Positions 1 to 55,809 of a stretch of DNA of 55,809 nt are shown here, piece by piece. The stretch comes from a virus. The notes beneath the pieces are model-generated. The model had not been told where the DNA came from and did not search any database. It was given only the letters and a program-made list of their open reading frames with translations. Position numbers and translations under genes: made by a program. Positions within the stretch are counted from its first letter, which is position 1. Every line of letters starts with the position of its first letter. The stretch covers positions 1 to 55,809 of the IMG/VR virus record IMGVR_UViG_3300003690_000041. The stretch is one strand, 5' to 3'.

Positions 1-1180
1 GAGCTTCACCAAAATTTACACGTCGTCCTGTATTAGCATCAATATAATATTCATATCCATTATCATCTGTTAGAATTTGTTCTCCCTTAGGCCCAACGTT
101 TGAAGGAGGATCAGGTATCCCATCATCGAACCCTTTTCTTTTCAAGAACTCCCCAGGGTTGTCTATGTAAGCCTGCTGGTCTTCGGGCGACATATCCAGT
201 CTAGACAGGAAGTCCTGCCTTTTTTTGTCAGTCCCTGCAAACAACCTGTCATATCCTGGGACATTGGGAGGAGGAGGTTGAGGGAGGGGAGGTTGAGTTC
301 CACGAAGATCCGATACGAACTGCGTTGGGTTGGCAAGAAGCTCATCGAGTGCGCCTGCTTTGTATCCCGTAGCACCAAAGCTGAATAGGTTGGGGTTTTC
401 TAATTGGAATTTATCAAAGAAAGTACGATCATCTCCTGAGAGTTTAGAGAGGGCATCCTGAAACTTATTTAGCGTACTCCCAGGAGTTCCCACACCACCG
501 GGAGTATCTTGACGAGGAAAAGGAACAGTCAATTTGCTAGCTGTTGGTTTGGGAGAGGAGTTGGTCGGGTCAAAAACATCCGTGACCTGACTCCCTGCAC
601 CAGGAGGAATAGCACCACCTCTACCCGTAGGAGGGGGAGGGGAAACTTCACCAACAGGTACACGTTTTTTTGTCTTAGCATCAAAATAATATCTATTTCC
701 ATTTGCATCTCTTCGAATTGGTTCTCCATTAGGCCCAACGGTTGAAACAGGATCAGTTGTCCCACCACCATCGCCACCGGGTGGAGGAGGAGGAGGAGGA
801 GGAGGAGGCCCACCTGCCGCATGAATTTGTTCTGGTGTCCAGCCTTTGGACACCAGTGCCCAGTAGTCAGTTGCCATACGAATACGTTCTGGTGTCCAGT
901 AGTCAGTTCCGTCACCGGGAGGAGGCTGACCGCCGGGAGGAGGGGGGGGAGGAGGTTGAGTGACGCCACCAGGAGGGGGAGGATCATCAGGGATCTTGAA
1001 ATAATCCTTTGTCCACGCCAACCACTCCTCAAATTCCCCTCCTTTTCGATCGAACTCCGCTAATCCGCCATGTCTATTGGCAAGACTGATGAAGTCGGCT
1101 TCCGACAGGGCGTTGAGGCGATGCTCGCCAATCCCGTTAGCTTTCAGTATCTTCTTTTTGATTTGCTCTGAGAGTGCCAT
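1..1180 (-). CDS. Giant proline-rich repeat virion protein, N-terminal part (runs off the left edge)
   Basis: Open from ATG at 1180 to the window edge with no stop. An N-terminal globular piece of about 65 residues is followed by long runs of prolines ending in GGDGG and by a module of about 30 residues with the core VGPNGEPI..D.NG..YY.DA.T...V.VG. The same module recurs in the 52,090-55,809 gene, so the two are very probably one gene cut by the contig ends. The module's YY.DA.T core is loosely reminiscent of WW-type beta hairpins, which is only an impression. Residues 55-67 (AWTKDYFKIPDDP) duplicate a piece of the large terminase. It starts 3 nt after the endolysin stop. Inferred role: virion or tail-associated structural protein expressed late. 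Confidence 0.8.
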   Translation of the reverse strand, partial: MALSEQIKKKILKANGIGEHRLNALSEADFISLANRHGGLAEFDRKGGEFEEWLAWTKDYFKIPDDPPPPGGVTQPPPPPPPGGQPPPGDGTDYWTPERIRMATDYWALVSKGWTPEQIHAAGGPPPPPPPPPPGGDGGGTTDPVSTVGPNGEPIRRDANGNRYYFDAKTKKRVPVGEVSPPPPTGRGGAIPPGAGSQVTDVFDPTNSSPKPTASKLTVPFPRQDTPGGVGTPGSTLNKFQDALSKLSGDDRTFFDKFQLENPNLFSFGATGYKAGALDELLANPTQFVSDLRGTQPPLPQPPPPNVPGYDRLFAGTDKKRQDFLSRLDMSPEDQQAYIDNPGEFLKRKGFDDGIPDPPSNVGPKGEQILTDDNGYEYYIDANTGRRVNFGEA

Positions 1181-1183
1181 AGT

Positions 1184-1594
1184 TTAAGCCACATGAGAAG
1201 ACGAGTAATAGTCAAAGGCCACATCTTGTGGTTTACGAGTGTCCGTATCGAGATGGAGGAACGACTTACCGATGCCGATTCGTCTAAATCCTGCGCCCAT
1301 AGCCGCATTGCACAAACCGAACCTGGACCCAGAACTCTTGATGCTCAAATCAACTGCGTGTCCGACTTCTTCTTCTCCGTCATCAATATCAGCAGGGACG
1401 TGGGCGCTGCTATCCACGCCACCGACCGCTTTGTTATGATCTACGCATCTGATACCTGATGTGATGGCAATCGGGCCGTGGATATCTCTCATCATCTGGA
1501 GACGGTCTACGAGAGCCAATGATATATTGTCAGATCCACATCCACAGGAACATGCAAATTCACTACGGCTGAAATTAGCAGTCAAATCGCCCAT
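1184..1594 (-). CDS. Endolysin, peptidase M15_3-like (D-Ala-D-Ala / L-Ala-D-Glu peptidase fold)
   Basis: 136 residues. The centre matches the zinc peptidase M15 family: TSGIRC..HN.AVGG near residues 45-60, SSAH with zinc ligand H65, GHAVDL with D82, and FLHLD with H114. These enzymes cut peptide bonds in peptidoglycan and serve many phages as endolysins. An unusual insertion of about 10 mostly acidic residues separates SSAH from GHAVDL, which are normally almost adjacent. No signal peptide is seen, so release would need a holin. Its ATG overlaps the stop of the upstream membrane protein (TAATG), which argues for translational coupling within a lysis cassette. Confidence 0.88.
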   Translation of the reverse strand: MGDLTANFSRSEFACSCGCGSDNISLALVDRLQMMRDIHGPIAITSGIRCVDHNKAVGGVDSSAHVPADIDDGEEEVGHAVDLSIKSSGSRFGLCNAAMGAGFRRIGIGKSFLHLDTDTRKPQDVAFDYYSSSHVA

Positions 1595-1752
1595 TATTTA
1601 CTCACCGATGCAATTTTATTGTCCATTTGATGAGAGAGCAGGACGGCAACAGATTTATCCAGGGAGTCCACCCTGCGTTCAATATATGCCACATACGCAA
1701 GGGTGAGAGTAACGAGAAGCAACAGGACGTTCTCTTTGAATGATTTGGTCAT
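1594..1752 (-). CDS. Small membrane protein of the lysis cassette (52 residues)
   Basis: ATG at 1752, stop overlapping the endolysin start at 1594. The start MTKSFKENV is followed by a hydrophobic segment (residues 9-25, LLLLVTLTLAYVAYI core) and a short polar tail with an amphipathic stretch. Topology is most likely N-in with a single membrane span. It overlaps both neighbours (ATGA upstream, TAATG downstream). Position next to the endolysin suggests a holin, antiholin or inner-membrane spanin-like role. No lipobox or partner lipoprotein was found, so the exact role is open. Confidence 0.7.
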   Translation of the reverse strand: MTKSFKENVLLLLVTLTLAYVAYIERRVDSLDKSVAVLLSHQMDNKIASVSK

Positions 1753-2270
1753 AATGCCTTATCCATATGTTTAATTACCTTATAACCCATCGTCAGGATG
1801 AATCCGATGATAAAGGCAGCAGAGATATACACGATAGCTGTGTCTGAGAATTGTAGATGGTGCATGATTGCGATAAATGAATTGAGTGGATCGCCCGGAA
1901 TCAATCCACGTTGCTGTAACTTATCGTATACCTCCAATCCCTCATCCAGTGTCCACGCACCAGCCGAAATCCCCCCTAATCCAAACCCATTTTTTACGCT
2001 ATTCTTAAGCGTACGTTGGTCCATACCACGGAACTTTTCCCTTTGCTTCTCCAACTGTTGACGTTTTCGCTCATCAATCGTTTTTTTTCTCGCTTTTCCC
2101 TGCTTGAGACGTTCCTCACGATGTGTTCGAATCAACCGATCAGCCGATTCTATACGCTCCGTGAGCAACTTCTGAGCCTTCGCCTTCGCGGTCTTGCTCA
2201 GAACCCCCGATTTTATCGCCTCTCGTAGCTCCTCCACTTTCATTCGCTCGAAGGGCTTGTTCATGTCCAT
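1749..2270 (-). CDS. Coiled-coil protein with C-terminal membrane segment (lysis cassette)
   Basis: About 173 residues from the ATG at 2270 (MDMNKPFERM); the frame is open a little further upstream but without a better ribosome site. The N-terminal two thirds are highly charged and helical (KARKKTIDERKRQQLEKQRE region). Near the C-terminus is one hydrophobic span (IVYISAAFIIGFILTMGYKV) followed by basic residues. A tail-anchored membrane protein is the simplest reading. Its stop overlaps the start of the 52-residue membrane gene (ATGA). I do not recognise the family; location points to lysis or membrane disruption. Confidence 0.65.
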   Translation of the reverse strand: MDMNKPFERMKVEELREAIKSGVLSKTAKAKAQKLLTERIESADRLIRTHREERLKQGKARKKTIDERKRQQLEKQREKFRGMDQRTLKNSVKNGFGLGGISAGAWTLDEGLEVYDKLQQRGLIPGDPLNSFIAIMHHLQFSDTAIVYISAAFIIGFILTMGYKVIKHMDKAL

Positions 2271-2343
2271 CAAACCCACTCTGGTCCCTGATAAGGGTAT
2301 ACACCCCAATCAATAAATGAACGATCCAGGCAATGAAAAGCAT
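2140..2343 (-). CDS. Possible overlapping small membrane ORF in the lysis cassette
   Basis: 67 codons starting at ATG 2343, which overlaps the stop of the holin-like gene (TAATG), a strong coupling signal. The first 18 residues (MLFIAWIVHLLIGVYTLI) form a good membrane span. From about residue 24 the frame overlaps the 173-residue gene in another frame and its composition looks like a shadow. Residues VYTLIRDQSG and the underlying 32 nt match a segment of the AAA+ ATPase gene at 33,577-33,608. Either a genuine overlapping membrane peptide, or the start of a gene disrupted by that duplication. Confidence 0.4.
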   Translation of the reverse strand: MLFIAWIVHLLIGVYTLIRDQSGFDGHEQALRANESGGATRGDKIGGSEQDREGEGSEVAHGAYRIG

Positions 2344-2573
2344 TATCTACCCACGATCTCATATTTACGCAAATATTGCCATAGAGTATTTGCGCCTGTC
2401 ACAGCGGCAACAGCAAGCACCAGGGATATCTCTACGGACAGACCCACCTGGACAAGCACCCCGGCGACGATACCTTGACTGCTGGCCCACCCACCACCCT
2501 TGGCGCTTTTGAACCACCCAACCTTCCCCATTGCCAAGCGCCCTATTTCAAGGATCTGCTTTGCATCAGGCAT
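2343..2573 (-). CDS. Holin-like protein (76 residues)
   Basis: The ATG at 2573 is preferred over the upstream TTG because GGGGAGG lies just before it. After a basic N-terminus with a KGGGW turn there is a hydrophobic region (residues 30-65: GIVAGVLVQVGLSVE, ISLVLAVAAVTGA) that can form two spans, ending in LWQYLRKYEIV. This fits small phage holins that finish in a W-x2-R/L-R-x-K-x-I motif. Holins permeabilise the inner membrane to release the endolysin. It sits in the lysis cassette four genes before the peptidase. Confidence 0.62.
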   Translation of the reverse strand: MPDAKQILEIGRLAMGKVGWFKSAKGGGWASSQGIVAGVLVQVGLSVEISLVLAVAAVTGANTLWQYLRKYEIVGR

Positions 2574-2617
2574 CTTCTTGTTCCTCCCCTTTAAGACCAA
2601 GGATATTACGTCGATAC

Positions 2618-2809
2618 TTACGCCACTTCAGAAGTCTCTTTGGATACTTTATCAGACTTTTTAGGCGATCCATTCTGCATCTCCTTTGGCGGTTCAATCA
2701 TCTCTTTGAGAAGAGAAATTTGCCCATTAACAAAGTTAATGTTGCCCATCATCTGCGCCTTTGTCTCTTCTAACTCCTCAACTTTCTTCTTCATCTCTTC
2801 TTTGGTCAT
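2618..2809 (-). CDS. Small coiled-coil protein (63 residues)
   Basis: Highly charged heptad-like protein beginning MTKEEMKKKVEELEETKAQM and continuing into ISLLKEMIEPPKEMQNGSPKK. No membrane span or catalytic motif. A GGATG ribosome site lies before the start. It opens the lysis cassette, ahead of the holin-like gene. Function unknown; small chaperone- or linker-like proteins of this kind are common beside phage fibre and lysis genes. Confidence 0.6.
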   Translation of the reverse strand: MTKEEMKKKVEELEETKAQMMGNINFVNGQISLLKEMIEPPKEMQNGSPKKSDKVSKETSEVA

Positions 2810-2895
2810 TATATCACATCCGTTATGTTAATCATACATGACTGCGTTTTAAAATCTGCCACATTGTCGCCCCAATTCCTTCGCTATCGCCAATG

Positions 2896-3159
2896 TTATC
2901 CTTCTGCGCCAAAATCAGCAGGTTCTGTAGGGACACCCCTTTCATAATTTCGCACCAGCTTGCTGATTACATTCCACACATACACAACAAGCTCATCTTC
3001 TGTAGCATCTCTGCCTAAATCCAGTTTGCTACGCCCCAACCATGCTGCAGAACGGGCAAGGCTGGCATTGGTAATTGTCGGCAAGGAACCTACCGCATAA
3101 TTTTTATTCAAATCGCTGTTGTTGAAAAAGTCCCGTATCCGCTGCTTGGTCACAGCCAT
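2896..3159 (-). CDS. Hypothetical protein (87 residues) after the fibre gene
   Basis: MAVTKQRIRDFFN opens a soluble, probably helical protein with a conserved-looking centre ITNASLARSAAWLGRSK and an acidic end (TEPADFGAEG). No recognised motif. It lies directly downstream of the fibre gene, where fibre assembly factors often sit, but nothing in the sequence proves that role. Confidence 0.6.
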   Translation of the reverse strand: MAVTKQRIRDFFNNSDLNKNYAVGSLPTITNASLARSAAWLGRSKLDLGRDATEDELVVYVWNVISKLVRNYERGVPTEPADFGAEG

Positions 3160-3230
3160 CTTATGCCGCCTTTTCTAAAGTTTGAACACCCATGCAGTTT
3201 GGATGGTCAGCATATTGCCATCTGTTCCTC

Positions 3231-6200
3231 CTACGCTGCCAGTAGTTTTTGAACCTGCATTTCAAGCTGATTAATGCGTGTTTCGTACCCTTCTTTTATC
3301 ACCATAATGTCTTCATAGTTCTGCCAAACAGCACCATTTAGCGCCATTACGTGACGAGAGATATTCCACATTCCACCCTCTTTCACTGGTGCGCCTAAGA
3401 TTTTCATGTCCACCAGTTCTGGTTCATGAATCGTGACAAACTCATCCCACCGACTCTGCACGTATCCGTCGGCACCATTTCTGGCTCTTACCATCTCAAA
3501 ACCACGAACAATGTGCCTATCATTGATCTCATCGGTCAATGCAACAAGGGTGGTATTGGTGAGGTGCATTTGACCGTCTTCATCAACCATCATTCGGGTC
3601 ACCATAGACCCGTCGACCTGTGCCCGTATCGCAAACACATTTCCGTCAGCATTTATATTAGCCAATGCGTTAGAGCCGTTGTGTTCAGCGATAGCAAAAT
3701 TGACCAACCCTACAGCCCCAGCGTTGCTTTTTGACGTACTTGCCGTTCCGCCCTGCGCAGAAAACTGAAGAACAGTAGTAAAAACAGCATCCTCACCATA
3801 CGCAGCGATATTTAATCCACCCAAGGTGGCACTGTTTTTACTAAACCGTGCATAACTATCTGTCTCCATAGCGAAATCTATGTGATTGCTTGTAAGTCCA
3901 TGCGCAATATCGCTGGACTTGAAATTGAGGATTTCGTCGTCATTGGCATCTTGATTAATGGTCATACCTACAGTCATATTAGCGTTGGCAATCTCCGTTC
4001 CCATATAAACGGTTCCTGCTGCACTGATACGCATAGAACGAAGATTTCCAGCATAAAAGTCTAATGTATCTACGCTGTGGTCATATTGTACGCGGCCCTG
4101 TTTGGGTGTTCCCGTTGCGTCTGCAAAATAAAGCGCACTGGACTCTCCGGTTCCTGTAACTAGGGTGATACCTGATTGCGCTGACCCACCCCCAATAATT
4201 AAATCATCCGCAAGAGCGTCAAATCCTAGTTCTGTTCCACCAATAGCAAGCTGAGAACCGATGAACATATCTTTAGCACACCCAATACCACCATCGGTGT
4301 GAATAGATCCTGTCACGGTAGATGTGCTGTCTGTGGCGTCATCAATGCTCAGAACGCCCGATCCTGTAATGGTCGATGCGGTGAGGACTGTAAGGGCAGA
4401 AGTCCCTGCCACCGTCAGCCCAGCAGCACCAGCAAGTATCAGGTCATCGATAGATGCATCCCACAACATATGAGCACTTGCTGTAGCCCCGAAGAACTTG
4501 ACATCGTACCCAGCATCGTCCACACCCACCGTGACGGTACTATTAAACTGAGAAGTGCCTGAAGCCGTAAGAACTGTAAGGGCAGAAGTCCCCGCCACCG
4601 TCAAGCCAGCAGCTCCGGCAAGTATCAGGTCATCAGCCGACTCATCCCAGAGGAGGTGTGCGCCTGCTGTGGCACCGAAAAATTGAACGTCGTGACCTGT
4701 ATCGTTAACGCCCACGGTCAGGGTATTTGTCAATACAGAAGTCCCTGCCACCGTCAGCCCAGCAGCACCGACAAGTTTTAGATCATCAGCAGACGCATCC
4801 CACAGACAGTATGCCCCCGATGTAGCCCCGAAGAACTTGACATCGTACCCAGTATTATCCACGCCCACCGTGACGGTACTATTAAACTGAGAAGTGCCTG
4901 AAACCGTTGTAACTGTAAGAGCAGATGTCCCCGCCACCGTCAACCCAGCAGCGCCAGCAAGTATCAGATCATCAGCCGACTCATCCCACAGACAGTAAGC
5001 ACTTGCTGTATCCCCGAAGAATTTAACATCGTATCCAGTACCATCCACGCCCACTGTGACGGTACTATTAAACTGAGAAGCACCTGAAGCCGTAAGAGTA
5101 GTCCCCACAATCGCAGCAAACGAACCAGCCGCGACAGAAGCAGCACCGATAACGGTTCCATCAATAGCACCACTGTTGATGTCCACATTAGTCATTTCAT
5201 GGGTGTTAAAGTCAATCTCAACAGCACCATCACCGCCAAAGGTTAGCTTTCCGGCAGAGTGCGTCAACGTCACGTCACCGCCATCCCAGTTGAACACCGC
5301 ACCTGTAGCAATCAACAAGTCATCGCCCAAATAAATATCCTTAGCTACACCTAACCCTCCGTCAGTGTGTATAGAGCCTGTCGTAGCCGATGAGCTGTCG
5401 GTGGTGTCGTCAATGCTTAAAACGCCCGATCCCGTAACGGTCGTTGCGGTCAGATTAATGGCACCGCCTGACGTAATCGTCAAGTCGGTGTCATCACCTT
5501 CGATCTTTTCACCTGAACCAAAGGTAACACCCACGTTGGCAGGGACAACCACATCAGTCGTTGCAGTCAACTTAATGTCACCACCTGATGTCACTGTCAA
5601 GTCGGTGTTATCGCCTTCGATCTTTTCACCTGAACCAAAGGTAACACCCACGCTGGTAGGGACAATCACATCAGTAACGGCAGTCAAATTGATGGCACCA
5701 CCCGATGTAATTGTCAAGTCAGTATTGTCCCCCTCGATCTTCTCGCCTGAACCAAAGGTAACACCCACGCTGGTAGGGACAATCACATCAGTGACTGCCG
5801 TCAAGTTGATAGCACCACCCGATGTAATTGTCAAGTCAGTGTCATCGCCTTCGATCTTTTCACCTGAACCAAAAGTGACACCGACGTTGGCAGGGACAAC
5901 CACATCAGTCGTTGCGGTCAGATTAATGTCACCACCTGATGTCACTGTCAAATCAGTGTTATCACCCTCGATCTTTTCGCCCGTACCAAAGGTAACACCC
6001 ACATTAGCTGGTATTACTACATCAGTAACTGCCGTTAAGTTGATGGCACCACCCGATGTCACTGTCAAGTCAGTGTTATCACCTTCAATTTTCTCACCTG
6101 AACCAAAAGTGACACCCACGTTGGCTGGTATTACTACATCAGTCACGGCAGTCAAATTGATAGCACCACCTGATGTCACTGTCAAGTCAGTGTTATCACC

Positions 6201-7469
6201 TTCGATCTTTTCACCTGTTCCAAAGGTAATGCCTACGCTGGTAGGGACCACAATATCTGTTGTTGCCGTTAGATTAATCGCTCCACCAGAGGTAACGGTA
6301 AGGTCGGTGTTATCACCCTCGATCTTTTCTCCTGTACCGAATGTAAGACCGATATTTGCAGGGATAATTACATCACCAGCGGCGCAAGTCAGGTTAATAT
6401 TGTTACCTGAGTTAATGGTAAGATCGGTGCCATCCGAAGACAGGTGTTCGCCGCCGCCAGCATCAAACAGATAAAGTTGCGCCGCCCCCGCAAGGACAAG
6501 ATCGTCCGTGCTCTCATCCCATAACATATACGCACCTGAAGTGGCACCAAATACCTGGAAATCATGTCCTGTCCCGTTTGATCCTACTGTCAGGGTGTTT
6601 GTCAATGCCACAGCACCGCCAAGTGTCAAAGTACCGCCAATCGTGGCAGCATCGGCAAAGAAGTTGGACCATCGTGTTCCCGTAACACCAAGGCTCACAT
6701 CAGAATCTGTCGTAGGCTGGAAAGCACCATTGAGCAATTGCACCTGAGACACTGGCGCACCCGATGTATCGGCTAAGTAGAAGTCCATCCTCGCAACTTC
6801 AGCCCCTGCTGTATCAGCCAATACGATGACATTGATACGAGCAAACTCGTTCTGTGCATCTGCTGCATCAGGCATTTTCCATACAACACCAATACCTGAC
6901 GAAGTATCCGTCATATTTCCGTCGCCGTCAGGATTCCATTCCAGAGAGAGGATATCGACAACAGATGCTGCTGCTGCTTCTCTCGTCAACAAAGTATTAA
7001 TGGTGTTACCAGACAGGTCATATCCAAGTTCAAGCACCGTGCCCATTGTACCAGCAACGAGAGCAGACAGATCATATCGTGAATCTTCAGACGCATCAGA
7101 AGCGTCCGTCATCGTCACGTCAAAGTCTGCCAATATGGTGACATTTCCTCCGTCATCGTCGGCACGAAACCGCAGCTTCAGCCCGTCGCCATCTTGTCCC
7201 ACGTTATCCGAGGGGTCAAGCTGGTATATGTATTGGGTAAGGACTCCTCCTCCTCCTGCTGTGGTATCTTCTTTGGTCTTCAAACCAATATATGTCTGTC
7301 CCTGGTTCATCACCATAATACCATCAGAAGAGGTGTAGTCGACGTTGTTCTCGTCAATATTCTGACCGTTATACGTAGAGATGATATGTGTAGTGGTATC
7401 CGTTATTGGCGCTGCCGTCATAGTTGCGCCAGCAACAGGAAGCGTGCCCTGAGAACTCATAGAGGCCAT
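3231..7469 (-). CDS. Tail fibre / receptor-binding protein with tandem beta repeats (1,412 residues)
   Basis: The ATG at 7469 is chosen because GAAAGGATG precedes it; the frame is open to 7490. Very long and rich in Thr, Gly, Ala and Asp. About eight copies of a 39-residue repeat (core GVTFGSGEKIEGDNTDLTVT) fill the middle, followed by about four copies of a second repeat (core DLILAGAAGLTVAGTS). This suits a trimeric beta-helical shaft. The C-terminal part (from about residue 1,130) is non-repetitive and ends with a short helical coiled coil (YETRINQLEMQVQKLLAA), possibly a trimerisation tail. The start overlaps the end of the 115-residue gene. Likely the main host-recognition fibre. Confidence 0.85.
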   Translation of the reverse strand: MASMSSQGTLPVAGATMTAAPITDTTTHIISTYNGQNIDENNVDYTSSDGIMVMNQGQTYIGLKTKEDTTAGGGGVLTQYIYQLDPSDNVGQDGDGLKLRFRADDDGGNVTILADFDVTMTDASDASEDSRYDLSALVAGTMGTVLELGYDLSGNTINTLLTREAAAASVVDILSLEWNPDGDGNMTDTSSGIGVVWKMPDAADAQNEFARINVIVLADTAGAEVARMDFYLADTSGAPVSQVQLLNGAFQPTTDSDVSLGVTGTRWSNFFADAATIGGTLTLGGAVALTNTLTVGSNGTGHDFQVFGATSGAYMLWDESTDDLVLAGAAQLYLFDAGGGEHLSSDGTDLTINSGNNINLTCAAGDVIIPANIGLTFGTGEKIEGDNTDLTVTSGGAINLTATTDIVVPTSVGITFGTGEKIEGDNTDLTVTSGGAINLTAVTDVVIPANVGVTFGSGEKIEGDNTDLTVTSGGAINLTAVTDVVIPANVGVTFGTGEKIEGDNTDLTVTSGGDINLTATTDVVVPANVGVTFGSGEKIEGDDTDLTITSGGAINLTAVTDVIVPTSVGVTFGSGEKIEGDNTDLTITSGGAINLTAVTDVIVPTSVGVTFGSGEKIEGDNTDLTVTSGGDIKLTATTDVVVPANVGVTFGSGEKIEGDDTDLTITSGGAINLTATTVTGSGVLSIDDTTDSSSATTGSIHTDGGLGVAKDIYLGDDLLIATGAVFNWDGGDVTLTHSAGKLTFGGDGAVEIDFNTHEMTNVDINSGAIDGTVIGAASVAAGSFAAIVGTTLTASGASQFNSTVTVGVDGTGYDVKFFGDTASAYCLWDESADDLILAGAAGLTVAGTSALTVTTVSGTSQFNSTVTVGVDNTGYDVKFFGATSGAYCLWDASADDLKLVGAAGLTVAGTSVLTNTLTVGVNDTGHDVQFFGATAGAHLLWDESADDLILAGAAGLTVAGTSALTVLTASGTSQFNSTVTVGVDDAGYDVKFFGATASAHMLWDASIDDLILAGAAGLTVAGTSALTVLTASTITGSGVLSIDDATDSTSTVTGSIHTDGGIGCAKDMFIGSQLAIGGTELGFDALADDLIIGGGSAQSGITLVTGTGESSALYFADATGTPKQGRVQYDHSVDTLDFYAGNLRSMRISAAGTVYMGTEIANANMTVGMTINQDANDDEILNFKSSDIAHGLTSNHIDFAMETDSYARFSKNSATLGGLNIAAYGEDAVFTTVLQFSAQGGTASTSKSNAGAVGLVNFAIAEHNGSNALANINADGNVFAIRAQVDGSMVTRMMVDEDGQMHLTNTTLVALTDEINDRHIVRGFEMVRARNGADGYVQSRWDEFVTIHEPELVDMKILGAPVKEGGMWNISRHVMALNGAVWQNYEDIMVIKEGYETRINQLEMQVQKLLAA
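4385..5095 (-). repeat. Long tandem repeats inside the fibre gene (second family, about 4 copies)
   Basis: About four copies of a 165-183 bp unit encoding QFNSTVTVGVD..GYDVKFFGAT and LWDESADDLILAGAAGLTV. A diverged fifth copy lies nearer the fibre N-terminus (around 6,480-6,600). Copies differ by a few substitutions, which suggests expansion by recombination in the shaft. Confidence 0.8.
5440..6376 (-). repeat. 117-bp tandem repeats inside the fibre gene (about 8 copies)
   Basis: Eight successive 39-codon units with the core TFGSGEKIEGDNTDLT then TSGGAINLTA and a VVIPANV or VIVPTSV variant ending. The alternating endings suggest shuffling between copies. The repeat keeps a long opposite-strand frame open, which is not a gene. 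Confidence 0.88.
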
Positions 7470-7804
7470 AGGTTCATCCTTTCGAGCCATGCGGTTAGTT
7501 CCATCTCAGCCTGCTTCTTCCTCTCCCTGCTAATCTGTGCCTGAGCACGCAACGTATTTGCCTTTGCCATGTGCATCTTATGTAATACGTCTGTGTCTCC
7601 CGTTTCACGCGCCCGTTCAACCAGTCTATCTGCCTCTGCGTGCATCTGTTTCTCCATAGCATCCTGCACTACCATTTCACTATATCTCTCCAGGCATACC
7701 CTCCTCTGCTGAAGCCACCGATCCTGTGACTCAGGGATCTGGTCGGCAAAGTATCCGGGCTGAATTCTGTCCAACGCGGTCTTATATTGAGTCAACTGTT
7801 TCAT
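7457..7804 (-). CDS. Hypothetical helical protein upstream of the fibre (115 residues)
   Basis: Starts MKQLTQYKTALDRIQPGYF and is almost entirely charged helix (DAMEKQMHAEADRLVERARE; QISRERKKQAEMELTAWLER). No membrane span or catalytic motif. It starts 2 nt after the preceding gene's stop and its end overlaps the fibre start. Such helical proteins between nozzle and fibre genes can be adaptors or assembly factors; this is inference from position. Confidence 0.65.
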   Translation of the reverse strand: MKQLTQYKTALDRIQPGYFADQIPESQDRWLQQRRVCLERYSEMVVQDAMEKQMHAEADRLVERARETGDTDVLHKMHMAKANTLRAQAQISRERKKQAEMELTAWLERMNLWPL

Positions 7805-7806
7805 GT

Positions 7807-9396
7807 CTACTCTGCTGGTGTGTAGATTATTTGATACCCTTTAAGCTCAAACTCTTCTGTCCCCTGCCATTGAGGGGACACCGTCTGTGCCGTCCTGTTC
7901 ACAAATGCTCTGGTGATATCTGTCGCCTCCCCACCCCACGTATTGCCCTCATCCCATTTTTGACCGGAGTTCCACGTAACGGCAGCGCCAATAAATAAAT
8001 TCTCTGAACGAGAAGCCAGCCTTCCCTCGTTGAGGAAAGCGGTGAACTCGATTGTTTGACTCCCTGACTTAGTAATAAAATGCGTGAGGACAGCGTGGAT
8101 CGTCTTGTCCAGATTAGGGGTACCCAGATCATTAGGAGACATCGTAATTTTCCAGTTAATATCCGTGCCGTCATCCTTTATCTGGTTTTTGTCGTTACCC
8201 TGATGCACATATCCGTCAGACGAACCAAACATATCATATTCTACATTTGATGTCACCCATGTAGTAGCATAATTGATAGTGTCGGCGGGGGTGTCAAACC
8301 ATACATCGCCCGTTTCCCAGTCATATACCAGGACACGATTATGTCCTGTGGCATGACCCTCAGAGGAAACCAATGTCCTCACCTGATGATCTTTCCTTCG
8401 TATGAAACTGACGGCATTTGGCAACCTTGCTTCGTTGAGGTCATTCCATTCAGACTGTATCCCTGCTGTCATCAGTTCAAAAGAGAAATCAGGACGGACA
8501 ATATATGCTCCATCTTCTGCTATGATCCATGTGCCAAAATTGGGATTATGGAGGATGCCCATACGGGAAACAGGGTTGAACGATCCCGTCAACTCTCTCT
8601 CTGGCGTCGCTTCAATAAATCCTGCTTGCATAGCAAAGCTGACAAGATGAAGCCCATCTGTCTTTACTACGCCCAACAAACTATTCTGACCACTCCCTAC
8701 ATTGACACCACCGAGGATGTCTGCCCCATCTTCTTGAACTTCATACTTGTTATCAGCAGGCCACGTATTGACATCAATGCCGAGAGATCCCTGGACGACA
8801 TCAGGCCACCGTAAGCGCGTAGGATGCACCACAGCACTACCTCCTTCCACTTCTGTGGTGCGCATAACAACGACCATATTCTTGTGCACCACCAAATCCC
8901 TACACGTAGTCCACGGCACGTCAGCCAACGCTGTGGCATTGCCAGACCCGCTATATGTCCACGTTTCGTCCGAGTCATTGGTGCCCAGAAGCTGATTTTT
9001 TATAAAAGCAAATTTTACGTGGCTATTCTGGCTGTCTGCATTGATCGTCAAAGTGCCGATGATGTCTGTCCGTGTCGTGCCATCATCGGTATATATTTTC
9101 GACCCTGCCACTTCTATGTTGACAGTGGTGCCATTTTTAAACTTCGCCTGCGCAAGGCCTACGATGGCTTTAGCAGTAGAAGACTCTGTGATCTGTGATG
9201 AATTATATTTGGAATACCCAAACCTGCGAACCGCAGCACCCCTCTCTGTGATATTCACATTAGACAATATCTCTGCATTTTCAGGGGACAGACGCCTATC
9301 GGGGTAGTAGACGCTATTCTGTCCCCTGATCTGCACGACAGGAGAAGGAGTAACTCCTGGTTGTGGAGTTACTTCGACAGGGGGAATGCTCGCCAT
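7807..9396 (-). CDS. Tail nozzle / tubular tail protein-like (529 residues)
   Basis: Begins with a proline-rich leader (MASIPPVEVTPQPGVTPSP) then VVQIRGQNSVYYPDRRLSPEN and NITERGAAVRRFGYSKYN. It is rich in short beta strands with repeated hydrophobic-Asp-Gly turns (VEVAGSKIYTDDG, WIIAEDGAYIVRPDF, VLVYDWETGDVWFDT), the pattern of the beta-propeller in podovirus tail nozzle proteins such as T7 gp12. Flanked by the 433-residue structural gene and the fibre adaptor, which fits. Assignment rests on pattern and order, not on a diagnostic motif. Confidence 0.6.
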   Translation of the reverse strand: MASIPPVEVTPQPGVTPSPVVQIRGQNSVYYPDRRLSPENAEILSNVNITERGAAVRRFGYSKYNSSQITESSTAKAIVGLAQAKFKNGTTVNIEVAGSKIYTDDGTTRTDIIGTLTINADSQNSHVKFAFIKNQLLGTNDSDETWTYSGSGNATALADVPWTTCRDLVVHKNMVVVMRTTEVEGGSAVVHPTRLRWPDVVQGSLGIDVNTWPADNKYEVQEDGADILGGVNVGSGQNSLLGVVKTDGLHLVSFAMQAGFIEATPERELTGSFNPVSRMGILHNPNFGTWIIAEDGAYIVRPDFSFELMTAGIQSEWNDLNEARLPNAVSFIRRKDHQVRTLVSSEGHATGHNRVLVYDWETGDVWFDTPADTINYATTWVTSNVEYDMFGSSDGYVHQGNDKNQIKDDGTDINWKITMSPNDLGTPNLDKTIHAVLTHFITKSGSQTIEFTAFLNEGRLASRSENLFIGAAVTWNSGQKWDEGNTWGGEATDITRAFVNRTAQTVSPQWQGTEEFELKGYQIIYTPAE

Positions 9397-9399
9397 CTT

Positions 9400-10701
9400 T
9401 TATTGACCTTTAGCAAGCCCAGAATGAACCCCTCTGATCCAGGGGTGCCTGGGCAAATTGACAGGACCAAGCTGCACGTCAGCGAACTGCTGTACCAGAT
9501 TAGGCTTCGGGTCAATCCACGACCTGTATTCTCTCATCCGTTCTGTGAACATATTGCCAAATGATTTTGCGTAGTCAGGCTTACCAAAGGCGGGAAGCAC
9601 TTCTTCAGCACCTCCATAATCCAAAAGGTCATGGAAGTCATCATCAAATTCAGGCCAGTCTTCGTCATGGACGAGATCGGGCTTATAGGCCATTGCTGAT
9701 AGCGTATAGGTGATGTCTGCGTCAGGGATAGGAAAGAATCCTACCCACTGGTAGGTAGGAGAGGCAACCCACGAAGGGATAACGGAAAGAGTATTACTTC
9801 CTGAATCTGTCACTGTCACATTGCCCGTCCACGCTGCTACCCCATCGTTTCTTGTCTTGACGATACGCTCAATGGAATCATACGTCTGCGTCGTTGTCAC
9901 CGAGGTGACGCCATTCATATCATTCTTCTCTCTGACAAGATTGCCATTGAGGAGACCGACAACAGTTAATTTATATGTACTGTTGTCGCTGGCAGAAGAA
10001 GACACAAAAGAGATAGTAGTAGCAGCAGACGAAGGCTGCGCCTGGACACCAAATTTACCCGCGTGGTAATAATATTCAGGAGATCCCCTGTCTGTATTGC
10101 CTGGATACGACTTATGGAAATCCGTCTGTGTAATATTGATCAGAGGGCGAGTGTTGGTGGGATCATCGAAGTTGACATCCGCTTTGGCATATAGAGGAAG
10201 ACCCGATACGATAGACCCTGTGCCGTTGGTAGAACCAGCAGAGAAACCCAACAGAGTATATGCGTCATTGGATACCGCGACAATAGTGACCTCAGAAGAG
10301 AACCCATAGGTGTTAGAGGATATCTTCACCTTACCAGACGAATCAGCAACGGTGATCAAATTCGTTTGACTGTTGATGTCTGAGGACACCTGAGAGGCTG
10401 ATAGCGTTCCTGCTGTCAGCGTCACCGTCTGGTTCGTGCCGTTGTCTACTTGTATGGTCAACTTATCGTTGGAATCAGCGGCGACGACATAGTTCTCCGA
10501 CACAGAACCAGTAACAGATGCTTGTGCAGGTGCCGTGACGTTGAAGATGAAGTCCCTCTTACGCATCTCCTGGTTAGTAGATGCTAACACACGGCGATAG
10601 GTATTGTTTATTCCTGCCTTCGCCATCACTTCAGCATCGCCACCAGCACCCTGTGACCCTAAGTTCAACAGCCTCGTCTGATGTTCAAGGAAATCAGGCA
10701 T
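9400..10701 (-). CDS. Structural protein, probably tail/connector (433 residues)
   Basis: The N-terminal 50 residues are mostly helical (MPDFLEHQTRLLNLGSQGAG, then NNTYRRVLASTNQEMRKRD). A Thr/Ser/Asn-rich beta region follows, with repeated domain-like segments (QVDNGTNQTVTLTAGTLSA; LTVVGLLNGNLVREK). The C-terminus is helical with many aromatics (EDWPEFDDDFHDLLDYGG). It starts 3 nt after the preceding gene's stop. Likely a tail-tube, gatekeeper or nozzle-associated protein of the portal-to-fibre tail; the exact class cannot be read from sequence. Confidence 0.6.
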   Translation of the reverse strand: MPDFLEHQTRLLNLGSQGAGGDAEVMAKAGINNTYRRVLASTNQEMRKRDFIFNVTAPAQASVTGSVSENYVVAADSNDKLTIQVDNGTNQTVTLTAGTLSASQVSSDINSQTNLITVADSSGKVKISSNTYGFSSEVTIVAVSNDAYTLLGFSAGSTNGTGSIVSGLPLYAKADVNFDDPTNTRPLINITQTDFHKSYPGNTDRGSPEYYYHAGKFGVQAQPSSAATTISFVSSSASDNSTYKLTVVGLLNGNLVREKNDMNGVTSVTTTQTYDSIERIVKTRNDGVAAWTGNVTVTDSGSNTLSVIPSWVASPTYQWVGFFPIPDADITYTLSAMAYKPDLVHDEDWPEFDDDFHDLLDYGGAEEVLPAFGKPDYAKSFGNMFTERMREYRSWIDPKPNLVQQFADVQLGPVNLPRHPWIRGVHSGLAKGQ

Positions 10702-10704
10702 AGC

Positions 10705-11511
10705 CTATCCCTTCTTTGAGCGTTTCCCTTTTGAGGGCTGTGATACATCAAGAACTTCGGGTAGGTCTTGTCCGACAGAAATTACATTCTTCTCTGCCTC
10801 TTCGTTCTCTTGCTGAAGCTCTACAGCCTGAAAAAGTGTCTCTCTCTCTTCCAAAGGCATACCACCCAATTGCTGCATAAGCATCCGTGTGGCCTCTTGA
10901 GGGTTCGTAGGCATTGTATTGGAATTGATCTCGTTGCCACCGAACTTGCTTGCCATCGCCTCAAACGCCTTCTCGATAGACGAAAGGAGGCCCGCCTCTG
11001 AACGCGTGCGCTGATCTTCTACGCTGTCCATCAGCCTCTCCTTGCGAGCAGGGCCATCTGTGCGCACCACAAAAGCAATACGGAATTCCCACAGATGATA
11101 CATAGGCTGCTCATCACCAGACAGTTCCTGGTTTTCGTCAGCCTCTTTCTTGGAGATAATAGAACCCCTCTCGTTACGTCCCCTCTCCCCTGCGCAGGTG
11201 CCGTGATACCGGATGATCAGCCCGTCATCTTCGCTGAGGACTTCTTCGTCATCACCCTTCCGAGTGAATACCCTGGAAGTCAACCCAGCCTCACGAAGCG
11301 ACTGAGGCAGCCCAGTGAACTCTTCTACCCACGTATGCTCAGGAGGGTGATACGTATCAGACAATTCGGTGTTCAAAGACTCCAGCTTACGATAGATAAT
11401 TGTCCCCGTCTGCTCTTCTGTGAGGACCAATTCTTCGAACAGACCACGACGGTGTCCCTTGATAGTGTTCACTTCCAACGCTTCTGCTTGTGAATCTAAT
11501 ACGACAGGCAT
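10705..11511 (-). CDS. Hypothetical structural/assembly protein (268 residues)
   Basis: Starts MPVVLDSQAEALEVNTIKGH. The middle contains a beta-rich segment (LIIRYHGTCAGERGRNERGS; PMYHLWEFRIAFVVRTDGPA). The C-terminal half is helical and acidic (EATRMLMQQLGGMPLEERET; ELQQENEEAEKNV) and ends in a basic tail (KGKRSKKG). It is co-linear with head and tail genes and spaced 3-13 nt from neighbours. No known family recognised; a head completion or tail adaptor role is plausible from position. Confidence 0.6.
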   Translation of the reverse strand: MPVVLDSQAEALEVNTIKGHRRGLFEELVLTEEQTGTIIYRKLESLNTELSDTYHPPEHTWVEEFTGLPQSLREAGLTSRVFTRKGDDEEVLSEDDGLIIRYHGTCAGERGRNERGSIISKKEADENQELSGDEQPMYHLWEFRIAFVVRTDGPARKERLMDSVEDQRTRSEAGLLSSIEKAFEAMASKFGGNEINSNTMPTNPQEATRMLMQQLGGMPLEERETLFQAVELQQENEEAEKNVISVGQDLPEVLDVSQPSKGKRSKKG

Positions 11512-11523
11512 GACATACTCCTT

Positions 11524-11841
11524 CTAAATGGTGTAACCCCAAACAGTGATCTGACAATCGGATGACGATGCCGATATTTTACCTATGGCAGCAGCGCCCT
11601 TTCCGCACGGGACGACTATTTCACCCGATGCAAATGGCAGACCTTCTACCGATACATCTTTTTTCCCTTCCCACAAAATAGTTCCAGCAGGCGATTCAAC
11701 TGTCCATACAGAATCAGCATCCCCATGTCCTGATATCCCCGTAATAACATATGTATGATCTGCATCAGCAGCCTGCGTTGCGGTAGCTCCACTATTCGTC
11801 CCTGCTGCCGTTGCGCTGAATACCTGATTTTGACCTACCAT
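11524..11841 (-). CDS. Small beta-rich structural protein (105 residues)
   Basis: MVGQNQVFSATAAGTNSGAT opens an Ala/Gly/Thr-rich beta sandwich-like sequence (WTVESPAGTILWEGKKDVSV; LPFASGEIVVPCGKGAA). Low charge and alternating hydrophobics are typical of phage decoration or outer tail proteins. It is one of three successive small beta proteins (11.5-12.5 kb). Function inferred only from composition and location. Confidence 0.6.
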   Translation of the reverse strand: MVGQNQVFSATAAGTNSGATATQAADADHTYVITGISGHGDADSVWTVESPAGTILWEGKKDVSVEGLPFASGEIVVPCGKGAAAIGKISASSSDCQITVWGYTI

Positions 11842-11850
11842 AATATCCTC

Positions 11851-12252
11851 CTATCTTAATTGAATATAAAATCCAAGAAGATTCGCATAAACAGTCGCAT
11901 CCGTAGTCTTCCCGCTTACAAACACGCCAGGATTAACAAGTATGTGTAAAGAAGTAAAAGTATACACACCAAAGCGCACAAGGGCATCTTCAAGCAAGGT
12001 CTCGGCTACTACTACTGAACTGTCGCTGGTCGTTTCATAAATAATCACTTCTGCATCTGTTGCATCAGACACATCTTTGTTCGCTCGAAGACTTAACGCC
12101 GTGATACAAAATTGCATCCCTGCTCTTGGACGGAAAAAATTGTACGCGGTGTCAGGGGTATCCATTTTCTGGAATGACACCAAATCAGAAGGAGTAACAA
12201 TTTCTGTTCCATCAGAGGCCACCGATGGGGTTCTGGGAACAAACTCGATCAT
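11851..12252 (-). CDS. Small structural protein (133 residues)
   Basis: MIEFVPRTPSVASDGTEIVT start; beta-rich, with ITALSLRANKDVSDATDAEV and VSGKTTDATVYANLLGFYIQ. The start overlaps the end of the upstream 96-residue gene by 4 nt (ATGA). It probably belongs with its two neighbours to a group of head or tail surface proteins. No named family recognised. Confidence 0.6.
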   Translation of the reverse strand: MIEFVPRTPSVASDGTEIVTPSDLVSFQKMDTPDTAYNFFRPRAGMQFCITALSLRANKDVSDATDAEVIIYETTSDSSVVVAETLLEDALVRFGVYTFTSLHILVNPGVFVSGKTTDATVYANLLGFYIQLR

Positions 12253-12539
12253 GTCCTTTGCTCCACGAATTCAATAACACGAACATCTGCCGTTCCTGTC
12301 GATACAATGCCATAGATATCACCACGGTAGAAAAACTGGTGATGCTCGCCTCCTTCGAATTCCCACTTCATCTTAATACCGGGGTCGAGAGCTATACCCG
12401 AAGCAACAGTCACCCCACTTCCATCACCTATACGCACTACCTGTGCGGAGTTATTCTCGATGATAAGGGAAATGCGTTTATAGTTCTTTACTGCAATAGC
12501 AGTTGCTGTGGTTCCTACGCTGACAGCAGCAGTAGACAT
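12249..12539 (-). CDS. Small structural protein (96 residues)
   Basis: MSTAAVSVGTTATAIAVKNY, then YKRISLIIENNSAQVVRIGD: a beta-rich domain like that of many short phage virion proteins (N-terminal Ala/Val repeats, then an isoleucine-rich strand and an NNSAQ turn). TAATG-type overlap with the glycosyltransferase before it at 12,539. Likely virion surface or adaptor. Confidence 0.6.
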   Translation of the reverse strand: MSTAAVSVGTTATAIAVKNYKRISLIIENNSAQVVRIGDGSGVTVASGIALDPGIKMKWEFEGGEHHQFFYRGDIYGIVSTGTADVRVIEFVEQRT

Positions 12540-13453
12540 TATTTCACTCCACAGATGTCCAGCATATGCTTGAGCCTGTGTTGGTAGGTGTGGTTGCCCC
12601 TGACCAGTTCATGTCCCTTCTTTGCTATCTCTTCCCTCTCCGTCGAGTGGTTCAAGTAATATGTCGCCTTATCTATTGCTTCGTTTACTCCATCATACAC
12701 GATAAAATGCTCGTCAGGAACAAAGCCCACATCCTCATACCCTTCCTGGTCCCCGTTGGACATCATCGCTGTCCCCGTAGACATCACTTCAAAGAATCGC
12801 ATATTGAGGTCGTCGCGTATGCTCACATTAAAACCCAGACGGGACCTAATATAACGCACCGCCATGTCTTCCCAGAAGCCACTGATGGTGAGCCACGAAT
12901 CAGGGAATGCCTTGAACATAGCATCCAGGTAATTGATCCTGTTATGGTATCCAGGCTCATCAGGTGGGTCTTGCATAAAACCCACAAAGGCGAGATCGTG
13001 CTGTTTCTCCAGCCCCCTGTCTCCACAGTGGTGGTCTTTCTCTGGATGCACCATCATCTCGCTGTAATTGGGGTGAGCAGGGGGGTGACACGCCAACGGC
13101 AACCAAAAGGCTTTCTCTATACCATCTTCGCGCATCTTTACAGCACCCGCCTTTTGCGCCGTAAATACGTAATCGAAGTCTCTGGCCCACGATAACCTCC
13201 TGTCATAGCCGAGGTGTGTGTCTATCAACCATATGGCATTGGGCTTGGGAGGTGTCCAGTCGATATCGTCGCGTCCGTCATCTATCTGTATGTTCAGAAC
13301 ATGTTCTGAGACATTGATACCGGGACGAGAATACCTCTTCATCTCCAGTCCCATTCCGTGACCGTGACCACGGATGTCTCTCAAGGCGTCCCAGACCAGG
13401 ACACCCGTGCCGTTATTTCTTACCTCTGCATTATAGAAAAGGCCTATAGACAT
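12539..13453 (-). CDS. Glycosyltransferase, GT-B / CgeB-like (304 residues)
   Basis: MSIGLFYNAEVRNNGTGVLV begins an N-terminal Rossmann-like half with NAIWLIDTHLGYDRR. The C-terminal half has the features of group-1 (GT4-type) transferases and CgeB-like proteins: HDLAFVGFMQDP, SIRDDLNMRFFEVMSTGTAM, then EGYEDVGFVPDEHFIVYDG and EREEIAKKGHELVRGNHTY. These enzymes move a sugar from a nucleotide donor. It is the last of a five-gene sugar and methyl cassette and overlaps the GT2-methyltransferase gene by 10 nt. A copy of the phage palindrome lies inside it at 13,294. Likely modifies virion proteins or host surface. Confidence 0.75.
   Translation of the reverse strand: MSIGLFYNAEVRNNGTGVLVWDALRDIRGHGHGMGLEMKRYSRPGINVSEHVLNIQIDDGRDDIDWTPPKPNAIWLIDTHLGYDRRLSWARDFDYVFTAQKAGAVKMREDGIEKAFWLPLACHPPAHPNYSEMMVHPEKDHHCGDRGLEKQHDLAFVGFMQDPPDEPGYHNRINYLDAMFKAFPDSWLTISGFWEDMAVRYIRSRLGFNVSIRDDLNMRFFEVMSTGTAMMSNGDQEGYEDVGFVPDEHFIVYDGVNEAIDKATYYLNHSTEREEIAKKGHELVRGNHTYQHRLKHMLDICGVK
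13294..13309. promoter_or_regulatory. Copy of the dispersed palindrome inside the glycosyltransferase gene
   Basis: TCAGAACATGTTCTGA, a perfect 16-bp palindrome, read as SEHVL in the protein. It is the only exact copy in the late region. Confidence 0.6.
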
Positions 13454-14691
13454 GGCGTAGCGACAACCCCGAAGTTGCCACCGTAGAACTCACTATGGTC
13501 TTCAACAGACCATCCTGCGGTAGTCAGTATGTTAGTAAGGCTTTGCGGTGTGAAAGCATGGACATGGGTATAGTCCACGATCATCGTGTCAAGGCGAGAT
13601 ACATCAGGGGTGGTGATCACCATATGACCATCATCCTTCAATACCCTGCGCCATTCTGTCAATGCCTCTATGGGGTCTATGAGATGTTCAAATACGTGGA
13701 GGGCGACGATGTAGTCGACGCAATGGTCTTGCATAGGGATATTCAATCCATCAGCGGTAATATTGGGATTAGCGCCCAGCGTCTTCTGCCTTCCTGACCC
13801 TGTCTCATTTATCTTCCGCTGGTCTACGCCAATTAACCCCTCAATACGGTCATTCCCGCATCCTACATTTAACCCTCTTCCCTCTCCAAATAATTCGATA
13901 TGGGCATTCGCCCACTCTCTCTCCTCATCAAATCGTTCTGTATTAGGAATAGGATTATAGGGGATAGTCTTGGAACACAGCGTGTCATACCACTTCCTGA
14001 CACCGTGTCTACGTATAAGGGCGTTATTTGTCATGTCCTGATGATTGAAGCTGTCCCAGCCAGGACGCACCCTACGGCCCGTCTGCTGGCCTATATGATG
14101 AAGATAGCAGCTTCTCTGAACAATCAACTTATATCCTGCGTCTATGATCTTTATCGACCAGTCAAAATCATCCCCTCCCGGCAGGGTCTCATCCAACCCG
14201 CCAATCTCTTTGAGCAAATCCGTGCGTATGATCACACAGAAACCAATCAACAAAGTGGATTCATGAATCATAGGTAATTTGATATTCCATAGGTTCTGTG
14301 ACCCCATCACAAAATTGCTCACAGGACCGACTGCCCCCACAGAAGGATCTGAGAAAGGCTGAACCATCTTACGCCAAAATCCTCCATCATTCGGCAGGAA
14401 GACTACATCATCGTTCAACAAACAAACAAAAGGGGTGTCGCAGTTCTTCAAAGCGAGGTTATGTGCAGCCATCCATCCCAGATTAGTCCCCGCGTGGATG
14501 ACATCAATTTCTCCGAAGTCCGTCCCTGCTACCGCCTCATCCAAATACTGACGAGTGGTGTCCAAACCGTCGTTGTTGATGACTGTGAGGTGATACGGAA
14601 ATTCAGTATAACGAACCAACGAGTTGAGACAATCATTCAACTGCTTGGGGTTACGGTAAGTGGGTATTTGTATTGTGACAATCGGGTCCAT
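13444..14691 (-). CDS. Bifunctional GT2 glycosyltransferase - SAM methyltransferase fusion (415 residues)
   Basis: Residues 1 to about 240 are a GT-A family 2 transferase: VTIQIPTYRNPKQLNDCLNS, HLTVINNDG, AGTNLGWMAAHNLALK and the metal/nucleotide motif CLLNDDVVFL, then LIGFCVIIRTDLLKEIGGLD. Residues from about 275 are a class I methyltransferase: GLNVGCGNDRIEGLIGVD (motif I), MQDHCVDYIVALHVFEHLID and EWRRVLKDDGHMVITTP, as in Methyltransf_11. One chain could therefore add a sugar and methylate it or a neighbour. 1-2 nt spacing or overlap with both neighbours shows one operon. Confidence 0.85.
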   Translation of the reverse strand: MDPIVTIQIPTYRNPKQLNDCLNSLVRYTEFPYHLTVINNDGLDTTRQYLDEAVAGTDFGEIDVIHAGTNLGWMAAHNLALKNCDTPFVCLLNDDVVFLPNDGGFWRKMVQPFSDPSVGAVGPVSNFVMGSQNLWNIKLPMIHESTLLIGFCVIIRTDLLKEIGGLDETLPGGDDFDWSIKIIDAGYKLIVQRSCYLHHIGQQTGRRVRPGWDSFNHQDMTNNALIRRHGVRKWYDTLCSKTIPYNPIPNTERFDEEREWANAHIELFGEGRGLNVGCGNDRIEGLIGVDQRKINETGSGRQKTLGANPNITADGLNIPMQDHCVDYIVALHVFEHLIDPIEALTEWRRVLKDDGHMVITTPDVSRLDTMIVDYTHVHAFTPQSLTNILTTAGWSVEDHSEFYGGNFGVVATPCL

Positions 14692-14692
14692 A

Positions 14693-15223
14693 TCAAGCCT
14701 TTATAATAGCCATAGCGCCACAGGACTCATCCGATGTCCTAAGAGGGAGCCAGTGGTAATCGTTGATAAAATCAATAATTGCTTCTGTCATCGTAGGTCC
14801 TTCTTCCATCTCTTTCTTCGGGTAGTTGGCAAGACCATTATATCCATTGTGGAATCCGTTTGTGTCTTTGAAGGCTACGGTATCGTGCATACAGATGACG
14901 GCACCTTCTCTGGTGTACTTGTCCAGGGCTTCCAATTCTTTCTTCAGCGTCCACCCATTGTGATCGGTATCCACAATAGCAAATTCAATCTCCGTGTTCC
15001 CCTGTATCTCCAGGTAAGAAACACCCGTTATCCATTCGACATTATCAAGCCGTTTGATATGATCTGGACACTTTCCGATATCTATCGCCACCACAGGAAC
15101 CATCGAAGCAAGAGCTTTTGTGTTCTTCCCTCCTGCTGCACCCAGTTCCAGCACCCACGAAGGCTTATGTGTCTCGATCAGTTCTTTCACATTTAAATTC
15201 TTATCCCAATGCCCCTGGAACAT
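14693..15223 (-). CDS. Class I SAM-dependent methyltransferase (176 residues)
   Basis: The motif I region is SWVLELGAAGGKNTKALASM, followed by VVAIDIGKCP, EIEFAIVDTDHNGWTLKKEL and GAVICMHDTVAF, the arrangement of the Methyltransf_24 group that often sits in sugar-modification clusters. No target-recognition domain is visible. The start overlaps the preceding 66-residue gene by about 30 nt. Expected to methylate a sugar or small molecule in the same pathway as the adjacent transferases. Confidence 0.75.
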   Translation of the reverse strand: MFQGHWDKNLNVKELIETHKPSWVLELGAAGGKNTKALASMVPVVAIDIGKCPDHIKRLDNVEWITGVSYLEIQGNTEIEFAIVDTDHNGWTLKKELEALDKYTREGAVICMHDTVAFKDTNGFHNGYNGLANYPKKEMEEGPTMTEAIIDFINDYHWLPLRTSDESCGAMAIIKA

Positions 15224-15393
15224 AACATCTCCATATATTCAGGATCGCCCGCAAACATCGTGCATACATCTTCTTCGTCTAATGCTTTTATCAAACAAGT
15301 CTGACATAAGTTGTAATCCTTGACCCCCGGCTTACCGTGGTTGATCTGCACATGAAAGCCGCCGTCAGCATCACAGCGAAAACAGGGACTCAC
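15193..15393 (-). CDS. Small zinc-binding protein (66 residues)
   Basis: Two CxxC knuckles (MSPCFRCDADGG and NLCQTCLIKAL) make a compact zinc ribbon. It overlaps the glycosyltransferase before it by 4 nt and the methyltransferase after it by 31 nt. Possibly a small cofactor of the modification cassette; otherwise unknown. Confidence 0.65.
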   Translation of the reverse strand: MSPCFRCDADGGFHVQINHGKPGVKDYNLCQTCLIKALDEEDVCTMFAGDPEYMEMLCSRGIGIRI

Positions 15394-16217
15394 ACAACCT
15401 CCATATATCGCTCGTATGCTTCCGGGTTCTCTTTTCTGTTCCTCTCATAAGCCTGTTCTCCAAACCAACGGGGCCTATGTGCCGCGTGCATCGTTTTCAC
15501 CGATGTGTCCATATATCTCGGAATACCACTTTGGTGACACCGGACACAGAACATCCAGTCTTCACCACACCCCGTCGAATAAAACCAAGGCTTACCAAGC
15601 TGACGGAATACACTCATATTGAACAATACCACGCCAGCACCAAAGCCCAGAGAGCCACCTATGTCTTCGCCACCTATAAGCTGGTCCTTCGGGTAATCCA
15701 ATACCTGATCGCTCTTGTAAACAATGCCCTTTTCTTCATATACTTCACGGACACGATAGATGACAGGAAGGACAGGCTCTCTGGAGGTGAAAGCCAATGC
15801 AGCACATACGGGCTTATTGTGTCTCCATAGACGCAAGAACATCGACCAGTCAAAGAGCATATCATCGTCCCACATCAACAGCCATTCATACCCTTCTGTA
15901 AGGGCAGACTCTACAAGGCGCTCGCGAGCAAGACCAGGGAGGGAAAGTCCTCCCTGGTTGCATTGCCCAAATTCAAATATCACATCATCTTTCAGGGTGA
16001 TCTCAGCGCCTGCATCGTGGTAGAGGTCGAGCTTCCGTAGGCCATTCAATGCGTCTACCTGCATTGCAGAGCCGTGGTTGTCACCGATCCAATTGAGCCA
16101 TTCGCAGCGTTCCTGCAACCTACCCAAATAGTGACACATCTCAAAATATCTGGGATATGTATTCACATCTGGACCATTATACCACGGGAAGCCCAGCATC
16201 ACCTTTACTCGCCTCAT
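15390..16217 (-). CDS. GT-A glycosyltransferase-like protein (275 residues)
   Basis: Starts MRRVKVMLGFPWYNGPDVN. The acidic metal-binding motif EWLLMWDDDMLFDW at about residue 115 and the later LGFGAGVVLFNMSVFRQLG, then YSTGCGEDWMFCVRCHQSG, match the order of GT-A glycosyltransferases (donor DxD, acceptor loop, catalytic acidic residue ED). The C-terminus is basic and aromatic. ATGA overlap with the 49-residue gene upstream. First enzyme of the cassette lodged between head and tail genes. Confidence 0.75.
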   Translation of the reverse strand: MRRVKVMLGFPWYNGPDVNTYPRYFEMCHYLGRLQERCEWLNWIGDNHGSAMQVDALNGLRKLDLYHDAGAEITLKDDVIFEFGQCNQGGLSLPGLARERLVESALTEGYEWLLMWDDDMLFDWSMFLRLWRHNKPVCAALAFTSREPVLPVIYRVREVYEEKGIVYKSDQVLDYPKDQLIGGEDIGGSLGFGAGVVLFNMSVFRQLGKPWFYSTGCGEDWMFCVRCHQSGIPRYMDTSVKTMHAAHRPRWFGEQAYERNRKENPEAYERYMEVV

Positions 16218-16363
16218 CCGTAAATCGCCTTCCAGAGGTCTTTAGCCTCTTTTTCAGATAAACCACCGCCCCTATCTTTGTTCCTGATCCAGGCAAGGAC
16301 TGCTTTCATCGTCGGATCAACGACTTTCACCGTTGCTTTTTTGGCGAGTTTGACTTTAGCCAT
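16214..16363 (-). CDS. Small basic protein (49 residues)
   Basis: ATG at 16363 with a GGGGAAAG site upstream; stop overlaps the next ATG (ATGA). Sequence MAKVKLAKKATVKVVDPTMK leads into a short helical end (LSEKEAKDLWKAIYG). Too short for family assignment; the tight overlap supports it as real. Confidence 0.6.
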   Translation of the reverse strand: MAKVKLAKKATVKVVDPTMKAVLAWIRNKDRGGGLSEKEAKDLWKAIYG

Positions 16364-16375
16364 TCGATCTTTCCC

Positions 16376-16807
16376 CTATTTGATGAGACCCAACCAGCGC
16401 ACCTTCATGTAGTCCCAGAAGGTGGTCTGTGTTGCTCGCTTATACCTGTGCCCCTTATGCTTGGAGTACCTATCCGTGCCATTAGACCAAAACAGGGAAC
16501 GAGGATTGCCATCCTTTACGCACGTATTACACCGCATTAGTTCCCTGCCGTCCAAATCAGCATCTACTGGTCGGATAAACCAAAAGAAGCAACTGTTGTA
16601 CAGCTTGCTATACACAGGCTCTATCATATCCAACTGCTGCTTTGTTTCCTGGAACTCAAAGCCCAGCGCCTGATATCTCTGATATAGGTCTTGATATTTA
16701 GTCTTCCAATCGGTGGTATCAAAGGTAGAGCCATTCCCAGAGTTAAGCGCATGTAGCTCGTCTTTGGATACCACCGATGGAAAACTAACTTTTGGTCCCA
16801 TACTCAT
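16376..16807 (-). CDS. Hypothetical protein with one CxxC (143 residues)
   Basis: MSMGPKVSFPSVVSKDELHA start, a helical middle (WKTKYQDLYQRYQALGFEFQ), then a compact C-terminal part with RCNTCVKDGNPRSLFW and a basic aromatic end. The single CxxC with nearby histidines may bind zinc. Starts 3 nt after the decoration-protein gene. Virion or head-associated by position only. Confidence 0.6.
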   Translation of the reverse strand: MSMGPKVSFPSVVSKDELHALNSGNGSTFDTTDWKTKYQDLYQRYQALGFEFQETKQQLDMIEPVYSKLYNSCFFWFIRPVDADLDGRELMRCNTCVKDGNPRSLFWSNGTDRYSKHKGHRYKRATQTTFWDYMKVRWLGLIK

Positions 16808-16810
16808 CTT

Positions 16811-17239
16811 TTACATAGCCCTCACCCAACTACGAAAATACGTATTCGCGCTGGTAGTGATGGTTTCCAAAGCAATCACAGGGCCATACGTGTCGTCAAG
16901 GCCTGTGCTGTTGACGCCGAGGCTGGCTACTTCGCCAGGACCACAAGCGTCGTCAAGCGTCAGCGTGACAAAGCTGCCCACACCAAAGGCAAGCGTAGAG
17001 GCAGCATACCCGGAAAAGATCACTCGACCGGATGCCGTATCAGCGATGTCTTCAGCAGCAATACCAGCGAAAGAACGGCGATTGTTGTCTTGCGACAATA
17101 CCGCGTTGTTCCCGTTGACAGAAGCTGCAAGTGTGCAGATAGACACCGCATTGCCCGTGGTGAGGGTTTGTCCCGCCACGTTTGTTACGTCGCCATACAT
17201 CACTTCAGCGCCTGATTCATTGACCACAGCGGTCTGCAT
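16811..17239 (-). CDS. Probable capsid decoration protein (DUF2190-like, 142 residues)
   Basis: Small, acidic and beta-rich: GDVTNVAGQTLTTGNAVSIC, then FAGIAAEDIADTASGRVIFS and GYAASTLAFGVGSFVTLTLD. The VxxGxxL...GVA..DI...G.V...G pattern is that of DUF2190-type capsid cement proteins, which bind the outside of the head lattice. It follows the major capsid gene directly, as those genes usually do. Confidence 0.68.
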   Translation of the reverse strand: MQTAVVNESGAEVMYGDVTNVAGQTLTTGNAVSICTLAASVNGNNAVLSQDNNRRSFAGIAAEDIADTASGRVIFSGYAASTLAFGVGSFVTLTLDDACGPGEVASLGVNSTGLDDTYGPVIALETITTSANTYFRSWVRAM

Positions 17240-17266
17240 AATTTACCTCCTAAACAACATAATCAA

Positions 17267-18262
17267 TTAGGTTACTCCTGTCAGCTTGCCCAGCTTGCGC
17301 CGATTGTTTGCAAGCATATTACCCATGAAGAGGATCTGTGTCACCAACGAGTCCTGGTTGACGGGCTTCTGCAAGCCGTCATCAGCCTGGGTGAAGTTGG
17401 CATCTTCGTGGACATACAGGAAAAGGTGGTTCAGATTGAGCACGTAGACCGTCCCAGAAGTGCAATAATCAGACCAGATGAAGTCAGACCCCTTAAACTT
17501 GAGGACGTTGATACCTGCATCTGCACCGCCTGCGGGGTTCTGCTCATAGCGCACCTGTGGCTGGAGCAGGGCCTCATACGACTCATGAATGGTTCGTGTC
17601 GTAACGAGCAAGTTGGGGCTTGAGTCCGTGCCCTCTGCTCCTTGCGAACACTGGTTCCAGACAGACCGCATCTTGGGAACCAAGTTTACCGCTGCTGCAC
17701 CCACAGAAGCAGCCACCTTGTTGGCCCACGCAGTATTTGCGGTAGGCACAGAAGCGTAGCTGGTAGTCCCTGTGACTGTTTCAATGGCAGCTTCCAATCC
17801 AGTAATATTCTTGGAGGCATTGCCAGTTCCATCAGAATACATCCCTGTGGTGATCACATCGTTGAGAGACTTCGCTGCATTGTTCAGTCGCTCATCCAGC
17901 AAGCCAAAGAGCCTGGACTCATTGGACTTGTTGACACGCATCTCGCGTCCTGAGATGACCACAGAGGCAGAGTATTGCTTCCAGGCGAACATACCCGATG
18001 TCTGCGTCTGCTTACGCGTGACATCTAGAGCATCGAGATCCTCATAGGATTTCGCCGTTCCATTCTTTGCGTAATCAATGCTGATACGCATACGTTCACC
18101 GCCGTCAACGATTTTCAACTGCCCACCAGCACGCATACGTCGCGTCAATGGTGAAGCATCAAAGATGGTGTCCTGCACCACCCCTGTCATCATCGTGTTT
18201 TCGAGGGTAGACGCCAGAAGAGAACGAATAGTCCTGGTATCGGTAGTGTCTGTATTAGCCAT
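17267..18262 (-). CDS. Major capsid protein (331 residues)
   Basis: An N-terminal helical segment (TRTIRSLLASTLENTMMTGV) leads into QDTIFDASPLTRRM..GG, a start typical of HK97-fold capsid proteins without a long delta domain. The core has RMRISIDYAKNGTAKSYEDL, FAWKQYSASVVISGREMRVN, NAAKSLNDVITTGMYSDGTG and later NLLVTTRTIHESYEALLQPQ, KFKGSDFIWSDYCTSGTVYV, NLNHLFLYVHEDANFT. Order portal - zinc ribbon - scaffold - this gene - decoration protein supports the call strongly. Confidence 0.9.
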   Translation of the reverse strand: MANTDTTDTRTIRSLLASTLENTMMTGVVQDTIFDASPLTRRMRAGGQLKIVDGGERMRISIDYAKNGTAKSYEDLDALDVTRKQTQTSGMFAWKQYSASVVISGREMRVNKSNESRLFGLLDERLNNAAKSLNDVITTGMYSDGTGNASKNITGLEAAIETVTGTTSYASVPTANTAWANKVAASVGAAAVNLVPKMRSVWNQCSQGAEGTDSSPNLLVTTRTIHESYEALLQPQVRYEQNPAGGADAGINVLKFKGSDFIWSDYCTSGTVYVLNLNHLFLYVHEDANFTQADDGLQKPVNQDSLVTQILFMGNMLANNRRKLGKLTGVT

Positions 18263-18273
18263 TGCTAATAACC

Positions 18274-19200
18274 CTATCTATTGATAGAAGTCTCCGCAGC
18301 ACGGCGAGCTTTGGACATTACATCAGAAATTCGAGCAAACCCTTTGGGCTTACTGACCTCTTTGTAATCGTCAGGATTATAGAGGTCAGGGAATGTCTCC
18401 CCGCCAGCATTCCGCATACCAACGGTTCCGTTGATAGCCTGCCGAACACGCTGACCATTGTTTGCCTTGAACTCCTTGATCGCTTCGTTGCGCCCCTGCT
18501 GACTAGCAGAGGATATCAAAGCATCGAAATGCGACAACTTATACAGGTCTTCAAAAGTGAGGTTTTGCTCGTTGACGAGGCGGTTGTAGTATGGCTGCAT
18601 ATTGTCTTTAGCCGTCTGGTTGATATTGAACGTATCACCATCCAAAGAGCCGAAGTCATCACCAAAACGAGCCACGGCAGCTTTGTTGGTCTCTGTCACC
18701 TGCTCAGAACGGGCCATCTCATCCAACTCATCTTGTCGGACATATCCGTTTGTTCTCAGGTAGGCATCAAGCAACTCGATCTGCGCGGGGTCTACATTGG
18801 CGAGGTTTTCGGCAACAGGATCAGGCTCTGCATCCATTTCTGCTGTCACCTCATCACGCAACGCTTCCACTTCAGCAATTGAATCCCGTAGCTGACGCTG
18901 CAACGACTCGTTCTGATTTCCTTGTACAAAGTCGCGCTGCATACCACGGACAACTTCGTAAGCGTTATCGCCTAACTGCTCACGGACTTCCCTCAATACA
19001 GTGTCAATACCCGGACGCCCGGAAGAGGTATTCTCGCCTCCAGAACCACCTTCAGCATCCTCGTCGGCACCTTCGCCATCTTGTGGGGTTGTTTCGGTTT
19101 CCTGGTCTTCGGTTTCACTCACTTGATCCTCGACCTGTCCTTTCATCTCTGCGACGGTTTCAAGGACTTCTGGAGCGACCTGAAGGGGAATATGATTCAT
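18274..19200 (-). CDS. Scaffolding-like head protein (308 residues)
   Basis: Acidic and largely helical: EVLETVAEMKGQVEDQVSET, then a low-complexity acidic linker (GEGADEDAEGGSGGENTSS), a central coil (LQRQLRDSIAEVEALRDEVT) and a short positively charged C-terminus. Scaffold proteins typically have this acidic helical body with a basic end that contacts the capsid, and lie immediately before the capsid gene as here. No protease motif seen. Confidence 0.72.
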   Translation of the reverse strand: MNHIPLQVAPEVLETVAEMKGQVEDQVSETEDQETETTPQDGEGADEDAEGGSGGENTSSGRPGIDTVLREVREQLGDNAYEVVRGMQRDFVQGNQNESLQRQLRDSIAEVEALRDEVTAEMDAEPDPVAENLANVDPAQIELLDAYLRTNGYVRQDELDEMARSEQVTETNKAAVARFGDDFGSLDGDTFNINQTAKDNMQPYYNRLVNEQNLTFEDLYKLSHFDALISSASQQGRNEAIKEFKANNGQRVRQAINGTVGMRNAGGETFPDLYNPDDYKEVSKPKGFARISDVMSKARRAAETSINR

Positions 19201-19210
19201 TGTATATCTC

Positions 19211-19678
19211 CTACTGAATACGCTTCACTTTGAACGCTTTTTTCGTATTAGACTCATTGTCTACGTGGCGTCCACTCTTTCTTACACCGCCCTCCTTGTT
19301 CAAGAAAGCGATAGGCTGATTATCTTTGTATTCTCTGGCTTTTTCTTGTTTACGCTGAACATCGGAATGACTGATACCCTGTGGGTTGCTCTGCCCAATA
19401 GCGTACTTCTCTACGTTGCGAGCACCACCCTTCTTGTCTCCTGCTTCTACCACATCCATAGCCTTCATGACTTGCTGTCGGTGCCTCTTGCCGTGGATAT
19501 CAACTCCCAAGCCTTCGTCATAATAGGACTCCTGAATCTGCACGTTACGCGTAAAGGAAAACTGATAATGCGCAAACCCACCACAAGAGCACGGCTTGGG
19601 CATCCTCCTGGCTTCAAAAGGAACAATATGGTCTTCTACGGTGTCACAGAATTCACAGTAGTATTCGTAATTAGGCAT
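19211..19678 (-). CDS. FmdB-like zinc-ribbon protein (155 residues)
   Basis: ATG at 19678 is preferred because GGGGGG sits 3-8 nt ahead; an upstream in-frame ATG exists at 19702. The start MPNYEYYCEFCDTVEDHIVP and the second knuckle PCSCGGFA form the zinc ribbon of the FmdB family. The rest is basic and unstructured (YDEGLGVDIHGKRHRQQVMK). Found in many phage head modules; function unknown. Confidence 0.7.
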   Translation of the reverse strand: MPNYEYYCEFCDTVEDHIVPFEARRMPKPCSCGGFAHYQFSFTRNVQIQESYYDEGLGVDIHGKRHRQQVMKAMDVVEAGDKKGGARNVEKYAIGQSNPQGISHSDVQRKQEKAREYKDNQPIAFLNKEGGVRKSGRHVDNESNTKKAFKVKRIQ

Positions 19679-19720
19679 TATCCCCCCAGTTTTTTCGTTC
19701 ATTGGTAGTATTCATGACCA

Positions 19721-20092
19721 TTATGCCTTCTTTGTCCCCGGACGATACCTAGCTCTCCTTCTGCGCTTCAGGGTTTCTATTTCCCTTTCAAGGATTTCTT
19801 TGTCCCGCAACCCCTTTTGGCGCATGGCTTCTCTATTTTTCCTTGTTATATCTTTGGATTCTCCAGGACCTGGATAGGCTTCCAGTAATCTTCTCATCCG
19901 TTTATCGGCACCCGTACTATCTCCAGGAGCTATCAAATGACCCCACTTGCCTTTGGTTTTTCTGCCAAAGGTTTTGTGCAATTCCGTCCTGACGCCTTTG
20001 CGTCTTTTTGCGCGGGTCTTATCTCTTTTAGCTGTCTTAAACCTTCTGTTCCTCCTAACTTCTTCACTCAAAATTTCTTCACCCAAACCCAT
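19721..20092 (-). CDS. Very basic small protein beside the portal (123 residues)
   Basis: Rich in Arg and Lys throughout (RRNRRFKTAKRDKTRAKRRK; EREIETLKRRRRARYRPG). A single GKWGHLIAPGDSTGADKRM stretch looks ordered. Likely DNA-binding or packaged with DNA; lies between portal and the zinc-ribbon gene. Confidence 0.62.
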   Translation of the reverse strand: MGLGEEILSEEVRRNRRFKTAKRDKTRAKRRKGVRTELHKTFGRKTKGKWGHLIAPGDSTGADKRMRRLLEAYPGPGESKDITRKNREAMRQKGLRDKEILEREIETLKRRRRARYRPGTKKA

Positions 20093-20110
20093 TTGCTCTC
20101 TCCTTAGACA

Positions 20111-22180
20111 TTACTGACCTCCTCCTTCGCTACGCACAGCAGCCTCTCCCTGTCGTCCTGCCGTATTGGGACTTTGACTCAACTGCTGCGGATTGAGGCT
20201 CTGGTTGCCACCAAGGGGTCCGAAGTCACCGCCACCCGATAACGTCTTGAAAGCCTCTACGGTCTGCGCCAGTCTTAGGGGATCATCCATTACATCACGG
20301 ATATTCTGCTCAAACTCACTCTCCGAAGCAGGCAACAGGGTCTCCGGGTCTCTGATGTCAAAGCCTCTGCGTAACAGAAGCTCCAACGCCTTGACGATAT
20401 TGGGAGGGGGCATACCTAACTGGAGATGTGCCGGGATAGAGCCGACGAGAATATTGTATAGATCCAACCAGTTTTTTCGTTCAACGGCTTTCGCTTGCCT
20501 ACGGGGAGAGACTTCAATTCGAAACTGGTACTGGCCTTTGGCGACTTCTTCGGTGACTTCAGCAAATCGCCAAGTGCGTGGATCAATAAGAAACTGTCTC
20601 TCTGGGAGGAACTGCTGATGTAACTGCCAAAATTTCTCCGCTGTCTCAATTTGCATATGCTCAAAGCGTTGGACACGAGCATCCTCTCTGGCAGAGTTCC
20701 TCTTCTCTATGATGCTCGACTCCGTGGCTGTCTCTGCGGTGATGCTACTCTGTGGCTGTGGCGTCCCCGCCGTCCTGTCAAAGAAATTCATGATCTGACC
20801 GATGAAATTCTGTTTGTCACTTTGCACATCAAAGAAAGGAAGGGGGATGACAGGAGGACCCTGCTTGGTAGACAGACCAGGGACTCCATAAGCAGACTCT
20901 CCTGGTGCGTTGATCACCTGATCGAACTCGTCTTTACTCATCAGATCGCTGTCATACAACCACATATTCTTACTCTTACGCATCGTATATAGAGCAGAAT
21001 CAAAAAACTCGTTGACCAACTGCTGGATATTGTCAGCACCAGCCAATGCCAGGACAGGCTTGTTGAGCCATGTCTTCACGTTATCCTGGAATTTGAGCAT
21101 GACAGCAGGGTAGTCGTTCAAGAACTTATAAGGCCATTCCTCGTCGTGGCGTAGCAATTTATTATGCCCTTCCGCAATGGTGATCAGCAAATGCCTGTTC
21201 TTATTACCACTCACCGGGAAGTCCCGCGCCCATATCTCCCACCCTTCCAGCATAGCAAAGTCGTTGAAAGAGCTATTCTGCGCCTTCCTCCACTCTTTCT
21301 CTCCTATGTGTGACAGCCGATGTCGAGAGGCCAAGTCCCTCGTATTCTTGAAAGTAGGCTGTCTCTTCCACCAATACAAAGGAGCACGAATGCGGAAAGC
21401 AAGCCATCGCGCATCCCTCATACTCATACCTGCAAAAGGGTCCATCACGAAGTCATCGGGTGCCCACCGATTGCCAAAAGGAGCCTCCCACTTGATCCTC
21501 GTATCTACAGCGGGCTGCTCCATATCTGTCAATGCTTCGTGATGCCTGATATGCTCTTCGGTGATCTCTACTATCTCAGGGTGTAAGCTGGGGGTCTGCA
21601 ACAAGACCATATGTGCTTCGATATGTGCTTCGTGGTCCTGCCATACGGTAGGACGGGTAATCGTCCCGATCATAATAGCATTGTTTTCCATATCGGGGTC
21701 ATCAATGACGATAGTGCTCGCATCGGTGACAAAGAGGTCTCCCTGGTTCTCCACCACGGCATTCCAACCCAACTTCTTGATGGCATACGGAAGAAGGAAA
21801 GCATCCAGAGCCATCATATCGTCTTGCTCTATCTGCTTGGTATGGTCATACCAGTAGTTGGCCTGCCTCTGCACCACATCAGTACCATCCACACTGGCAG
21901 CATTTTCTGGCCCTACCATAAACTCCGGGTTCCTGTCCAGCATATTCGCCTTAGACTGGTCGACCCAAGCAAACACCATAGACCCTTTGACACGCTGCAC
22001 ATTGTCAGGACCCATATCCTCCAGGTCTTTCTCTCTCAACCCGTGGGGGATATTATTGTATAACTTGACGACACGAGCACCCGCTTTCATATATGGGTCT
22101 GCCCACTCCTGGGCAAGGGCTATCTGACCCCTCCAGAAAGATACCCTCTCTTCATCATTAGTAGGATAATGATCAAGCAT
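20111..22180 (-). CDS. Portal protein (689 residues)
   Basis: The start MLDHYPTNDEERVSFWRGQI overlaps the terminase end by 8 nt, the usual terminase-portal arrangement. Central features include WVDQSKANMLDRNPEFMVGP, DEWPYKFLNDYPAVMLKFQD and ALAGADNIQQLVNEFFDSAL, then the crown-side helices ATESSIIEKRNSAREDARVQ, VQRFEHMQIETAEKFWQLHQ and QFRIEVSPRRQAKAVERKNW. This matches large portals of podovirus-type phages (about 600-725 residues). Forms the dodecameric DNA gate at one capsid vertex. Confidence 0.85.
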   Translation of the reverse strand: MLDHYPTNDEERVSFWRGQIALAQEWADPYMKAGARVVKLYNNIPHGLREKDLEDMGPDNVQRVKGSMVFAWVDQSKANMLDRNPEFMVGPENAASVDGTDVVQRQANYWYDHTKQIEQDDMMALDAFLLPYAIKKLGWNAVVENQGDLFVTDASTIVIDDPDMENNAIMIGTITRPTVWQDHEAHIEAHMVLLQTPSLHPEIVEITEEHIRHHEALTDMEQPAVDTRIKWEAPFGNRWAPDDFVMDPFAGMSMRDARWLAFRIRAPLYWWKRQPTFKNTRDLASRHRLSHIGEKEWRKAQNSSFNDFAMLEGWEIWARDFPVSGNKNRHLLITIAEGHNKLLRHDEEWPYKFLNDYPAVMLKFQDNVKTWLNKPVLALAGADNIQQLVNEFFDSALYTMRKSKNMWLYDSDLMSKDEFDQVINAPGESAYGVPGLSTKQGPPVIPLPFFDVQSDKQNFIGQIMNFFDRTAGTPQPQSSITAETATESSIIEKRNSAREDARVQRFEHMQIETAEKFWQLHQQFLPERQFLIDPRTWRFAEVTEEVAKGQYQFRIEVSPRRQAKAVERKNWLDLYNILVGSIPAHLQLGMPPPNIVKALELLLRRGFDIRDPETLLPASESEFEQNIRDVMDDPLRLAQTVEAFKTLSGGGDFGPLGGNQSLNPQQLSQSPNTAGRQGEAAVRSEGGGQ

Positions 22181-23729
22181 CCTCTAACTCCTGTAAATGC
22201 TGGTCCACATCAACAATCATATCCTCGACAACAGGGACATAATAGGCTCTTCGCGGGTTCAATCCTGGGTTCATAATCCTCTTCCTGATATCTCCCATCG
22301 TCATCACCTGACCCCTGACGGGGTGTGCAAACCTGTTCGGTGCCACAGCACCCATCGCATAATATCTGGTGTCGTCGCACGGGTGGTCCTCCTGCCGTGT
22401 GTTCATATCTTCTTTGGGATTGTCCTCGTCACCGTCAAAGACGGCATTCATCATACAACGCTCGAAATTCAAACACTCAGGGCTGTAATACATATGAGGA
22501 TGGCGCACCATATCGCCATCACCATTCTTCCTATACGCCAGGAGGTCTTTCAAAAACCTCCACCCCGCCAGCCTGTTCTTATTAGCCATTTCCAGACGAA
22601 GGCCCGCTTCCCTACGGAACACATCACTGGTCATCCTGTCCATAGGGTTGCCACCAGCCTCTGCCCGCGTATAGAAGATAGACGTATCAGCAAATACCCT
22701 CTCCGGCTTCCTACCACGCGTGACAGGGTGGTTCTCTACCATATCCCTGATCCTACCAGCATATTCACTGAGCCACAACCCCTTGCCATACCATTCCCCA
22801 ATCCTATAGCTCACATTCCTGCCCTCATGCTCCCCAAAGCCCCACAGCCCGAAGCTGGTATAGTCGTTCTCCCCGTAATCCAGGCTACCGTAAAGTTTCC
22901 AGTCGTCTGGCAACACCCCGCGATCAAACATCTCCCCATAGTCTTTACAATGAATCTTCGGATCAAACAAGGGAAAAAACTTCCCAAAGAAGACATTGAA
23001 GTTGCCATACAGCCACGCCTGCTCCAATTGCTCGTTACCCTCACAAGCCTCCCGCACAGTCCCAGGATACCCCGGATTGGCCTCCAACAACTTCTTGTTC
23101 TCCCACAAAGTGCTCCTCAGAAACATACGCGTGCGCACAGTCCCCATATCAGGATCTTTGATCTTTATGATCTCACCACCAGGATGGGCAGGATCATCAG
23201 GGATCTTGAAATAATCCTTTATCCATGCCAACCCAGCACCACCAGGATTTCCCGTGCTCCTAATACGCAATGGAACACCCTTTGCCCCCGTCCTATTCGT
23301 AGCCTTCATCCTCTTATAAGGACCCCCAGAAGGCCAATGCGGAAGCTCGTCATATCCAATCCACGCATAAGAAAGACCCAGATGCTTCTCCGCATCGCTG
23401 TCCATAGCCATATGAAAAAACTCAAGTTGAGCACCACCAGCAAAACGCCACCGCGCAGGAGGACCTTCCCGGAAATCACTGTTAGGCCACATCGTCAGAA
23501 ACAACTCCTTGCTCCTATCAATCAATTCCCTAAACTGACTAAACGTCCTCCTAAACAACACTCCCTTCCAAGCCTTACCATGCTCCACCACGTCAGCAGC
23601 GAAATCCATCAATAACCAGTCACTCTTACCACCACCACGATTACCACCACCAAACAACTCGTCAACCACATAACGAGCATCCAACGCATCCACCTGAAAC
23701 CCATCCTGTGGCTCCCACTGATCAGCCAT
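22173..23729 (-). CDS. terL: Terminase large subunit (518 residues)
   Basis: ATPase domain: Walker A GGGNRGGGKS at residues 27-36, Walker B IGYDEL near 124-129, and the coupling segment STGNPGG near 158-164. C-terminal RNase H-like nuclease: YGSLDYGEND near 290 and RVFADTSIFY near 345. The enzyme cuts concatemers and pumps DNA into the prohead through the portal. It overlaps the preceding gene by 1 nt and the portal by 8 nt. Residues 168-180 (AWIKDYFKIPDDP) and the underlying 58 nt are also present, 4 mismatches apart, in the giant proline-rich gene at 966-1023. Confidence 0.95.
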   Translation of the reverse strand: MADQWEPQDGFQVDALDARYVVDELFGGGNRGGGKSDWLLMDFAADVVEHGKAWKGVLFRRTFSQFRELIDRSKELFLTMWPNSDFREGPPARWRFAGGAQLEFFHMAMDSDAEKHLGLSYAWIGYDELPHWPSGGPYKRMKATNRTGAKGVPLRIRSTGNPGGAGLAWIKDYFKIPDDPAHPGGEIIKIKDPDMGTVRTRMFLRSTLWENKKLLEANPGYPGTVREACEGNEQLEQAWLYGNFNVFFGKFFPLFDPKIHCKDYGEMFDRGVLPDDWKLYGSLDYGENDYTSFGLWGFGEHEGRNVSYRIGEWYGKGLWLSEYAGRIRDMVENHPVTRGRKPERVFADTSIFYTRAEAGGNPMDRMTSDVFRREAGLRLEMANKNRLAGWRFLKDLLAYRKNGDGDMVRHPHMYYSPECLNFERCMMNAVFDGDEDNPKEDMNTRQEDHPCDDTRYYAMGAVAPNRFAHPVRGQVMTMGDIRKRIMNPGLNPRRAYYVPVVEDMIVDVDQHLQELEDA

Positions 23730-24403
23730 TACTTCTTACCCCCAAACATATCCTCGGCTATCTTATGCGGATCAGGCTGCACAGCCTTTGATACCTTACT
23801 TTTGGTCATATCTTCAGCAGCACGCACATCCCCTAACTTACCCATCCTATCACCCCTCTGAACCCTCGCCTGCTCAAAATCCTTTGGACCCAATCCCTCC
23901 AACTGCGTCTTCCAATTTGCCAAATCTTTCTTCAACTTAGATATATCCCCCGCGTCCATCTCCACCAACCTACTTTTGCCAGTGAAAAATTCACGCCAAC
24001 TACGCGCACTAAATGTCTCCCCACGGGACCTAATCAACCCGTCCAACTCCGCCTCCAATATCGTTATATCAGCACGATCCGAAGCCCTATTCCCCCCGGG
24101 CCACCTATGGTGCACCTCCTCCTCAAAACCACGTAACCGATCCAAACTCTTATTCGGACGAATAGCCGCCCTCGCAGTATTTCTCTGCCTCACACCCTTA
24201 TCCAATATACCCTTAGCCACCCTATCAAAACCCTTGCCAAACACACCCAACGGTCCACCCAATCCAGGGTCCACCATACCCTCACCACCACCAAACACCA
24301 CATCTCCAAAAACACCACCAACAGTATCACCCAACAAACCAACACTCAACTCACGCATACCCTTACTAAAAGCATCCGTCATACGAGTATCCAAGACAGG
24401 CAT
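23729..24403 (-). CDS. Hypothetical protein next to the terminase (224 residues)
   Basis: The N-terminal half is Gly-rich (LLGDTVGGVFGDVVFGGGEG); the C-terminal half is helical and basic with HHRWPGGNRASDRADITILE and KKDLANWKTQLEGLGPKDFE. A GGGAG site precedes ATG 24403; the stop overlaps the terminase ATG. The VHHRWPGG motif hints at an HNH-like or toxin-type end but lacks a full catalytic set. Function unknown; could be a virion-associated protein or a packaging accessory. Confidence 0.62.
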   Translation of the reverse strand: MPVLDTRMTDAFSKGMRELSVGLLGDTVGGVFGDVVFGGGEGMVDPGLGGPLGVFGKGFDRVAKGILDKGVRQRNTARAAIRPNKSLDRLRGFEEEVHHRWPGGNRASDRADITILEAELDGLIRSRGETFSARSWREFFTGKSRLVEMDAGDISKLKKDLANWKTQLEGLGPKDFEQARVQRGDRMGKLGDVRAAEDMTKSKVSKAVQPDPHKIAEDMFGGKK

Positions 24404-24406
24404 ATC

Positions 24407-24961
24407 CTAACTCCCATAAACAGGATACAAATATGGCATCAAATCACAAAACAAACGCAACTTACTCTTATGCAACTTCCAAGCAGGAGGAGGAGAACCC
24501 ACATATTCAGACTCTTCCCTAAACTCCTTACCAGGAACCCACCCATATGCCACCATAGTCCGAACAGTAGAACGCATATCCTTCCTGTCCACACGAATAG
24601 GAACCTCACCCTGATGAACCAATACATACACATCAGGAGTCGACCGATGCTTCGCATTTACATACAAATCCGTCCACCGACTCAAACTCGTCTTCACCTC
24701 AACAGTCTTAGGCAATCCCAATATATCCGTCCCACTATCCCTACTAACATATATCTCCCTGTCAATCTTACCACCAGTCAAATATGCAACCATAGACTCA
24801 CCCAACAAACCCACATAATGATTCACCCAACCCATATTAGCAAACTTTATACTCCTCTCCTGATACGACCGCTTACCAACATTCTGCTTACGTGCCAAAT
24901 CTTCCAAAAAATCACACTCTACCTCATCCAACAAAACAACATTAGAACATAACTTCTTCAT
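24407..24961 (-). CDS. PD-(D/E)XK nuclease-like protein (184 residues)
   Basis: ATG 24961 is preceded by GGGAGGG; the frame is open to 25066 without a better site. Residues near 90-110 give the core GTDILGLPKTVEVKTSL, an D...ExK arrangement of the restriction-endonuclease-like fold, preceded by LLGESMVAYLTGGK with a possible first acidic residue. It is the first gene of the leftward late operon, just before terminase. Possibly a packaging or host-DNA nuclease. Confidence 0.7.
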   Translation of the reverse strand: MKKLCSNVVLLDEVECDFLEDLARKQNVGKRSYQERSIKFANMGWVNHYVGLLGESMVAYLTGGKIDREIYVSRDSGTDILGLPKTVEVKTSLSRWTDLYVNAKHRSTPDVYVLVHQGEVPIRVDRKDMRSTVRTMVAYGWVPGKEFREESEYVGSPPPAWKLHKSKLRLFCDLMPYLYPVYGS

Positions 24962-25261
24962 CAAACCCTCCCGAAGACTATACGACACATCAAACAGAGA
25001 AAACGGTAACAGTTCGGTAACAGCTTGAGACCTCAATTGGGTGGGATAGTACCCCCAATGACGCAACCAACATAATAACCATTACAATAGAAAAAACCAA
25101 ATAATTAAAAAATTCCGGGGGGAGTAAGTACCAATGGGAATCGCGACCGCCGGGGGTGCCTACCCCCTCTGGGGTGTGTCGCTGGCGTGGTGGAACGAAA
25201 TGATAGTGATCTCCTGTGGTATTTGCCATGTGTGTACTGTATGGGTTTGCCCATAGAACAT

Positions 25262-25279
25262 GCCAGAACATGTTCTGGC
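25262..25279. promoter_or_regulatory. Operator palindrome (18-bp copy)
   Basis: GCCAGAACATGTTCTGGC is the longest perfect copy of the dispersed palindrome, with an extra half site (TAGAACATG) just upstream. It lies about 22 bp upstream of the -35 box of the plus promoter and inside the probable leader of the leftward late transcript. Confidence 0.75.
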
Positions 25280-25300
25280 TATTGGACCAAAAGAAAGGCA

Positions 25301-25331
25301 TTGACAAAGGAAAACAATTTCTTTTTATTAT
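25301..25331 (+). promoter_or_regulatory. Sigma-70-type promoter for the solitary gene
   Basis: TTGACA at 25301-25306 and TATTAT at 25326-25331, spacer 19 bp, followed after about 65 bp by an AAGGAG site and the 25,397 gene. Confidence 0.65.
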
Positions 25332-25357
25332 ACCTTAGTTGGATTGTTCTTTCTCAA
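25327..25357 (-). promoter_or_regulatory. Possible leftward late promoter
   Basis: On the minus strand TTGAGA (25357-25352) and a consensus TATAAT (25332-25327), spacer 19 bp. It overlaps the plus promoter back to back, so the two would compete. It would give a leader of about 350 nt ahead of the first late gene. Confidence 0.45.
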
Positions 25358-25396
25358 TTAAATAGGGTTTTTGGTTAACAAGACAAGGAGTAACGC

Positions 25397-26200
25397 ATGT
25401 CAATGTTAATCGAATCCATCCAGAGTGTAGTTGATTTTTGGAACACAAGCCCGGATAAGGCAAAGCAAACGGCTTTCGGAAAGTTGATCTTTGATACCTA
25501 TTTTGGGAGCGTCAAGATGGGTATGGCGTACGCTGGCATTTTTCTTCTTTTGGCTGTTAGGTCTAATAAAGCTAAAGGCGAAAACATCACAGCGTACGCC
25601 TCCGAAGTAGGTTTCTCTGACCTTGCACCAAACACAATACAAGATGCCTATAAAATTGCCCGTGACAATTTTAACATACTGGGCGATTATGAAAAGGTTT
25701 CCCTTGTAATGAGCAAAGACATTGTGCTTGCAAAGTTTTTTGGTGCAAGATTTTCTCCTAAGAGTCAAAAACTTTTCGTACCTAAGTCCAAGGGCGATAA
25801 GGCGAAATACTTGACTAAAAAGGGAGCCTTGAACACCAAGGGACTAGAGATAATGAGAGATGCTTATCTGAACAAGGTCAATGAAAAACTGGATGGGAAA
25901 GGGACACAACGGTCTCAAAAGAGTACGCAGCGTTATCTTAACTCTTTTGGACCTAAGAAAGGTGGTTCCAGGGGTCCTGATTCAACAAAGAACCAAAACA
26001 AGAAAAAAGATCCTTCCCTTGATGCGTTTCAACATGTGGCTGAAGCAATCGCTCAATTAGACAAAATGGACACACTGGACGAAGATGAAACATCTAGCCT
26101 TGTGCAATCCATTGAAACATTGTGTGATATCGTTTGTGAATGTGCCGATCCTGTTGTAAAACGTACCGAATTACTGAAAAGATTAAAACAGGCTAGCTAG
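25397..26200 (+). CDS. Solitary gene of unknown function (267 residues), moron-like
   Basis: MSMLIESIQSVVDFWNTSPD start after AAGGAG. One moderately hydrophobic segment (MAYAGIFLLLAV, residues 43-54) may be buried or membrane-associated; the rest is soluble with SDLAPNTIQDAYKIARDNFN, a Lys/Ser-rich linker near residues 175-205 and an acidic helical C-terminus. It has its own promoter, an operator upstream and a bidirectional terminator behind it, and is A-rich compared with its neighbours. That isolation is typical of late-acquired moron genes. Family not recognised. Confidence 0.75.
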   Translation: MSMLIESIQSVVDFWNTSPDKAKQTAFGKLIFDTYFGSVKMGMAYAGIFLLLAVRSNKAKGENITAYASEVGFSDLAPNTIQDAYKIARDNFNILGDYEKVSLVMSKDIVLAKFFGARFSPKSQKLFVPKSKGDKAKYLTKKGALNTKGLEIMRDAYLNKVNEKLDGKGTQRSQKSTQRYLNSFGPKKGGSRGPDSTKNQNKKKDPSLDAFQHVAEAIAQLDKMDTLDEDETSSLVQSIETLCDIVCECADPVVKRTELLKRLKQAS

Positions 26201-26236
26201 TTCAGCAGTTAACCGGTTAACCGAACCCTATTTAAT

Positions 26237-26271
26237 TTAAAAACCCCTCTCAAATTGAGAGGGGTTTTTTT
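26237..26271. terminator. Bidirectional intrinsic terminator
   Basis: AAACCCCTCTC / GAGAGGGGTTT stem with a five-base loop and T-runs on both strands. It ends the solitary gene from the left and the 26,620 minus-strand gene from the right. Confidence 0.92.
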
Positions 26272-26619
26272 GTGCCTATTCCACAAGCTCACCTAATACA
26301 AGCGTATTTACAGAACATGTTCTGTATGAAGTCTCAACCCCGTGATTTTTGATAGATTGCATCATATATTCCACTTTTTTGGTCAATAACGTCACACTAC
26401 TATTAGACAAACTATCTATTCCGTGTCACTATCGGCTACTATCGGACCAATATCGGCATATCCCCACTTTTTGACCCACAAAAGCACACAGCCAAAATCT
26501 ACAAACCGTGTGCTTAATTGTGTTATCTGTGTGCGATCGTTCTACTATCGTGTTGTGTGTGTGCATCGGTTTTCATTGTGTATTCGGTTAATTATATGGC
26601 TACACAGCTATGCTGTCGC
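26272..26619. other. Gene-free stretch with operator and ATCGG repeats
   Basis: About 350 bp. A TTAACCGGTTAAC palindrome lies just before the terminator (26,208-26,221) and the operator at 26,310. Three spaced copies of TATCGG occur at about 26,429-26,455. No convincing coding frame with a ribosome site was seen. Confidence 0.5.
26310..26325. promoter_or_regulatory. Operator palindrome copy
   Basis: ACAGAACATGTTCTGT, perfect 16-bp palindrome in the gene-free stretch. Confidence 0.7.
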
Positions 26620-27258
26620 TTATTGTGGTGTGTGTGTATTTGCTATTGAGAGGGGATATTGTTTCTTTACAGGTAGTTGTGTTATTATGTGATCGGGAGT
26701 ATAGGGGGTTTCATCTGGTGTTTGTATGGGTGTATCAGTGTCTTGAATCGCACCTGTAGGGCGGGTCTCAGAGGAGTGTTGGCTGTCTTCTTGTTCTGTA
26801 AATTCTGCTTCTGTGGCTTGTTGTTGTAGTTGGTTTCTCTCCAGTCTACGCTCCAGCCATTTCTTATAGTTCTTGGGTGCTTGTGGAGGTAGTTGAGGTG
26901 GTTTGAGTTCGATTTCCTGTGTGATAAGTTGTTTCTGACCAAAGGCTTGATTTCGTGTTCTTTCGAGTATCCAAGACTTGGCTTGCCATCCTTTGTCTCC
27001 GTCTCTGATCTCGTTTACCAGTTTGATCTCACCTATTGCTTTTGCTTCTTCTACTCTATCTTTGAAGTTGGTGTATTTGGTTTTCTCTCCGGAGGAGTAG
27101 TCTTCTTCTGCTTTGCGTAGCCAGTGGTAATATGTGTGTTCACGGATACCGCCAGCGAGACACGCTGTCTTGATATAGTGTCCTTTCTCTATTACAGAGC
27201 ATATGCGTCCGAGCATCGTCTGTGTAATGGTTATTTTACCGTGTGTTATGGAGGGCAT
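26620..27258 (-). CDS. Terminase small subunit-like DNA-binding protein (212 residues)
   Basis: ATG 27258 is used (the open frame extends to 27330). Residues 10-60 carry a helix-turn-helix of the type seen in phage small terminases: ICSVIEKGHYIKTACLAGGI then REHTYYHWLRKAEED, followed by FKDRVEEAKAIGEIKLVNEI. The middle is helical and basic (NYKKWLERRLERNQLQQQ); the last 60 residues are low-complexity, rich in Pro and Thr. It lies on the late strand but about 3 kb upstream of the large terminase, an unusual separation. An alternative is a generic transcription factor. Confidence 0.62.
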   Translation of the reverse strand: MPSITHGKITITQTMLGRICSVIEKGHYIKTACLAGGIREHTYYHWLRKAEEDYSSGEKTKYTNFKDRVEEAKAIGEIKLVNEIRDGDKGWQAKSWILERTRNQAFGQKQLITQEIELKPPQLPPQAPKNYKKWLERRLERNQLQQQATEAEFTEQEDSQHSSETRPTGAIQDTDTPIQTPDETPYTPDHIITQLPVKKQYPLSIANTHTPQ

Positions 27259-27640
27259 GTCCTTGCCTTTTGGAAAGGGCTTCAAGGTATGCGAACAAGG
27301 CTGGAACAGCAGGCGTATGCGCATCGGCACACACGCACCGTTTAGTTACATACCCGCACGCCTTACATATGGCAGACGTATGCGCATCGACTGGCTTCTG
27401 CCAGACATCTATTGCTTCTCGCAAGGATCGGTGTTGTTTCTTGTAGGGAAACGAAGAAAGCCCTTCTTTATTGGAATGGGCTTCAAGGTAGTCGAGTCTG
27501 TCTGAGTCTTTAAGGGCTTCTGCCAGCCTTCGTTGCAAAGTTTGGCGCTCTGTCTCCAGACGAATGATGTCGTTGACATATACATCTATCTCCTCTACTA
27601 AGTCCAACTCAAGTTGGGGTTTATTGGTACGTGTCTTCAT
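27236..27640 (-). CDS. Helical zinc-knuckle protein (134 residues)
   Basis: ATG 27640 follows AGGAG at a good distance. N-terminal coiled coil (DIIRLETERQTLQRRLAEAL), then a zinc-type cluster CKACGYVTKRCVC, then a helical end. The end overlaps the terminase-like gene by about 20 nt. Downstream of a clear promoter with phased repeats. Function unknown, probably regulatory or nucleic-acid binding. Confidence 0.65.
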   Translation of the reverse strand: MKTRTNKPQLELDLVEEIDVYVNDIIRLETERQTLQRRLAEALKDSDRLDYLEAHSNKEGLSSFPYKKQHRSLREAIDVWQKPVDAHTSAICKACGYVTKRCVCADAHTPAVPALFAYLEALSKRQGHALHNTR

Positions 27641-27667
27641 ACTGCCTGATCTCCTAGGGAGACTTGT

Positions 27668-27695
27668 AATATACAAAAGTCTGTAAATGCGTCAA
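27668..27695 (-). promoter_or_regulatory. Leftward promoter for the 27,640 gene
   Basis: Minus-strand TTGACG (27695-27690) and TATATT (27673-27668), spacer 16 bp. The predicted start lies about 20 nt ahead of the ATG. Confidence 0.68.
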
Positions 27696-27696
27696 T

Positions 27697-27740
27697 CTAT
27701 CACAAAACTATCACAAAACTATCACAAAACTATCACATAG
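27697..27740. repeat. Four phased 11-bp repeats upstream of the leftward promoter
   Basis: CTATCACAAAA repeated three times exactly and a fourth time as CTATCACATAG, with an 11-bp period (about one DNA turn). It abuts the -35 box, so it looks like a cooperative operator or activator site. Confidence 0.8.
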
Positions 27741-27802
27741 ACGTATAAACGATAAGGAGGTTAAGCAAAAATGTCAACGGCTTTCTGACTGCCTTTGCAC
27801 AC

Positions 27803-28105
27803 CTACCCAGTCCTGCCTCGTTTCAACCCTGATTTTTCCCCACCTGCTACGACTGCAAGTATCTTGTTTTGCGCTTGCGCCAGTTCATATCTGATATTCT
27901 TTGGAACCCTATTCCACCTCTCGGCAACGAGAACAATACGTTCAGCTACACGGTCAGCCCTCTCGCCGACAGGCATGAAACTCCACGCATTGCCCATCGG
28001 ATCACCAGAGAGGGCGTGTATCCGCGCATCCAGAGCAGGAGTAGACATCTTTGGAAGCGCACCGAATTCTTCTACCCGTTTGTCTATCATCTCAACAAAA
28101 CCCAT
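27803..28105 (-). CDS. Hypothetical protein (100 residues)
   Basis: Start at ATGGGT (28105), 8 nt behind an AAAGGAGAG site. Contains MSTPALDARIHALSGDPMGN and a helical RADRVAERIVLVAERWNRVP. A 21-nt stretch coding DPMGNAW here reappears on the other coding sense in the early gene at 31,734. No recognised domain. Confidence 0.6.
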   Translation of the reverse strand: MGFVEMIDKRVEEFGALPKMSTPALDARIHALSGDPMGNAWSFMPVGERADRVAERIVLVAERWNRVPKNIRYELAQAQNKILAVVAGGEKSGLKRGRTG

Positions 28106-28135
28106 CACCATCTCTCCTTTCAATTAATTCAGGCA

Positions 28136-28465
28136 TCACGCCTCCACAAGGATAACAGGTGCATCATAGTCTGCGGGCATCTGTGTCTCTATGACGGGGA
28201 TGCCCTTGTAGACAACCTTACTGAACGTAGGTCGGTCTTCTACCTCTTCTGCCGGATATTCTTCGGGATGATCCTCTTCGCTCGTCTGAGGGGACGTGAG
28301 AGCCGTGTAGACCCTATACGCTGGTGGCACCAGTTCAATGACAGCTATCTTCTTGCCCTCCTGCTCCGCCAACTGCACCTCACGGCGCACCCAAGTGATG
28401 ATCGGTGTATCCTTGACGAAAGGCCACTCGTAATCTGTGAATGTGTTGCCATTATGTATGTTCAT
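28136..28465 (-). CDS. Hypothetical protein (109 residues)
   Basis: MNIHNGNTFTDYEWPFVKDT start with AGGAGG upstream. A beta-rich protein with an acidic linker (EEDHPEEYPAEEVEDRP). It is the first gene of the leftward group divergent from the large RNA promoter. Its leader contains an 11-bp inverted repeat. Function unknown. Confidence 0.6.
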   Translation of the reverse strand: MNIHNGNTFTDYEWPFVKDTPIITWVRREVQLAEQEGKKIAVIELVPPAYRVYTALTSPQTSEEDHPEEYPAEEVEDRPTFSKVVYKGIPVIETQMPADYDAPVILVEA

Positions 28466-28482
28466 ACAACCTCCTATGTTAT

Positions 28483-28524
28483 GGTGATACCTAGGGGACC
28501 CCTAACTTTCCGGTAGGTATCACC
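28483..28524. promoter_or_regulatory. Inverted repeat in the leader of the 28,465 gene
   Basis: GGTGATACCTA and TAGGTATCACC, 11-bp arms around a 20-bp spacer, with a nested AGGGG/CCCCT. A possible two-site operator or RNA hairpin. The same half-site (TGATACCT) forms an inverted pair inside the 18-bp array at 38,076-38,109. Confidence 0.65.
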
Positions 28525-28569
28525 ACGCTGTATCACGTTAATTTACAGTAGTTTAAGGAAAAAAAAGAC

Positions 28570-28598
28570 TTGACAAAAGTGTAATATTTTGTTATATT
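28570..28598 (+). promoter_or_regulatory. Strong early promoter
   Basis: TTGACA, spacer 17, TATATT: near-perfect sigma-70 consensus in an A/T-rich tract. Expected start about 28,605, right at the first stem of the structured RNA. Confidence 0.9.
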
Positions 28599-28690
28599 AT
28601 GGTAGTTCAGGAATTTCACTCAATTAGCCCTGAACTATTTTACTACTTAATTGAGCCTCTCAATCAAGTTCGGTGACTGGAGTGTTATTC

Positions 28691-28704
28691 CAGAACATGT
28701 TCTG
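28691..28704. promoter_or_regulatory. Operator palindrome copy in the structured RNA
   Basis: CAGAACATGTTCTG, about 90 bp downstream of the early promoter start. Confidence 0.7.
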
Positions 28705-29254
28705 AGCGAGAAAATAATCAAAGGTTTTCTTCTGGTCTTCTCCTGACAATGAAGATCAAGCCTCTCCCTGCCTGAACAGGGAAGAGGCTGACAGGGATAG
28801 TCACAAGGGATGTTCACCCATCACCCTGTGATACCCATCACCTAATGAGATGCTTGGTGGCAGGAAGCCAGCAACGGGTGCATTACCTCTGCATATGTGG
28901 CTGTGAGACAACCAAACCGTGACGATGACACCATCTCTAACCCCTCGCCCAAGATGGCTATGGCGAAAAAAGGGCTTGAAAAGCCCAGAGGCGACGATGG
29001 ATAGCACAGGGTTCAATCCACAGTGAGCGCAACCTCAACATATATCAGAGCAGGATGCAAGGCATTAGTATGAGATGCCATACGACCTCCCTTTATGGGA
29101 GCCGACCTGAAGCAACCAAAATGGAGAGTGCCAATAATGGGCACGATCTCTCGCTTAACACGACAGGAGCCGCAAATCCCGTCCATCTCTCCTTCTGACA
29201 ACAGACCTATCGGGGCAACGGATGCGACTAGCAACCGCAATAACCAACTGGTCC

Positions 29255-29268
29255 CAGAACATGTTCTG
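29255..29268. promoter_or_regulatory. Operator palindrome copy in the structured RNA
   Basis: CAGAACATGTTCTG, in the 3' part of the structured region. Confidence 0.7.
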
Positions 29269-29428
29269 ATGGCAAAGGAAGAGAGGATGCGGAGCAGGCC
29301 CAACCCAGTGAGATGAGCGAGCATAGTGAATCCTAATCTCGACCCGTTCAATCGGGGGTGTGGAAACGTCGAAATGCCCCACAAGTCAGCACCTTCTTGT
29401 GGTGTGGGGTGTTGAAACAGGGACTCCT

Positions 29429-29444
29429 TCAGAACTTGTTCTGA
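29429..29444. promoter_or_regulatory. Variant palindrome closing the structured RNA
   Basis: TCAGAA CTTG TTCTGA: the central base change breaks the DNA palindrome but keeps the RNA stem, nested inside a CAGGGA/TCCCTG stem just before the first early gene. Confidence 0.65.
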
Positions 29445-29484
29445 TCCCTGTGGACTAACGCTGATAAAAAACAAGGAGATTCAC

Positions 29485-29718
29485 ATGAAAATGATGCAAA
29501 CCACGATCAGCCGAGGCGATGGGCAAGACGATGAAGTGCTTGCGACACACAAGGGCATCAAGCCTAAGCGCGTCACCTTATCAGTGGACAACGGTGACGG
29601 ATTCGGGTGGCAAGACGTTTACACCACCCAGACACTGTATTATGAAGCCGAACTGTTCGCCATCAAGAAATTCCTCAAACAGCATCCCGATGCCGTCTAC
29701 TGCGAATCCTTTGCATAG
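29485..29718 (+). CDS. Early protein (78 residues)
   Basis: AAGGAG then ATG; first gene after the structured RNA. Residues MKMMQTTISRGDGQDDEVLA, then a compact domain with LYYEAELFAIKKFLKQHPDA. A 33-nt stretch (29,519-29,551) is repeated exactly at 31,474 but read there in a different frame. Function unknown; the position suggests an immediate-early host takeover role. Confidence 0.68.
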   Translation: MKMMQTTISRGDGQDDEVLATHKGIKPKRVTLSVDNGDGFGWQDVYTTQTLYYEAELFAIKKFLKQHPDAVYCESFA

Positions 29719-29728
29719 GAGATTCACA

Positions 29729-30007
29729 ATGAGAACAACCAAAGCGATGTCTTTTCTTAAGAAAGACATTGCATTTGCCCTCGATGTCGCAGAAACGAAA
29801 GCCTTGTTGCTTAAACAGGCCAACCACGCGCGAGAAGTTTCGGAGCAGGCATTTCACATGGGCGACACCGAAGACGGGCATCGTTGGTATATCGCCTACA
29901 TCACATTTGCCTACGCTGCTGACCGCCCCTGGAACAGCAGATTGTTTCAGGACATCGCTTCATACGGTAACCTCAGCCGATGGGGTTACTTTGACAGCGC
30001 TCGATAG
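29729..30007 (+). CDS. Early protein (92 residues)
   Basis: ATG 29729 follows AGGAGATTCACA; upstream in-frame starts overlap the previous gene and lack a site. Helical: SFLKKDIAFALDVAETKALL, then AFHMGDTEDGHRWYIAYITF. Ends just before the first twin hairpin. Unknown function. Confidence 0.65.
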   Translation: MRTTKAMSFLKKDIAFALDVAETKALLLKQANHAREVSEQAFHMGDTEDGHRWYIAYITFAYAADRPWNSRLFQDIASYGNLSRWGYFDSAR

Positions 30008-30029
30008 CCCACATCGCTGTGAAACCCAA

Positions 30030-30059
30030 GGGGGTGAGTGAAACTGCTCACCCCCTTTT
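30030..30059 (+). terminator. Twin hairpin 1 (terminator or attenuator)
   Basis: GGGGGTGAG / CTCACCCCC with the loop TGAAACTG and TTTTCT after it. The same element with one compensatory pair change occurs at 30,881. An AAGGAG site follows at once, so it would attenuate rather than end the operon. Confidence 0.78.
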
Positions 30060-30075
30060 CTATAAGGAGAAGCGA

Positions 30076-30411
30076 ATGACTTCCAAACAAATATCTGCCC
30101 TGAGATCCATCGTAGAGCGTTATGGTGGCACGTATGACAGCACAGACTTCCCTACATCTGGAGGACTTCAAGGGCTTCCAGATGGGTACGTCAGTGGGTG
30201 GGTGAAGAATGGGCTGGGAGAGAATCGCATCTATATTGGTTGCTCGGATATGTTGGAAGAAATGGGATGGGATTCTGTCGTACCCGCCATTTGCGCCAAC
30301 AAAGGATGCGATTATACAACGGGTATGGAACCTGATCAGGACAGAGGATGGTGTGAAGAGTGCAGAACCAACTCAGTACAATCCTGCCTTATACTGGCTG
30401 GGGTTATCTAA
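30076..30411 (+). CDS. Early zinc-ribbon protein (111 residues)
   Basis: ATG 30076 after AAGGAG. MTSKQISALRSIVERYGGTY start; near the end CANKGCDYTTG and GWCEECRTNSV form two zinc knuckles. Repeated Gly/Tyr turns in the middle. Probably binds nucleic acid or a host protein. Confidence 0.68.
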   Translation: MTSKQISALRSIVERYGGTYDSTDFPTSGGLQGLPDGYVSGWVKNGLGENRIYIGCSDMLEEMGWDSVVPAICANKGCDYTTGMEPDQDRGWCEECRTNSVQSCLILAGVI

Positions 30412-30441
30412 GGAGCGATAAGCTCATAAAAAGGAGTTGAT

Positions 30442-30639
30442 ATGTTTGATCCATTCCACACATGGAATGACACAGCATGGGAAGCCATAGAAAACCACGT
30501 TGACGAAACCTTTGACCTAGGGAACCTTGAGCCATTCGAACTCCCGTTTAAATCAATGTGGGATGCCACCGAAAAAGAAATCATTGATCACGCAAAGGAA
30601 ACCGTAAAACGGTATATAGATTCTAGGAGGACAAGATGA
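30442..30639 (+). CDS. Early protein (65 residues)
   Basis: MFDPFHTWNDTAWEAIENHV start after AAGGAG. Acidic helical protein ending KETVKRYIDSRRTR. ATGA overlap with the next gene shows coupling. No family recognised. Confidence 0.62.
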   Translation: MFDPFHTWNDTAWEAIENHVDETFDLGNLEPFELPFKSMWDATEKEIIDHAKETVKRYIDSRRTR

Positions 30640-30845
30640 AACAGACCGCAACGGAAACGCACCACAACCGTCAGCTTACTCTAAATCGTATCGACATGTT
30701 ATGCCGGATGCTCACTGTTCAACGATTGCAAACCGATCCTTGGGGGTGGGAGCGCATTCTGGATCGCATCAATAAACTGAACGACACCTACCGCGTGATG
30801 ACTATGTTGGTGAGAACAAATCGCGACAACCCTTTGAAACCATAG
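30636..30845 (+). CDS. Early protein (69 residues)
   Basis: MKQTATETHHNRQLTLNRID leads into a helical body with LQTDPWGWERILDRINKLND. It overlaps the preceding stop by 4 nt. Unknown function. Confidence 0.6.
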   Translation: MKQTATETHHNRQLTLNRIDMLCRMLTVQRLQTDPWGWERILDRINKLNDTYRVMTMLVRTNRDNPLKP

Positions 30846-30880
30846 CCATTGTACGCGTGAGATCCAATCATTACATGCTT

Positions 30881-30910
30881 GGGGATGAGTGAAACTGCTC
30901 ATCCCCTTTT
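30881..30910 (+). terminator. Twin hairpin 2 (terminator or attenuator)
   Basis: GGGGATGAG / CTCATCCCC, loop TGAAACTG, then TTTTCT and AAGGAG. Compared with hairpin 1 one G-C pair has become A-T on both sides, so pairing is conserved. Confidence 0.78.
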
Positions 30911-30925
30911 CTATAAGGAGATATG

Positions 30926-31204
30926 ATGATGGAAAAAGAATACGCTGAATCAATCGAAAGAACGGGAGCACTCATCGCTTCCTTCGCAGAATTCACCAAT
31001 CTGGCGATGAAGAAACACGGACTCCGACCAGAAGAACTGGTGCGCACGGGGATCACCTTCGCGGCACTCGTAACAATCGCCATGTTCGACCCCAAATACG
31101 GGGAGATAGACAGATTCATCAAGGCTAGTGTGGAGGCGTTTGAAGAGGAGACAAACCTGATAAAGGAAGAATTCGAAACTGTGAGATACTTCTTCGGTAA
31201 ATAG
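30926..31204 (+). CDS. Early protein (92 residues)
   Basis: Several tandem ATGs (30923, 30926, 30929) behind AAGGAG; the second is used. MEKEYAESIERTGALIASFA then EELVRTGITFAALVTIAMFD. Mostly helical, slightly hydrophobic centre, no clear membrane span. Unknown function. Confidence 0.62.
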   Translation: MMEKEYAESIERTGALIASFAEFTNLAMKKHGLRPEELVRTGITFAALVTIAMFDPKYGEIDRFIKASVEAFEEETNLIKEEFETVRYFFGK

Positions 31205-31212
31205 AGGAGACC

Positions 31213-31226
31213 CAGAACATGTTCTC
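31213..31226. promoter_or_regulatory. Operator palindrome overlapping a start codon
   Basis: CAGAACATGTTCTC; the ATG of the palindrome is the start codon of the 31-residue membrane peptide, so binding or folding would directly control it. Confidence 0.6.
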
Positions 31227-31314
31227 AAAAGCATTCAAGATAATATCGTGGTGGTGCACAATGCTGTGCTTAGGATGGTGTCTGGGGTGGCTACTCGTAT
31301 GGGGCTGCTCGTAA
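31219..31314 (+). CDS. Tiny membrane peptide (31 residues)
   Basis: ATG inside the palindrome, GAGGAG about 9 nt upstream. MFSKAFKIISWWCTMLCLGW and then LGWLLVWGCS: a short basic head and one very hydrophobic, Trp/Cys-rich span. Stop TAA is followed at once by AAGGAGG for the next gene. Possibly a membrane-active early peptide. Confidence 0.55.
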   Translation: MFSKAFKIISWWCTMLCLGWCLGWLLVWGCS

Positions 31315-31329
31315 AGGAGGACGAAGAAT

Positions 31330-31608
31330 ATGAAAGCGATAGAGGAAAACTGTGAGGAAGAGGTATGGATTCACTGGCAAAAGTTGATAAGCCTTGGTGT
31401 TATTCGACAGAAAGAACCAGTTTTCACAATAGTGGATCGCGTTCTCAAAGTAGAGGAGGACGGCGACTACGGTATGGGCAAGACGATGAAGTGCTTGCGA
31501 CACACACTGGAAAACCTGACAGATAGAGAGGATTCACGATGGCACATGCAAAGAAGCATCGACAGGCAGAGAAACTGCTTAAAGATGCTGACCGTACCAC
31601 TTCAGTAG
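31330..31608 (+). CDS. Early protein with NCEEEVW.HWQK motif (92 residues)
   Basis: MKAIEENCEEEVWIHWQKLI. The NCE-x-EW-x-WQK motif recurs in the proteins at 31,539 and 31,982, so these are mosaic paralogues. The segment GMGKTMKCLRHT comes from the 33-nt repeat shared with 29,519. After residue 70 it overlaps the next gene in another frame, so the true end may be shorter in function. Confidence 0.55.
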   Translation: MKAIEENCEEEVWIHWQKLISLGVIRQKEPVFTIVDRVLKVEEDGDYGMGKTMKCLRHTLENLTDREDSRWHMQRSIDRQRNCLKMLTVPLQ

Positions 31609-31796
31609 AAGAGGAAGCGCTACACCTCGAAATGGCGCACGTAAATTGGACGATCATTTACGTAGAAAACTGTGAGAAAGAATGGATTCGCTGGCAAAAG
31701 GGGGAAGACAATGACAGCGACCTGATCACAGTGCACGCATTGCCCATCGGATCAGTGGAGGGCGAACACAAAACAGATAGGGAGGATTCACGATGA
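31539..31796 (+). CDS. Early paralogue A (85 residues)
   Basis: GAGAGGATTCACG then ATG. MAHAKKHRQAEKLLKDADRT, then NCEKEWIRWQKGEDNDSDLI. The first 20 codons are a paralogue of the next gene's start, the middle carries the NCE-EW-WQK motif. Overlaps the preceding gene by 70 nt and the following by ATGA. Confidence 0.62.
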   Translation: MAHAKKHRQAEKLLKDADRTTSVEEEALHLEMAHVNWTIIYVENCEKEWIRWQKGEDNDSDLITVHALPIGSVEGEHKTDREDSR

Positions 31797-31969
31797 CACA
31801 CGCAGAGAAGCATCGACAAGCAGAGAAACTGCTTAAAGATGTGGAGCGTACCAGACGGATGCATGAGAACAAACGTCGGCACTATTCAGTTGTCAAAGAA
31901 CAGACCTTCTGGAGCTACTTCGATCAGCACCACTCCCACCTGACAACGGCTATGCTCACGTGCCAGTAA
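31793..31969 (+). CDS. Early paralogue B (58 residues)
   Basis: ATG overlaps the previous stop (ATGA). MTHAEKHRQAEKLLKDVERT matches paralogue A over its first 20 residues, then diverges into a basic, His-rich end. A tandem duplication with a swapped C-terminus. Confidence 0.6.
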   Translation: MTHAEKHRQAEKLLKDVERTRRMHENKRRHYSVVKEQTFWSYFDQHHSHLTTAMLTCQ

Positions 31970-31981
31970 AAGGAGATTGAT

Positions 31982-32230
31982 ATGTTGAACAGTAAAGACG
32001 AGAACAGCATCATCGCTTACCACCACCTACTCGACTTCTGTGTCAAGGTGGAAGTGGGGATGGTAAACATCGCACAGACGAAAGAACGCATCATATATGC
32101 CATTGCAACCGAAGAAGAGCCACACGTTGTTCAGTTTCTGGAACAGGCCCTGGAATACGTGGAAAACTGTGAGATCGAGTGGCTCAAGTGGCAGAAGGAG
32201 GGAGACCGTGTATCCGCAAATGGATATTGA
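31982..32230 (+). CDS. Early protein with NCEIEWLKWQK motif (82 residues)
   Basis: AGGAG then ATG. Helical: ENSIIAYHHLLDFCVKVEVG, then ALEYVENCEIEWLKWQKEGD. Third member of the NCE-EW-WQK family. It overlaps the GTG-start gene after it. Confidence 0.62.
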   Translation: MLNSKDENSIIAYHHLLDFCVKVEVGMVNIAQTKERIIYAIATEEEPHVVQFLEQALEYVENCEIEWLKWQKEGDRVSANGY

Positions 32231-32393
32231 CGACAACCTGATCACAGTGTTCGAAGTGGCGCGTCTTACCCTACGGTCACGCATGATACATCAGATAATA
32301 GCAGAGGAACTGGACCTGTCTGATGAAGCGATGGCTGAATTGCAATTCTACACCGAAACAGTTCTGGAAAAGGAGGAACGAAGGGAGAGATAA
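32208..32393 (+). CDS. Early protein, GTG start (61 residues)
   Basis: GTG at 32208, 6 nt after GGAGG. MYPQMDIDDNLITVFEVARL then AMAELQFYTETVLEKEERRE. The NLITV-FEVARLTL part resembles the DLITV and EMARLALE segments of neighbours, again suggesting mosaic paralogues. Confidence 0.58.
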   Translation: MYPQMDIDDNLITVFEVARLTLRSRMIHQIIAEELDLSDEAMAELQFYTETVLEKEERRER

Positions 32394-32450
32394 CCAACCG
32401 GGGGGACTTACAATATAACACATATCCCTCTATAAGTCAAGTAGTTAAAC

Positions 32451-32464
32451 CAGAACATGTTCTG
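32451..32464. promoter_or_regulatory. Operator palindrome copy
   Basis: CAGAACATGTTCTG followed by ATGAAAGGAGAAACAC and the ATG of the 32,481 gene. Nearly the same layout occurs at 38,166. Confidence 0.75.
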
Positions 32465-32480
32465 ATGAAAGGAGAAACAC

Positions 32481-32885
32481 ATGCAACTGGAGATGGCACG
32501 GCTGGCGCTTGAAAGCGCACTCTACGAACACAGACAGAAGATCATCGAGATAAACGATGAAGAACTGTCTCTGTGTGAACGCCTACTCAGACGCTTTGAC
32601 ATGCTGGACGAAGACAAAGCGTACGTGGGCAGAGAATATGATGACGATTTCCGCCCCAAAAAGGGAGACATTGTGCGAGCCAAAGAGATAGGAACAGAGG
32701 GCGAGATGGGAGGCAGACTACCCTCTGGGTTCGCAATCATCCACTCAATAGAAGAGAAAACACTACACCTCGAATGGCTGTGGGGAAGCAAGGTATTCAC
32801 GGGCGGGAGAACCCCCGGAGAGACCAACTGGAATTCCGTCAAAGAAGAACTTTTTCATATCATGCGGTCAAATTTATCGACATAA
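32481..32885 (+). CDS. Early protein (134 residues)
   Basis: MQLEMARLALESALYEHRQK starts a helical N-terminus; the second half is beta-rich with RPKKGDIVRAKEIGTEGEMG and FAIIHSIEEKTLHLEWLWGS, perhaps an SH3-like or CASH-type barrel. The strong AAGGAG site follows an operator. Function unknown; it precedes the AAA+ gene by a short gap. Confidence 0.62.
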   Translation: MQLEMARLALESALYEHRQKIIEINDEELSLCERLLRRFDMLDEDKAYVGREYDDDFRPKKGDIVRAKEIGTEGEMGGRLPSGFAIIHSIEEKTLHLEWLWGSKVFTGGRTPGETNWNSVKEELFHIMRSNLST

Positions 32886-32899
32886 AGGAGAGCACTCAC

Positions 32900-34345
32900 A
32901 TGGCAACAACATCAAACAACACGCAGACCGTGACTGTCCAAGCAGCAGCGAAGGAACTGGAAGAAGCCCTCAAGCTCCGTGCCCATGACCAGCAGAACAT
33001 CCTGTTTGAGGGGCCACGGATCATTCTCCCGGCTCATTACCGCAACAACCCCCTCGCTGCCGTGAAGGACATCGAAGAGTATTACGACCACCTGGAAGAC
33101 GATGTCGAGTCTCGCTTTACTGTGATCGGACACCCCTCGGACACCCTGAACGCCTTCACCAAAGGCATCGAGTCCACCTTCGGGACAATTACGGGATCGT
33201 CACACACCGTCAATACCCTGATCGGCCCGATGAAGATCCCCGGTCAGTCCCGGTCTATCCAGATCGGGTATGACGAGACCCTGACCGTCCCTTACGGGAA
33301 CATCAAAGTTCCGGGGCTTCCTGTCTCCCTCAACGTGAACGTGAAGGACAACCACGGCAACCCGATGGAAAGTATGCTACTGGTCCAGGCCAACTTCAAA
33401 GCCATCTACCAGCCTCTGGTGGACGACATTGAAACGAATACCCGCAAATGGCTCACCGAGAAGCCCATCTTCCTGCACAAAAGCATTGACTCTGCGTACA
33501 AGTTCCTCAACTTCTCCGGCTTCGATCCCGAAAGCATCATCTATTCCAGGAATGAACAGAAAGACCTGGATGCGCTGGTGTATGCCCTTATCAGGGACCA
33601 GAGTGGGTGGGAAGAAGAAGGTCTTCGGTTCCGTCGTACCATCCTGTTAACAGGCGAATACGGTGTTGGCAAGACGGCAGCAGCAGCTATCATCGCACAG
33701 ATGTGTCAGAAATATGGGAAGACATTCATTATGGTGCGTCCCGGCGACGACATCGTGATGGCCTTCAATGCAGCGATGACCTATCCTTCCTGTGTGGTCT
33801 TCTTCGAAGATGTGGACCAAGAACTCTCTGGTGCTCGCGATGAACGCGTCAATGCCATCCTCAACACCATTGACGGGGTGCTGTCGAAAGATGCAGAGGT
33901 GATGACTATTCTGACGACCAACCACCCTGATCGCATCCAGAAACCTATGATGCGATCAGGAAGGATCGACAGCGTGATCAAGCTGGGTAGCGTAGATGAC
34001 CGCGTGATGGGTGGGATCGTGGACTACCACTGCAAGAAAACGGATGACTCCATCAACATCGAAGACCTACTTCGCGTTGCTGACGGGTTCCCTCCTGCCT
34101 TCCTAGTGGAGATGTGCAAGCGTGCCAAGCTGTATGTGGGACGCGGTGGAATCATCAAGCAAGAGGATCTGGTCGATGCGATCAAGTCCCTGTACTCGCA
34201 ATACAAGATGATGCGTGCTGACGAAGTGGAGTTCACTTCACCCATCGACACCACCCTGAAGACGCTGGTGAAGGACACAGTGTCAGAGGTTGTCGAGAGC
34301 CAGTTCGAAGAGTTCGACTTCTTCGAAGCAGTCCGAGAGAATTAA
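32900..34345 (+). CDS. AAA+ ATPase (481 residues)
   Basis: ATG 32900 follows AAAGGAG. The N-terminal 230 residues are unique (IILPAHYRNNPLAAVKDIEE). Walker A GEYGVGKT near residue 253, Walker B CVVFFEDVD near 300, sensor 1 MTILTTNHPD near 337 and arginine finger/sensor 2 MMRSGRIDSV near 350 define a classical AAA+ module related to proteasome/FtsH/Bcs1-type ATPases. The C-terminus is acidic. Likely remodels protein-nucleic acid complexes early in infection. A 32-nt piece (33,577-33,608) also occurs in the lysis cassette. Confidence 0.85.
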   Translation: MATTSNNTQTVTVQAAAKELEEALKLRAHDQQNILFEGPRIILPAHYRNNPLAAVKDIEEYYDHLEDDVESRFTVIGHPSDTLNAFTKGIESTFGTITGSSHTVNTLIGPMKIPGQSRSIQIGYDETLTVPYGNIKVPGLPVSLNVNVKDNHGNPMESMLLVQANFKAIYQPLVDDIETNTRKWLTEKPIFLHKSIDSAYKFLNFSGFDPESIIYSRNEQKDLDALVYALIRDQSGWEEEGLRFRRTILLTGEYGVGKTAAAAIIAQMCQKYGKTFIMVRPGDDIVMAFNAAMTYPSCVVFFEDVDQELSGARDERVNAILNTIDGVLSKDAEVMTILTTNHPDRIQKPMMRSGRIDSVIKLGSVDDRVMGGIVDYHCKKTDDSINIEDLLRVADGFPPAFLVEMCKRAKLYVGRGGIIKQEDLVDAIKSLYSQYKMMRADEVEFTSPIDTTLKTLVKDTVSEVVESQFEEFDFFEAVREN

Positions 34346-34360
34346 ACCTCCACCACCACC

Positions 34361-34398
34361 GCCCCCCTGCCTATTCCCCTACGGGGCAGGGGGGCTTT
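34361..34398 (+). terminator. Terminator-like hairpin after the AAA+ gene
   Basis: GCCCCCCTGCC / GGCAGGGGGGC, 11 bp, then TTTAAG. A short U-run, so probably partial termination. Confidence 0.65.
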
Positions 34399-34422
34399 AA
34401 GCTCCCCACGAAAGGAGAAACA

Positions 34423-34599
34423 ATGAGATGCGTGAAGAAAGGAGACCTCGTAGAACGTGTCTCCAATGACAAAGCACACGCCATGGTGTCCACGGGAGGA
34501 TGGGCATATTGTCCAAAAAATAAATGGAAACGAAGGAGAGGCAATGGGAGAAGTAGTCCTGAAAAAAGAGGGAAGAGTCAGGTTCGTAAGGGGGAATAG
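34423..34599 (+). CDS. Early protein (58 residues)
   Basis: AAAGGAG then ATG. MRCVKKGDLVERVSNDKAHA, then GGWAYCPKNKWKRRRG: a small domain common in phage early regions (a KGD-x-VERV start and Y-C-PK-x-WK end). The tail is basic. Overlaps the next gene in another frame. Confidence 0.58.
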   Translation: MRCVKKGDLVERVSNDKAHAMVSTGGWAYCPKNKWKRRRGNGRSSPEKRGKSQVRKGE

Positions 34600-34720
34600 G
34601 TATCGGGTGTATGTCGGGGACGATATGGTATGGGAGATCCTTTTCTCTGGTCTCCCGGCATTCATGGAAGGGCTGAAAATATTCAGAGAACATGTTCTGA
34701 TGGAGGAACAAGATGGATAA
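34544..34720 (+). CDS. Early protein (58 residues)
   Basis: AAGGAG then ATG 34544. MGEVVLKKEGRVRFVRGNRY, then YVGDDMVWEILFSGLPAFME. An imperfect operator palindrome lies in its last codons (REHVL at 34,687). Unknown function. Confidence 0.58.
   Translation: MGEVVLKKEGRVRFVRGNRYRVYVGDDMVWEILFSGLPAFMEGLKIFREHVLMEEQDG
34687..34698. promoter_or_regulatory. Variant operator palindrome in a coding end
   Basis: AGAACATGTTCT core, flanked TCAG/CTGA with a two-base interruption; just ahead of the GGAGG site of the next gene. Confidence 0.55.
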
Positions 34721-34991
34721 AATACCTGCTGAAATTACCAAAGGAGAGATGTTCGTTTACAAGTGGCAAATGTCTATGCTCGGACACTTCTTCACCCTGC
34801 TGGCAAATGCTATGGCACGGGCAGATCCGGGTAACAGCGACAAGCTGATGCTTGCATACCCTGAAGAAATGGCAGCGATGATTCTCTTCAGGGAAGAAGA
34901 AGGATGGTGGCCTGATGCCTGTGTGCGTATCAAAGAAAGGATGGATTATGAGTACCCCAATGCAAAAAGAAGCCCTGAAAGAAGCGTTTGA
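34713..34991 (+). CDS. Early protein (92 residues)
   Basis: GGAGG then ATG. MDKIPAEITKGEMFVYKWQM; helical with a short hydrophobic stretch (MLGHFFTLLANAMA) and an acidic end. Unknown function; tightly packed with its neighbours. Confidence 0.6.
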   Translation: MDKIPAEITKGEMFVYKWQMSMLGHFFTLLANAMARADPGNSDKLMLAYPEEMAAMILFREEEGWWPDACVRIKERMDYEYPNAKRSPERSV

Positions 34992-35418
34992 TGTCCTTGG
35001 AGAACAAGGTGACAACGAATCCATGGCTGCTATTGTCAAGCTCAGAATCATATTTAACAAAACACTGGACCAACCAGAGCGTACGAACATAGCCATCACA
35101 GCTTTTCAAAGCCTGCAAGAAGACAATATCCTGGAAAATCACGGTATTCACGATGTCGATGTAGTGATACCGGACGGATGGGGAAAGAAAGAGTATGTCA
35201 TCTGTGGTGGCTGTGACGAAAGGATGGAAGAATCCAGCGCATATTATTCTGAACGTGGAGACGAATACTATTGCGGAAACTGCTATGCTGAATACTACAC
35301 CTCCTGCGATGCTTGCGGGGATGAGTTAGACCGCGACAATGATGTTCACTACGTAGGAGAGAAAGAACTTTGTGAGTCATGCTACGAAGACAAAAAGGAG
35401 GAAGCACCATGGCTCTGA
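34948..35418 (+). CDS. Zinc-finger protein with four CxxC pairs (156 residues)
   Basis: The N-terminal 85 residues are helical (MSTPMQKEALKEAFDVLGEQ). The C-terminus carries ICGGCDERM, YYCGNCYAEY, SCDACGDEL and LCESCYEDK, which would bind two zinc ions in a LIM-like treble-clef arrangement. Phage-encoded fingers of this sort often target host transcription or nucleases. Start chosen at MSTP (34948); the end overlaps the next gene. Confidence 0.7.
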   Translation: MSTPMQKEALKEAFDVLGEQGDNESMAAIVKLRIIFNKTLDQPERTNIAITAFQSLQEDNILENHGIHDVDVVIPDGWGKKEYVICGGCDERMEESSAYYSERGDEYYCGNCYAEYYTSCDACGDELDRDNDVHYVGEKELCESCYEDKKEEAPWL

Positions 35419-35771
35419 CACAAGGAGACCTCGACCATTTCATTGGCACCACACAGTGGTTCAAGCATTTTCTCGGATATCTATACACCGAAGGCGTCCG
35501 GCACGTAGCAGAGGAGGGAGAGGCTTATTGGCTGCTGGACGCCATCTTTTCGTGGCAGACCCCTACGCTCAAGAGCTACGAGCATCAGTTCTGGAGCCTT
35601 ACAGTGACCCTTGAGGACGAAACAAGGAATGCCACGCTTCAATGTGTGTCTGACACCCTTCCATATGGGGAAATTTTAGCGACACAAGAGATAGGATACA
35701 CAGATTTCCCTATGGACCACATTGAACTGTGGTTCGCCAACAACGTGCTGTATTTACCTTCGGAACATTGA
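35409..35771 (+). CDS. DUF6876-like protein (120 residues)
   Basis: ATG 35409 after AGGAGGAAGCACC. FIGTTQWFKHFLGYLYTEGV, then EGEAYWLLDAIFSWQ, QFWSLTV and YTDFPMDHIELWFANNVLY-LPSEH are the signatures I associate with DUF6876. Found in phages and plasmids; function unknown. Confidence 0.7.
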   Translation: MALTQGDLDHFIGTTQWFKHFLGYLYTEGVRHVAEEGEAYWLLDAIFSWQTPTLKSYEHQFWSLTVTLEDETRNATLQCVSDTLPYGEILATQEIGYTDFPMDHIELWFANNVLYLPSEH

Positions 35772-35820
35772 TATGATCACCGAATACTTCATCCAAATCA
35801 ATACAAGAGGATACCTCGCA

Positions 35821-36003
35821 ATGACATGCTGTATTTGTGAAGAAGAGATCGAAGTGGAACCCCTGTCGGGGTGGAGTGAAGGATACAACGCCGACCCAGT
35901 GGTGCCTGAAGGTAGGTGCTGTAACAACTGCGACGCAGACGTGGTAGTGCCAGAGAGGATGCGCCGTGTTATGCAAGGCAAGCCACAGCGCACACACCTG
36001 TAA
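35821..36003 (+). CDS. Small zinc-binding protein (60 residues)
   Basis: MTCCICEEEIEVEPLSGWSE, then GRCCNNCDADVVVPERM. The two CC-x-C pairs and the GRCCN-x-C centre recur in many phage small proteins. Start chosen at MTCC behind AGAGG; an earlier start at 35,774 is possible. Function unknown. Confidence 0.65.
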   Translation: MTCCICEEEIEVEPLSGWSEGYNADPVVPEGRCCNNCDADVVVPERMRRVMQGKPQRTHL

Positions 36004-36011
36004 AGGAGGAG

Positions 36012-36215
36012 ATGATGGTGGAAGCAAAGAAGGGACTGAAAGAAGCTGTTGACTTCGTGCATGAGCAAAAAGATTCTGTGGAAATCACACAGGACGCGAA
36101 GGGAAACTACAAGTTCATCGTCAAAGCATACTTCAACCCAGACCAAGAAAAGGAGACCCTGCTCAGAGTGAAACGAATCATGAAATCGCTGAACAAAGAC
36201 TTCAGCAACATGTAA
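36012..36215 (+). CDS. Early protein (67 residues)
   Basis: AAGGAGG then ATGATG. MMVEAKKGLKEAVDFVHEQK, beta-type middle (EITQDAKGNYKFIVKAYFNP) and a basic helical end. Unknown function. Confidence 0.6.
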   Translation: MMVEAKKGLKEAVDFVHEQKDSVEITQDAKGNYKFIVKAYFNPDQEKETLLRVKRIMKSLNKDFSNM

Positions 36216-36248
36216 TGCGCATACATATGCGCATAGGAGACAGACATC

Positions 36249-36623
36249 ATGTATGAAGAAGACACCTTAATAGCCAAAGAAGAAGTCATTGATATGATGA
36301 AAAGTAAACACTTAAACTCCTGGCTTTTGATAGGTGCTGGACCCGATGGAACAGCACACGCCATCTACGGAGACAGGAGGTCGATTGCCTACTCTTTCAT
36401 CAAATCATTATCCATCATTCCCGGACTACAGGAACTGCTGGAAAAGGCATTGGAGGCTGCTATGGAGACAATAAAAGAATGCGGTTCCCTCATGGAGGTA
36501 AACGAGCAGGAGCAGGAAGGCCTAATCCGTGGAATGAAAGACTTCACAAAATCACACTTAGAGTCCCAGAAAGGATTTATAACAGACTGGTCAAGCGTGC
36601 AGAGTCCAAAGGGCAAGGACTGA
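36249..36623 (+). CDS. Early protein (124 residues), overlapped at its end
   Basis: MYEEDTLIAKEEVIDMMKSK, then SWLLIGAGPDGTAHAIYGDR and FIKSLSIIPGLQELLEKALE. The last 48 codons overlap the 63-residue RHH-like gene in another frame, so the C-terminus may not be under selection. Possibly translation continues into that gene through a frameshift. Confidence 0.5.
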   Translation: MYEEDTLIAKEEVIDMMKSKHLNSWLLIGAGPDGTAHAIYGDRRSIAYSFIKSLSIIPGLQELLEKALEAAMETIKECGSLMEVNEQEQEGLIRGMKDFTKSHLESQKGFITDWSSVQSPKGKD

Positions 36624-36670
36624 GCTACACCGTAGTAGAAATACTGAATCGTATCTCAAAATTCCTATAA
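36479..36670 (+). CDS. Small DNA-binding protein, ribbon-helix-helix-like (63 residues)
   Basis: HGGKRAGAGRPNPWNERLHK, then ITLRVPERIYNRLVKRAES and LSYTVVEILNRISKFL. The GGKRAGAGRP start and I-x-LRVPE pattern is typical of RHH regulators of phages and plasmids. Starts at ATG 36479, nested in the end of the preceding frame. Likely an early transcriptional regulator. Confidence 0.68.
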   Translation: MRFPHGGKRAGAGRPNPWNERLHKITLRVPERIYNRLVKRAESKGQGLSYTVVEILNRISKFL

Positions 36671-36683
36671 GGAGACAAAAAAG

Positions 36684-37208
36684 ATGACAGCATCAAAAGA
36701 TGAAAGACCAAAAAACTACACCTTCTTCGGTGGTGTACGTGTTCCTGTCCCGAAATGGTTGGCTGTGGACCTCGCTGTTGCACGCCAATATTCAAACATG
36801 ACCCGTCCACAGGTCTGTAATATGATCAATGACGCCAATGGAAGACATCCGACTAATGGGGCACTCTCTTCTATCGAAAGCGGTAAGACGAAAAAGATAG
36901 GGAAATTGCTGTTGAACGGAGTGATTCAGTTCATCGCCAACTTTGGCCCCCCTAAATTGGCGGAAAATGTAGACAAATATGAGGATGCTGATGTCGTCAA
37001 AGTGAAGAAGTATGAAGCCTTCGCTGAAATTGAGACGCTCGAAAAAAAAGTCAATGAATCTGAAGATCGGCTGGACAGGATGTTCGCTGCTTTTGAAGAC
37101 CTGGATGCCGACGAACAACAGATCATATGCACTCTGACAGAAAGACTTGCAAAGGCCAGCAAGGTGTCTGCTGCTGTCCAAGAGTTCACGGAGAAACACA
37201 CGGCATAA
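36684..37208 (+). CDS. DNA-binding protein with XRE-like HTH and coiled coil (174 residues)
   Basis: Residues 20-75: VARQYSNMTRPQVCNMINDA, then GALSSIESGKTKKIGKLLLN read as an XRE-type helix-turn-helix (recognition region ALSSIESGK). The C-terminus is helical with a heptad stretch (EIETLEKKVNESEDRLDRMF). It lies immediately upstream of the 18-bp repeats, making it the best candidate to bind them. Function otherwise unknown. Confidence 0.62.
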   Translation: MTASKDERPKNYTFFGGVRVPVPKWLAVDLAVARQYSNMTRPQVCNMINDANGRHPTNGALSSIESGKTKKIGKLLLNGVIQFIANFGPPKLAENVDKYEDADVVKVKKYEAFAEIETLEKKVNESEDRLDRMFAAFEDLDADEQQIICTLTERLAKASKVSAAVQEFTEKHTA

Positions 37209-37220
37209 CCGTGTATATTA

Positions 37221-37282
37221 TGAGACCCATATCGTGTGTGTGAACCGTTATGCCTATGAGACCCAGACTGTTCATGTGAAAA
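37221..37282. repeat. First block of 18-bp iterons (4 units)
   Basis: TGAGACCC at 37,221, TGTGAACC at 37,239, TGAGACCC at 37,257 and TGTGAAAA at 37,275: exactly 18 bp apart, same class as the large array at 37,740. Confidence 0.8.
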
Positions 37283-37288
37283 TAATCC

Positions 37289-37318
37289 TTGACATGGAGG
37301 TCCATGTGTGTGTATCAT
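37289..37318 (+). promoter_or_regulatory. Promoter of the small RNA
   Basis: TTGACA, spacer 18, TATCAT; predicted start about 37,325, directly after the first iteron block. Confidence 0.75.
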
Positions 37319-37324
37319 GAAGCA

Positions 37325-37440
37325 CACTAAAAAATAGGTTGCCGATAAACTTGATATTATATATCTTTAATATCGCAGAATTAAGAGCCAATAGTAAAAA
37401 GGGTGTCAAGTCCCTTCGGCAACTATTGGCTCTTTTTCTG
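37325..37440 (+). ncRNA. Small structured RNA or attenuator leader (~115 nt)
   Basis: Own promoter and a strong terminator: AAGAGCCAATAGT (37,383-37,395) pairs 13 bp with ACTATTGGCTCTT (37,422-37,434) ahead of a U-run. An inner hairpin AAGGG/CCCTT sits in the loop. Upstream GTTGCCG (37,338-37,344) and ACTTGA (37,349-37,354) are complementary to CGGCAAC and TCAAGT in and beside that loop, so a pseudoknot or antiterminator is possible. A further small stem GATATT/AATATC lies between. A ribosome site and the 37-codon gene follow at once, so it could be a stand-alone sRNA or a regulator of that gene. Confidence 0.72.
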
Positions 37441-37457
37441 TTTCATAAGGAGGAACT

Positions 37458-37571
37458 GTGGCTCTCCTCAATAAAAACGCCACCGTATCGGCTACGTTAC
37501 AGCGCCTTGACCCTCGATGGGTCTCGCCTAATACCACGGGGGGGGATATGCGCATGTACCATGAAGTCTAA
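37458..37571 (+). CDS. Small GTG-start protein after the attenuator (37 residues)
   Basis: ATAAGGAGG 5 nt before GTG 37458. MALLNKNATVSATLQRLDPR then WVSPNTTGGDMRMYHEV. It lies between the terminator hairpin and another terminator at 37,658, so it would be expressed only when the first is read through. No family recognised. Confidence 0.45.
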   Translation: MALLNKNATVSATLQRLDPRWVSPNTTGGDMRMYHEV

Positions 37572-37657
37572 CATGTACAACATTTACCTCTTCCTGCAAT
37601 TAATGGATAGCGAAGCAGGGATAGCGAAGCGTGGGGTACATGTACCATGAGTAAGAC

Positions 37658-37690
37658 GGTAAGGGAAGAAAAGTATTTCCTTACCTTTTT
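37658..37690 (+). terminator. Intrinsic terminator
   Basis: GGTAAGGGAA / TTTCCTTACC (10 bp with one G-U) followed by TTTTT. Confidence 0.82.
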
Positions 37691-37739
37691 ACATGAAAAA
37701 AATTAGGTCGGTTCTGAGAAAAGAAAACCGTTCTCCTAA

Positions 37740-38163
37740 TGAGACCCACCCTTTACATGTGAACCATTTTACTCATGAGACCCGTCATTTTTATGTGAAC
37801 CATCTTACTTACCAACCCAACCTCAGGTGTGAACCATAGCCTTTATGTGAACCATATGCCTTATGAGACCCGTCATTTTTATGTGAACCATTTTACCTAT
37901 GTGAACCATAGCCTTTATGTGAACCATAAATCTCTTGAGACCCGTCACATAAATGTGAACCTTTTGCCCAACGTGAACCGAAGCTTGAATGAGTCCCAGA
38001 GCCAGCATGTGAACCGTCAAACAAGTGAGAACCAAAGTGTGTGTGTGCTTAACCGTTAAGCATTATGTGACCCAGAGGTATCATGTGAACCATACTCATC
38101 TTGATACCTATATTTATTATGTGAGCCAGTAACCGTTTGAGAACCAGTTATCGAATGCGTTTT
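37740..38163. repeat. 18-bp iteron-like array (about 23 units)
   Basis: Units TGTGAACC or TGAGACCC (variants TGAGAACC, TGAGTCCC, TGTGACCC, TGTGAGCC) start at 37,740, 37,758, 37,776, 37,794, then after a 16-bp step at 37,810 and every 18 bp to 38,026; after a disturbed stretch at 38,044-38,062 (inverted repeat GCTTAAC-c-GTTAAGC) they resume at 38,066, 38,084, 38,102, 38,120, 38,138. Unit = 8-10 conserved plus 8 free bases. Ends at an operator palindrome. Candidate replication origin or partition/regulatory site. Not a CRISPR array: no long repeat or spacers of proper length. Confidence 0.88.
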
Positions 38164-38165
38164 CC

Positions 38166-38179
38166 CAGAACATGTTCTG
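38166..38179. promoter_or_regulatory. Operator palindrome after the array
   Basis: CAGAACATGTTCTG followed by AAAGGAGAAAGAC and ATG, nearly the same junction as at 32,451. Confidence 0.75.
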
Positions 38180-38192
38180 AAAGGAGAAAGAC

Positions 38193-39032
38193 ATGCAAGA
38201 GAAAGAGATCAGGCTGATAATAGACAGCTTCTATTCCATCCAGCACCTGCGCATAGAAATAGGCAACAGAATGAAGATGCTGGTGCGAGACTACCCAGAA
38301 GAAGTAACGGAAGAAAAAGCAGGTGAGTTACACGAAATGATCAGTGGCAACCTGATTCGTACAGAAAAAGAGATAGAGAAAAGGGTGCGTGCTTTTATCA
38401 AACCACTACCCCTCTACCAACTGTGGCTCAAGCCACACGTAAAAGGGATAGCTGAATTGCTGGGTGGTGCCCTCATTGCTGCCATTGAAGACATCGGTAA
38501 ATTTGACACGGTGTCCAAGCTGTGGATATATTGTGGCATAGGGCTAAAGCCTGCCCTGGACAAAGAAGGTAACCCATTACTCGATGGGGATGGCAACATC
38601 CTATATGAGATACAGCGCAAGAAGAAAGGAGAAAAGATAAACTACTCCCCTTTCCTGAAAACCCTGTGCTGGAAGATAGGGGAATCATTCGTGAAGACAG
38701 GGACGCGTGGGTTCTACGGGGATATGTATAAGAAATACAAAGAAAGGGAGACAAGGAAACAAGCAAGAGCAGGTGTTCAGATCGTTGCTGAAGGGGATGC
38801 ACAAAAGCTCAGGAAGGAGGGGAAGAAAGCAATAGGTAAGGCACACATACATAACAGGGCCAGGAGAAAGGCTGTTAAACTGTTCCTGAGCCACCTATGG
38901 GAGGTATGGAGAGAGATAGAAGGGTTGCCCACGCGTGTCCCCTATGTGATAGAGCATCAGCCTGACACGGGAGTGACACATCATTACATTGATCCACCGG
39001 GGTGGCATCTGGAAAAAGATAAGGGAGACTAA
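38193..39032 (+). CDS. IS110-family transposase_20-like helix-hairpin-helix protein (279 residues)
   Basis: Residues 85-120: LKPHVKGIAELLGGALIAAI, then EDIGKFDTVSKLWIYCGIGL, the helix-hairpin-helix pattern of the Transposase_20 (IS110/IS116/IS902) C-terminal domain. Further on, SPFLKTLCWKIGESFVKTG, FYGDMYKKYKERE and HNRARRKAVKLFLSHLWEVW keep the order of that family. The N-terminal DEDD RuvC half is missing and the usual Q/K-SG serine loop is not seen, so it is probably a DNA-binding relic or domesticated protein rather than an active recombinase. It follows the iteron array and an operator. Confidence 0.72.
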   Translation: MQEKEIRLIIDSFYSIQHLRIEIGNRMKMLVRDYPEEVTEEKAGELHEMISGNLIRTEKEIEKRVRAFIKPLPLYQLWLKPHVKGIAELLGGALIAAIEDIGKFDTVSKLWIYCGIGLKPALDKEGNPLLDGDGNILYEIQRKKKGEKINYSPFLKTLCWKIGESFVKTGTRGFYGDMYKKYKERETRKQARAGVQIVAEGDAQKLRKEGKKAIGKAHIHNRARRKAVKLFLSHLWEVWREIEGLPTRVPYVIEHQPDTGVTHHYIDPPGWHLEKDKGD

Positions 39033-39066
39033 AAATGGCAGGGACATAGGCAGAACTTCCTGCTAA

Positions 39067-39098
39067 TGACAGCTTGAAGAAAATTCTGTCAGTTTTTA
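39067..39098 (+). terminator. Intrinsic terminator after the IS110-like gene
   Basis: TGACAG / CTGTCA stem with GTTTTTATT after it. A second AT-rich dyad (ATTTTTC/GAAAAAT) follows at about 39,120. Confidence 0.7.
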
Positions 39099-39198
39099 TT
39101 CCGGTCTGTCACCAGTTGCATTTTTCTTAGAAAAATCTTGCGTTATACGTCCTCACTCAAACCCATTCGGTTTTATGCAATCAACCAAGGAGAGAGCA

Positions 39199-39462
39199 AT
39201 GGAAAACGTCATGAGCTACGATGAAGCGTTAGAGAAATATAGGAGAGGTGCTGGAACGATGATCACTGGTCCAAACGTCAGTCTGAAAGAATGGGCGCGT
39301 ATCGTGGACGTTAAATTGTCCTTTGCCTACGAGTTGTCCCGACACAACCGCATCGAGGGGATGTTCCGGGTGGGAAAGTTCATCCGGGTGAATTTGCCTG
39401 CTTTTTTTGCAGCAAAAGGCATTGAGCCATGGAATGACACAGCAGAGGAGCTTACCGAATGA
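39199..39462 (+). CDS. Excisionase / MerR-like HTH protein (87 residues)
   Basis: ATG 39199 behind AAGGAG. SLKEWARIVDVKLSFAYELS, then RHNRIEGMFRVGKFIRVNLP and AFFAAKG match the HTH_17 (excisionase-type) fold: SVKE-A..LGVS...Y.....I...RVG..IRI....F. Such proteins bind DNA in early regulation or in excision. ATGA overlap with the next gene. Confidence 0.72.
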   Translation: MENVMSYDEALEKYRRGAGTMITGPNVSLKEWARIVDVKLSFAYELSRHNRIEGMFRVGKFIRVNLPAFFAAKGIEPWNDTAEELTE

Positions 39463-39953
39463 AAGAATACATCATCACCTCAACAGAAGAGACGGAAGAT
39501 GTGAGCGTCACGGTGAAGAGGAAGGACGAAGACGGACACGCCGTCCTATATGATATGCCTCACATCATATACCATTCACCCACTGGGCTGGAGTATGGAT
39601 ACGGGGGGTCAGGACCAGCAGACCTCGCCCTGTCTATCCTGGCAGACTTCTTTGAAGAAGAGCCACCGCGTCGCACACACAGTAAGTTCTACGACTTCAA
39701 CCCTCGGTGGATAGAATGTCAGGTGTGCGAAGGGCGTGGCTCTACCAGAGCATCTGCGACTTCGACTACTGAGACCTGCTCTGACTGTGATGGAGAGGGA
39801 GGAAGGAGCAAGTCCTGGTATTGCTGGATCAACCACCAGGATTTCAAGTGGGACTTCATCGCAAAGATGGACAGAAATGAAGGGTTCGTCATCAAGGACA
39901 CCGATATCAAACAGTGGCTTTCTACGCGCGTGAGCGAGAAAACTGTTTCTTGA
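39459..39953 (+). CDS. DUF6166-like protein with DnaJ-type zinc motifs (164 residues)
   Basis: The segment TGLEYGYGGSGPADLALSIL is the signature I associate with DUF6166. It is followed by CQVCEGRG and CSDCDGEGG, two CxxCxGxG repeats of the DnaJ cysteine-rich type, and a basic aromatic end. The combination in one chain is unusual. Its stop lies within the -35 box of the following promoter. Confidence 0.7.
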   Translation: MKEYIITSTEETEDVSVTVKRKDEDGHAVLYDMPHIIYHSPTGLEYGYGGSGPADLALSILADFFEEEPPRRTHSKFYDFNPRWIECQVCEGRGSTRASATSTTETCSDCDGEGGRSKSWYCWINHQDFKWDFIAKMDRNEGFVIKDTDIKQWLSTRVSEKTVS

Positions 39954-39978
39954 CAACGGGAAATGTATTTCGTATATT
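39950..39978 (+). promoter_or_regulatory. Promoter for the methyltransferase gene
   Basis: TTGACA, spacer 17, TATATT, the same pair of boxes and spacing as at 28,570. Predicted start about 39,985, at or next to the ATG. Confidence 0.8.
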
Positions 39979-39983
39979 GGGGT

Positions 39984-40508
39984 ATGCAGAAATACCAGAT
40001 CATATATGCTGATCCCCCGTGGTCAGTAGGTGCGACCAATCAGAATCCCAGTGGTCGCCGTCACGTATCACCCTACCTTGCGATGCGACAATGTGACATC
40101 TTTGATCTGGATGTAGTTTCGCTTTCGCACACGGACTGTTGCCTGTTCCTATGGGCGACAGCCCCCCTCCTTCCTGAAGCGATCTATGCCCTCAAAGCCT
40201 GGGGCTTTGAATACAAGACCGTTGCCTTTACGTGGGTGAAGAAGAACAAGAAAGCATCCTCTTGGTTTTGGGGTATGGGATCGTGGACCCGGAGTAATCC
40301 TGAATACTGTTTACTTGGTATGAAGGGTTCGCCTAAAAGAGTATCCAGAAAAATTCATTCCGTAATAGACACACCCATCGAAGCTCATAGCAAGAAGCCA
40401 GATAGTGTGCGTGATAAAATCGTTGAATTATGTGGTGATGTGCCACGCATAGAGCTTTTTGCGCGAGAAAAAATTTCAGGGTGGAATTCATGGGGAAACG
40501 AGGTATGA
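39984..40508 (+). CDS. MT-A70-family adenine-N6 DNA methyltransferase (174 residues)
   Basis: MQKYQIIYADPPW with the catalytic DPPW at residues 10-13, then CCLFLWATAPLLPEAIYALK, WGFEYKTVAFTWVKKNKKAS and the GMGSWTRSNPEYCLLGMKGS loop, HSKKPDSVRDKIVELCGDVP and IELFARE: a complete MT-A70-type beta-class enzyme. It methylates adenine N6 in DNA, perhaps to evade restriction. Start 39984 is chosen because the promoter gives a start at the ATG; an upstream ATG at 39963 would not be on that transcript. No restriction partner seen. Confidence 0.9.
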   Translation: MQKYQIIYADPPWSVGATNQNPSGRRHVSPYLAMRQCDIFDLDVVSLSHTDCCLFLWATAPLLPEAIYALKAWGFEYKTVAFTWVKKNKKASSWFWGMGSWTRSNPEYCLLGMKGSPKRVSRKIHSVIDTPIEAHSKKPDSVRDKIVELCGDVPRIELFAREKISGWNSWGNEV

Positions 40509-40541
40509 CCTATCCACCACCGGGAGGAGTCTCCTGATTCG

Positions 40542-40595
40542 CCCTTGGGGTGTGCTCCCGGTGCGTGTTGACATGTCGCACCCCAAGGGTTTAAT
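40542..40595 (+). promoter_or_regulatory. Hairpin and promoter ahead of the XRE gene
   Basis: CCCTTGGGGTG / CACCCCAAGGG (11 bp; 40,542-40,552 with 40,579-40,589) may end the methyltransferase transcript. Within and beside it TTGACA (40,568-40,573), spacer 16, TTTAAT (40,590-40,595) form a promoter whose start would fall inside the operator. Confidence 0.62.
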
Positions 40596-40596
40596 C

Positions 40597-40612
40597 TCAG
40601 AACATGTTCTGA
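40597..40612. promoter_or_regulatory. Operator palindrome at the XRE promoter
   Basis: TCAGAACATGTTCTGA covers the predicted start of the XRE transcript, then AAAGGAGG. The layout expected for an autorepressed regulator. Confidence 0.75.
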
Positions 40613-40627
40613 AAGGAGGTGAAGACG

Positions 40628-40855
40628 TTGGGCAAAATCAGAGATGCACGCCAGTCCAAAGGGTTGACCACCCATCAAGTAGCAGAATATATCAGTTCAA
40701 CAGATCGAGTGGTTAATATGTGGGAAGCAAAAGACACCGTGCCTTTTCTGCGTCCTGCCCTCTTGCTGTCCAAGTTGTACGGCATCCCCGTCAAAGAGAT
40801 GTGCGCGTGGGAAGATGGGGACAACAGCCTCAAGGTGCCACGCTGTCAAAGCTAA
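40628..40855 (+). CDS. XRE-family transcriptional regulator (75 residues)
   Basis: TTG start at 40628, 8 nt behind AAAGGAGG; the upstream GTG at 40619 is too close to that site. GKIRDARQSKGLTTHQVAEY, then STDRVVNMWEAKDTVPFLRP and LLLSKLYGIPVKEMCAW: a complete Cro/CI-type HTH domain and nothing else. Its promoter is covered by the phage palindrome, so it is the best candidate for the protein that binds these sites. A terminator follows. Confidence 0.85.
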   Translation: MGKIRDARQSKGLTTHQVAEYISSTDRVVNMWEAKDTVPFLRPALLLSKLYGIPVKEMCAWEDGDNSLKVPRCQS

Positions 40856-40856
40856 T

Positions 40857-40914
40857 GGGAAGGGCGCGTAGAAGTGGGGAAAGCAACAGGGAGTGCGCGT
40901 CCTTCCCTTTTCTA
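40857..40914 (+). terminator. Intrinsic terminator after the XRE gene
   Basis: GGGAAGGGCGCG / CGCGTCCTTCCC, 12 pairs with one G-U, then TTTTCTATTTTT. Confidence 0.85.
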
Positions 40915-40949
40915 TTTTTGTGTTAACATGGATATAAGGAGAAATAAGA

Positions 40950-41786
40950 ATGATCCGTGGTAAAGAACCCACCAACGAATTTGTCAACCATCCCGAAGGA
41001 CGCTTCTCTGGTATCGTGTATGCGTGGAAGTTCATGGGAGATAAGACAGACCAGTGGGGAAATGAAAAGAAACGGGCTATGCTCAGAATTGAATCGTCTG
41101 ACTGTATCATTGGTGAGTCGGACACAGAGAATGAAGAGCTACTCGGCCTACCCTTTACTGCTGCTATCTTCCACAGTATTTCTTTCGGTAATCATACGAG
41201 CAGAAAAGGCACCTATGTGCCGATGATGCAAAAGATTCGGGAGGTTATCACAGACCACACCCTCACCGATGACGAGTGGTATAACTTTGACCCGTGGGAA
41301 CTGATGGATGTGCGTGTGCGCTACCGTGTAACACACACGCCAAAAGATGACGGCAATGGGGTATGGGTCAACTGTGAGATCCTTGAAAGGCAGGATGACC
41401 AGACGATAGGAGACCGTGTAAACGAGATAGATATCAAGGAACCCCCAGAGGAGGAAGCGCCAGAGTCACAGAGAAGCGGTTCGGCTCCATCCAAACCAAA
41501 GGACAGGGGCAGAAAACCGCCCCTTCCTGGGACTATGAAGCCCTCTATAGACCAAAGGAAGATTGATTACGCCAAAGAAGTGGTCCGTCTGTGCGTGGAC
41601 AATAACTTGTACACGGAAGAGAACGCTACGGATATCAACGGATGGCTGGACGAACACGACTTATCTGTCCGTGAATTCGAAGACTGGTATGGCCCAGCAG
41701 AAGCCATGATGAAGGAAAAAGGCATCGCATTACCCACGGCAGAGGTCCATCCTCTGTCCCAATCATACGACGACCTACCTTTCTGA
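40950..41786 (+). CDS. Single-strand DNA-binding-like protein (278 residues)
   Basis: AAGGAG then ATG. The N-terminal 150 residues look like an OB-type beta barrel (EGRFSGIVYAWKFMGDKTDQ; LMDVRVRYRVTHTPKDDG; VWVNCEILERQDDQ). Then a Pro/Ser-rich linker, a short helical domain, and the end SQSYDDLPF, the acidic tail typical of SSB proteins that recruit partners. It precedes the nuclease and helicase genes, so it belongs to the replication module. Confidence 0.72.
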   Translation: MIRGKEPTNEFVNHPEGRFSGIVYAWKFMGDKTDQWGNEKKRAMLRIESSDCIIGESDTENEELLGLPFTAAIFHSISFGNHTSRKGTYVPMMQKIREVITDHTLTDDEWYNFDPWELMDVRVRYRVTHTPKDDGNGVWVNCEILERQDDQTIGDRVNEIDIKEPPEEEAPESQRSGSAPSKPKDRGRKPPLPGTMKPSIDQRKIDYAKEVVRLCVDNNLYTEENATDINGWLDEHDLSVREFEDWYGPAEAMMKEKGIALPTAEVHPLSQSYDDLPF

Positions 41787-41823
41787 ATGACCAAATCAGC
41801 TTTAAACTGGACAGGAGAACAGC

Positions 41824-42390
41824 GTGAATCAACCAGCGGTGCAAAGCGTGGACTCGGTACAGACGATGTATGAACGGGCGTTGGATCACATAGTAGGGAT
41901 ACAAGCAAACAGGATAGCTCTGGGTCTTGATCTGATCAAGATAGAAGAGGCAAGGGCGTGGGGTGATCTGGGCTTTGGCTCCTTCGCACAATTATGCGCA
42001 GCCCCCATTCCCTCCGGGGGACTGGGACTCCAAAGCAGGGTTCGTCAGACCACTATGCAGGTCGCTCGCGTCTTTGTCCTCGATATGAAGCAGCGTCCAG
42101 CAGACCTTGTGCACATCTCTTTCTCCAACCTACAGCTACTGGTCCCCTTCGTAACAGTGGATAATATCAAAGACATACTGTCCGATGCCCTCGCTCTGTC
42201 TGCTAACGATGTGCGGGAGAACAGGGACAAGGGCAAATATGGGGGAAAAGAAGAACCTATGGATGCAAAGACCAAGCCATCGGGGGCCAAGCGTGACCTA
42301 ACAATGGAATGTCCTGTGTGTAAGGAGAGAATACATATGACTATCCACGGAATACAGGGTAATGCTGTCATTGATGTGGAGGCCTTCTGA
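41824..42390 (+). CDS. Hypothetical replication-module protein with zinc knuckle (188 residues)
   Basis: GTG start at 41824. Helical: YERALDHIVGIQANRIALGL, then FSNLQLLVPFVTVDNIKDIL. The C-terminus has a MECPVCKERIHM knuckle with one CxxC. The stop overlaps the nuclease ATG. Function unknown; perhaps a replication or recombination accessory. Confidence 0.62.
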   Translation: MNQPAVQSVDSVQTMYERALDHIVGIQANRIALGLDLIKIEEARAWGDLGFGSFAQLCAAPIPSGGLGLQSRVRQTTMQVARVFVLDMKQRPADLVHISFSNLQLLVPFVTVDNIKDILSDALALSANDVRENRDKGKYGGKEEPMDAKTKPSGAKRDLTMECPVCKERIHMTIHGIQGNAVIDVEAF

Positions 42391-42803
42391 TGGCTGGTCG
42401 TTCTGCAAAAAGAAAAGGCACCAGAGTTGAGAGAGATTTTGTCAACAAGGCAAAATCACAGGGGCTTGATAGCCATCGAGTCCCCGGCTCTGGTGCCTTT
42501 ATAGGCTTGCCTGGAGACATATATATCGAAGGGCAAAGGTGTGAGTGCAAGGCAAGGAAGAACGGCTTTGCTATGATGGAGAGGTGGCTCAAGGGCAACG
42601 ATGTCCTACTGCTCAAGCCTGACTTCAAGCCAGAGATGGTGGTGATGTGGTGGGACGATTGGATACAGATGCTCAAGGAGTTGAAAGAGTATCGTGAGTT
42701 TCTATTAGGTCCAATTTCTGCGGTCTCCACAAAAGAGGAGGCTGAAGAAATCAAAGATTTGGAAGGAGGTTTTGATGGACAAGATCCTACCGAACAACAT
42801 TGA
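42390..42803 (+). CDS. Hjc-like Holliday-junction resolvase / PD-(D/E)XK nuclease (137 residues)
   Basis: KRKGTRVERDFVNKAKSQGL then SHRVPGSGAFIGLPGDIYIE and RCECKARKNGF: the acidic E, GD and ExK residues in the order of Hjc-type archaeal/phage resolvases. These resolve branched DNA before packaging. Adjacent to the helicase, overlapping it by about 30 nt. Confidence 0.82.
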   Translation: MAGRSAKRKGTRVERDFVNKAKSQGLDSHRVPGSGAFIGLPGDIYIEGQRCECKARKNGFAMMERWLKGNDVLLLKPDFKPEMVVMWWDDWIQMLKELKEYREFLLGPISAVSTKEEAEEIKDLEGGFDGQDPTEQH

Positions 42804-44055
42804 AGTAGAGCGTGCTGTTCTAGGAGCCTGTCTGATCGGAGGGACACAGACTGTCAAAGAAGTGAACGCCCGCCTGGGAGGGGGCGTTGCTTTTTATAAC
42901 ACACACCATAAACTCATCTTCCGTGCTCTCAACGAATGCGCAGAAGAAGGGATACCCATAGACATCCTCAGCATAACAAACAAGCTGTCGTCTATCGGTC
43001 AACTGGAAGAAGTGGGCGATGTAGTATATATCACAGGCTTGTCGTCAGAGATAGCCACCACATCATTTACCGACTACCACTGTGATATGCTCGTAGAAGA
43101 TTACAACAGACGCAGGTTCATCATGAACCAAGAGAGCCTTATTTACAAAGCATACGAAAAGATGGAAGGAGTGGAAGACCTATATGCGCAAGGCCGTATG
43201 GAAATTGACCTTGATGTTAGGGATCATGCTGACACGATGTCTTCTGTCGTGTCTCAAGTCGCTGATGAAGCTGAACTCGCTTTCGAAAATCCCGATTCAT
43301 ACAGAGGAATCCCTACAGGCATACCGTACCTGGACTTACTTCTCGACGGGTGGCAAAAAGAAGAGCTTATCGTTGTCGCATCGAGACCTTCAGTAGGAAA
43401 GACGGCGCTGGCTCTATGGTCTGCCAGACACGCCAAAGGACCCGTGTATTTTGTCTCTGTGGAAATGTCCAAACGTATGGTAGGACTTCGCCTACTGGCA
43501 GCAGAGGTACGTGTACCATCCAACCTACTACGTGCAGGACAATTTTCTGGCGATGAATTCATGCGCATCAAAGATGGCAGGGAAAGGCTACAGGCCCTAC
43601 AGATATATATTGACGACAGGATACGATCCCCTGACCTCATCGTCAAAGAGGCAGCGAAAATGGCCCGTGACTATAACATACGGGCCATTTTTGTCGACTA
43701 CTTACAACTGCTGGAGTCGCCACAGTTGGCGAAGGGGTCCACCAGAGAGAGGGAGGTCGCTGCTATCTCTTCGGCTATGAAACATATGGCTAAGGACCTC
43801 GGTATCCCCACCATCCTACTCTGCCAGCTAAACAGACAGGTAGAGTATTCAAATAGGAGACCGCAGAAATCGGACCTACGTGACAGCGGGTCCATAGAAC
43901 AGGACGCTGATGTAATTATCTTCTTGCATCCGGTGACAGACACCGATATTGTTGAGTTGATAGTGGACAAGAACAGGAATGGACCTACGGGGTTGCAGAG
44001 GGTGCGGTATGTGAAGGAGACAGGTGCCTTCCTTGAACTTACAGCATCATATTAG
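42775..44055 (+). CDS. dnaB: Replicative DNA helicase, DnaB-like (426 residues)
   Basis: ATG 42775 behind GGAAGGAGG. N-terminal domain: LPNNIEVERAVLGACLIGGT, then FYNTHHKLIFRALNECAEEG. C-terminal RecA-like motor: Walker A SRPSVGKT near residue 205, VYFVSVEMSKRMVGLRLLA, Walker B IRAIFVDYLQLLE near 308, then LCQLNRQVEYSNRRPQKSDL and RDSGSIEQDADVIIFLHPV. Full-length for the family. No primase or polymerase is present in the window, so the host's would be recruited. Confidence 0.95.
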   Translation: MDKILPNNIEVERAVLGACLIGGTQTVKEVNARLGGGVAFYNTHHKLIFRALNECAEEGIPIDILSITNKLSSIGQLEEVGDVVYITGLSSEIATTSFTDYHCDMLVEDYNRRRFIMNQESLIYKAYEKMEGVEDLYAQGRMEIDLDVRDHADTMSSVVSQVADEAELAFENPDSYRGIPTGIPYLDLLLDGWQKEELIVVASRPSVGKTALALWSARHAKGPVYFVSVEMSKRMVGLRLLAAEVRVPSNLLRAGQFSGDEFMRIKDGRERLQALQIYIDDRIRSPDLIVKEAAKMARDYNIRAIFVDYLQLLESPQLAKGSTREREVAAISSAMKHMAKDLGIPTILLCQLNRQVEYSNRRPQKSDLRDSGSIEQDADVIIFLHPVTDTDIVELIVDKNRNGPTGLQRVRYVKETGAFLELTASY

Positions 44056-44064
44056 GAGACTGAC

Positions 44065-44268
44065 ATGGCATTCAAAGATATGATATTCAAGACATGGCTC
44101 AAGAGGCCATGCACTCGGTGCGAGACAAAAGAGCACCTGGAAGGGGTGTGCTGGCGACACACCAAACTGTATTACATTAGGACAGGGGAGAAATTGAAGA
44201 CCAACTTTGCCAGACATCCTCTCCTGTGTAAAGAATGCTTAAGCCATGTATTATCACTGGCCCATTGA
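44065..44268 (+). CDS. Small zinc-binding protein (67 residues)
   Basis: MAFKDMIFKTWLKRPCTRCE, then KEHLEGVCWRHTKLYYI and LLCKECLSHVLSLAH. Two CxxC pairs with C/H between resemble a compact zinc finger. Last plus-strand gene before the convergent late genes. Confidence 0.65.
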   Translation: MAFKDMIFKTWLKRPCTRCETKEHLEGVCWRHTKLYYIRTGEKLKTNFARHPLLCKECLSHVLSLAH

Positions 44269-44275
44269 AAGAAGT

Positions 44276-44289
44276 CAGAACATGTTCTG
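44276..44289. promoter_or_regulatory. Operator palindrome between convergent genes
   Basis: CAGAACATGTTCTG in the 45-bp gap between the last early gene and the end of the late operon. No obvious terminator is seen there. Confidence 0.7.
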
Positions 44290-44313
44290 GAGATAAGAAG
44301 AGGGGAAGAGAAA

Positions 44314-47300
44314 TTAAATATTATATCCAAGCTCGCGGTATTTCTGACGAATCCTTTGAATCTTATCGCGATACCTGTACACCTTGCTTCTCTCCGCCTC
44401 CTCAACATCCACCTGTATAGCCTTGATACCAAAGACCTCACCCAGAATCTGAGAAGCACCCTGTCCCTTACGCGCCTTATCCGCAAACCTATGCATCTTA
44501 CCCAGAGGGGGAAACAATGTCTCCATAGCGTGCTGCGCCTTGCGAGACACTTTTATATCTGTCCCACCGACACCCGTTTCCATGGGCTGTCCTGCAAACT
44601 TCTCTATCGGTCGGTCAAGGAAGATAGAGTAGCCCCTACCCCCTTCACCCATAGCCCACTCAAAGGGCAGCTTCACAAAAGGAGAGAGGCTCGACAGGGC
44701 ATCCTGCCAGTTCATTCTGTTCAGGTCCTGAAAAGGATAGTTCGGGTTGATAAACACTGGCTGGAGGCCTGTCGGGACAGACTGTGCCCCCGTCACCTTA
44801 GCCATCACGTCGTCAAAGGTCTGGTTCATCGTCTGCACGAAGTCAGCGACCTCTTTAGGTGCTCGCACCGCGTGTAACTCCTGGAAGTAATCCGGTGTAG
44901 GCACATCCCTCCAGTCTTCCGATAAACTCTCTATAGCGTCAATAGGCTTACCCGTCATAGCAGCGTACCTGCCGGGGTTCTCAAAGATAGCCTGAAACTG
45001 GAGGGGTATGTTCTTGCGCATCCACGTATAGAAAGGAACAAACGCTTTCATAATCTCACGCTCAAACTGCGTAAGCTCACCATAGTCAAACAGGTATTTC
45101 TTCACACTCAACGCTGCCTCTTCCGCGCTCATCCCGTCACCAATCTTCTGTATCCAATGGGCCAGCCGTGCATGACTCTCCACCTTCTCGCCTATCCGTC
45201 TGTTGAACTGTAAGACAGGGTTGTTCACGCCAAAGGCCTTGTTGAGCAGACCAAGGGCGTCCCTCTCTCTCGCTGTCTCCGACACCCCCTTGAGCAACTC
45301 CCTGCGTGTGGTGTCTTTGCCTTCAACAGAACGGATCACCCTGTCCAGGGTGTCCCCCTTGGCATTGCTCACATCAGCGAGGTATTTGTCAAAGCCACTC
45401 TTCCCTCCCTTTTTCCACAGGTTGCCAAATACCTCTGCCTCTACTTGCTCAGGGATGTCAGAGGTGAACAGACCACGCTCTACCACCTTGAACCTACGGG
45501 CAGCACGGATGATGTCCTGGCCCTTCAATACCTCGTCACCGACCTTGAGGCTGATATTGTCTCCCTTGCCAAAGACAAGGGCAAGGGCTTTGGCGTAAGG
45601 GGCAGGATTGGGGACCATCAAGCCACCCACCTTCTTGAACCCTACGCCAGCCAGCATATTATTGAAGATATTGGACTGCATATTCCTGGCGTGATATCCA
45701 GGAGAGGCCAATGCCCACCCTTTCCACGGCATCTGCATCGTGCGCATCATATTGAAGAACTGCTTGGTCTCGTCGTGCCTGTTGGACATGATATTGTCAG
45801 CGAGATTCAATTCATCAATGAACTGACGGGGCAACACATATGCGGGATTGACGTTGAAGGGGTTGACAGCCTCGCTCTTGCTGAACTTCACGACATCATC
45901 GACTCCCTGCTTGATAGCCTCTATCCCGTCATCCGTGGTCTTGGACACCGTATATACGATGCCCTCGTCATCCATAAACCGTGTCCCCTTCTTCAGCTTT
46001 GCCACACTGGTCATATCAGTCACCTCACCCATCGTCCCACGGAACGGCCTCCACGCACTATACCCTATCTCTCCCAATGAATTACGAAACGACTCCGCCT
46101 GCTCAAATAACTGACGCCCCGTGTCATCTCCAAATTCAGACATCAACTCATCCAAGGACTTACCACTGCCACCCTTCTTCATCGTTTCCAACAACTGGGG
46201 ATCTACGATCTTGTAAGATACGCTGGGATCAGACAATACCGAGTCAATAAACCGCTGTGTCGCCCGCGCACGCACAGACTCCAGACCACGGAGGGCAAAC
46301 TGTGCGCCGGGGTCCAACTCCGTGCCAATAGAAGCGACCACCCGATGCTCCAGGGTATTCAGTTTCTTCGCCTTCGTAAAGATAGGCGCTGCCTGTCCCA
46401 GCTTGGCTGCTTCCTGTGCTACACTGTCGGAGAACTCAAACAACTGGTCCTCTTCAGGCAGTCCCAACTTAGCCATCAGGCTCTTATGCTTGCGTACAGA
46501 AGTTGCACCCCCATACCGTCCAGGTGCATAATCTGCACGTAGGATACCCTCGTCAAATATACCCCCCTGCAATTCCTTGTCTGCCAGATCCTTGTATGCC
46601 CCCCTGAAAGCCTGAAACTTACCCTGTAGGTGTTCCATCAAACGGGGGTCTCCCGCTGTCACATCACGCAAGATAGCCTCAAAATGATCAGGGGTCTTGT
46701 CCAGATACAGGCCCAGGAACTTGGACTCCGTAGGCGACAGATTGGACCTCAATTGGACGGCAAGGTCTCGGATCTCTACGGCACCCTCTGCCACGGCACC
46801 CTCTCTCTCGCTCAGGCCACCCAGGAATTTGTCCACAGACTCTTGCATACGTGGGTGCTTGCGTGCCAGTTCCTGCAATTCGAAATGGGGCACCAGTTTC
46901 CTACCTAGAGCACCTCTCACTCCTTTGATCCCAGGAAGATCCACGAAGGGCATCGCCAGGGACTTAATACCGCCCCCTGCGAGGCGAAGTCCTGCTCCAC
47001 CCAACCATGTGGTAGGGTCTAAAACAACGTCTAAGACGAAGCCTGCTGCTGCTGTGGCGTATTCGTTGTGTCGACCATCCTCAAAAGGGGCGAATTCAGC
47101 CCTCTCCAGCACATCACGGAAGGAAGCACGCGTAGGGTCGACACCCGTAAGCGCCAGAGCATCCGCCTCATCAACAAAGGGAAGCGCATTCAAGAACTCA
47201 GCACTCGCCCGCTTCAGCGCCTCTTTGCCATTACCCGTCCTCTGTAACTCCAAGGCAGCACCCGCTGTGGTGAACTGACCAATCTGTAGAAGGTCGAACA

Positions 47301-47592
47301 GCGGGTGAGTAAACGTCTTCAGCGCCTCGCCCGTCCTGTCCCACACGCTACCCAGCGCCTGGACAAACCCCTCTGGGTTGTCCAGCATCTGGTCAAAGCG
47401 ACCTCCCTGTAACTCCTGTTCCAGGGCATCGTCACCAATGGCACGACGTAGCTGCCTCTCTCCCCTGATAGAAGCATTTCGTGCAGCACGCATAGCCCTG
47501 CGCTGCCTAATAGTAAGAGGAGCAGTAAAGAAATCTGTCTCCTGCTGTTGCTCCAGGTCTTTTGCTACCATGTCAGAGAAGTCTTCAGGCAT
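44314..47592 (-). CDS. Large virion / ejection-type protein (1,092 residues)
   Basis: MPEDFSDMVAKDLEQQQETD start, overlapping the preceding gene by 1 nt. N-terminal helical basic part (RQRRAMRAARNASIRGERQL), then hydrophobic Gly/Ala segments (YATAAAGFVLDVVLDPTTWL; GGAGLRLAGGGIKSL) typical of internal proteins that enter the envelope. Further on MQMPWKGWALASPGYHARNM and NIFNNMLAGVGF, a motif I know from large phage structural proteins, and a long helical region. No transglycosylase motif was recognised. Last gene of the late operon. Confidence 0.72.
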   Translation of the reverse strand: MPEDFSDMVAKDLEQQQETDFFTAPLTIRQRRAMRAARNASIRGERQLRRAIGDDALEQELQGGRFDQMLDNPEGFVQALGSVWDRTGEALKTFTHPLFDLLQIGQFTTAGAALELQRTGNGKEALKRASAEFLNALPFVDEADALALTGVDPTRASFRDVLERAEFAPFEDGRHNEYATAAAGFVLDVVLDPTTWLGGAGLRLAGGGIKSLAMPFVDLPGIKGVRGALGRKLVPHFELQELARKHPRMQESVDKFLGGLSEREGAVAEGAVEIRDLAVQLRSNLSPTESKFLGLYLDKTPDHFEAILRDVTAGDPRLMEHLQGKFQAFRGAYKDLADKELQGGIFDEGILRADYAPGRYGGATSVRKHKSLMAKLGLPEEDQLFEFSDSVAQEAAKLGQAAPIFTKAKKLNTLEHRVVASIGTELDPGAQFALRGLESVRARATQRFIDSVLSDPSVSYKIVDPQLLETMKKGGSGKSLDELMSEFGDDTGRQLFEQAESFRNSLGEIGYSAWRPFRGTMGEVTDMTSVAKLKKGTRFMDDEGIVYTVSKTTDDGIEAIKQGVDDVVKFSKSEAVNPFNVNPAYVLPRQFIDELNLADNIMSNRHDETKQFFNMMRTMQMPWKGWALASPGYHARNMQSNIFNNMLAGVGFKKVGGLMVPNPAPYAKALALVFGKGDNISLKVGDEVLKGQDIIRAARRFKVVERGLFTSDIPEQVEAEVFGNLWKKGGKSGFDKYLADVSNAKGDTLDRVIRSVEGKDTTRRELLKGVSETARERDALGLLNKAFGVNNPVLQFNRRIGEKVESHARLAHWIQKIGDGMSAEEAALSVKKYLFDYGELTQFEREIMKAFVPFYTWMRKNIPLQFQAIFENPGRYAAMTGKPIDAIESLSEDWRDVPTPDYFQELHAVRAPKEVADFVQTMNQTFDDVMAKVTGAQSVPTGLQPVFINPNYPFQDLNRMNWQDALSSLSPFVKLPFEWAMGEGGRGYSIFLDRPIEKFAGQPMETGVGGTDIKVSRKAQHAMETLFPPLGKMHRFADKARKGQGASQILGEVFGIKAIQVDVEEAERSKVYRYRDKIQRIRQKYRELGYNI

Positions 47593-49169
47593 TATTTCCC
47601 TCCTCCTTCCCGAAATTCGATTTTTTTAATCTCTCTCAGATCCGCCTTAGTCAGTCCCTCCGGCTTTTCAGGCTTCTTAGGCTTCTTAGGCTTCGTAGGC
47701 TTAGGCTGCTTATAACGTTTCTTAAACTCCTTCATAGGGACAATCTCTGGCCCTTTCATTTTGCGTGGCCCTTTTACGAATACACGGTCCAACTCAGCAG
47801 GTGGTGTATAAGTGCGTTTAAGGCCAAGGAATTCTATTTCATCCCTGATCAATGCAGCCACTCCCCATTTGGTCTGCCGTTTATTAATCTCTTCATTTGT
47901 TATGCCCATCCTTCGTGCCTTATTTTTCAAATCATCAATCGTATTACTGCTCATAAATTTTCTCATACTCCCGGCGTCTTCAAAGTCACCAACAACCCAA
48001 TTAATATCACTTTTACGAGCTTGACTCGCAGCACCCCTGGCAAAGATTTCCTCTTCTCTGGACCGATATTTTGGTCCCTTTTTAGGTTTAGGAGGGACTC
48101 TACTACTACCTGGCTGCCTACTTTTGGACCCCGATCCTGCTGTGAGTTGGCGAGGCGGACCTTTCTTTATCAAGTCTTGGGCTTCTTTTACGGATTCAGC
48201 CAAGTCTTGTGGAGTAGGGATCTGGAAATTGCCTGCTTTAGAAGATGTTCCTGGAAATCTTTCAGGTGCTTCTGGAGATTTGGCACCCCCCCGAGGGAAA
48301 AGAGTCTTTGTTCGTTTATAGGCAGGGTCCGTCGGAAGAAAATCCCTCTTCGCCGCCATCCTACCACCCAAAGCCACAGTTAAAGCAAGGACAGCAGCAT
48401 CTTCTACGCTAATATCATCCCCCCTAGCCAACTGACCAACCGCATTTGTCAAAAAACTAGATCCCGAATCATTCAATGCCTGTATTACTCGGCTATCGTG
48501 GAGGCCCTCTATCGCTGCTCTATACAGCTTTTTACGTCTTCGGCCTGTAGTAGACCTAGCCAGTCTATTAAGTACTTTAGGAACTATTTTAGCAGGTAGG
48601 CCTTTGGCTCCCCCAACAAAACCTCCTAGAATTTCGGCGGGATTTACTTCTTGTCCTGTTATTCCTTCAAAAACAGTCTGGACTAAAGGGAGTATATTAG
48701 GCGTAAATTCAGACGTATCAACACCTTTTGCCGTAGACTCAGTAAGTCCTAAATTTTGGGCCACCTCAAGGCCATGACCCAGTATATTGGCAGGGCTTAT
48801 AGCGCCTCCGGTTAAACCGCCAATAGCCCCTTCAGCACCCCCCAATACAGCAGAACCAAATTTCCCCAGTCTTGCAGGACCAGGAGAAATAGAGCCTGTA
48901 CGTTCAGGGTCAGGAGGACCCGACAATCCATATGAGGATATAGATTGCCCCATAATCCTGCTCTGCGTTATCTCAGGTATGTCATATCGTAAGTTGGCTT
49001 CCGTTATGATAGCCCGAATTATCTGATCTTGCTCTGCAACCCGATCAGGTAGAGAAGGCGATGGTGGTCCGATAGCAACTCCCAATGGAGGAAACTCTTT
49101 CGCAATATATTTTCTGAGCGTCTCAATTTCAACGTCAGACAACCGCATTCTCCTAAGTTGAAGAGGCAT
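47592..49169 (-). CDS. Virion/ejection-type protein with hydrophobic and basic regions (525 residues)
   Basis: MPLQLRRMRLSDVEIETLRK start. Glycine-rich hydrophobic stretch (AVLGGAEGAIGGLTGGAI), later AVLALTVALGGRMAAKRDF, then a long Pro/Lys-rich tail (KPTKPKKPKKPEKPEG). The order resembles internal virion proteins that form membrane channels during ejection. No enzyme motif seen. TAATG-type overlap with the 1,092-residue gene. Confidence 0.65.
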   Translation of the reverse strand: MPLQLRRMRLSDVEIETLRKYIAKEFPPLGVAIGPPSPSLPDRVAEQDQIIRAIITEANLRYDIPEITQSRIMGQSISSYGLSGPPDPERTGSISPGPARLGKFGSAVLGGAEGAIGGLTGGAISPANILGHGLEVAQNLGLTESTAKGVDTSEFTPNILPLVQTVFEGITGQEVNPAEILGGFVGGAKGLPAKIVPKVLNRLARSTTGRRRKKLYRAAIEGLHDSRVIQALNDSGSSFLTNAVGQLARGDDISVEDAAVLALTVALGGRMAAKRDFLPTDPAYKRTKTLFPRGGAKSPEAPERFPGTSSKAGNFQIPTPQDLAESVKEAQDLIKKGPPRQLTAGSGSKSRQPGSSRVPPKPKKGPKYRSREEEIFARGAASQARKSDINWVVGDFEDAGSMRKFMSSNTIDDLKNKARRMGITNEEINKRQTKWGVAALIRDEIEFLGLKRTYTPPAELDRVFVKGPRKMKGPEIVPMKEFKKRYKQPKPTKPKKPKKPEKPEGLTKADLREIKKIEFREGGGK

Positions 49170-49212
49170 ATCATACTCCTATTTTCACGTAAAGCATCAG
49201 GATCGCCGTTGC

Positions 49213-50067
49213 TTATTCTCCTGTTGTTTTTCTCCCAAATATTTTTCTTGTTGGTTCTGATCCTTTGTATGGTAAGACTTCTACTTTACAGCCCTTTTGT
49301 ATAAATTGAGACAACTCCAACATATCATTATTGAACATTCTAACACATCCATGCGAAATAAATCCTTGGTTAATAAATTTTTCTTTTTCTTTAATCACTT
49401 TATCGGGTTCATACTGACCATGAATTAAAAACGGATTTCTATCTTTATAAAAAGATAAAGACATACGCATTTTAAAAGGCCCTTCTTGCCTTGGACCAGT
49501 TGGTCTTTTCTGTATCTGTATAATCTCCCCAATACCAGTAGGGGTGAAATATTTTTCCCCGTATCGCTTGCCAGTAATATCGCCTGTGCCAACATGGTAA
49601 CCACGAACCTCATTTCCTTGCTCATCTAAAAGACGCATCGTATTAGTATTCGGATCAATTACTATTGAGTACAAACCTTGAGGATCAGCAAGGTCTTGCA
49701 ATGCTTTTTGTGTAAAAGTAGTAACCGAATCCTCGGAAACGTTTCCAACTTGTTCTTCCGTCATTTCTTTTAGACGAGCAACAACAGGGTCAAGAGGCAA
49801 GTCAGAACTTTCCAACCTAACATCTTCAGGTTGAGGAAGTTCTACAGGTAATTGTAATCGCACCTTTGGTCGTATTAATATTTTATCAAGTCCAATATTG
49901 CTTGGAGTAATCTCTGTGTCTTCAGGGAAGACTATTACTAATTCTTCTTCAAGTGGGATTGATGGACGTATTTGATCAAGTCCAATATTACTTGGAGTAA
50001 TTTCTATGTCTTCAGGGAAATCTTCTGACTTAATTCCTTCAAGTGGGATTGATGGACGTATCGAGTC
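49213..50067 (-). CDS. L,D-transpeptidase (YkuD) domain encoded in the +1 frame, probably as a frameshift extension
   Basis: The open frame begins inside the end of the 590-residue gene; no ATG with a ribosome site exists, and the first in-frame GTG (49863) lacks one. Before the domain are two copies of a 40-residue repeat (IRPSIPLE..EDFPED.EITPSNIGLD), proving the region is coding upstream of that GTG. The domain has YSIVIDPNTNTMRLLDEQGN, an IHG histidine and the catalytic GFISHGCVRMFNNDM motif (Ser-His-Gly-Cys). YkuD enzymes cross-link or remodel peptidoglycan; a virion role in wall penetration is plausible. Confidence 0.8.
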   Translation of the reverse strand, partial: DSIRPSIPLEGIKSEDFPEDIEITPSNIGLDQIRPSIPLEEELVIVFPEDTEITPSNIGLDKILIRPKVRLQLPVELPQPEDVRLESSDLPLDPVVARLKEMTEEQVGNVSEDSVTTFTQKALQDLADPQGLYSIVIDPNTNTMRLLDEQGNEVRGYHVGTGDITGKRYGEKYFTPTGIGEIIQIQKRPTGPRQEGPFKMRMSLSFYKDRNPFLIHGQYEPDKVIKEKEKFINQGFISHGCVRMFNNDMLELSQFIQKGCKVEVLPYKGSEPTRKIFGRKTTGE

Positions 50068-50082
50068 AAAGAAACCTCCCCG
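50063..50082 (-). promoter_or_regulatory. prfB-like +1 ribosomal frameshift site
   Basis: Reads GGG AGG TTT CTT TGA CTC: a Shine-Dalgarno-like GGGGAGG, one codon, CTT, the stop TGA and then C. In E. coli prfB it is AGG GGG TAT CTT TGA C, same spacing. A shift would skip one U and continue GAC TCG ATA into the transpeptidase frame. Confidence 0.75.
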
Positions 50083-51838
50083 ACCCTTGCTGAAGGTCAG
50101 TTTTTATGGTGTCTGGTTGAATACTTGATGGCGATGGAGGACCCTGTGGTAGTTCACTTGATGGCGATGGAGGACCCTGTGGTAGTTCAGGAGAGCCAGG
50201 AAGTAGGCGGTTCTCCTGATCAGGAATTGTCTGGGGTTTAGAAGGTATCCTGAGACCTGTATCCGGCTTAGGGATACGCTTCATCTTTTCCTCGTCGTGT
50301 ATATTATCCAATACGCTCCTAGCGTAGTCTACGTGTGCTGGTTCATCTTGTGATTGTTTAGTAGTCAAGTCAAGAATGTTTTCTTTCTCAATCCTTACAG
50401 ATGGAAACTTATCGGCGTGGGTGTCCACGTACTGACTCGCCAAATCAAACAGTTTCTGTGCCACAGCAAAACTCATATCATGGTGTTGTGAAGAAGAAGC
50501 CATATTGAAAATACTGTCTCTCATAGCCTGTCTATCTTCGGAAGTAAAGTCTTTACCCTGTGCTATCATCTGATCAATTCTACTCTTCCACCCCTGTGAC
50601 CCAATGAATTTATTCCTTGCTGTGTCTCCTTCGGGGTCATTAGATGATGGCGGTCTGAGTGTCTCTATTAACTGGCTATGATATTTTTCCCTCTCGGCGG
50701 CACGCATTCCAGAATCAGGAAAAAGGTTACCAGCAGTAGCATCCCAGCGAAGCAACGCGTTTGTTATTTTTTCTTCTGTGGTATACTTTCTCATCTCAGC
50801 AGCACGACTTAACATTTTTGCTTCTTCAGCACTTCCCACTTTGATTTGATCAGGAGATTTATCAATACCCAATGAAAGAAGTGCCGCTGCTTGATATGAC
50901 CATTGATTATCGGCAGCCAGAAAAGTAGCTATTCTCAATCCCCTATCCGTCGCATTCTTGTAAGCAGATAGTTCAGTCTCACGAAGATTTTTGTCAAGAG
51001 TAAATTGAGTCAATGCATCATCTGTTTCCCTCTCATATAAGGCCCGGTCTCTTGTAGCCTTGATCAATTCTCTCTGTGTGGGCTTTTCTGTAGTTTCAAG
51101 CAGTAACCCTAAAGCATCAGGATCTTTACTGATTTGTTTCAATTTAGTGAAGAAATCAGCCTCTTTTTCATCAACAGCAGCAACAATAAGATCATTCAAA
51201 TAACCTATATCTTCGTCTGTTACATGCTTTCTTTCCTCTGAAGAAAAGAAATCCTCGATATTAACATTAGGACGCCCTGATTGTATTGCCGTGACAATCA
51301 TTTTCTCTTTTGCGTCAGCAATAAATAACGACCTTTTTTTAGCCATTGCATTCCGTTGTCTATTTGCTTCCTCAGGAGTAATGAAATTACTGAATTCCAT
51401 CCGTTGCACAAGATCGAGAAACGTATCCCATTCTCCTGCTTTCAAAGCCTCGGTTTTACGCCTCTCCGCTAAATCCCTCTCCCCCAACAGGCCCTGACGC
51501 TGCTGCTCTGCGAACTGTGCCTCCTTTACATTGCGCTTCTGTTCGCCTCGAATGCCAGCAGTAATACCCTTAGACAAACCAGTCCCCAGAGCAGCACCAA
51601 ATTCAGCACCTTTGCGACCTTTGACCAACGCACCAATACCAGTCCCGATCAACGGAGCCAGAATAGCAGCCCACTTCAACTTACCGCCAGAGTCAAATAA
51701 TTGGTCTGCTTTGACGCTAGCAGGTATCCCCGACTGCGCAGGGGCAGCCTGTGTCGGTGGAACCTGTGGAAGTATGTTCTGGGTAGGAGACTGAGGCTGA
51801 AGCTGAGTCTGAGTCTGAGTAGGAGGATTAGACGCCAT
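50066..51838 (-). CDS. Virion protein with frameshift-extendable end (590 residues; 874 if extended)
   Basis: Pro/Gln-rich start (MASNPPTQTQTQLQPQSPTQ), then a glycine-zipper-like hydrophobic segment (AAILAPLIGTGIGALVKGRK; GAALGTGLSKGITAGI) near residues 55-95, long charged helices, and a Pro/Ser tail with the repeat SELPQGPPSPSS. Ends GSGRFL at a prfB-like frameshift site. Such a membrane-active segment plus a wall enzyme in one chain fits a cell-wall-penetrating ejection protein. Its ATG overlaps the end of the 82-residue gene. Confidence 0.75.
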   Translation of the reverse strand: MASNPPTQTQTQLQPQSPTQNILPQVPPTQAAPAQSGIPASVKADQLFDSGGKLKWAAILAPLIGTGIGALVKGRKGAEFGAALGTGLSKGITAGIRGEQKRNVKEAQFAEQQRQGLLGERDLAERRKTEALKAGEWDTFLDLVQRMEFSNFITPEEANRQRNAMAKKRSLFIADAKEKMIVTAIQSGRPNVNIEDFFSSEERKHVTDEDIGYLNDLIVAAVDEKEADFFTKLKQISKDPDALGLLLETTEKPTQRELIKATRDRALYERETDDALTQFTLDKNLRETELSAYKNATDRGLRIATFLAADNQWSYQAAALLSLGIDKSPDQIKVGSAEEAKMLSRAAEMRKYTTEEKITNALLRWDATAGNLFPDSGMRAAEREKYHSQLIETLRPPSSNDPEGDTARNKFIGSQGWKSRIDQMIAQGKDFTSEDRQAMRDSIFNMASSSQHHDMSFAVAQKLFDLASQYVDTHADKFPSVRIEKENILDLTTKQSQDEPAHVDYARSVLDNIHDEEKMKRIPKPDTGLRIPSKPQTIPDQENRLLPGSPELPQGPPSPSSELPQGPPSPSSIQPDTIKTDLQQGSGRFL

Positions 51839-52076
51839 CTTCTTTTCTCTCCTTTAAATCGGCAAGGGTGAGTGTCTGTCGTATCCCTCTGCCTACAGGA
51901 TTATCCATCTCTCCAAGAGATTGTAAAACCATACGGAACCTGTCAGCACGCGTCCTCTTTATCTCTTCAGGAGGCATTTTCTGGAATTCAGGAGATATAC
52001 GAGGCTGTGGCAATGATTCATCTACTGGTTGGTTTCGCAAGAAAGGAAGACTCGGCATATAATACTCATTCGGCAT
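51828..52076 (-). CDS. Small protein between two large virion genes (82 residues)
   Basis: ATG 52076 behind GGGAG; an upstream TTG/CTG extension lacks a site. MPNEYYMPSLPFLRNQPVDE then FQKMPPEEIKRTRADRFRMV. Pro-rich start, helical basic end. Overlaps the 590-residue gene by 11 nt. Unknown function. Confidence 0.6.
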   Translation of the reverse strand: MPNEYYMPSLPFLRNQPVDESLPQPRISPEFQKMPPEEIKRTRADRFRMVLQSLGEMDNPVGRGIRQTLTLADLKERKEDGV

Positions 52077-52089
52077 ATCATACTCCCTA

Positions 52090-55000
52090 TTATATAAGGG
52101 CAGCAGCACCAATAGCACTACCTGCCTGGATTAGTGAATTAAGGAACCCGTTGCCCCCACCGCCAGACTGAGGGATATTTCCGCCAAATGATACATTGCC
52201 AGAAGGGAACAGAGTAGCAAGAGAAAGAGAGGCAAGAGCCATACGCTCTTTGGAGTCTATTTCCACTAACGCATCTATTGCCTTATTTACATGCTGGAAA
52301 TTATTAGGATCAAAATGCTCTGGTTCCATCTGCTGTGTCACAACGTTCCACGTATCATAACTACGGGGAATAAGCCCCATCTCTACGGCTAACTGAGCCA
52401 TCGTCTTGCTACCTGCATCATCCAGTCGGCCCAGTTCCTTTTCTGCCAACTGACGCTGCAACGAATCTGAACTGGCACCAGGGATCGCATCACCGTTAGC
52501 ATCATACACAGCAGCCAACTCAATGCCTCCCAATGCATTGACCGTCCACATCCTCTGTCCGAAAGTGGTATTAAACTGCCTCGCCTCTTCCGTCATAGCT
52601 TGACGTGTGTTGGCAAGGGCATTGGCGACTTTTGAGTGCTCTATTCCGAGAGCCGTAGAAGCCTGTCCTATCTCTGCATTTTGCCTCTGTCTGGTAAGTT
52701 CCAGACCTCTCTCTTCTATCGTAAGCCTACCCTCAAGGACGCCATCTGAATTGGCCTGTTTAGCGAAAGAAATAAAGTCCTCGAAAGCGATCACGCCGTC
52801 GTGGTCAAAGTCAAACTCAGGAGAAAAGTTAGGATCGCCTGCCTGTGATAGATAAGACCCCATAAACTCATCAATAGTGGCTCCGTTACTGGAGCCGAAT
52901 ATCTCCGCTACGCGCATCGAATCAATGGCCTTGTTCTCTCTGATGGCCTCATCAAGGCGTCTGTCTTCCAAAGCAATTCCCTTGTCAGCCTGTGACTTCG
53001 CTTCAAAGAACTGCTCCCTGGACAGGTTGAACGCATTGGCGTTGTCTTTGGCCCTCTGTGCTGCCTCTATGTCGAACTCCCGTCTGTTCTCCAGCAGTCC
53101 GTCTTCTTGCAGGCCCAGACTGACAAGGCCCAAGTCCCTTCTAAGAGCGAAGTCATGCTCTTGCAGGTTCATCCCTCTGGCTTCCAGGTCTTTGCGCAAC
53201 TTCAACTCCTCTTCATTGAGGTTGAGACCTCTCATCTCTGTCCTCTCCCTCAGCTTCAACTCTTCCTGTTTCAACCTCTGGTCTCTGGTGCTCATTGTAG
53301 CAGTAACGCCACCTTTGGGACCAAACACAGCACCCGTCAAATCAGCAGCAGGCAACGTCTGCGTCACCCTACGGAAATTGCCTGAAACAGGATTAAGGTC
53401 AAACCCTGCATTAGCAGCTTTCGTAACAAAATCGTCCGTTAGGGGAGTAACAGGGAATCCCAGAGCCTTTTGCAAAACCTCTACGTCCACCTCTTCACCC
53501 ACCAGAGCACCTGTAAGACCCGATTCCTGCAATCGTCTGAGATCATCTTGCCCCAACAGACTAATCTGTTGACCAATGGCCCCCTGGACAAATCCCCGTG
53601 CTGCCAGTTCAGCCTGTTCTCTGGACTCCTGTGCCCCTATCAAAGCACTAAGGTCTTCACGGCGTCCTTCTCTCATCCTCTGTGTCTTTTCCCGTGCCAA
53701 AGCAGACTCTTCTGCCAACTGTTGCTGCCCAATGGTCCCCAGGAGGCGCGTAGCATTGCCTGAGCCACCTTCTCCCGATATACCCACCAAACGGGACACC
53801 TGATCTCTGAGGGCGTCAGATCGCGTCTTGATCTCTGTGAGACGTGTGGCAAATTCAGTCGCTATCTGTGCATCTACTGTCCCTATCCCTATCTCTTTAG
53901 CAATATCACCGATTTTCGTTTCCATAAGTGAACGAGGATCTCTACCAAATACTTTTGCATTTTGCATTTTGCCTTCGGCGTCCTTACCAATACCTCCGTA
54001 AATTTTTCCTGGTGTAAGATCAGCCTGTGCTTGCACAGCAGAGGCTGTGTCTCCCCTTAATCCTGCAAGACCACCCTCTTGTCCTGCTCCCGTAAAGGGT
54101 GTTTTTATAGGGTCTACCACTCCGACCTTTTCACCTTCGGTCTCTACACCTTCGATCTTTTCACCAGGAATTCTAAATTCTTTTACCAATTTATCCCCTG
54201 TTCCAACGTTAACTTTTGTGCTTCCTATGTTACCAATATCCAAATTATCGGTATCCAAATCAGGCTCAGTCCCTACACCACCTACACCCAATCCAGGAGC
54301 AGTCCCTGGTTTATCTACTACCGGGATTCCAAGCACACGGCTTGGTTGGGTGACAACTGGAGTAGGAACTGTTGCTGTCTGTGCAGGTAAGGATGTACGA
54401 ATTGAGATAACGTTTCCATCTTCATCAAGCTGTGGAACAGGTGGAACAGGTGGAACAGGAAGAGGCTGTTGACCAAATATAGCGCCACCTCTACCCGCAT
54501 AGGTAGTAAAAGGAGAAGGAGGGGGTTTGGTCGGGTCAAAAACACCCGCAACCTGACCTCCTGCACCAGGACCCGCAGCAGGCAGATCCGGCTTGCCTAC
54601 AGGGTATTGAGCTTTGAGACTCCCTTGTACAGGAAAAGGCTGTACGCCACCGGGAGGAGGTTGAGTCCCATCACCACCATCACCACCAGGAGGAGGTTGA
54701 CGACTACCAGGAACAGGTACACGGTTTCCTTTAGCATCAATATAATATTTATATCCACCTTCATAGTCTGTTAGAATTGGTTCTCCATTAGGCCCAACGG
54801 TTGGAGCTTCACTAACAATTACACTTTCTTTTGTCTTAGCATCAATATAATATCTATTTCCATATTCATCTGTTTGAATTAGTTCTCCATTAGGCCCAGT
54901 AGTTGAAGCAGGATCAGTTGTCCCACCATCACCACCGAGGGGAGGGGGAGGAGGTTGAGTCCCACCATCACCACCGGGAGGGGGTTGAGTCCCACCATCA

Positions 55001-55809
55001 CCACCGGGAGGAGGTTGAGTCCCATCACCACCGGGAGGAGGTTGAGTCCCATCACCACCATCACCACCAGGAGGAGGGGAAGGGTGAGGAGTTTTTGGAA
55101 CGTTACCAACATTTACACGTTGTCCTGTAATTTTATTAATATAAAATGTAAATCCATATTCATCTGTTTGAATTGGTTCTCCATTAGGCCCAACGGTTGA
55201 AGGAGGATCAGTTGTCCCACCACCAGGAGGAGGAGGAGGTTGACCAACATTTACACGTTGTCCTGTATTAGCATCAATATAATATTTATATCCACTATCA
55301 TCTGTTAGAATTGGTTCTCCATTAAGCCCAACGTTTGAAGCAGGATCAGTTGTCCCACTACCAGGAGGAGGAGGAGGAGGAGGTTGAGTCCCACCGTCAC
55401 CACCAGGAGGAGGAGGAGGGGGTTGAGTCCCACCATCACCACCAGGAGGAGGCGGAGTAGCCTGCCAGTCCGGATGCGTATAGCCGCCAGCGTTGTCGTC
55501 CTGGTATCCACCAGACTCCTGTATGTATTTCCGATACCCCTCCATACCTCCCTTGTCGTAGGCCTGCTGGGCACCTGCCTGAGTAAAGCCACCCGGCACG
55601 GTGCTGTCACCAAGGCCACTGGGAGGTCCAACATTCGTGACGGTTATGTTGGTTGGTTGCCCACCGTCACCACCAGGAGGAGGAGGGGGGGGAGCCACAG
55701 CACCACCAACAGAAAAAGGTGGTTGACCACCAGGAAAAGGAACAGACGATAAAGGGGGGTAAGTCCCACCGTCACCACCGGGAGGAGGAGGAGGGGGGGG
55801 TTGAGTCCC
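52090..55809 (-). CDS. Giant proline-rich repeat virion protein, C-terminal part (runs off the right edge)
   Basis: Open to the window edge; the GTG at 55698 is in frame but not a real start. Six or more VGPNGEPI.TD..G..YYIDA.T modules alternate with PPPPPGGDGG linkers up to about 54.5 kb, followed by Gly/Thr-rich segments and then more than 400 residues of charged coiled coil (KQEELKLRERTEMRGLNLNE; ALRRDLGLVSLGLQEDGLLE). A perfect EF-hand loop DFDHDGVIAFED lies in the coil region (about 52,780-52,820). The C-terminus is Gly/Ala hydrophobic. Very likely continuous with the 1-1,180 fragment. Confidence 0.82.
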   Translation of the reverse strand, partial: GTQPPPPPPPGGDGGTYPPLSSVPFPGGQPPFSVGGAVAPPPPPPGGDGGQPTNITVTNVGPPSGLGDSTVPGGFTQAGAQQAYDKGGMEGYRKYIQESGGYQDDNAGGYTHPDWQATPPPPGGDGGTQPPPPPPGGDGGTQPPPPPPPGSGTTDPASNVGLNGEPILTDDSGYKYYIDANTGQRVNVGQPPPPPGGGTTDPPSTVGPNGEPIQTDEYGFTFYINKITGQRVNVGNVPKTPHPSPPPGGDGGDGTQPPPGGDGTQPPPGGDGGTQPPPGGDGGTQPPPPPLGGDGGTTDPASTTGPNGELIQTDEYGNRYYIDAKTKESVIVSEAPTVGPNGEPILTDYEGGYKYYIDAKGNRVPVPGSRQPPPGGDGGDGTQPPPGGVQPFPVQGSLKAQYPVGKPDLPAAGPGAGGQVAGVFDPTKPPPSPFTTYAGRGGAIFGQQPLPVPPVPPVPQLDEDGNVISIRTSLPAQTATVPTPVVTQPSRVLGIPVVDKPGTAPGLGVGGVGTEPDLDTDNLDIGNIGSTKVNVGTGDKLVKEFRIPGEKIEGVETEGEKVGVVDPIKTPFTGAGQEGGLAGLRGDTASAVQAQADLTPGKIYGGIGKDAEGKMQNAKVFGRDPRSLMETKIGDIAKEIGIGTVDAQIATEFATRLTEIKTRSDALRDQVSRLVGISGEGGSGNATRLLGTIGQQQLAEESALAREKTQRMREGRREDLSALIGAQESREQAELAARGFVQGAIGQQISLLGQDDLRRLQESGLTGALVGEEVDVEVLQKALGFPVTPLTDDFVTKAANAGFDLNPVSGNFRRVTQTLPAADLTGAVFGPKGGVTATMSTRDQRLKQEELKLRERTEMRGLNLNEEELKLRKDLEARGMNLQEHDFALRRDLGLVSLGLQEDGLLENRREFDIEAAQRAKDNANAFNLSREQFFEAKSQADKGIALEDRRLDEAIRENKAIDSMRVAEIFGSSNGATIDEFMGSYLSQAGDPNFSPEFDFDHDGVIAFEDFISFAKQANSDGVLEGRLTIEERGLELTRQRQNAEIGQASTALGIEHSKVANALANTRQAMTEEARQFNTTFGQRMWTVNALGGIELAAVYDANGDAIPGASSDSLQRQLAEKELGRLDDAGSKTMAQLAVEMGLIPRSYDTWNVVTQQMEPEHFDPNNFQHVNKAIDALVEIDSKERMALASLSLATLFPSGNVSFGGNIPQSGGGGNGFLNSLIQAGSAIGAAALI

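Follow-up and report, generated by a model that had tools for sequence, protein, structure and literature searches.

A phage gene for a 590-residue protein ends in a close match to the +1 frameshift signal of prfB, the gene for release factor 2 (RF2), and the +1 frame beyond its UGA stop encodes a YkuD L,D-transpeptidase domain. We read this arrangement as programmed, RF2-sensitive +1 frameshifting of the prfB type, yielding products of 590 and 874 residues, with a probability of about 0.82. The frameshift mechanism is well supported for this gene by the features of its sequence set out below; from these we infer the shift itself and, by analogy with prfB, its dependence on RF2. The window, that is, the whole stretch of DNA analysed, is a 55.8-kb IMG/VR virus record that encodes terminase, portal, major head protein and DnaB helicase. 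The feature lies on the minus strand within the late block (Table 1); the strand was absent from the earlier note on this DNA.

Table 1. Coordinates of the frameshift feature, its surroundings and the genes compared with it.
Sequence	Feature	Coordinates	Strand	Remarks
Window	Zero-frame gene P0001, 590 codons	51838-50066	−	ATG start with SD AAAGGAGAG
Window	Internal SD-like GGGGAGG(U)	50074..50080	−	8 bp with the 16S anti-SD; ends 3 nt before CTT
Window	Slippery site and stop, CTT_TGA_C	50065..50071	−	TGA at 50068-50066
Window	+1-frame extension P0002, 284 codons and stop	49213..50067	−	No SD-bearing start codon of its own
Window	Two tandem 30-codon repeats	49888..50067	−	Period exactly 90 nt
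Window	YkuD L,D-transpeptidase catalytic domain (PF03734)	49276..49671	−	E=6.4e-17
Window	Next gene downstream, 525 codons	47592..49169	−	Own ATG and SD; context
Window	1092-codon gene	44314..47592	−	Resembles the C-terminal part of the giant protein of related phages
L090	Giant protein gene	9709-18354		
L097	Giant protein gene	11111-17197		
L098	Giant protein gene	5905-12324		
L136	C5-methyltransferase	6707-8249	+	348 + 165 codons
L228	C5-methyltransferase	9406-11500	−	304 + 393 codons
L247	C5-methyltransferase	6654-7920	+	288 + 133 codons
L257	C5-methyltransferase	64-1198	+	At least 215 + 162 codons; gene start cut off by the contig end

The 590-codon frame ends GGG TCG GGG AGG TTT CTT TGA C, with CTT TGA C in phase with the gene. 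Compared with the E. coli prfB site (AGGGGG-TAT-CTT-TGA-C), 13 of the 16 bases of GGGAGG-TTT-CTT-TGA-C are identical, and the register is that of prfB: the Shine–Dalgarno-like (SD) run, then 3 nt, then CTT, with the end of the anti-SD duplex at an equal distance from CTT. The bases that differ make for stronger pairing with the 16S anti-SD (computed duplex, −12.2 kcal/mol at the window site versus −10.7 kcal/mol at E. coli prfB). The prfB consensus consists of AGGGGG, three nucleotides, CTTT, a stop and C (PMC12421855), and GGAGG variants exist (PMC5009743). AGGAGG-type SDs are present in most of the genes of this phage that were checked, indicating that the host ribosome uses anti-SD pairing. 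After the stop, the +1 frame stays open for 284 codons, compared with only 8 in frame 0 (to the next TGA) and about 20 in −1 (to a TAG); the open stretch of the +1 frame runs from 50103 to 49213, and no long homopolymer lies around the site. These observations bear out the earlier note, which had recognized a prfB-type SD run with CTT-TGA-C at the end of the 590-residue frame and a +1 slip leading to an extended total of 874 residues.

Such a signal is rarely expected by chance. In the window, in-phase RGGRGG has a frequency of 0.0012 per codon and CTT of 0.019; with the following C taken at an assumed 0.2, the product of the three gives a chance of about 4e-6 per TGA-ended open reading frame for the whole signal. 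Across 1.4 Mb of related phage DNA (partly overlapping loci, with duplicate ends dropped by sequence context), RGGNNNCTTTGA was found at 0 of the 968 TGA ends of long frames, 16 of which end in CTT-TGA. The window contains two copies of RGGRGGNNNCTTTGA, where 0.08 would be expected. The second copy, GGGAGG-NNN-CTTTGAC at 47407-47393 (minus strand), is not a shift site, as it lies out of phase in the 1092-codon gene, where it reads GGRFD; the motif sequence alone is therefore insufficient.

The extension has no obvious start of its own. No ATG, GTG or TTG occurs in the +1 frame before GTG 49863, which is codon 69 of the extension and thus has 68 open codons and both repeats upstream, and no usable SD precedes this GTG or any other candidate start, rarer ones included. 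The transpeptidase frame accordingly lacks its own ATG and holds two protein-level repeats ahead of its only early GTG, just as the earlier note had it, and no plausible independent start, which the note had named as refuting evidence, turned up. Two candidates close to the site were also rejected: if GGGGAGG served as the SD of a transpeptidase start, the sole nearby +1-frame codon would be an ATA 13 nt away, and the TTG near GGGGAGG belongs to the −1 frame, where a stop comes after about 20 codons. Of the three frames after the stop, +1 has the best coding score (0.08 per codon versus −0.06 and −0.07), but this value lies below that of typical genes (0.29 ± 0.09), which counts against the reading.

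The repeat unit reads D-S/Q-IRPSIPLE...FPED-ITPSNIGL, and its first copy starts at the GAC after the shift. CTT precedes each repeat, with a CTT-to-CTT distance of 90 nt between the later copies and 91 nt from the site copy, so the site is the same Leu-Asp junction plus exactly one T. This extra T fits a shift signal built on the repeat unit and is likewise the basis of the main rival, a one-base indel. Synonymous and non-synonymous differences between the repeats affect 3 and 8 codons, respectively; the lack of a synonymous bias counts against the reading, although these numbers carry little information.

The YkuD domain that the earlier note had placed in the +1 frame is confirmed by a complete match to PF03734 (62.9 bits against a cut-off of 23.4; profile positions 2-146 of 146; extension residues 133-264), with the catalytic motif intact in P0002 (FLIHGQ...FISHGCVRM). 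Profile searches gave no release-factor match, so the downstream frame is not RF2. A single-sequence structure model of the extension had a pLDDT of 32, too low to be of use for judging the fold. The T6SS effector Tlde1, which has a related fold, performs both exchange and LD-carboxypeptidase cleavage (PMC9638812), and a peptidoglycan-enzyme activity is predicted for the extension.

P0001 has a glycine-rich segment near residues 57-98 and a Pro-rich C-terminal linker in which ELPQGPPSPSS occurs twice, and found no match in Pfam, PHROG, NCBIfam or tblastn searches. Its position is that of genes of 388-824 aa located before the giant gene in the late block of three related phages (L090, L097 and L098). 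The giant protein measures 2028-2881 aa, and the window's 1092-codon gene matches its C-terminal part; in the window, the region of the giant protein is divided among several genes. Position and synteny point to a probable role for P0001 as an internal virion or ejection protein. The label of virion protein given in the earlier note thus agrees with the late-block position but gains nothing from the sequence, as P0001 matched no family and showed no significant similarity to its positional counterparts (P0004, P0006 and P0008), which may be too diverged for detection. For either frame, tblastn against INPHARED and scans of IMG/VR returned no relatives. Neither P0001 nor YkuD was present in fifty phage records retrieved by way of portal and capsid, which proves little because the closest of these are short fragments without this region. 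That the site is known from one genome, with no homologue found for either frame, counts against the frameshift reading.

Elsewhere in the window, a gene at 38193-39032 (plus strand), inside the early region, matches a PHROG transposase family (3e-42), and 12539-14691 (minus strand), within the structural block, holds two glycosyltransferase genes, one with a fused methyltransferase domain. A 1202-codon gene at 52090-55698 (minus strand) matches a WW domain in Pfam (9e-8), which is unusual in a phage and may come from composition bias.

IMG/VR was scanned for the exact 16-mers GGGAGGTTTCTTTGAC and AGGRGGTTTCTTTGAC and for the looser form AGGNGGTNTCTTTGAC, whose listed matches are a lower bound and do not serve for counts. 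The motif was present at about 35-40 distinct IMG/VR sites, nearly all of them in the wrong phase and with zero-frame stretches of less than 60 codons. The exceptions, each with a long frame and a long +1 continuation, were L136, L228, L247 and L257, all of which encode C5-cytosine DNA methyltransferases split at AGGRGG-TTT-CTT-TGA-C. In the two scanned against Pfam (L136 and L228), frame 0 encodes the N-terminal part of PF00145 and the +1 frame its C-terminal part. All four come from separate samples, and their alignment runs from end to end through the junction; L136, L247 and L257 are 50-58% identical, share the alignment position of the site and have a third-codon-position excess in both parts, so that both halves look to be selected as protein. 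Among 80 relatives of the methyltransferases in bacterial genomes, none carried the split signal and 59 were single-frame by a motif test (the rest were mostly undecided), making the split form a minority.

A 687-codon glycosidase/amidase-like gene in L203 (stop at about 4085, plus strand) has AGGGGG-TCT-CTT-TGA-C at its end, followed by a 35-codon +1 tail, and may be a further case, looser than the methyltransferases. The literature searched held no report of the split methyltransferases or of L203. According to the authors of PRFect, every RECODE +1 case with a CUU-stop is prfB (PMC10885494). The earlier note's remark that the signal was known only from prfB thus fits the literature searched, but four split phage C5-methyltransferases share it, and phages would therefore seem to employ prfB-type signals in genes other than prfB. 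It is somewhat probable, though clearly less so than frameshifting in the window gene, that phages have adopted the RF2 frameshift signal at least twice, in the unrelated genes for C5-cytosine methyltransferases and for a probable ejection protein that carries an L,D-transpeptidase domain as an optional part, with an output tied to host RF2 activity at UGA.

The main rival to programmed frameshifting holds that a one-base insertion, through sequencing or assembly error or mutation, interrupts a continuous 874-codon gene and that the SD-like run is coincidental. Removal of the T that the site copy has above its sister repeats does give a single open 874-codon frame, and the source record is a metagenome-derived IMG/VR contig. 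Such an indel, however, must have hit CTT/TGA/C among some 2,600 positions, 3 nt past an in-phase GGGAGG (0.0012 for RGGRGG), where there is no long homopolymer; furthermore, the same signal stands at the point where four methyltransferases, each from a different sample, are divided. By rough reckoning, generous error rates would produce far fewer than one case in IMG/VR, against five strong cases seen, four of them in one family. We consider the insertion unlikely and retain it mainly because the window gene has no relative.

Two separate proteins, one of 590 residues ending at the TGA and a transpeptidase that starts on its own (for example, at GTG 49863) or by reinitiation, seem distinctly less probable still. 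The two frames are close together, and a start at GTG 49863 would give 216 residues with YkuD, which begins at extension residue 133, complete and wholly downstream. Neither this GTG nor any other candidate has an SD, whereas neighbouring genes do; ahead of the GTG stand 68 open codons, which include two 30-codon repeats in phase; no start codon for reinitiation is near the stop; and the prfB signal would have to be a coincidence. We give hardly any weight to TGA readthrough or transcriptional slippage in place of a +1 slip: UGAC is a leaky stop context, but readthrough would end at the TGA 8 codons on in frame 0, the −1 frame closes at its TAG after about 20, and no homopolymer is long enough for RNA polymerase to slip.

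In programmed frameshifting at this site, a ribosome on the 590-codon gene would reach CTT-TGA-C while GGGGAGGU pairs with the 16S anti-SD, and the short spacing between SD and CTT would, judging from prfB, strain pairing in the P site. RF2 would terminate at the weak UGAC to release 590 residues; alternatively, by analogy with prfB, the peptidyl-tRNA-Leu would re-pair from CUU to UUU and GAC would be read next, giving an 874-residue form that ends in the YkuD domain on a Pro-rich, repeat-containing linker. Each gene copy would thereby yield a fixed but RF2-sensitive mix of plain and enzyme-bearing forms. Because the junction is flanked on either side by Pro-rich linker that contains repeats, the shift would add a tethered domain and leave the protein body undisturbed, as in other phage frameshift extensions. 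As its position makes P0001 a probable virion or ejection protein, some of the copies in a particle would carry the peptidoglycan enzyme; a virion location of the enzyme-bearing form is plausible from this position, and an ejection protein equipped with a peptidoglycan enzyme would suit passage through the cell wall during DNA entry. The earlier note had called the extended form a minor product, a guess that found no support. Sites of the prfB type are efficient in E. coli (tens of per cent), and the shift need not be minor.

The site shares with prfB an AGGGGG-type internal SD, a 3-nt gap, CTT_TGA_C, the +1 direction and the anti-SD register (PMC12421855, PMC5009743, PMC3711429). In prfB, however, the shift takes place near codon 25, leads to the sole functional product and is part of RF2 feedback, whereas in the window it would come after 590 codons and append an enzyme to the C-terminus of a protein that is otherwise complete and is not a release factor. 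Known phage +1 shifts occur at CCC-stop (PMC5009743, PMC6316719). Like Listeria phage PSA cps/tsh and Bacillus phage SPP1 gp17.1*, the window has a phage late gene, with a +1 shift predicted at its stop codon where theirs lie at the stop or close to it (PMC5009743, PMC6316719); these two slip on proline CCC (CCC_UGA and CCC_UAA), without CUU_U and an internal SD, and their extensions are not peptidoglycan enzymes. Their C-terminally extended second forms are in the virion, as is predicted for that of the window. The methyltransferases, an unrelated protein family, differ in that the shift completes one enzyme and does not attach an optional extra domain. T7 gp16 is a phage ejection protein with a peptidoglycan enzyme. 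As for T7 gp16 and Tlde1 (PMC9638812), a particle or an injection apparatus would deliver a cell-wall enzyme, with both location and activity being predictions for the window protein. Unlike T7 gp16, the window domain is a YkuD domain and not a lytic transglycosylase, and would be attached via a frameshift.

The frameshift of prfB is a textbook autoregulatory signal. Its occurrence in phage genes suggests a portable module that, like other phage frameshifts, can fix the ratio of protein products; a signal of the prfB type would make this ratio respond to RF2. More such genes are likely to be hidden, because standard annotation breaks them in two. In the window, the signal would put a peptidoglycan enzyme on part of the copies of what is probably a virion protein, an arrangement for which the literature searched held no precedent.
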